From the IMG/VR virus record IMGVR_UViG_3300049783_001308, positions 1 to 23,423 of that record: a stretch of DNA of 23,423 bases; one strand, 5' to 3'. Under the pieces are notes generated by a model. It worked only from the letters and a program-made list of their open reading frames with translations. It was not told where the DNA came from and did not search any database. Made by a program: the position numbers and the translations under genes. This document shows positions 1 through 23,423 of the stretch, one piece after another (position 1 is the first letter of the stretch; each line of letters starts with the position of its first letter). Source of the DNA: a virus.

Positions 1-2
1 GG

Positions 3-470
3 ACAGAAGAAAACACAGATATTGCTTTAGGTATACATAGTGGAGATCATTCAATATACCCAGATTGTAGACAAGAATTTAGAGATGCAGATGATGAAGC
101 TTTTAGATTAGGTAATTGGGAAGCTGAAAGAGTTAGCTATTGGACACCTTACCTACTAGGAGATAAATTTACTATTCTTCAAGATGGTGAGGTATTATGT
201 AAAGAATTAGGATTAGATTTTAATGAAGTTTATAAACGAACAATGACCTCCTATAAACCAATCCACATTTATGGTGGAGAGGGAGATAGCTGGTATGCCG
301 ATTATAAATCAGCTTCATCTGTAGAGAGAATAGAGGCGTTTATCAAGTTAGGTAGACCTGATCCATCACAATATGCTGATGGGAATGGTAAAGTAGATTA
401 CGAAACAGCTAGAATATATGTAGAGCAAATTCTTTCAGAATATGAAAAAGAACAATTAAATATAAAATAA
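3..470 (+). CDS. queC: 7-cyano-7-deazaguanine synthase (QueC), C-terminal part, 5' end outside window
   Basis: QueC uses ATP and ammonia to convert 7-carboxy-7-deazaguanine to preQ0, the last step of preQ0 synthesis. The frame is open from the left edge (first full codon at base 3) to the stop at 470, so about 155 C-terminal residues are visible; an internal ATG at 243 is not the true start. The family signature GIHSGDHSIYPDCRQEF lies near the left edge, and the end holds SSVERIEAF, matching the family's CVERxEAF block. Oddly, the four cysteines that bind zinc in typical QueC (one in TxxCY, then CxxCxxC before VER) are all replaced: the text reads TSYKP and YADYKSASSVER. The region still aligns well, so this looks like a divergent subfamily and not decay. 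It opens a gene run with queD, queE and folE downstream. Identity is confident; activity is inferred. Confidence 0.9.
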   Translation, partial: TEENTDIALGIHSGDHSIYPDCRQEFRDADDEAFRLGNWEAERVSYWTPYLLGDKFTILQDGEVLCKELGLDFNEVYKRTMTSYKPIHIYGGEGDSWYADYKSASSVERIEAFIKLGRPDPSQYADGNGKVDYETARIYVEQILSEYEKEQLNIK

Positions 471-471
471 T

Positions 472-762
472 ATGAGCGACGGAATAACAGAAGCAAGACG
501 AGGAACTTATTTTTCCAAAGGCAAATTACCAACCCATGATCCCCAAACCGGAGATAAAAATCCACATTACTTGGAAATGGGAGAAGAGGAAAATCCATAT
601 AAAGTAAAATATACCCCAGATCCAAAAATGCACCAATATATAAGTTTTACTAAATCACTAATCCGAATAATAGGGTATATTTTCCTCCCCTTTAATTTGG
701 TAGTTGCAACAGGAATTCTTATATTGAGCGAGTTAGTAGGAATAATAGAAGAATTAGTATAA
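472..762 (+). CDS. Small protein with a C-terminal membrane segment, function unknown
   Basis: A 96-residue protein that I do not recognise. The N-terminal two thirds is polar and rich in Gly, Pro and charged residues (for example GKLPTHDPQTGDKNPHY), while about residues 62-92 form a long hydrophobic stretch (IIGYIFLPFNLVVATGILIL and on) that would make one or two membrane passes. It begins two bases after the queC stop, in the context aaaataatATG, so it is probably co-transcribed with queC. It has no cysteines and no visible catalytic motif. Its position inside the deazaguanine gene run may be incidental; small membrane proteins are common passengers in phage operons. The gene call itself is well supported by tight spacing and the A-rich leader. 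Confidence 0.65.
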   Translation: MSDGITEARRGTYFSKGKLPTHDPQTGDKNPHYLEMGEEENPYKVKYTPDPKMHQYISFTKSLIRIIGYIFLPFNLVVATGILILSELVGIIEELV

Positions 763-780
763 AAATAAATAAATAAAATT

Positions 781-1035
781 ATGAATAAAGGAATAGTATA
801 TTTTAGCGCACCGTGGTGCCAACCTTGCAAAACATTAGGACCAATAATGGATGGTTTAGCAGGTGAAGGGATAAATCTTAAAAAAGTAAATATTGATTAC
901 GATACTTTATTTGCTCAAAAATACAATGTGAAAAACATCCCAACATTAGTTTTAACTGATTTAGAAGGAAATGAATTAGGGCGTAAAGTTGGAATTCAAA
1001 CTAGACAAGAAATTTTAAATTGGTATAATGGGTAA
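781..1035 (+). CDS. Thioredoxin-like protein
   Basis: An 84-residue single-domain thioredoxin-fold protein, about the size of phage T4 NrdC and shorter than bacterial thioredoxin (about 105 residues). The redox motif is WCQPC (Cys13 and Cys16) and the cis-proline loop is NIPTLV near residues 58-63; both are diagnostic. Its likely role is dithiol reduction in the cytoplasm, as a reductant for ribonucleotide reductase or another phage enzyme. No reductase partner is in the window. The start follows a run of aaataaataaataaaatt, an A/T leader with no Shine-Dalgarno sequence. The 3' end overlaps the start of the queD-like gene by eight bases, suggesting translational coupling. Whether it serves the deazaguanine enzymes is unknown. 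Confidence 0.85.
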   Translation: MNKGIVYFSAPWCQPCKTLGPIMDGLAGEGINLKKVNIDYDTLFAQKYNVKNIPTLVLTDLEGNELGRKVGIQTRQEILNWYNG

Positions 1036-1492
1036 ATTTCAATCAAGCAAAGTATTTGACGGATTTAGCACAGTGTTTCGTCAATGGAAAGCAGAAGATA
1101 CACACTGTAGATTTCTCCATGGTTATGGTATCTCATTCAAAGTATATTTTGAAGGTGAATTAGACGATAGAAATTGGGTTTGGGATTTTGGTGGTATGAA
1201 ACGTGCTAAAACTCAAATTGATGGTAAATCACCTAAAGAATGGATGGATCATATGTTCGATCACACAGTTATTGTTGCTGAAGATGATCCAGGAATGGGT
1301 GGTTGGAAGACAATGGATGGTTTAGGTGTAATTCAGTTAAGAGTTATTGAAGCTACAGGTGCCGAAAAATTCGCTGAATTTATCTTTAATAAATTAAACC
1401 CATTTGTATTAGAAGAGACTGATGGTAGGGTTAGGGTTACTAAGGTGAAGTTCATGGAACATGGAAAAAATGCAGCGTATTATGGAGAATAA
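1028..1492 (+). CDS. queD: 6-carboxy-tetrahydropterin synthase family protein (QueD-like), divergent zinc site
   Basis: QueD converts dihydroneopterin triphosphate to 6-carboxytetrahydropterin, the second step towards preQ0. This 154-residue protein keeps the family layout: a Cys-plus-LHG block (Cys27, His31), WVWDFGGMK (the family's vvDF..lK strand, residues about 50-58), FDHTVI (the LDHxxLN block), ATGAEKFAEFI (the PTxExxA block with its Glu), and a C-terminal VKFMEHG. Two of the three classic zinc histidines are changed: Phe17 stands where FxxxH has His, and Tyr33 replaces the second His of HGH. His26 next to Cys27 could supply a substitute ligand. From memory, a FRQW...HCxxLHGY form occurs in a recognisable group of homologues, so I read this as a subfamily trait. 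Neighbouring folE, queE and queC support the pathway assignment. Confidence 0.82.
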   Translation: MGKFQSSKVFDGFSTVFRQWKAEDTHCRFLHGYGISFKVYFEGELDDRNWVWDFGGMKRAKTQIDGKSPKEWMDHMFDHTVIVAEDDPGMGGWKTMDGLGVIQLRVIEATGAEKFAEFIFNKLNPFVLEETDGRVRVTKVKFMEHGKNAAYYGE

Positions 1493-2342
1493 ACAATTAA
1501 AAAGAATAGAAGATTATAATAAAACTCTACCAGTACTAGAAGTTTATACTGCAGTACAATCAGAAGGTAGTAGACAAGGTTACCCTACCATTGTAATTAG
1601 AACTACAGGGTGTACGCATCGCTGCTATTTTGGTGAAGGTGGTTGGTGTGATTCATTTTATACTTCAATTCATCCAGAAAAAGGAATATTTAAATTCCAA
1701 GATATTATCGATATGTACGATGCAAATCCTCATATTACAGAAATGATGTTAACTGGAGGTTCTCCTACTATGCACCCAGCATTAGTGAATGAATTAACTA
1801 ACTTTGCAGGTGAGAGAGGAATATTTGTTACTATTGAAACTGAGGGTTCTCATTATCTTCAAACTGATTATCCTATTAATCTATTATCTATTAGTCCCAA
1901 ATTTTCAAATAGCGTTCCGGTTATTGGTGCTATTACTCCAAAGGGGAAAGTTGCTGATGAGAAGATGATTAAAACCCATAATAGATTAAGATTAAACACT
2001 AGTGCTATTGCAGATTCAATCATTTACCATCACGATTTCCACATTAAACCCGTTATAGATAAAAATTTATCCATCCTCCCAGAAGTTGAAAAATTTATCG
2101 ATGAATTAGCAGATGCTTTAGTTGAGAGAGATTTTGGTTCTAGTGAGTGGGAAGATATTGCTTTTGATAAAGAAACAGTTTTAGAATATTTAAAAGAAAA
2201 AACATGGTGTATGCCAGCTGGGGATGATAGACCATCGTTAATGGAATCTTATCCTATAGTAATGAATATGTGTAGAGATAAAGGATATAAATTTACAGGT
2301 AGAGCACACATAATGGCCTTCGGGACAGAGAGATGTGTGTGA
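1461..2342 (+). CDS. queE: 7-carboxy-7-deazaguanine synthase (QueE), radical SAM, unusual Cys spacing
   Basis: QueE is a radical SAM enzyme that contracts the ring of 6-carboxytetrahydropterin to 7-carboxy-7-deazaguanine. Family marks are AVQSEGSRQGYP (the substrate loop, usually QGEGxxxG), RTTGC, LTGGSPTM (the GGEP motif that contacts SAM, here GGSP), SISPK, and a C-terminal GRAHIMAFGTERCV. The three cluster-binding cysteines are Cys51, Cys55 and Cys63, a CX3CX7C spacing where most QueE proteins have CX3CX2C; five residues (YFGEG) sit between the second and third cysteine. At 293 residues it is longer than the usual 210-240, with an added helical stretch around residues 205-260. The start is uncertain: ATG codons at 1461, 1470 and 1482 are all in frame and inside the queD end; 1482 gives the shortest overlap and the most family-like N-terminus. 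Confidence 0.88.
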   Translation: MEKMQRIMENKQLKRIEDYNKTLPVLEVYTAVQSEGSRQGYPTIVIRTTGCTHRCYFGEGGWCDSFYTSIHPEKGIFKFQDIIDMYDANPHITEMMLTGGSPTMHPALVNELTNFAGERGIFVTIETEGSHYLQTDYPINLLSISPKFSNSVPVIGAITPKGKVADEKMIKTHNRLRLNTSAIADSIIYHHDFHIKPVIDKNLSILPEVEKFIDELADALVERDFGSSEWEDIAFDKETVLEYLKEKTWCMPAGDDRPSLMESYPIVMNMCRDKGYKFTGRAHIMAFGTERCV

Positions 2343-2541
2343 TTGGTATAGGTTAGGGAAAATTCCAAACAAATTAAATATGATAGAACCAAAAAAAGAT
2401 TTAGAAACCGCAGAAAAAATAGTTGAAGCTGTTAATAAAACAACTAACGATTATGATGCTATAGAAAAAACTACAATAATCTTAAAAAGTTATTTAAATA
2501 AAGTAAGGAATGAAAGAGCTGATAAATCAAAAGGAAATTGA
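2335..2541 (+). CDS. Short unknown protein in the deazaguanine gene run
   Basis: A small lysine- and glutamate-rich protein (68 residues from the ATG at 2335) with no motif I recognise. It is mostly predicted helix, for example ETAEKIVEAVNKTT and AIEKTTIILKSYLNKVRNE. The start is ambiguous: the ATG at 2335 overlaps the queE stop by eight bases, but the in-frame ATG at 2380 follows aaacaaattaaat, an A-rich leader like those of neighbouring genes, and would give a 53-residue protein. The 3' end overlaps the phosphoribosyltransferase start by 32 bases, which points to coupled expression. No function is proposed. Confidence 0.55.
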   Translation: MCDWYRLGKIPNKLNMIEPKKDLETAEKIVEAVNKTTNDYDAIEKTTIILKSYLNKVRNERADKSKGN

Positions 2542-3016
2542 AATCCAAACCAAAATTATAGGTAAACAAATTGCTGATAATCATAAAGGAGATAAAACAC
2601 CAGTTATAATGGTGGGTTTACTTAACGGTTGTTTTGCGTTTTACAGCGATTTAGTTCGTGCTATGCCGATTGCGGTGGAATGTGATTTTATGCGCGTTAA
2701 ATCGTATACAAAGCGCAAACAAGGCGATATACAAATCACTAAAGACCTAGAAACAGCAATAAAGGGTAAGCATGTTTACATTGTAGATGATATTTACGAC
2801 ACAGGTAATACAATGGCTGCTGTTATAGAATATTTAGAAGTAAAACACCCAGCTTCCATTTCACTTGTAGCTTTGGTTACTAGAGAAACATCCCCAAAAC
2901 CTAAAAATCAAAAACTATATAAAGCTTTTACTATTAAAGATGAGTGGATAATTGGAATGGGGTGTAACGATGAAAATGGACACAACAGAAATTTACCTTC
3001 AATTTGGGCTCTGTAA
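2510..3016 (+). CDS. Hypoxanthine/guanine-type phosphoribosyltransferase
   Basis: A 168-residue type I phosphoribosyltransferase of the HPRT group, which transfers phosphoribose from PRPP to a purine base. The PRPP loop VDDIYDTG is at residues 92-99. Other HPRT marks are VGLLNGCFAFYSDLVRAM (residues about 35-52, the LKGGxxFxaDLxR block), VECDFMRVKSY, and a C-terminal DEWIIGMGCN with NRNLPSIWAL (the base-binding DEFVVGYG and YRNLPYI blocks). Length is close to the family's usual 175-185. It lies between queE and folE. In the toyocamycin pathway, ToyH, a phosphoribosyltransferase homologue next to FolE/QueD/QueE/QueC homologues, acts on preQ0; the same base could be the substrate here. That is inference: purine salvage is the plain alternative. 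The -33 element of the next promoter lies inside its last codons. Confidence 0.88.
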   Translation: MKELINQKEIEIQTKIIGKQIADNHKGDKTPVIMVGLLNGCFAFYSDLVRAMPIAVECDFMRVKSYTKRKQGDIQITKDLETAIKGKHVYIVDDIYDTGNTMAAVIEYLEVKHPASISLVALVTRETSPKPKNQKLYKAFTIKDEWIIGMGCNDENGHNRNLPSIWAL

Positions 3017-3034
3017 ATAATGTTCGTATATTGC
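3003..3034 (+). promoter_or_regulatory. Putative promoter of folE (TTTGG-N19-TATATT)
   Basis: TTTGG at 3003-3007 and TATATT at 3027-3032 are separated by 19 bases, and TTC G precedes the TATATT (TTCGTATATT at 3023-3032). This matches the Bacteroidetes vegetative promoter pattern (TTTG near -33, TAnnTTTG near -7). The same element with the same spacing precedes other genes in the window. Transcription would start about 3038-3041, leaving a short A-rich leader (GTATAAATAAAAAAGTTAT) before the ATG at 3057. The leader is almost identical to the one before the gene at 8257. Confidence 0.7.
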
Positions 3035-3056
3035 GGTATAAATAAAAAAGTTATAA

Positions 3057-3752
3057 ATGGAAAATAAACGTAGAAAAATCCACGAAGAATTAGAAGTGGT
3101 ACAAACCGGATTCGCAAATGGTGTTGCTGAAGGTTTCCCCCTTAACAATGATGAGAAACTATTAATGATTAGTGAAGCAGAAGAGGCTTATGGTAAGTTT
3201 CTTGATGCCTTAAAATGTGATTGGAGAAATGATCCAAACTCAATGGAAACACCAAGACGTGTAGCAAAAGCATATGTTAATGATTTATGGGCTGGACGTT
3301 ACACAGCAATGTCTCCTATTACTTCATTCCCTTCAGATGGTTACGATGGCATTGTAATTGAAAGAAATATTCCACTTACATCTATGTGTTCTCACCACCA
3401 TCAAACAATTGGGGGTGTAGTTCATATTGGTTACATTGCTGGGGAAAGTGGTCAAGTAATTGGTTTATCAAAACTTAATAGAATCGTAGAATTATTTGGT
3501 CGTAGAGGTGCTATCCAAGAACAATTAACATCAGCAATTCACAATGCTGTAGATAAGATTACTGAAGGTAACTTAGGTGTAATTGTTACTATAGTTGGAA
3601 CACACAACTGTGTTTCATGTAGGGGTGTTAAGCATCAAGGGGCTGCAATGGTTACTACTAAAGCATCTTTAGCGTTTAGAGATGATAAAAATAATGCACG
3701 TAAAGAATTTTTTGACAGTCTGAAGATTAATAACGGAGGACATAATATTTAA
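3057..3752 (+). CDS. folE: GTP cyclohydrolase I (FolE)
   Basis: FolE converts GTP to dihydroneopterin triphosphate, the entry step for both folate and 7-deazaguanine synthesis. The zinc ligands are intact: Cys111 and His113 in MCSHHHQTIGG, and Cys185 in THNCVSCRGV. Also present are GLSKLNRIVELFGRR (residues about 136-150), IQEQLTSAIHNAV, and the C-terminal GAAMVTTKASLAF block. At 231 residues it is about the usual bacterial length (220-230). The first 30 residues are a charged extension. With the QueD, QueE and QueC homologues upstream, the probable role is supplying preQ0 precursor. It has its own promoter-like element just upstream, so it may be expressed more strongly or at a different time from the genes before it. 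The identification is secure. Confidence 0.95.
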   Translation: MENKRRKIHEELEVVQTGFANGVAEGFPLNNDEKLLMISEAEEAYGKFLDALKCDWRNDPNSMETPRRVAKAYVNDLWAGRYTAMSPITSFPSDGYDGIVIERNIPLTSMCSHHHQTIGGVVHIGYIAGESGQVIGLSKLNRIVELFGRRGAIQEQLTSAIHNAVDKITEGNLGVIVTIVGTHNCVSCRGVKHQGAAMVTTKASLAFRDDKNNARKEFFDSLKINNGGHNI

Positions 3753-3765
3753 ATAAATAATAGTT

Positions 3766-4281
3766 ATGAAAAAAGTAAAAGTACCATTCGTAGATGAAGT
3801 AGAGGAGTTTAATGAAGTTATGGGGAAAAGTTATCAAAACCGAACAATCCCAACCATCAACCCTAAAGATGCCCAGTTTGTAATTGATTTCATTCAAGAA
3901 GAGCTAGATGAATTAAAAGTAGCAGTGAAAGAAAAAAATATTGTTGAAATATTTGATGCTCTGCTTGATATTACTTATGTAGGTTTAGGTAATGGAGCTT
4001 TAGTATTTGGATTAAAGGATAAAATGTTAGATGGTTATGCTGAAGTACAAGCATCTAATATGTCTAAAATATGTCAAACATTAGAAGAAGCAGAAGAAAC
4101 GGTTAAATTACGCTCCGAACAACAAGGTGAACCTTGTCACCATTTAAGTGATGGTAAAGGCAAGTACGTAGTATATCGTAGTTCAGATAATAAAGTAATG
4201 AAATCAGTTAACTATTTCCGACCTAACCTCCACCAATTCTTTACTGAAGAAGAACTTATAAAGACATTCCTAAAAGATTAA
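3766..4281 (+). CDS. MazG-like / phosphoribosyl-ATP pyrophosphohydrolase-like NTP pyrophosphohydrolase
   Basis: A 171-residue all-alpha pyrophosphohydrolase; members hydrolyse (d)NTPs to the monophosphate and pyrophosphate. The metal-binding signature is IQEELDELKVAV (residues about 44-55) followed by VEIFDALLDITYVGLGN (about 65-81), which fits EExxE...ExxD. QASNMSKI near residue 95 is typical of the PRA-PH/phage MazG-like branch. After residue 115 a charged tail of about 55 residues (YVVYRSSDNKVMKSVNYF) extends past the core, perhaps a substrate lid. It sits between folE and the DNA polymerase, so it could shape the nucleotide pool, for example by lowering canonical dGTP if a modified nucleotide is used; this is inference. 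The start follows aaataatagttATG. Confidence 0.8.
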   Translation: MKKVKVPFVDEVEEFNEVMGKSYQNRTIPTINPKDAQFVIDFIQEELDELKVAVKEKNIVEIFDALLDITYVGLGNGALVFGLKDKMLDGYAEVQASNMSKICQTLEEAEETVKLRSEQQGEPCHHLSDGKGKYVVYRSSDNKVMKSVNYFRPNLHQFFTEEELIKTFLKD

Positions 4282-4304
4282 CCTTACGATTAAAAATAAA
4301 AGTT

Positions 4305-5990
4305 ATGAGTTTTAAAAAAGCATTTGCCCAAAGGTTAAGTGGAAATACTTACTTAATTCATCTGTGGGATGATGGAGGTTATCAAAAAATAGAATGGGTC
4401 AACCAAGCTTATATCGAGTGTGGTGAAGCTGATGCTACCCATCTAGGGTTAAATGGTGAACCACTCCAAAAAACCCGAAACTGGAAATCTGATAATACTA
4501 GACTTCATTTCCACGATATGACTCCATACCAAAAGTTCCTAGTTGAAAAATATGGCATTAATGATGAACCTTCAACTACACATCGAGAAGTATTCTTTGA
4601 TATTGAAACTGAAATGGGAGATGCTCTTACTGAAGAATATATCAAATCAGCACCTAAAAAAGTAACATCAATTGCGTGGTATGATAAACAGGTAGATTTA
4701 TGGGGAGTTCTTATATTAGATGCAAAGGGTCAACTCCAACACACTAAAGCAAAAAACAAGGAAATTATCCCATGTCGCACTGAGGATGAATTGTTAATGA
4801 AATTCCTAGAAAAATTTAGGGAAATTGATCCTGATATTTTAGTAGGGTGGAATAGTGATTACTTTGATATCCCTTACTTATATTATAGAATCTGTAATGT
4901 TTTAGGTGAAGATATTGCTCGTTACTTATCCCCAATAGGTAAAGTTAGAGAAACACCTTGGTATAAAGATCAATACATTCAGATAGCAGGTGTTGAATCA
5001 CTTGACTATATGCGCTTACATAAGAAATTTAGTTGGGCTGATGAACCATCATTTAAATTGGATGCTATTGGGGAGAAATATGCTGGGTTAAATAAAATAG
5101 AATACGATGGTAATTTAGATAAATTGTTTGAGGATGATCCATTAAAATTCATTCAATATAACTTTAGAGATGTTGAAATACTTAAAGTATTAGATGAAAA
5201 ATTAGAGTATTTATCTTTAGTAAAAAATCTAGCACATAAGGGAAAACACAATTATAGTGAGGTTTACGCTAATACCAAAACCCAAGATGGAGCAATTTCA
5301 GCTTATCTATTAAGTAAAGGTATCATACCACCTGCTAAAGAACGTAACCCACTATCAAAGAAAAATTATGCTGGTGGGTATTTGTTTTGTCCTAAAGCTG
5401 GTATTTACAACTATGTATTTGATGAAGATTTAACTTCACTATACCCTTCAATTATTATGACTATTAATATTGGTAAAGAAACAATGGTTGGTAGGATTAT
5501 AGATGCTGATGATAGAAACAATCGATTAGGGTTAAATGACTTACATAGAAGAGACCCAGAGGAAGAGTTAATAGTTGAAAATGCAAAACGTAGACGCACT
5601 AAAGTCCCAGTAGCAAAACTAATTAGAATGATTGAAGAAAATGAATTATCAGTTTCTGCTAATGGTGTTTTGTTTAGAACAGATAAAGAATCAGTATTAT
5701 CAACCATCCTAAAAAAATGGTTTGATGAGCGTGTGCTATATAAAGATAAAATGAAGGAAGCATATCAGGCCGGAGATAAAGAAATGGGAGCCGGGTTTCA
5801 TATGAAGCAGTATACAATGAAGATTTTATTAAATTCACTCTATGGTGCAACCGCTTTAGGAAGCTTCAGGTATGGAAACGTAATTCTAAGTGAAGCTATA
5901 ACACTCTCAGGACAGCGCATAATCCAGGAGAGTGCTTTAACAGCAAATCGTCATATAAACAAGGTTATTAAAAACGGTATAGAATTATGA
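4305..5990 (+). CDS. DNA polymerase family B (gp43-like), N-terminal part: exonuclease plus motifs A and B
   Basis: The first half of a split family B replicative polymerase, 561 residues. The proofreading exonuclease is complete: Exo I FFDIETE (near residue 98), Exo II GWNSDYFDIPYL (near 183) and Exo III YNFRDVEIL (near 286). The palm/fingers carry motif A DLTSLYPSI (near 375) and motif B KILLNSLYG (near 506). Motif C is absent because the reading frame stops at 5990; it is found at the start of the next gene. The two together total about 871 residues, close to T4 gp43 (898). The stop and the next start share the ATGA at 5987-5990, which would couple translation so that the halves are made together and can assemble. 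The clamp gene follows, and the clamp-loader genes lie further downstream. Confidence 0.93.
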   Translation: MSFKKAFAQRLSGNTYLIHLWDDGGYQKIEWVNQAYIECGEADATHLGLNGEPLQKTRNWKSDNTRLHFHDMTPYQKFLVEKYGINDEPSTTHREVFFDIETEMGDALTEEYIKSAPKKVTSIAWYDKQVDLWGVLILDAKGQLQHTKAKNKEIIPCRTEDELLMKFLEKFREIDPDILVGWNSDYFDIPYLYYRICNVLGEDIARYLSPIGKVRETPWYKDQYIQIAGVESLDYMRLHKKFSWADEPSFKLDAIGEKYAGLNKIEYDGNLDKLFEDDPLKFIQYNFRDVEILKVLDEKLEYLSLVKNLAHKGKHNYSEVYANTKTQDGAISAYLLSKGIIPPAKERNPLSKKNYAGGYLFCPKAGIYNYVFDEDLTSLYPSIIMTINIGKETMVGRIIDADDRNNRLGLNDLHRRDPEEELIVENAKRRRTKVPVAKLIRMIEENELSVSANGVLFRTDKESVLSTILKKWFDERVLYKDKMKEAYQAGDKEMGAGFHMKQYTMKILLNSLYGATALGSFRYGNVILSEAITLSGQRIIQESALTANRHINKVIKNGIEL

Positions 5991-6919
5991 AACATATAGA
6001 AGATACTCCGTGGTGGATTTGTGATCCTGAAGATACTAACTATGTAGCCTACTCAGATACAGATTCTATTTATATTCATGCAGAACCATTATTAAGACAT
6101 TTATATCCTAATTTTGAGGAAATGTCCAGTGAAGAAAAAGATGATAAACTAGAAGTTATTGCTTTAAAATATCAAGATATTATTACGGATTCTTATGGGG
6201 ATTTAGCCACAAATTGTTTTAATGCAAAAGGTACACATAGATTAGAAATGAAGACTGAAGCCGTTATTCGTGCAGCCTATTTTAGAGCAACTCGAAGATA
6301 TGCCCAGTGGATTACTAAGCAAGAAGGTATTAAAAAAGAAACTCTTGATGTAAAGGGTCTTGAGTTTAAGAAAGCTAATTTCCCCCCTGTACTAGGTAAG
6401 TTTTTTCATAAAGTATTAGTAGACGTGTTGAAAGGCACTAACCAACCTGAAATCGATGCTCGTGTCAAAGTATTTAGACAGCAAATATTAGACGGTACTA
6501 TACCGTTAACTGAGTTAGGCAATCCAACATCAGTCAAAACTTTGAATAAATATACTGAACGTAAAGCTCGTGCTGGTGAAATGATGACAACCGTGGCTAA
6601 AGGAGCACCTGCAGCTGTAAGGGCAGTTATTAGACATAATGACTTATTGAAGTTTTGGGGGTTAAATGGTAAACACAGTTATATTACTCAAGGTGATAAA
6701 GTTAAATGGATTTACTTAAAACCAAACCCATACCACATCGATGCTGTTGCTTTTTTAGACTTTGATTTAGCAGATAAAATTCGTACATTCATCGAGGAAT
6801 ATGCTGATCGTAAGAAAATTTTTGAATCAATCCTACTGAATAAAGTTGAAGGGTTCTATGGAGATTTAGAGTGGTCTCTCTCTTTGAATCCTTATCGTGA
6901 AATGTTTTTTAACTTATAA
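5987..6919 (+). CDS. DNA polymerase family B (gp43-like), C-terminal part: motif C and thumb
   Basis: The second half of the split polymerase, 310 residues. Motif C, AYSDTDSIYI, with the two catalytic aspartates lies at residues about 21-30, close to the N-terminus. RATRRYAQWI (near residue 105) corresponds to the KKRY/KxY block that grips the primer-template, followed by VKGLEFKKANFP (the GLE..r.d.p thumb block). The C-terminal tail ends in YREMFFNL, whose hydrophobic residues resemble the short clamp-binding tail of T4 gp43, and the clamp gene starts nine bases later. Neither half can polymerise alone because the active site needs motif A from the first and motif C from the second. There is no inserted endonuclease gene at the break, only a 4-base ATGA overlap. 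Confidence 0.92.
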   Translation: MKHIEDTPWWICDPEDTNYVAYSDTDSIYIHAEPLLRHLYPNFEEMSSEEKDDKLEVIALKYQDIITDSYGDLATNCFNAKGTHRLEMKTEAVIRAAYFRATRRYAQWITKQEGIKKETLDVKGLEFKKANFPPVLGKFFHKVLVDVLKGTNQPEIDARVKVFRQQILDGTIPLTELGNPTSVKTLNKYTERKARAGEMMTTVAKGAPAAVRAVIRHNDLLKFWGLNGKHSYITQGDKVKWIYLKPNPYHIDAVAFLDFDLADKIRTFIEEYADRKKIFESILLNKVEGFYGDLEWSLSLNPYREMFFNL

Positions 6920-6927
6920 TAAATAAA

Positions 6928-7662
6928 ATGACAAATAAATTAATACTTCAATCAATAATTAATAAATACTATTTAGGGCTTAATGAGTCAGTTAGATGGG
7001 AAATTAATAATAATACAGTAAACATTGATTTTATGACTCCTACAAAGGATGTTATAGGAAGTGTTTCGTGTGATAACTTTGAACTGGAAGATAGTAAATT
7101 AGCTATTTATGATACTAAAAAATTACAAAACTTAATTAGTATTTGCAGTGGTGATTTACTTCTGGAATTAACAAAGAATAATGCACTCAATACTAAACTT
7201 CAAATATCAGATTTAAATTTCAACCTAACATATGCACTATCTGATCCATTACTAATTGGTAAAGTTGGAACTGTAAACAATGCCGAGTGGGTTGTTGAAT
7301 TAAATTTAGAGGAAGAAGATATAACTAACTTGATTAAAGCCAAAAGTGCATTAGCATTAGTAGATAATATGATAGTTACAACAACAACTAACCTAGATGA
7401 TGAAGATGTTGTTGAATTTGTATTTGGTGATGAATCTGGACATAATAACAAAATTACATACCAAATGTCGGGTTCTATTAAAGAACAAAATATGAAATTA
7501 CCATTTAACTCAGATATGCTAAAAACTATCCTCCAGGCAAATAAAGATATGGAGGGTGGGAAATTATATTTAAGCTCAATGGGGCTTATGAAATTAGAAT
7601 TCTCACATGATGGAATTTCTAGTGAGTATTTTATGGTGCGTCGTGTTGAAACAAATTTTTAA
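6928..7662 (+). CDS. DNA polymerase sliding clamp (gp45-like)
   Basis: A 244-residue protein of the T4 gp45 sliding-clamp type (T4 protein 228 residues), which forms a trimeric ring around DNA and tethers the polymerase. Identification rests on position directly after the polymerase, size, the alternating beta-strand character, and the C-terminal block MKLPFNSDMLKTILQANKDMEGGKLYLSS followed by GLMKLEFSHDGISSEYFMVRR in the source frame, which resembles the last strands of gp45 and PCNA-like clamps (quoted here in two parts: residues about 191-210 and 214-241). The N-terminal half (NLISICSGDLLLEL) fits the first domain. Sequence similarity across these clamps is low, so the assignment depends partly on context, which is strong. 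A promoter-like element overlaps its last codons. Confidence 0.82.
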   Translation: MTNKLILQSIINKYYLGLNESVRWEINNNTVNIDFMTPTKDVIGSVSCDNFELEDSKLAIYDTKKLQNLISICSGDLLLELTKNNALNTKLQISDLNFNLTYALSDPLLIGKVGTVNNAEWVVELNLEEEDITNLIKAKSALALVDNMIVTTTTNLDDEDVVEFVFGDESGHNNKITYQMSGSIKEQNMKLPFNSDMLKTILQANKDMEGGKLYLSSMGLMKLEFSHDGISSEYFMVRRVETNF

Positions 7663-7676
7663 TATACGTATACTCG
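7645..7676 (+). promoter_or_regulatory. Putative promoter upstream of hsp20 (weaker match)
   Basis: GTTGA at 7645-7649 and TATACT at 7669-7674 keep the same spacing (TTG, 20 bases, TATAYT) as the other elements in this window, and CG precedes the TATA as in TTCGTATATT. The -7 half is less perfect (TATACTCG). The 90-base gap to the hsp20 ATG at 7753 is the longest in the window, so the transcript would have a leader of about 70 bases. The leader contains GCTG-N9-CAGC (about 7721-7737), a weak possible hairpin near the start codon that I would not call a thermosensor without a folding calculation. Confidence 0.45.
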
Positions 7677-7752
7677 ATATAAGTTTACAGCTAGGGCATA
7701 AAGTTATATTAATATTAACCGCTGATCTAAAGACAGCACAAAATTAAATGAT

Positions 7753-8178
7753 ATGAGTACATTATTTTATGAAGAGACTATGTCTCCCTTCGATATTTTA
7801 TATCGAAATTATTTCAAAGCAGATGAAGCATTCGCTCCTGCACTAAATTCAAAACAACCCCACCCCTTAGACATCTATCACGATAAAGACGGTCTCTACT
7901 TTGAAATTGCCTGCACAGGTCTTAGCAAAGAAGATATCCAACTTAAAGTTGAAGGAGATGTTCTATCAATTATCTATCAAAAACCTGATGAAAATGAACC
8001 TAAAGATTATTCGGGTTATATTTACCACGGTTTAAGTAGAAAATCCTTTAATTTAGGGTACAAAATTGTACCTAAGTTTGATTTAACTAAAATCACAGCA
8101 GAAATGGAAAATGGGTTATTGTTAATAACTCTCCCACTTTCAGTAGAATTAAAACCAAAATCAATTAAAATTAAATAA
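7753..8178 (+). CDS. Small heat shock protein (Hsp20 / alpha-crystallin family)
   Basis: A 141-residue ATP-independent holdase chaperone that binds unfolding proteins and forms oligomers. The alpha-crystallin domain spans about residues 38-130: it opens with PLDIYHDKDGLYFEIACTGL (the typical P.vdi.e....y.v.a.lPG block), continues with SKEDIQLKVEGDVLSI, and contains the hallmark AEMENGLLLITLP (A-x-x-x-NGLL-x-I-x-LP). The C-terminal tail KSIKIK supplies an IxI/V-like anchor for oligomer assembly. The N-terminus (STLFYEETMSPFDILYRNYF) is the short variable arm. Small heat shock genes are frequent in marine T4-like phages; next to groES/groEL it suggests a folding module for phage proteins such as virion subunits. 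Confidence 0.93.
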   Translation: MSTLFYEETMSPFDILYRNYFKADEAFAPALNSKQPHPLDIYHDKDGLYFEIACTGLSKEDIQLKVEGDVLSIIYQKPDENEPKDYSGYIYHGLSRKSFNLGYKIVPKFDLTKITAEMENGLLLITLPLSVELKPKSIKIK

Positions 8179-8195
8179 AAGTTTTCACACAATAA

Positions 8196-8227
8196 CGTGT
8201 CCTAGCGTAAATTTATTCGTATATTAC
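8196..8227 (+). promoter_or_regulatory. Putative promoter of the GroES/GroEL operon
   Basis: TTCGTATATT at 8216-8225 is identical to the -7 region of the folE promoter, and the next bases (CGGTATAAATAAAAAAAGTTAT) repeat the folE leader almost base for base. The -33 box is the weakest of the set: CGTGT stands at 8196-8200 where the others have TTTGG. It lies in a 78-base gap after hsp20. Genes served would be the 105-residue unknown, groES, groEL and perhaps the following unknown. Confidence 0.6.
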
Positions 8228-8256
8228 GGTATAAATAAAAAAAGTTATCTAAAATT

Positions 8257-8574
8257 ATGAGTTGTACTATTATTAAAGATCCCGCAATTAATCCATTTTT
8301 CATTTCCAAAGATCAGTATTGTTATACTGTAATGGAAACAATTACACCTGACAAGAAAAACCTAGGTAGGTTTGGTAATAAAGGTAATAAAAGTGAAGGT
8401 GAGAATTATGAAAAAGCATTAGGTCATTTCAGCACCTTACCAGGTGCCTTAAAGATGATTGTTAAGTCTAAAGTAGATTTAAAACCCGAATATGATACTA
8501 TCCAAGATTATATAGGAGAGATCCGAAATCAACAGGATGAAATGAAAGAATTATTAAATAAAATAGGAATATAA
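8257..8574 (+). CDS. Unknown phage protein, first gene of the GroES/GroEL operon
   Basis: A 105-residue protein with no function I can assign. The N-terminal part (about residues 1-35) looks like beta strands (NPFFISKDQYCYTVMETI), followed by a flexible Gly/Asn/Lys-rich loop (GRFGNKGNKSEGENYEKAL), then HFSTLPGALKMIVKSKV and a helical C-terminus (EIRNQQDEMKELLNKIGI). It has no membrane segment and no obvious catalytic motif. Its promoter-like element is strong, and groES begins one base after its stop (taatATG), so it is co-expressed with the chaperonin. Whether it is a chaperonin cofactor or a passenger cannot be told from sequence. Confidence 0.75.
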   Translation: MSCTIIKDPAINPFFISKDQYCYTVMETITPDKKNLGRFGNKGNKSEGENYEKALGHFSTLPGALKMIVKSKVDLKPEYDTIQDYIGEIRNQQDEMKELLNKIGI

Positions 8575-8575
8575 T

Positions 8576-8869
8576 ATGAAGTTAGAAGCAATGTTCGATG
8601 CGGTTATCGTAAAACCGATTAAGGAAGAGGAAACAATGTATGGAAATATCATTGTGCCTGATTTAGGAAAAGACAAAAATGAAAAAGGAGAAGTAGTAGC
8701 TGTAGGACCAGGTAAATTCTCAGTCACCGGAGATCATTTCCTTAAAACTAATGTTGAAATTGGTGATGTAGTTGTTTTACCAACTATGGGGTTTACAAAG
8801 TTAGAACATGATGGTGAGGAATATTTCGTAGGACCAGAGGCAATGATATTAGCAAGAATTAAAAAATAA
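8576..8869 (+). CDS. groES: Co-chaperonin GroES (Cpn10)
   Basis: A 97-residue GroES homologue, the lid of the GroEL folding chamber, which forms a heptameric ring. The N-terminal strand FDAVIVKPIKEEE matches the family's DrVlVkp.e.e block. The mobile loop that docks on GroEL is ETMYGNIIVPDL (residues about 19-30), with IIV in place of the usual IVL hydrophobic triplet. The roof region follows as GEVVAVGPGK (about 39-48), and the C-terminus is YFVGPEAMILARIK (typical y.i..e.dilai). Length equals that of bacterial GroES. It is followed six bases later by groEL, the standard operon order. Phages that carry both subunits can form a complete chamber without the host's. Confidence 0.95.
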   Translation: MKLEAMFDAVIVKPIKEEETMYGNIIVPDLGKDKNEKGEVVAVGPGKFSVTGDHFLKTNVEIGDVVVLPTMGFTKLEHDGEEYFVGPEAMILARIKK

Positions 8870-8874
8870 ATAAA

Positions 8875-10485
8875 ATGTCAGTAGATTTAAGAAAAGAGAT
8901 AAAATTTGGAGCAGAAGCTCGAAAACAATTAATGGATGGTATTGATATCCTAGCGGATGCCGTAGTAAGCACATTAGGACCTAATGGTAGAAATGTATTA
9001 ATTGACCAATCCCCGGCACCACCACAATCAACAAAAGATGGTGTTACAGTAGCAAAAAATGTGATTGTAGATGGTCATATTCAAAATCTCGGAGTTCAAG
9101 TAGTTAAAGCTGCTGCTACCAAAACCGCCGATAAAGCAGGTGATGGTACAACAACTTCCACTTTACTAGCACGTGAGATGATCAAAGAAGGTTTATCACA
9201 TCTTAACAATGGAGCAAATGCTACTGAAGTTAGACGTAGCATTGATAAAGCAGTTAAAGAAGTAATTAGTGTTCTTAAAGCTAATTCCGAAGATATATCA
9301 TCTGAAGACCAACTAGAACAAGTAGCTACTATATCAGCCAATAACGATCCAGAAGTAGGAAAGTTAATTGCTACTGCAATTGATAAAGTAGGTAGAGATG
9401 GTGTAGTTCACATTGAAGAAAGCAAATCAGGTGAAACTTATCTTGAAACTGTAGAAGGTATGCAATTTAATCGTGGTTATAAATCCCACTTCTTTGTTAC
9501 TGACAATAACTCAATGTCTTGTAAATTAGACGATGTTTATGTTTTAATTGCAAATCACAGTTTTACACAGGTAAAAGAATTATTGCCTATTTTAGAACAA
9601 GTATCAGCAACTGATAAATCACTATTAATAATTGCCGAAGATATTGAAAATGAAGCATTAGCAACATTGATTGTTAATAAAGCCCGAGGTGCTTTGAAAG
9701 TAGCAGCAGTTAAAGCTCCAGATTTTGGAGATCGTCGTAAACTTATCTTAGATGATATAGCAGCCGTAACCGGTGGTGTAGTATTTGACAAAGATAAAGG
9801 TATGAAATTAGATAAATTTAGCTGGGATTGGTTTGGTCAAGCTCGTGCAGTCACAATTACAAAAGAAGAAACTACAATTGTAGATGGTAATGGTGCTGAA
9901 GAAGATATTGAATTAAGAGTATCTGAACTTCAAAATCAAATCGAAGAATCGAAAACCCCATTTGAAACTGAACAATTACAAAATCGTTTAGCCAAAATGG
10001 TAGGTGGCGTTTCTATAATTCACGTAGGTGGTTATAATGAAACTGAAATGAGAGAAAAGAAAGATAGAGTTGATGATGCCTTGCATGCTACAAAAGCTGC
10101 ACTTGAAGAAGGTATTGTACCTGGTGGTGGGGCAGCTTTACTAGCCGCACGTAAAGGAATAACATTAGGTAGCATAGGTGCTGGTATTGTGTATAAAGCT
10201 TGTGGTAAACCATTCGAACAAATCCTAGTAAATGCTGGTAAATCATCAGTAGAAGCTCAGATAGTTGGTTATAGTTTAGATGAAACAAATTCATGGTTAG
10301 GTTATAATATCAAAACCGAAGAAGTTGTAGATATGAAAGAAGCAGGTATATGCGATCCAGCTAAAGTAACACGTACAGCATTAGAAAATGCAGCCTCAGT
10401 AGCAGGAACATTACTATTAACCGAATGTGTTTTAGTTCCCCACCCTGATAAGAAAGATCCTACACCTGATGAAATGCATTATTAA
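8875..10485 (+). CDS. groEL: Chaperonin GroEL (Cpn60)
   Basis: A 536-residue GroEL homologue, slightly shorter than E. coli GroEL (548). ATP-site motifs are intact: TLGPNGRNVLID (residues about 32-43), GDGTTTSTLLA (about 88-98, with the catalytic-site Asp of GDGTTT), VDDALHATKAALEEG (holding the Asp equivalent to E. coli D398), and PGGGAAL. The apical domain contains GMQFNRGYKSHFF, where E. coli has GMQFDRGYLSPYF, so most of the GroES/substrate-binding surface is kept. The equatorial C-terminus, YNIKTEEVVDMKEAGICDP and RTALENAASVAGTLLLTE, is standard, but the flexible Gly-Gly-Met tail is missing; the protein ends in PTPDEMHY. It is preceded by groES. The likely role is folding of phage capsid or other proteins during infection. 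Confidence 0.97.
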   Translation: MSVDLRKEIKFGAEARKQLMDGIDILADAVVSTLGPNGRNVLIDQSPAPPQSTKDGVTVAKNVIVDGHIQNLGVQVVKAAATKTADKAGDGTTTSTLLAREMIKEGLSHLNNGANATEVRRSIDKAVKEVISVLKANSEDISSEDQLEQVATISANNDPEVGKLIATAIDKVGRDGVVHIEESKSGETYLETVEGMQFNRGYKSHFFVTDNNSMSCKLDDVYVLIANHSFTQVKELLPILEQVSATDKSLLIIAEDIENEALATLIVNKARGALKVAAVKAPDFGDRRKLILDDIAAVTGGVVFDKDKGMKLDKFSWDWFGQARAVTITKEETTIVDGNGAEEDIELRVSELQNQIEESKTPFETEQLQNRLAKMVGGVSIIHVGGYNETEMREKKDRVDDALHATKAALEEGIVPGGGAALLAARKGITLGSIGAGIVYKACGKPFEQILVNAGKSSVEAQIVGYSLDETNSWLGYNIKTEEVVDMKEAGICDPAKVTRTALENAASVAGTLLLTECVLVPHPDKKDPTPDEMHY

Positions 10486-10487
10486 TC

Positions 10488-10760
10488 ATGGGTAAGAAAA
10501 TTATAGAACATAATGAGTTAATTGCAGTTAGAATCCCCCCAGGTGACAAGTGGTCACTTGTGGGAGATCCTAAAAAGGAAATCTTTTCAACTTTAACAGA
10601 TACTTTAGAAGCATTCCTCCATCAAACCAATTTTAAAGGATCTTATAGATTAGACCCAATGGATAGTAAATTATATGCTATTCAATCTACAGAGGAAGAA
10701 GTATTAAAAGAAGAACCTAAAATGTTTTCTTTGTATGGAGAATTTAAACAAGGCACATAA
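10488..10760 (+). CDS. Unknown small protein downstream of groEL
   Basis: A 90-residue acidic protein starting two bases after the groEL stop, so probably part of the chaperonin operon. The sequence suggests a small alpha/beta fold: strands IIEHNELIAVRIP and WSLVGD, then a helix TLTDTLEAFLHQT, strands GSYRLD and KLYAIQS, and an acidic stretch TEEEVLKEEPK near residues 68-78. No motif is recognised. No cysteines or membrane segment are present. The gene is supported by tight spacing and frame consistency. Confidence 0.7.
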   Translation: MGKKIIEHNELIAVRIPPGDKWSLVGDPKKEIFSTLTDTLEAFLHQTNFKGSYRLDPMDSKLYAIQSTEEEVLKEEPKMFSLYGEFKQGT

Positions 10761-10762
10761 AA

Positions 10763-10794
10763 TTTGGATAAGTCAAAAATAATTCGTATATTTA
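10763..10794 (+). promoter_or_regulatory. Putative promoter of the clamp-loader operon
   Basis: TTTGG at 10763-10767 and TATATT at 10787-10792 are separated by exactly 19 bases, with TTCG immediately before the TATATT. It lies in the 50-base gap after the 10488 gene. The predicted start site near 10798-10802 leaves a leader of about 10 bases before the ATG at 10811. Downstream are the small membrane protein, clamp loader, gp62-like subunit and genes coupled to them. Confidence 0.7.
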
Positions 10795-10810
10795 AACCAT
10801 AAATAAGAAT

Positions 10811-10930
10811 ATGAGTGTAGAAGGAATTTTATTAGGATTAGGGTTAGCATTAAATGTTGGTCTATTTATATGGGGTGTTTTTTATCTTGCAAAAGCAATT
10901 AGAGATAACAATAAAAACGATTTTCTATAA
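10811..10930 (+). CDS. 39-residue single-pass membrane protein, unknown function
   Basis: A short frame (ATG 10811, stop TAA 10928-10930) encodes a 39-residue protein. Residues about 5-27 form a hydrophobic helix (GILLGLGLALNVGLFIWGVF and on), followed by a charged tail (AKAIRDNNKNDFL), so it would be a one-pass inner-membrane peptide with its charged end probably in the cytoplasm. Support for it being real: it sits right after a good promoter-like element, has the leader aaataagaatATG, and its stop overlaps the clamp-loader start as TAATG, the same arrangement seen at several other gene pairs here. No function can be proposed; it is too short for homology by eye. Confidence 0.6.
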   Translation: MSVEGILLGLGLALNVGLFIWGVFYLAKAIRDNNKNDFL

Positions 10931-11844
10931 TGATGAATAAAGAACACAGCTTACTAACTGAAAAGTATCGACCAGCTAAACTGGAGAACTATGTTGGGAA
11001 TGAACATATTAAGAAGACTATTAAACAATATCTTGAACAAAATGATATCCAGAATTTTATATTTCAGGGTCCAAGTGGAACTGGAAAAACTACACTGGCT
11101 AAAATTATTGTTAAAAATTTAGATTGTGATTACCTCTACATTAACGCGAGTGATGAGAGAGGAATTGAAACTATAAGAGATAAAGTATCAGGTTTTGCTA
11201 GTACAATGTCATTTCAACCCTTAAAGGTAATTATTTTAGATGAAGCTGATTTTTTAACAATTCAAGCTCAAGCATCTTTACGTAATATTATTGAAACATT
11301 TTCCAAAACCACCCGTTTTATCATGACGTGTAATTTTGTAGAACGTATTATTGATCCATTACAATCTCGTTGCCAGGTATTAAAAATAATACCACCAACT
11401 AAGAAAGACGTTGCTAAACATATTGCTTGGGTTTTAGGTGAGGAAAAAATTGAATTTGAATTAGGAGATATAGTAATTATTGTAAACCAATTCTATCCTG
11501 ACTTACGTAAATGTCTCAACACAATACAATTATCAACCCAAAATAATAAACTTATAATTGATAAATCAATACTTGTATCATCTAATTATATGGCTCAAGT
11601 AGTTAAAGAATTATCAAAACCTAAACCCAAATGGAATGAAATTAGACAAATTATTGCAAACTCCAATGTTCAAGATTTTGAAGAGTTATACCGTTTCCTT
11701 TATGATAACGCTAATTTATATTCACCAGGTAGTGAAGGAATGGTGGCGATCCACTTAAATGAATACTCATATCAAGCAAATTTCCGTATTGATAAAGAAA
11801 TTTCAGTGATGGCTTTAATAGCAAAACTAATAGAATTAAAATAA
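10930..11844 (+). CDS. Clamp-loader large subunit (gp44 / RFC small-subunit-like AAA+ ATPase)
   Basis: A 304-residue AAA+ ATPase that opens the sliding clamp and loads it on primer-template DNA. Visible motifs: LTEKYRPAKLENYVGN (the RFC N-terminal box), Walker A GPSGTGKT (residues 47-54), Walker B IILDEAD (101-107), sensor 1 FIMTCN (130-135) and the SRC motif with the arginine finger (146-148). The collar domain follows with YPDLRKCLNTIQ (sensor 2 region). Length is close to T4 gp44 (319). The frame can start at either ATG of ATGATG at 10930 and 10933; the first overlaps the upstream stop (TAATG). The gp62-like partner lies two genes downstream, as the T4-type loader needs both. Confidence 0.95.
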   Translation: MMNKEHSLLTEKYRPAKLENYVGNEHIKKTIKQYLEQNDIQNFIFQGPSGTGKTTLAKIIVKNLDCDYLYINASDERGIETIRDKVSGFASTMSFQPLKVIILDEADFLTIQAQASLRNIIETFSKTTRFIMTCNFVERIIDPLQSRCQVLKIIPPTKKDVAKHIAWVLGEEKIEFELGDIVIIVNQFYPDLRKCLNTIQLSTQNNKLIIDKSILVSSNYMAQVVKELSKPKPKWNEIRQIIANSNVQDFEELYRFLYDNANLYSPGSEGMVAIHLNEYSYQANFRIDKEISVMALIAKLIELK

Positions 11845-11863
11845 ACAATAAATAAATAAGCAA

Positions 11864-12109
11864 ATGTCAGAACAAGAAAAAATGAATCTCAATGTAGATT
11901 TGAAAACCACAACAGCAATCGAAACACCTGATGGTGGTCAAGTATTTAATCAAGGAATACTTCTTCGTAAAGTATCAAAATTTGTAGTAGGTGCTGAAGA
12001 AGATGCAGTAATGCCAATTCCAGTATTCTACGATCCTACATCAGGTAAAATTCTAGCAAGTACTATCCCATTGGAACTTAGAGAAGAATATAAAGAATAT
12101 TCTATTTAA
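11864..12109 (+). CDS. Unknown small protein between the clamp-loader genes
   Basis: An 81-residue protein with strand-rich character: TTAIETPDGGQVFNQGILLRKVSKFVV, in the source one run from residue about 16 to 42, then an acidic turn, IPVFYDPTSGKILASTIP and a charged end ELREEYKEYSI. It has no cysteine, membrane segment or known motif. It is coupled to the gp62-like gene by a TAATG overlap at 12107-12111, and lies between the two loader subunits, so its expression should match the replication proteins. It could be a virion or regulatory protein; nothing in the sequence decides. Confidence 0.7.
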   Translation: MSEQEKMNLNVDLKTTTAIETPDGGQVFNQGILLRKVSKFVVGAEEDAVMPIPVFYDPTSGKILASTIPLELREEYKEYSI

Positions 12110-12546
12110 TGTCTAAAACAGAGGTAAAAAATATTTTTGGATGGTTGGATGAGATAACTGTAAAGAAATCTCATCCAGATTCCTTCTCTGAAAAAGATTG
12201 GGATAAATGGAATTCTTACATGATACATAGATATTTATCGATGTATATAGGTTACATTGATATTGTGAATTATGTGCAAAAAGTAAGCCCACAAAGTAAG
12301 AAACAAATATATTCAATCTACCTCGAAATGATTCCTAAAAAGAAAGTATACCTCAAATACATTAAAAACGAAAATAAAAAACATTATCAAGAATTAGCAG
12401 GATATGTTGCTAAATACTTTGAATGTTCTCTTGGTGAAGCCGACCACTACATTGATATTTTACGAGATGGTGTTAGAGGAATTTTATGGGATATGGGAGT
12501 AAATGAAGAAGACGCAGAAAAATTAATAAAAAAAGCCAAGTTATGA
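12109..12546 (+). CDS. Probable clamp-loader small subunit (gp62-like)
   Basis: A 145-residue, mostly helical protein that resembles the T4 gp62 family (Phage_clamp_A). gp62 is the non-ATPase subunit that bridges the gp44 ring and the sliding clamp. The best resemblance is IPKKKVYLKYIKNENKKHYQ (residues about 75-94), comparable to the VPRGKRYGKWAK block of gp62, followed by LAGYVAKYFECSLGEADHYI (helix-turn-helix, about 96-115), comparable to LLAKRYQVNTNDAINY. It is shorter than T4 gp62 (187). Context is strong: it follows the gp44-like gene with one small gene between. The N-terminal half (FGWLDEITVKK, MIHRYLSMYIGYIDIVNYV) is typical of proteins annotated as phage clamp loader. The final ATGA overlaps the next start. 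Confidence 0.7.
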   Translation: MSKTEVKNIFGWLDEITVKKSHPDSFSEKDWDKWNSYMIHRYLSMYIGYIDIVNYVQKVSPQSKKQIYSIYLEMIPKKKVYLKYIKNENKKHYQELAGYVAKYFECSLGEADHYIDILRDGVRGILWDMGVNEEDAEKLIKKAKL

Positions 12547-12761
12547 GTAAATTAAAAAACATGCTCTACACATCAGCAATTGCTGATAAAGCAAAAGCAT
12601 TATTAACCTTAGAGTTACTAGAAAAAAACCCGGCAGGTATTGGAGATCATTCAACTACAGATTTTTACAAAAATGCTGAAGAAGCAATTTCAATGTTAGC
12701 TGAAGCCGATGATAGGTTAGAAGCAATTGAAAAATATTTAACCAAAAAACAAGTTGTGTAA
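12543..12761 (+). CDS. Small helical protein of unknown function
   Basis: A 72-residue protein, predicted almost wholly helical (AIADKAKALLTLELLEKNP, DFYKNAEEAISMLAEADDRL, EAIEKYLTKK), with a short central loop GIGDHSTTD. It overlaps the previous gene by ATGA and the next by TAATG, so it is translated within a tightly coupled chain running from the clamp loader to the Nmad1 protein. It has no catalytic motif or membrane segment. No function is proposed. Confidence 0.7.
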   Translation: MSKLKNMLYTSAIADKAKALLTLELLEKNPAGIGDHSTTDFYKNAEEAISMLAEADDRLEAIEKYLTKKQVV

Positions 12762-13150
12762 TGGGGGTAAGTGAAAGACAAGAAGAAAAAACCAATATCG
12801 AGATTAAATCGAAATCAACTATAAATGATTTTGAATCAACATACCCTGAATTAGCTAAAGAATTTCAAATAATCCAACAAGAACAGTATAATTTATTTGC
12901 TGGTAAAATGATGGATTATGGAATTTCAAATATTTCTTTAGGGTCTACTCTCACAGAAAAAGAAGATGTACAGCTCTCGTTGACAGGTATTTGGTTGCGT
13001 TGTAACGACAAGATAAACCGCCTAAAAAACATGTTAAAGCGAGAGGGTCGCAGTTATGTTAATGATGAACCCATGATTGATAGTTTTATCGATATATCTA
13101 ACTATGGTATTATAGCCCAGTTAGTGGTAAGGGGTAAATGGAAAAAATAA
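12761..13150 (+). CDS. DUF1599 / nucleotide modification associated domain 1 (Nmad1) protein
   Basis: A 129-residue protein matching, from memory, the DUF1599 family, also named nucleotide modification associated domain 1. Diagnostic stretches are YPELAKEFQIIQQEQYNLF (residues about 27-45), KMMDYGISNISLGSTL (about 49-64), LSLTGIWLRCNDKINRLKN (about 73-91) and FIDISNYGIIAQLVVRGKW (about 109-127). The domain was linked by comparative genomics (Iyer and colleagues) to phage operons for modified DNA bases; its biochemical role is not established as far as I know. The link fits the deazaguanine genes at the left of this window, but they lie about 9 kb away with replication genes between. It is coupled to its upstream neighbour by TAATG. 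Confidence 0.8.
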   Translation: MGVSERQEEKTNIEIKSKSTINDFESTYPELAKEFQIIQQEQYNLFAGKMMDYGISNISLGSTLTEKEDVQLSLTGIWLRCNDKINRLKNMLKREGRSYVNDEPMIDSFIDISNYGIIAQLVVRGKWKK

Positions 13151-13154
13151 AGTT

Positions 13155-14102
13155 TTGGCTAAAAAAAATAAATTACCACAAATAGTAAAGGATATAAGAG
13201 CATATGAACCTGAAGCAATTAATTATGCTTATCAGAAGAATATCTCCTACTCTCAACTTTCAATGTATAGAAGTTGCCCTCACAAGTGGGCTCTCCAATA
13301 TAAAGACGGAAATAAGTTATTTTCATCCACCATACACACTGTATTTGGTACTGCGTTACACCACGTTATTCAACATTATTTAGACGTAATGTATGACCAA
13401 ACTGTAGTTGCTGCTGATAAGGAAGATATTGTTGAAATGTTTGAAGAAGCCTTAAGGGAAGAATATAAAATCCAATATAAGAAAAACAATAATAGCCACT
13501 TCAGTTCATCTGAGGAGTTAAGGGAGTTTTTTGAAGATGGGGTTAAAATAATCAAAACCTTTAAAGCAAAAAGAGGATTACATTTCTCTAAGAAAGGATG
13601 GCATTTAGTTGGATGTGAAGTACCAGTTGTTGTAACTCCAAATAAACGTTATAGTAACGTTATATATATGGGTTATTTAGATGTGGTAATGTATCACGAA
13701 CCTACCAACTCATTCAAAATTATAGACATTAAAACGTCAACTCGTGGGTGGAATGATAAAGTTAAGAAGGATGAAGGTAAGCAATTCCAATTAATCTTAT
13801 ATAAACAATTCTTCTCTGAACAATTTAATATCCCAATAGAGAATATTGATGTCGAATTTTTTATTGTAAAACGTAAAGTTTATGATCACCCCGACTATGT
13901 AATACCTAGAATCCAAACATTCACCCCGGCGTCAGGTAAAGTAAAATTAAACAAAGCAAATAAAGCATTAAATGAATTTATAGAAGAAGCATTTAATAAG
14001 GATGGATATAAAGATAAGCAACATACACCTACACCTAGTAAGTGGGATTGTACATTCTGCCCTTTTAAAGATAGCCCAAAGTTGTGTAATGTAGCTCAAT
14101 AG
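13155..14102 (+). CDS. PD-(D/E)XK nuclease with a probable 4Fe-4S cluster (RecB/Cas4-like)
   Basis: A 315-residue nuclease of the RecB/AddB/Cas4-like (PDDEXK_1) group, probably acting on DNA ends or single strands during replication and recombination. Motifs: SQLSMYRSCPHKWAL (residues about 33-47, with Cys41), FGTALHHVIQHYL (the GxxxH helix), GYLDVVMY (motif Asp), IIDIKTS (the D-x-K core) and QFQLILYKQFF (QxxxY). The C-terminus has Cys299, Cys302 and Cys311 in WDCTFCPFKDSPKLC; together with Cys41 these form the four-cysteine iron-sulphur set known from AddB and Cas4. The start codon is TTG at 13155: the context aaataaagttTTG matches the aaaagttATG context of neighbours, and the first in-frame ATG would lose the first cysteine block. 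Confidence 0.9.
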   Translation: MAKKNKLPQIVKDIRAYEPEAINYAYQKNISYSQLSMYRSCPHKWALQYKDGNKLFSSTIHTVFGTALHHVIQHYLDVMYDQTVVAADKEDIVEMFEEALREEYKIQYKKNNNSHFSSSEELREFFEDGVKIIKTFKAKRGLHFSKKGWHLVGCEVPVVVTPNKRYSNVIYMGYLDVVMYHEPTNSFKIIDIKTSTRGWNDKVKKDEGKQFQLILYKQFFSEQFNIPIENIDVEFFIVKRKVYDHPDYVIPRIQTFTPASGKVKLNKANKALNEFIEEAFNKDGYKDKQHTPTPSKWDCTFCPFKDSPKLCNVAQ

Positions 14103-14124
14103 AATAATAATTTAAAATAAAACT

Positions 14125-14319
14125 ATGTCAAACAAAGAAATGACACTAACAAGTGTAAAAGTAAACAGTGATTTATTTCACGAATTTAAAGTAGAATGTG
14201 TAAAAAGAAAATTCTCTTTTCAAAAATTATCTGATAGAACAATCCATTTATATCTTACAGATGAGGAATTTAGAAAAAAAATTACTAACCATACAAACTT
14301 GGATTTCGAAGAAAAATAA
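14125..14319 (+). CDS. Small ribbon-helix-helix-like protein
   Basis: A 64-residue protein with the layout of a ribbon-helix-helix (Arc/MetJ/CopG) DNA-binding domain: a beta strand TLTSVKVNSDLF (residues about 7-18), helix HEFKVECVKRKF and second helix SFQKLSDRTIHLYLTDEEFR. The pattern vkv...l...fk..c...g.s.q...n..i..y is typical of phage RHH repressors and of small phage proteins annotated as such. If real, it would act as a dimer on DNA, possibly controlling nearby promoters; the next gene has a promoter-like element overlapping the end of this one. The start follows aatttaaaataaaactATG. The fold assignment is by pattern only. Confidence 0.65.
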   Translation: MSNKEMTLTSVKVNSDLFHEFKVECVKRKFSFQKLSDRTIHLYLTDEEFRKKITNHTNLDFEEK

Positions 14320-14329
14320 ATTATATTCA
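14298..14329 (+). promoter_or_regulatory. Putative promoter of the glycosyltransferase operon, near-leaderless
   Basis: CTTGG at 14298-14302 and TATATT at 14322-14327 keep the 19-base spacing. The element lies inside the last codons of the RHH gene. The -7 region reads TATATTCATACTATG, so the ATG at 14334 begins only six bases after TATATT, about where transcription should start. The same arrangement (TATATTCACACTATG) precedes the gene at 17582. A leaderless or nearly leaderless mRNA is implied if the element is real. Confidence 0.55.
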
Positions 14330-14333
14330 TACT

Positions 14334-15764
14334 ATGAAAGAAGGTTACATAAAAAAAGAAGATAGAAAGAAAATTCTACTTCTAACGGATGATATTAGAG
14401 TACATTCGGGAGTTGCTCAAATTGGTAGGGAAATGGTTATTAATACCTCCCACCATTATAATTGGGTTCAATTAGCTGGAGCTGTAGAACATCCTGAAAA
14501 AGGTAAGAGGATAGATATTTCTGAGGATAATAACAAACAGGCAAATATTAACGACTCATCAGTGATTTTATATCCTGTAGATGGGTATGGGAATCCTGAA
14601 GTGTTAAAAACGGTCATTGAAATAGAAAAACCTGATGCTATTTTCTTAATCACAGATCCTAGATACTTTACATGGGTTTTCCAAATGGAAAATCAAATCC
14701 GTAAAACCATCCCAATAGCTTATCTAAACATTTGGGATAGTATGCCAGCACCTATGTATAATAGAGAATTTTATGAATCTTGTGATGCATTGTTTGGTAT
14801 TTCTAAACAAACAGTAGGTATTAATCAGATAGTTTTAGGTAAAAAGGCAGATAATAAAATTATTAAATATGTTCCCCACGGTTTAAATAATAAAATGTTT
14901 AAACCTATGGATGAAACAGATAAAGAACTTCAAGAATTTAAAAAACACATATCAAGAGGTAAAGAATATGATTTTACTCTACTATTCAACTCACGAAATA
15001 TTAGACGTAAATCCATCCCAGATACCCTTCTAGCATGGAAATTATTTTTAGAAAAACTCCCTAAAGAAGAAGCTGAAAAGTGTTTATTTGTTCTACACAC
15101 CGAACCTGTGAGTGATCATGGAACTGATTTAGGAGCTGTTATTGAATTCCTTTTCCCTGATGGAAAATCAAATGTGATTATTTCAAACGCTAAATTACCT
15201 ACAGATAAAATGAATTTATTGTATAATATCGCGGATGGTATTATTTTACTCTCATCAGCTGAAGGTTGGGGGTTATCATTAACTGAAGCCTTATTAACAG
15301 GTACTCCTATTATTGCAAACACTACAGGTGGGATGCAAGATCAAATGAGATTTGAAGATGAAAATGGTGATTGGATTAATTTCTCCCCAGATTTCCCATC
15401 AAACCATAGAGGTACTTACACAAAACATGGAGAATGGGTATTACCTGTATACCCAACCAACCTATCAATTGTAGGTTCACCTCAAACCCCATATATCTAT
15501 GATGATAAGTGTTCTTTTGAAGATGCTGAAAATAAAATTATGGAACTTTACAAAATGGGTAATGACAAAAGAAAAGAAATTGGAAAAGCAGGTATGGAAT
15601 GGGCTTTAGGAGATGAAGCAGGTTTCACATCCGAAAAAATGTCAGGTCGTATTATTGAAGGGATGGATGAATTATTTGATACTTGGGTACCAAGAGAAAA
15701 ATTCGAATTCTTAAAAGATACAGATTTTGAAAAAAGAGTTTTAAAACATAAAATAATTTACTAA
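14334..15764 (+). CDS. GT-B glycosyltransferase (GT4-like)
   Basis: A 476-residue glycosyltransferase of the GT-B fold, retaining GT4-like. The C-terminal nucleotide-sugar domain shows LFNSRNIRRKSIPDTLLAW (residues about 215-235), MNLLYNIADGIILLSSAEGW (about 293-312) and the EX7E motif in AEGWGLSLTEAL (Glu310 and Glu318), followed by TPIIANTTGGMQDQM. The N-terminal acceptor domain begins KKILLLTDDIRVHSGVAQIG (about 12-31). It transfers a sugar from a nucleotide donor to an unknown acceptor in the cytoplasm; no signal peptide or membrane helix is seen. It starts the glycan cluster and is followed with no gap by a second GT-B gene. The acceptor may be a virion, lipid or other glycan. Confidence 0.87.
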   Translation: MKEGYIKKEDRKKILLLTDDIRVHSGVAQIGREMVINTSHHYNWVQLAGAVEHPEKGKRIDISEDNNKQANINDSSVILYPVDGYGNPEVLKTVIEIEKPDAIFLITDPRYFTWVFQMENQIRKTIPIAYLNIWDSMPAPMYNREFYESCDALFGISKQTVGINQIVLGKKADNKIIKYVPHGLNNKMFKPMDETDKELQEFKKHISRGKEYDFTLLFNSRNIRRKSIPDTLLAWKLFLEKLPKEEAEKCLFVLHTEPVSDHGTDLGAVIEFLFPDGKSNVIISNAKLPTDKMNLLYNIADGIILLSSAEGWGLSLTEALLTGTPIIANTTGGMQDQMRFEDENGDWINFSPDFPSNHRGTYTKHGEWVLPVYPTNLSIVGSPQTPYIYDDKCSFEDAENKIMELYKMGNDKRKEIGKAGMEWALGDEAGFTSEKMSGRIIEGMDELFDTWVPREKFEFLKDTDFEKRVLKHKIIY

Positions 15765-17087
15765 ATGAAGAATACATTTTACATAAGTTGTCCTATAGAT
15801 ACTTACTCAGGATATGGAGGTCGCTCGCGTGATTTCGTCAAGGCACTAATTAAAAGTGACAAATATGATGTCAAAATTATATCTCAAAGGTGGGGAAGTA
15901 CACCTTTTGGTTTTATTGATGATCATTTAGAAGATTGGGGATTTTTAAAATCCCACATACCCACATTAGAAGGTGGTAAACTTCAGGAACAACCAGACAT
16001 ATGGTGTCAGGTTACAGTACCCAATGAATTTCAAAAAGTTGGAAAATATAATATTGGTTTAACTGCTGGAATCGAAACTACAGCCTGTGCTTCTCCTTGG
16101 ATTGAGGGGTGTAATAGAATGGATTTAATCCTAACTTCTTCTACTCATTCAAAAAACGTATTTGAAAAAACTAGCTATAATGGTAAAGATCAAAATGGTA
16201 ATGATTTTCCCCTCAAATTAACAACCCCTTGTGAAGTTCTTATTGAAGGTGCGGATTTAGATGTTTACAAACCATTAAAAAATACTGAATTTAAATCCTC
16301 AACATTAAAAGAATCAATAAACTCAATCCCTGAATCATTTGCTTACTTATATGTGGGACATTGGATGCAAGGCGAAATGGGAGAGGATAGGAAAAATGTA
16401 GGATTGTTAATTAAAGCATTTTATGAATTATTTAAAAATAAAAAAGGTAAAAAACCTGCATTAATCTTAAAAACAAGTGGTGGGGGTTCTAGTTATATAG
16501 ACCGGAATGAAATGCAGAAACGTATAGCTTCTATTAGAGAAAGTGTCCCATCAGATGATTTACCTAATATTTATCTACTCCACGGTGAATTCTCTGATAG
16601 GGAAATGAATGAGTTATATAACCATTCTAAAGTTAAGGCTATGGTCAATTTAACTAAAGGTGAAGGTTTCGGTCGTCCACTACTAGAATTTAGTCTATCA
16701 AACAAACCCGTTATAACAACTGGGTGGTCAGGTCAAATTGATTTTCTTCAACCAAAACTTTCAGGTTTAATGGGTGGCAAATTAACTAAGATACACCCAT
16801 CAGCCCAACAGAAAGATATGTTAATTGAGGGATCTGAATGGTTTAGTGTTGATCATAACCATATAGGTCACTTCTTTAATGATGTAATCACAAACTATAA
16901 AGAATGGAAGGTAAAAGGAAAACGTCAAGGGTACTATAGTAGAACTAATTTTAGTTTCCAAAACATGGAAGAACAATTAGATAGTTTATTATCAAAATAT
17001 GTACCAGTATTATCTAAAAAACTAGAACTCAAATTACCAAAATTGGGGGGTAGTAAATTACAATTACCAAAATTAAAAAAAGTATAA
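15765..17087 (+). CDS. GT-B glycosyltransferase with a lysine-leucine-proline repeat tail
   Basis: A 440-residue glycosyltransferase of the GT-B fold. It begins FYISCPIDTYSGYGGRSRDF (the glycine-rich loop of the acceptor domain), includes GLTAGIETTACASPWIEGCN (residues about 99-118), and in the donor domain YLYVGHWMQGEMGEDRKNVG (about 190-210) and the EX7E motif EGFGRPLLE (near 300-308) followed by SNKPVITTGWSG. It starts the base after the previous stop, so the two transferases are produced together. The last 22 residues are odd: KLELKLPKLGGSKLQLPKL plus a short basic end, a near-duplicate KLxLPKL motif that looks like a linear binding or membrane-surface tail. The next gene overlaps as TAATG. 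Confidence 0.87.
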   Translation: MKNTFYISCPIDTYSGYGGRSRDFVKALIKSDKYDVKIISQRWGSTPFGFIDDHLEDWGFLKSHIPTLEGGKLQEQPDIWCQVTVPNEFQKVGKYNIGLTAGIETTACASPWIEGCNRMDLILTSSTHSKNVFEKTSYNGKDQNGNDFPLKLTTPCEVLIEGADLDVYKPLKNTEFKSSTLKESINSIPESFAYLYVGHWMQGEMGEDRKNVGLLIKAFYELFKNKKGKKPALILKTSGGGSSYIDRNEMQKRIASIRESVPSDDLPNIYLLHGEFSDREMNELYNHSKVKAMVNLTKGEGFGRPLLEFSLSNKPVITTGWSGQIDFLQPKLSGLMGGKLTKIHPSAQQKDMLIEGSEWFSVDHNHIGHFFNDVITNYKEWKVKGKRQGYYSRTNFSFQNMEEQLDSLLSKYVPVLSKKLELKLPKLGGSKLQLPKLKKV

Positions 17088-17545
17088 TGGATAATTTAAT
17101 TATATGTGATCGTTGTGGGTCTGATGCCTGCTATGTTAATGAAATCAATGAAGAAATAAAAAACTACCAATGTATGGGTTGTGGTTTTATTACTAACTCT
17201 TTAATGAAAAAAGATTCACAATTCCTTGAGGAACAGATGGAACTCCTCCCTAACCTATATAAGGAATTGATGGGAGAAGACAAGGAAGGTAAAGTTTGGA
17301 TGCCTGCAACAATAAACATACCAAAACAAGGTATGGTGTTTGCAAATGGTACAAGTGCTGAAAATTGGAATTGGGGAGCTGTATTATCAATACCAGTTAA
17401 GGAAGATGAAAGAGAGAAATATCCAATACCTGGGAAAACTGGGGAGTTTTATGATAAACGAATGGATATGGATACTATTAAGGAATTTAAAGAAGGTGAC
17501 TTCTTAGAGGCTTTAGATTATATTGGGGTTTTTAATGAATCCTAA
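17087..17545 (+). CDS. Zinc-ribbon protein of unknown function
   Basis: A 152-residue protein whose first 35 residues hold a zinc ribbon: CDRCG (Cys7 and Cys10) and CMGCGF (near residues 29-34), two CxxC knuckles typical of transcription- or nucleic-acid-linked zinc ribbons. The remainder (ELLPNLYKELMGEDKEGKVW, MPATINIPKQGMVFANGT, GEFYDKRMDMDTIKEF) is a small alpha/beta domain that I do not recognise from a defined family. It is coupled to the upstream transferase by TAATG and is the last gene before the next promoter-like element. Proteins of this kind occur in many marine phages, mostly unnamed. Zinc binding is likely; the partner is unknown. Confidence 0.7.
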   Translation: MDNLIICDRCGSDACYVNEINEEIKNYQCMGCGFITNSLMKKDSQFLEEQMELLPNLYKELMGEDKEGKVWMPATINIPKQGMVFANGTSAENWNWGAVLSIPVKEDEREKYPIPGKTGEFYDKRMDMDTIKEFKEGDFLEALDYIGVFNES

Positions 17546-17577
17546 TTTGGTCTCCCACAATAAATTTCGTATATTCA
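17546..17577 (+). promoter_or_regulatory. Putative promoter of the second glycan operon, near-leaderless
   Basis: TTTGG at 17546-17550 and TATATT at 17570-17575, 19 bases apart, with TTCG before the TATATT. All of it lies in the 36-base gap between genes. As at 14334, the -7 region runs straight into the start codon (TATATTCACACTATG), with the ATG at 17582 six bases after TATATT, implying a leaderless or nearly leaderless transcript. Confidence 0.65.
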
Positions 17578-17581
17578 CACT

Positions 17582-18208
17582 ATGATAAAAATTAGTTATG
17601 CCATACCAGTTTGTAATGAACATATTGAAATCCAACGACTATTAACATTTTTGTTAAAGCATAAAAGACACCAAGATGAAATTATAATTCTGTTTGATTC
17701 AAAAAATGGTACTCCTACAGTAAAGAATTATTTACATTCAAAATCAGTTAATAATGATTTTATTTGGTTTCCTTATGAGTTTGATGGTCATTTTGCTAAT
17801 ATGAAAAATAAACTAACAACTCAATGTAGTGGAGATTACATATTTCAAATTGATGCAGATGAGATTCCTAATGAAATATTAATAGAAAATATACCAGCAA
17901 TTCTATCAGAAAACCCAGACAACGAAGTTTATTATGTACCTAGGGTAAATACTGTATCTGGACTTACTCCCGAACATATTAAAAAATGGAATTGGAATGT
18001 TGATGCTGAAGGTAGAGTCAATTATCCTGATTACCAAATGCGCATCTATAAAAATAACGGTGAAATTAAATGGAGAAATAAAGTACATGAAGTATTAGAA
18101 AACCATAAAAGTTTTTCGGCACTACCCTCTATGGAAGAACTATCTCTTTACCACCCAAAAGATATTAAACGACAAGAAAAACAAAACAGTTACTATAACA
18201 CATTATAA
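17582..18208 (+). CDS. GT-A glycosyltransferase, family 2-like
   Basis: A 208-residue inverting glycosyltransferase of the GT2 type. The N-terminus ISYAIPVCNEHIEIQRLL gives the first nucleotide-binding strand and loop. IIILFDSKNGTP follows, and GDYIFQIDADEIPNEIL (residues about 81-97) contains the DAD form of the metal-binding DxD motif. The later WRNKVHEVLENH block (about 160-171) resembles the acceptor/catalytic segment of WaaE/SunS-like transferases, where the H-E pair is conserved. At 208 residues it is shorter than most GT2 proteins (230-300) but has all core motifs. It opens the second glycan operon and overlaps the epimerase by TAATG. Donor and acceptor cannot be read from sequence. 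Confidence 0.87.
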   Translation: MIKISYAIPVCNEHIEIQRLLTFLLKHKRHQDEIIILFDSKNGTPTVKNYLHSKSVNNDFIWFPYEFDGHFANMKNKLTTQCSGDYIFQIDADEIPNEILIENIPAILSENPDNEVYYVPRVNTVSGLTPEHIKKWNWNVDAEGRVNYPDYQMRIYKNNGEIKWRNKVHEVLENHKSFSALPSMEELSLYHPKDIKRQEKQNSYYNTL

Positions 18209-19221
18209 TGGAAGAACAAAAAACAATACTAATTACTGGGGTTGCAGGTTTACTAGGAAGTAGATTAGCAGATTGGATAATTAAAACATCCCCAGAATAT
18301 AAAGTAATAGGAATTGATGATTTAAGTGGGGGTTTTAAAGAAAATATTAACCCTAAGGTAGATTTCCACCAATTGAATTTAGTAGATGGTGCGATTGATA
18401 GCGTATTTAATGCGTATAAAATCGATTATGTCTATCACTTCGCAGCCTATGCCGCTGAAGGTCTATCTCCGTTTATCCGCGCATATAATTATGATAATAA
18501 TTTAAAATCCACAGCACGTATAGTTAATGAGTGTATCAAACACGATATTAAAAGACTGATATTTACATCAACTTTAGCAGTATATGGACATGGGTATGGT
18601 GGGGTTTTTGATGAAAGTCAACAACAAGCACCAATCGATCCTTATGGAGTAGCAAAATACGCCTGTGAAATGGATATTCAAATTGCAGGTGAGCAACACG
18701 GATTAGATTGGTGTATTATCAGACCACATAATGTATATGGTATTAAACAAAATATTTGGGATAAATACAGAAATGTATTAGGTATCTGGATGTACCAACA
18801 TTTAAATGGCCAACCAATGACTATTTTTGGAGATGGTGAACAAACCCGAGCATTTAGTTTCATAGACGATTCAATCGAACCTTTATTTAATGCTGCCATA
18901 AGACCTGAAGCTAGTAAAGAAATTATTAATTTGGGGGGAATCGAGGAAGTATCTATTAATCAAGCAAGTAAAATTTTATGTAAAGTTATTGGTGAAGATA
19001 TAGATGTTCAACATTTAGAAGGTAGACATGAAGTAAAACAAGCAATTCCAACCTACCAAAAATCAATGGATCTGTTAGGTTTTGAATATAAAACTACAAT
19101 GTACAGTGGATTAACACGAATGTGGGAGTGGGCAAAAAATCAACCTATGAGGGATAGATTTGAGTGGAGTGAGTATGAATTAGATAAAGGAATTTATAGT
19201 TTCTGGGAAAATAAAAAATAA
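18208..19221 (+). CDS. NAD-dependent sugar epimerase/dehydratase (GalE-like, extended SDR)
   Basis: A 337-residue extended short-chain dehydrogenase that acts on nucleotide sugars. The Rossmann motif is TGVAGLLGS (GxxGxxG, residues 11-17), then GIDDLSGG, YHFAAYAAEGL, and the catalytic set: Ser/Thr in LIFTSTLAVYG (about 112-122) and YGVAK (Tyr146, Lys150). RPHNVYGIKQ is the substrate-side loop usual in UDP-glucose 4-epimerase relatives, and the C-terminal part (SINQASKILCKVIG) completes the fold. Length is typical. It would supply an isomerised or deoxygenated nucleotide sugar to the transferases around it. 4-Epimerase versus 4,6-dehydratase cannot be decided by eye. Confidence 0.9.
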   Translation: MEEQKTILITGVAGLLGSRLADWIIKTSPEYKVIGIDDLSGGFKENINPKVDFHQLNLVDGAIDSVFNAYKIDYVYHFAAYAAEGLSPFIRAYNYDNNLKSTARIVNECIKHDIKRLIFTSTLAVYGHGYGGVFDESQQQAPIDPYGVAKYACEMDIQIAGEQHGLDWCIIRPHNVYGIKQNIWDKYRNVLGIWMYQHLNGQPMTIFGDGEQTRAFSFIDDSIEPLFNAAIRPEASKEIINLGGIEEVSINQASKILCKVIGEDIDVQHLEGRHEVKQAIPTYQKSMDLLGFEYKTTMYSGLTRMWEWAKNQPMRDRFEWSEYELDKGIYSFWENKK

Positions 19222-19226
19222 AAATT

Positions 19227-19865
19227 ATGAAAAATGTTTATGACGTTACTAATGAATTAGAAAATAAACTAGCAGAATATACAGGAGCTCCATACGCAGT
19301 TTGTGTTGATAATGCTAGTAATGCTATATTTCTTTCTTTATACTATGAAAATCATATTAAAAACCGTATAAAAAATAAAACAGTAACCTGTCTTTCAAGA
19401 ACATACCCCTCAGTTCCTTGTGAAATCATCCATGCTGGTTTAAAAATAGAATGGGAGCATGTTAAAGGAGAAACCATTACAGGTGCTTATCCTTTAAAAG
19501 GTAGTCGTGTATGGGATTCAGCATTAAGTTTTACTCATGATATGTACAAATCCAACACTCATATGTGTTTATCATTTACTGGGCCTTATAAACATTTTAA
19601 ACTATCTAAGGGTGGCTGTATTATAACTGATGATCATGATGCTTATCTATGGTTTAAACGCGCTAGGTACAGTGGTAGACGTGAATGTTCATACCATGAT
19701 GATAATTTTGATATGTTAGGGTGGAATTTTTATATGATGCCTGAATTAGCAGCAAGAGGTTTATTACTTATGGGTCAATTTTGGAATGGTGAAAAGCCAA
19801 TCCGTAATAAAGATAAAACAATGCCTTACCCTGATTTATCAAAATTCCCGGTTTTTAATAAATAA
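19227..19865 (+). CDS. DegT/DnrJ-type aminotransferase-like protein lacking the C-terminal domain
   Basis: Resembles the large domain of the PLP-dependent DegT/DnrJ/EryC1/StrS sugar aminotransferases. YTGAPYAVCVDNASNAIFLSL (residues about 18-38) matches the N-terminal substrate loop; VWDSALSF near 91-98 holds the Asp that pairs with the PLP ring; GPYKHFKLSKGGCIITDD (about 119-136) aligns with the lysine loop, Lys122 being the candidate Schiff-base lysine. NFYMMPELAARGLLLMGQF matches the helix that normally leads into the C-terminal domain. It then stops at 212 residues, while family members have about 370-400, and the next gene starts three bases later, so the small domain is absent and not merely frameshifted. 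It may be a non-catalytic or paired subunit, or a phage-specific short form. Confidence 0.8.
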   Translation: MKNVYDVTNELENKLAEYTGAPYAVCVDNASNAIFLSLYYENHIKNRIKNKTVTCLSRTYPSVPCEIIHAGLKIEWEHVKGETITGAYPLKGSRVWDSALSFTHDMYKSNTHMCLSFTGPYKHFKLSKGGCIITDDHDAYLWFKRARYSGRRECSYHDDNFDMLGWNFYMMPELAARGLLLMGQFWNGEKPIRNKDKTMPYPDLSKFPVFNK

Positions 19866-19867
19866 TT

Positions 19868-20575
19868 ATGGAAAAGAAAGTAGCCATCATGCAACCTTAC
19901 TTTCTACCCTATGTTGGGTATTTCCATCTAATAAATTCAGTTGATGAGTTTGTTATATACGACAATATCCAATATACTAAAAAAGGTTGGATAAATAGAA
20001 ATAGAATATTAGTTAATGGGAGTGATAAAATAATAACACTTCCAATAAAAAAGGGTTCTGATTATTTAGATGTAAGTGATAGGTATTTAGCCGATAGTTG
20101 GGAACATGATAGAAAAAAACTATTGAATATAATCAAACAAAACTATCAGAAAGCACCATATTTTAGTAATATTTACCCCCTAATTCAAGATTGTATTATG
20201 GTATCTGAAATGAATTTATTTAAATTTATATTAAATAGTTTAAATAAATTAAACTCATATTTAGATATTAATACTAAGGTTACGGCATCATCAACACTTG
20301 ATATTGATCATACTCTTAAATCCCAATCTAAAGTAATAGCTATATGTAAAAATCTTAATGCAAGTACTTACATAAATGCGATTGGGGGGCAAGATTTATA
20401 TAATGTTCAAGATTTTAAAAATGAAGGACTAGATTTAAAATTTGTTAAATCCCCCCCCTTAAATTATAAACAATATAAAAATGAATTTATCCCTTGGCTA
20501 TCAGTATTAGATGTCGTAATGTTTAATAAAAGACAGGATATAATAGATTATACAAATAAATATACTTTAATATGA
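19868..20575 (+). CDS. WbqC-like family protein
   Basis: A 235-residue member of the WbqC-like family, found in O-antigen and capsule clusters. Family marks are VAIMQPYFLPYVGYFHLI at residues 5-22 and YDNIQYTKKGWINRNRI at about 31-47, then ITLPIKKGSDYLDVSDRYL. The C-terminal part has YINAIGGQDLYN (family iN.iGG..LY) and FIPWLSVLDVVMFN (family fipnLSiiDllmfn). The family's chemistry is not firmly known to me; it is generally thought to work in glycan modification. A run of eight C's lies inside the gene at 20451-20458, which is a possible slippage site. Its last bases overlap the next start (ATGA). Confidence 0.9.
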   Translation: MEKKVAIMQPYFLPYVGYFHLINSVDEFVIYDNIQYTKKGWINRNRILVNGSDKIITLPIKKGSDYLDVSDRYLADSWEHDRKKLLNIIKQNYQKAPYFSNIYPLIQDCIMVSEMNLFKFILNSLNKLNSYLDINTKVTASSTLDIDHTLKSQSKVIAICKNLNASTYINAIGGQDLYNVQDFKNEGLDLKFVKSPPLNYKQYKNEFIPWLSVLDVVMFNKRQDIIDYTNKYTLI

Positions 20576-21537
20576 AATGGAAGAAATTAGGTCAAGTTTT
20601 TGATCCAACAACTTGGAATGATGGAATTAATAGAGATTGGATGAAGACCCACTCTCAATCTGTTAGCACCTTAATTAAGGATGATTGTGTTAGGGTTTAT
20701 TTTTCATGTAGACCTGATAGAGAACCAGATGGGAATATGACGTCAAATACTACTTGGTTAGAATTAGATAAAAATGATTTAACTAAAGTATTAAGAGTAT
20801 CAGATAGTCCTGTAATGCCTCTAGGGGGTTTAGGTACATTTGATGAACACTCAATATATCCTACATCTATAATTGAGGAAAAGAATGAAGTTAAGTTATA
20901 CTATGCTGGGTGGTATAGATGTAAATCTGTACCCTTTAATTGTGCTGTTGGTTTAGCCATCAGTAAAAATGGTGGTGACACATTTGAAAGATATGGTAAA
21001 GGTCCAATATTAGGACCATCAGCTAATGAACCTTTTGTTATTAGTGGGCCTAAAATAAGAAAATTTGGAGATGAGTATAAATTATATTATCTTGCGGGAA
21101 GTGAATGGATTAATCATAAGGGCAAACCTGAAATAGTATATAAAATTAGAATGGCGATCTCTAAAGATGGAATTAATTGGCTTAAAAAGGATACTAATAT
21201 TATTGATGATGTTTTAGGAAAAAATGAATGTCAAGCAGGTCCTGATGTTTTTTTCAAAGATGGGAGATACCATATGTATTTTGTTTATAGAGAAGGATTT
21301 GAATTTAGAACACAAAAGGATAGAGGATATAAAATAGGATATGCTACATCTACAGATAGTACTTATTGGGAAAGAAAAGATCATAAATCCGGAATACAAT
21401 ATTCAGAGTCAGGGTGGGATAGTAAAATGCAACATTACCCACACGTGTTTAAGTTAAATAATAACCACTATATGCTTTATAATGGAAATGAATTTGGCAA
21501 GTATGGTTTTGGGCTAGCAATATTAGATAATGAATAA
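20572..21537 (+). CDS. Five-bladed beta-propeller glycoside hydrolase-like protein (GH43/GH130-like)
   Basis: A 321-residue protein with repeated beta-propeller blade signatures: EVKLYYAGWYR with VGLAISKNGGDTFERYG, EYKLYYLAGSEW with IRMAISKDGINWLKK, RYHMYFVYREGFE with IGYATSTDSTYWERK, and HYMLYNGNEFGKYGFGLAI. The pattern (hYhhYYsg, then hshAxSxDGhxW) is typical of GH32/43/62/68/130-type propellers found in glycan clusters. Candidate active-site acids are Asp and Glu in FDEHSIYP, NECQAGPDVFF and NGNEFG, but I cannot assign a catalytic pair. There is no signal peptide, so it is cytosolic or virion-bound; a phosphorylase or nucleotide-sugar role is possible. Overlaps flank it on both sides. Confidence 0.78.
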   Translation: MKWKKLGQVFDPTTWNDGINRDWMKTHSQSVSTLIKDDCVRVYFSCRPDREPDGNMTSNTTWLELDKNDLTKVLRVSDSPVMPLGGLGTFDEHSIYPTSIIEEKNEVKLYYAGWYRCKSVPFNCAVGLAISKNGGDTFERYGKGPILGPSANEPFVISGPKIRKFGDEYKLYYLAGSEWINHKGKPEIVYKIRMAISKDGINWLKKDTNIIDDVLGKNECQAGPDVFFKDGRYHMYFVYREGFEFRTQKDRGYKIGYATSTDSTYWERKDHKSGIQYSESGWDSKMQHYPHVFKLNNNHYMLYNGNEFGKYGFGLAILDNE

Positions 21538-22690
21538 ATCAAAAATATCTCAAATATCAAACCACCTGGAAAGGTGTAAAGATAGTTTTGTACCTAGTTT
21601 AGATACTTATTTAAATTTAGAAGAATACACCCAAAAAATCCATTCTAAAGCATTACTTTTTGAAAGATTTGATGATGGTGAATTGGTTGGGTTAATAGCA
21701 GCTTACACTAATGATGGGAAGTTAGGGTACATTACCAATGTAAGTATAACACCTGAATATCAAGGGTGTGGGTTATCATCATCTTTATTAAAAGAATGTA
21801 TAAACTACTTTACACGTGAAGGATACAATTCTATTAATTTAGAGGTATTCATAGAAAATAAAAGAGCAATAAATTTTTATAAAAAAAATAAATTTAAAAT
21901 AATAAAGAGGAGCCAAAAAACAATAATAATGGGAATAGAATTAGAAAGAGATTACAATAGTGAGTTAAAAGATACAAATGACCACAAATATGCTTATAAC
22001 TTTGATTTTGATGTTATACACCCTTACATGATTAAGTCATTCAAACCCCACTTTGTAGAGGGTAATTGTCTTGAATTAGGTAGTTTTAAAGGAGATTTTA
22101 CTAAAAGGTTACTTCCCCACTTTTCAAGTATTACTTGTGTAGAAGCATCATCAGTTGCTTTATCTGAATCTAAGAAAAAGTTAGATAATTATATAGCTTA
22201 TAATCCAATTGAGTGGGTTGAAGGGTTATTTAATGATGTTAAATTACCCCAAAAGTATGATAATATTATATTAACTCATGTTTTAGAACATATAGATAAT
22301 CCTATAGAATTATTAAACAAAATAAATACTGAATGGCTCTCAGAAAAAGGTAAATTGTTTATTGTTGTACCAAACGCCAATGCCCCATCAAGACAAATAG
22401 CTGTTAAGATGGGATTAATTGAACAAAACACCTCAATAACACCATCTGAAAAAGAACACGGACATAATATTACTTATACTTTAGATGTTCTAGAAAGCCA
22501 TGCTACTAAATCAGGATTAAATGTTATAAATAGATCAGGCATTTTCTTTAAGGCATTAGCTAATTTTCAATGGGATCAATTACTCCAAACAGATATAATA
22601 TCAAAAGAATATTTAGATGGTTGTTTTGCTTTAGGGCAACAATACCCAGATTTATGCTCTAGTATAATGTTAGTTTGTAAAAAAGGATAA
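21530..22690 (+). CDS. Two-domain fusion: GNAT acetyltransferase plus SAM-dependent methyltransferase
   Basis: A 386-residue protein joining two enzyme domains. Residues about 35-140 form a GNAT N-acetyltransferase: GYITNVSITPEYQGCGLSSS (beta4 and the acetyl-CoA pyrophosphate loop, Q-x-x-G-x-G/S) and VFIENKRAINFYKKNKFKI (the NxxAxxFYxkxGF motif). Residues about 160-385 form a class I methyltransferase: CLELGSFKGDFTKRLL (motif I, near 178), ITCVEASSVAL (the acidic end of beta2), YDNIILTHVLEHIDNPIELL (post-motif I/motif II region) and GKLFIVVPN. The methyltransferase part resembles UbiE/Methyltransf_23-type small-molecule enzymes. A natural reading is a sugar tailoring enzyme for the glycan made by this cluster. 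It overlaps the previous gene by eight bases. Confidence 0.88.
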   Translation: MNKSKISQISNHLERCKDSFVPSLDTYLNLEEYTQKIHSKALLFERFDDGELVGLIAAYTNDGKLGYITNVSITPEYQGCGLSSSLLKECINYFTREGYNSINLEVFIENKRAINFYKKNKFKIIKRSQKTIIMGIELERDYNSELKDTNDHKYAYNFDFDVIHPYMIKSFKPHFVEGNCLELGSFKGDFTKRLLPHFSSITCVEASSVALSESKKKLDNYIAYNPIEWVEGLFNDVKLPQKYDNIILTHVLEHIDNPIELLNKINTEWLSEKGKLFIVVPNANAPSRQIAVKMGLIEQNTSITPSEKEHGHNITYTLDVLESHATKSGLNVINRSGIFFKALANFQWDQLLQTDIISKEYLDGCFALGQQYPDLCSSIMLVCKKG

Positions 22691-22691
22691 T

Positions 22692-23381
22692 ATGAAAATA
22701 CACATTTATTACAGACATGCTTCTAACTGTACAGTAAAAAATAGACCTAGTTGGTTTAGTTTTGAAAAATGTTGGGTAAATTTTCTTAAAACTATTGAGG
22801 GTAAAGATAATATTAATTTAACATTAGCTTTAGATGGTAATATTGAAGATGATTTTACAAAAAACTATAAAGATCAGTTTGATTTATTCTCTACTGACCA
22901 TGGTTCAAGTTTGCTATCATATAGAGATTTATTAAAGCATATCCAAAAGGTAAAAATGGATAAGGATGATCTCATTTATTTTGTTGAAAATGATTACCTC
23001 CACTTAGATAGTTGGGTTAGTAAAGTATTAGATTTATTCTCATGTTATGATTCCTTAAATTATGTTTCATTATATGACCATAATGACAAATATATGTCAA
23101 TATATGATAACTTAGTATCCAAAATATTCACATCTAAAACTCACCATTGGAGAACAACACCTAGTACTTGTGGTACTTTTATTATTACAAGAGATATGTT
23201 TGATAAAGACTATGATATATGGGAAAGTGCTGTTGGGGACCATAATACATTTACGTATCTTAACCAAGAAAGACAGAGATACGTCCTAACCCCTACACCA
23301 GGCCTATCAACCCACTGTATGGAGGGGTTAATGTCTCCTACAATTGATTGGGAACTTATTAATAAAAATAAAATAAAATAA
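22692..23381 (+). CDS. Putative GT-A-fold glycosyltransferase, family not recognised
   Basis: A 229-residue protein starting one base after the previous stop. MKIHIYYRHASNC at the start, LTLALDGNIEDDF near residues 36-48, and DLIYFVENDYLHLDSW (about 93-108) suggest a GT-A fold, with ENDY in place of the metal-binding DxD. Later, YVSLYDHNDKY and TTPSTCGTFIITRDMF (about 155-172) resemble the acceptor-side strands of such transferases, and WESAVGDHNTFTYL near 180-193 may carry the catalytic acid. The C-terminus LSTHCMEGLMSPTIDW has a conserved-looking His. I do not recognise a named family, so the call relies on fold-like features and on lying in a glycan cluster. Confidence 0.6.
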   Translation: MKIHIYYRHASNCTVKNRPSWFSFEKCWVNFLKTIEGKDNINLTLALDGNIEDDFTKNYKDQFDLFSTDHGSSLLSYRDLLKHIQKVKMDKDDLIYFVENDYLHLDSWVSKVLDLFSCYDSLNYVSLYDHNDKYMSIYDNLVSKIFTSKTHHWRTTPSTCGTFIITRDMFDKDYDIWESAVGDHNTFTYLNQERQRYVLTPTPGLSTHCMEGLMSPTIDWELINKNKIK

Positions 23382-23386
23382 CAATT

Positions 23387-23423
23387 ATGGATTTAGAAAA
23401 AACAATAAACTACCTGTATAATT
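23387..23423 (+). CDS. Start of a further gene, truncated by the window edge
   Basis: An ATG at 23387, after the leader aaaataacaattATG that matches neighbouring starts, opens a frame with no stop up to the right edge: 12 codons reading MDLEKTINYLYN. It is probably the next gene of the glycan operon. Too little is visible to name it. Confidence 0.5.
   Translation, partial: MDLEKTINYLYN

Follow-up and report, generated by a model that had tools for sequence, protein, structure and literature searches.

Altered metal-binding motifs in QueC, QueD and QueE of a phage 7-deazaguanine locus and of bacteria in which they are the only preQ0 enzymes found

Introduction

Phage modification of DNA with 7-deazaguanines relies on FolE, QueD, QueE and QueC together with DpdA, and yields modifications that vary between phages (dADG, dPreQ0, dPreQ1 and dG+) (PMC6884629). 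In that work, phage QueC, QueD and QueE were taken as isofunctional by clustering, the words "zinc" and "motif" each having 0 occurrences in the text, and the QueD and QueE of phage 9g were reported to complement E. coli. Canonical QueC (PF06508 cluster 1) combines an ATP loop and the motifs YxQxH, VPxRN and YPDC with a Cys4 zinc knuckle, C(x)8CxxCxxC; the knuckle tyrosine (Y189 in E. coli) is reported to be essential and zinc is stated to be required for function (PMC13329287). QueD is recognized by a PTPS fold, the catalytic Cys27, Asp70-His71 and Glu110, and three zinc histidines (16, 31, and 33), and QueE by the radical SAM signature CX3CX2C, with a Cx14CxxC subtype (TIGR04508) as a precedent for odd cysteine spacing. 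Here, we describe a viral locus in which all three enzymes depart from these signatures; no description of a cysteine-less QueC, of the odd QueE spacing or of the variant QueD was found in the open-access literature.

Gene content of the locus

The window, meaning the whole 23,423-base virus record IMGVR_UViG_3300049783_001308, opens inside queC, the N terminus of which lies off the contig in a reading frame still open at the contig end, and continues through the genes listed in Table 1, including that for FolE, which catalyzes the first step of the pathway and whose zinc site is intact by sequence, with the Cys and His zinc residues present, as an earlier note on this DNA had stated. The gene set is shared with the described phage pathway, in which DpdA is adjacent in relatives of the window and QueF is found in some. 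The 23-kb window breaks off within queC and contains no DpdA. In a full-length relative (L097), the order is DpdA-QueC-Trx-QueD-QueE-HPRT-FolE, with DpdA directly upstream of queC and the thioredoxin gene in the same place as in the window, which makes it most likely that the contig end has cut DpdA off from the window. DpdA occurs in nine of nine large related phage records and QueF in one of them, and the presence of DpdA beside the variant enzymes in this viral clade connects them to the known 7-deazaguanine DNA-modification pathway. A MazG-like gene also follows folE in Flavobacterium phage immuto and Cellulophaga phage phiST. The window would then be the left end of the 7-deazaguanine DNA-modification locus of a Bacteroidota-type phage, in which FolE, QueD, QueE and QueC would make preQ0 and the DpdA transglycosylase, predicted from relatives to be encoded just off the contig, would insert it into phage DNA. 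We consider it highly probable that this is a DNA-modification locus running the canonical reactions to ordinary preQ0, with a QueC knuckle free of zinc and a QueD metal site that has been rearranged.

Table 1. Positions of genes and metal-site codons in the window
Feature	Position	Strand	Evidence
queC, C-terminal 155 aa	3..470	+	PF06508 E 2e-8, PHROG 1550; alignment with QueC of E. coli and phages
Unknown ORF	472-762		
Thioredoxin (WCQPC), between queC and queD	781..1035	+	PF00085 E 5e-14; synteny
queD	1028..1492	+	PF01242 E 1e-14, PHROG 2389; alignments; AF2 model
QueD F17 codon	1076-1078		
QueD H26 codon	1103-1105		
QueD C27 codon	1106-1108		
QueD H31 codon	1118-1120		
QueD Y33 codon	1124-1126		
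queE, overlapping queD end	1461..2342	+	PHROG 2076 E 2e-44, Bsubt_queE E 9e-14; alignment
QueE Cys codons	1611-1613, 1623-1625, 1647-1649		
HPRT-like phosphoribosyltransferase, same cluster	2510..3016	+	HGPRTase E 3e-42; synteny
folE (GTP cyclohydrolase I)	3057..3752	+	PF01227 E 2e-40
MazG-like pyrophosphohydrolase, after folE	3766..4281	+	PF01503, PHROG 671
Family B DNA polymerase, first ORF	4305-5990		
Family B DNA polymerase, second ORF	5987-6919		PF20286, C-terminal part
Hsp20-like protein and apparent GroES, GroEL genes	7753-10485		
Apparent glycan gene run	14334-23381		
GNAT-methyltransferase fusion	21530-22690		

QueC without its zinc cysteines

The loss of all four QueC zinc cysteines, claimed in the earlier note, holds both on direct reading and in the alignment: the zinc-knuckle region (residues 246-329) is cysteine-free, with TSYKP at 246-260 and YADYKSASSVER at 294-329, and C(x)8CxxCxxC is missing from the window's protein and its clade, with one stray Cys (L222). 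The fragment matches PF06508 and keeps YPDC and the tyrosine of T[S/C]Y; its N-terminal motifs lie beyond the contig end, and in full-length relatives SGGxDS, YxQxH, VPxRN and YPDC are all present. Among the cysteine-less QueC proteins sampled (>80 diverse sequences), SGG, YxQxH and YPDC are kept in essentially all and the knuckle tyrosine in 83 of 83, whereas the window's lineage has the full VPxRN, which reads TAGRN or TSGRN in some others. In a few Cysteiniphilum-group proteins (L265, L500, L505), YPDC reads YPDT, so that this cysteine is gone too. An AF2 model (pLDDT 92.8) of L082, the closest relative of full length, matches B. subtilis QueC (Z 19.3, rmsd 2.8, 186 residues) and places two short strands and a helix at the knuckle position. 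The variant has the fold, ATP loop, YxQxH, VPxRN, YPDC and the essential knuckle tyrosine in common with the canonical enzyme but lacks its Cys4 motif, two short strands being predicted instead (PMC13329287). By the published signature the window's QueC is, on its sequence, not a canonical QueC, and we predict that it works like one: the normal ATP/CDG active site would be used, and the model of its relative suggests that the zinc knuckle has given way to a metal-free beta-hairpin.

The QueC tree, a quick tree built without the knuckle columns and containing several long branches, requires the cysteine state to have changed three times, a number that its starred branches force; it indicates that the cysteines were lost at least three separate times, with the core catalytic motifs kept each time. 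A third cysteine-less type (L387-L420) reads TDYNG...NEWG...NPA..LR, its first Cys being replaced by Asp, and accompanies a three-histidine QueD. We also considered whether cysteines are supplied elsewhere in the protein. A CX4CX3C insert near the N terminus occurs in L082, L011 and 36 others of 208 relatives (38 in all, the closest ones among them), but is missing from the other 170 and from the bacterial forms and hence offers no general substitute for the knuckle cysteines. Because the lost site has been described as needed for function (PMC13329287) and hosts can supply preQ0, the variant might be catalytically dead or a regulatory relic, with the host providing the preQ0; we hold this very improbable, given that the catalytic motifs have been long conserved across the diverse sequences above and that six bacterial genomes with a complete set of queuosine genes, described below, have no other QueC.

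QueD and the position of its histidines

The QueD residues F17, H26, C27, H31 and Y33 were read directly, in agreement with the earlier note. Aligned with E. coli QueD, the protein has F17 where His16 is expected and Y33 in the place of His33, leaving His31 as the only one of the three zinc histidines. Cys27, D78 and H79 of the Asp-His pair and the catalytic glutamate E144 are all conserved; the PTPS fold and the full catalytic set are present. An AF2 model (pLDDT 94.7) agrees with E. coli QueD (Z 13.7, rmsd 1.9, 116 residues). Relative to both E. coli QueD (4ntn) and QueD2 (7v0f), the fold, catalytic Cys, His31, Asp-His and Glu are common to all, whereas the variant has Phe for His16, Tyr for His33 and a new His26. 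The latter had been put forward as a possible replacement ligand. Among 178 dereplicated sequences, His26 adjoins the catalytic Cys27 where His16 is lost (127 of 131 His16-less sequences, although these are not independent events because His16 loss is a single transition on the QueD tree), whereas most His16-bearing sequences lack it. A few F16 sequences (SAR86) are without His26, and two Bacteriovoracaceae sequences combine His16, His26 and Tyr33 and, from their residues, are a possible intermediate. These patterns suggest that position 26, beside the catalytic Cys, has most likely taken over a metal histidine from position 16, making His26 a putative metal ligand, and that Tyr33 may stand in for the other ligand; the metal itself may possibly have changed. 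The variant would be a naturally occurring test of which residues bind the catalytic metal. It is also chromosomal in many alphaproteobacteria and other bacteria, in some as the sole PTPS. Microvirga and Aurantimonas genomes (loci L267, L289 and L300; genomes G008, G009 and G010) carry the variant QueD and no full QueC by PF06508.

The repeated loss of the QueC zinc site and the change of two QueD zinc ligands could also reflect enzymes rebuilt for less zinc or another metal, for which the QueD paralogue QueD2 of Acinetobacter baumannii (solved structure 7v0f), presumably linked to zinc shortage, would be a parallel. We think such a zinc-saving adaptation unlikely, since FolE, encoded in the same cluster, has intact zinc residues, and in some lineages a QueC without the cysteines occurs beside a QueD that retains all three histidines.

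A lengthened loop in the QueE cluster motif

QueE has the three cluster cysteines at the spacing first noticed, C51-X3-C55-X7-C63, and not as CX3CX2C. Its core is similar to that of known QueE (structure 5tgs, E 9e-8, in addition to the matches in Table 1), and QueE equivalog models match it below their cut-offs. With QueE proteins, including the Cx14CxxC subtype, it shares the three cysteines, TGG[S/A]P and the C-terminal H; in TIGR04508 the extra residues lie between Cys1 and Cys2, whereas here 7-8 residues, and in related phages as many as 38, separate Cys2 from Cys3. The three cysteines would still hold the cluster, the loop from the second to the third being longer. Across phage QueE proteins, this loop measures 2, 6, 7, 8, 11, 18, 35, 36 or 38 residues (L171, L200, L184, L400, L206 and others), and a range of 2-38 residues is unusual for a radical SAM cluster loop. 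The protein had also been described as 50-80 residues longer than most: it is longer, but the excess is mainly a window-specific insert of ~30 residues near the C terminus, and part of the extra length stems from an uncertain start codon, relatives starting at the equivalent of MKRIEDYNK and being ~257-268 aa long in the alignment.

Association of the three variants

The three motifs are essentially fixed across ~160 related viral loci, which argues against chance. In this clade, QueD reads G[FY]ST.FRQW...[ST]HC..[LVIF]HGY, QueE reads CTHRC[YFWH]FGEGGWCD, with one extra residue in a few, and QueC reads TxTSYKP...[SA]DYKSASSVER. Viral loci, isolates and bacteria carry the same set, bearing out the statement in the earlier note that similar-looking homologues exist in other genomes. 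Its proposal of a distinct lineage with three variants is borne out insofar as they co-occur in one clade, but they are also found separately. In a tally over all loci, variant QueD stands with a four-Cys QueC and a CX3CX2C QueE in 16 loci (BcepGomr among them), a second cysteine-less QueC (Iggy type) with canonical QueE in 3 loci, and the third (TDYNG) with canonical three-histidine QueD in 13 loci. The QueE proteins found with the cysteine-less TSYKP QueC have spacings of 7, 8, 11, 35 and 38. The QueD change is far wider than those of QueC and QueE, occurring also beside normal QueC and QueE and in many bacterial chromosomes. A single coordinated change, as had been proposed, is rejected by these mixed combinations together with the QueC tree and its at least three changes of cysteine state. 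Judged from the motifs, the changes can occur apart and differ in age, and they are joint only in the window's clade.

Variant enzymes as the only apparent preQ0 route in some bacteria

In a genome scan, the variant set turned up in Cysteiniphilum, Facilibium and Fangia, where its chromosomal neighbours are housekeeping genes as judged from translations (ispD-like and enolase genes in L269, an rlmE-like gene in L286). In each of six bacterial genomes there is a single QueC and a single PTPS, both of the variant type, together with one Tgt, QueF and QueA; weaker PF06508 matches in these genomes are in much longer frames and cover the ATP-binding part only. Among 33 genomes of the Cysteiniphilum/Fangia order, the motif read directly identified 12 species with cysteine-less QueC, one of whose genes has an in-frame stop (G053); all 12 have one QueE, of the CTHRC type, and 11 have the variant QueD motif beside the cysteine-less QueC. 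Two other genomes of this order have a four-cysteine QueC. QueF and Tgt act on preQ0/preQ1, so variants that are the sole enzymes beside them point to ordinary preQ0, and this bacterial gene content is the strongest evidence that ordinary preQ0 is what the variants make. It likewise supports a predicted conversion of CDG to preQ0 by the variant QueC. The earlier suggestion of an altered substrate or product runs counter to it, as Tgt, QueF and QueA accompany the variants where these are the only QueC, QueD and QueE. From the same gene content, these bacteria presumably use the set, as their only preQ0 route, for tRNA queuosine.

The bacterial QueC sequences lie inside the phage clade, three rows grouping together at 100 (a starred branch) and nested in a ten-row group at 94, which suggests that QueC was exchanged between Cysteiniphilum-group bacteria and phages. 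We tentatively propose, as a reading that we regard as close to evenly balanced, that a whole preQ0 pathway is built on a QueC free of zinc and a QueD whose metal site has moved (His26/His31/Tyr33). On this reading, nothing else would supply tRNA queuosine in a free-living Francisella-related family, and at least the QueC of the pathway would have been exchanged with phages using it for DNA modification. The zinc knuckle has been described as a QueC hallmark and zinc as required; a bacterial family apparently dependent on a cysteine-less QueC, with three independent losses, would show the site to be structural and replaceable. These bacteria would provide a setting in which a phage enzyme set is easy to assay, through queuosine in tRNA, and the zinc-free QueC and rebuilt QueD site would be parts worth testing.

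Phage relatives and the product

Phage immuto carries the same three motifs plus DpdA and QueF, and phage phiST the variant QueD and QueE, a search for QueC in phiST giving no match. Modified bases are said to have been measured in both by Cui in 2023. The motif changes in all three enzymes of one clade, the known variety of phage modifications and the phiST gene content might indicate that changed QueC or QueD chemistry makes a different 7-deazaguanine, for example by stopping at the carboxy or amido form. We find this improbable in view of the intact active-site motifs, the QueF of immuto and the bacteria in which the same set is the sole one beside QueF and Tgt; ordinary preQ0 is most likely the product. 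The complementation by phage 9g enzymes has no bearing on the variants because the 9g motifs are canonical. Hosts such as P. aeruginosa have their own preQ0 pathway, so a preQ0-derived base in the lineage of Pseudomonas phage Iggy, which has a cysteine-less QueC and an F16/Y33 QueD, gives weaker support and no proof that Iggy's QueC works. That base, as relayed in PMC11008142 and PMC11945000, is dPreQ0 (Olsen 2023).

Other genes in the window

Beyond the cluster, a family B DNA polymerase gene is split into adjacent ORFs with a four-base overlap. An Hsp20-like protein gene lies with apparent GroES and GroEL genes, and the glycan gene run includes glycosyltransferase-like, epimerase-like, WbqC and aminotransferase-like genes. 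A further ORF encodes a GNAT-methyltransferase fusion (Table 1).
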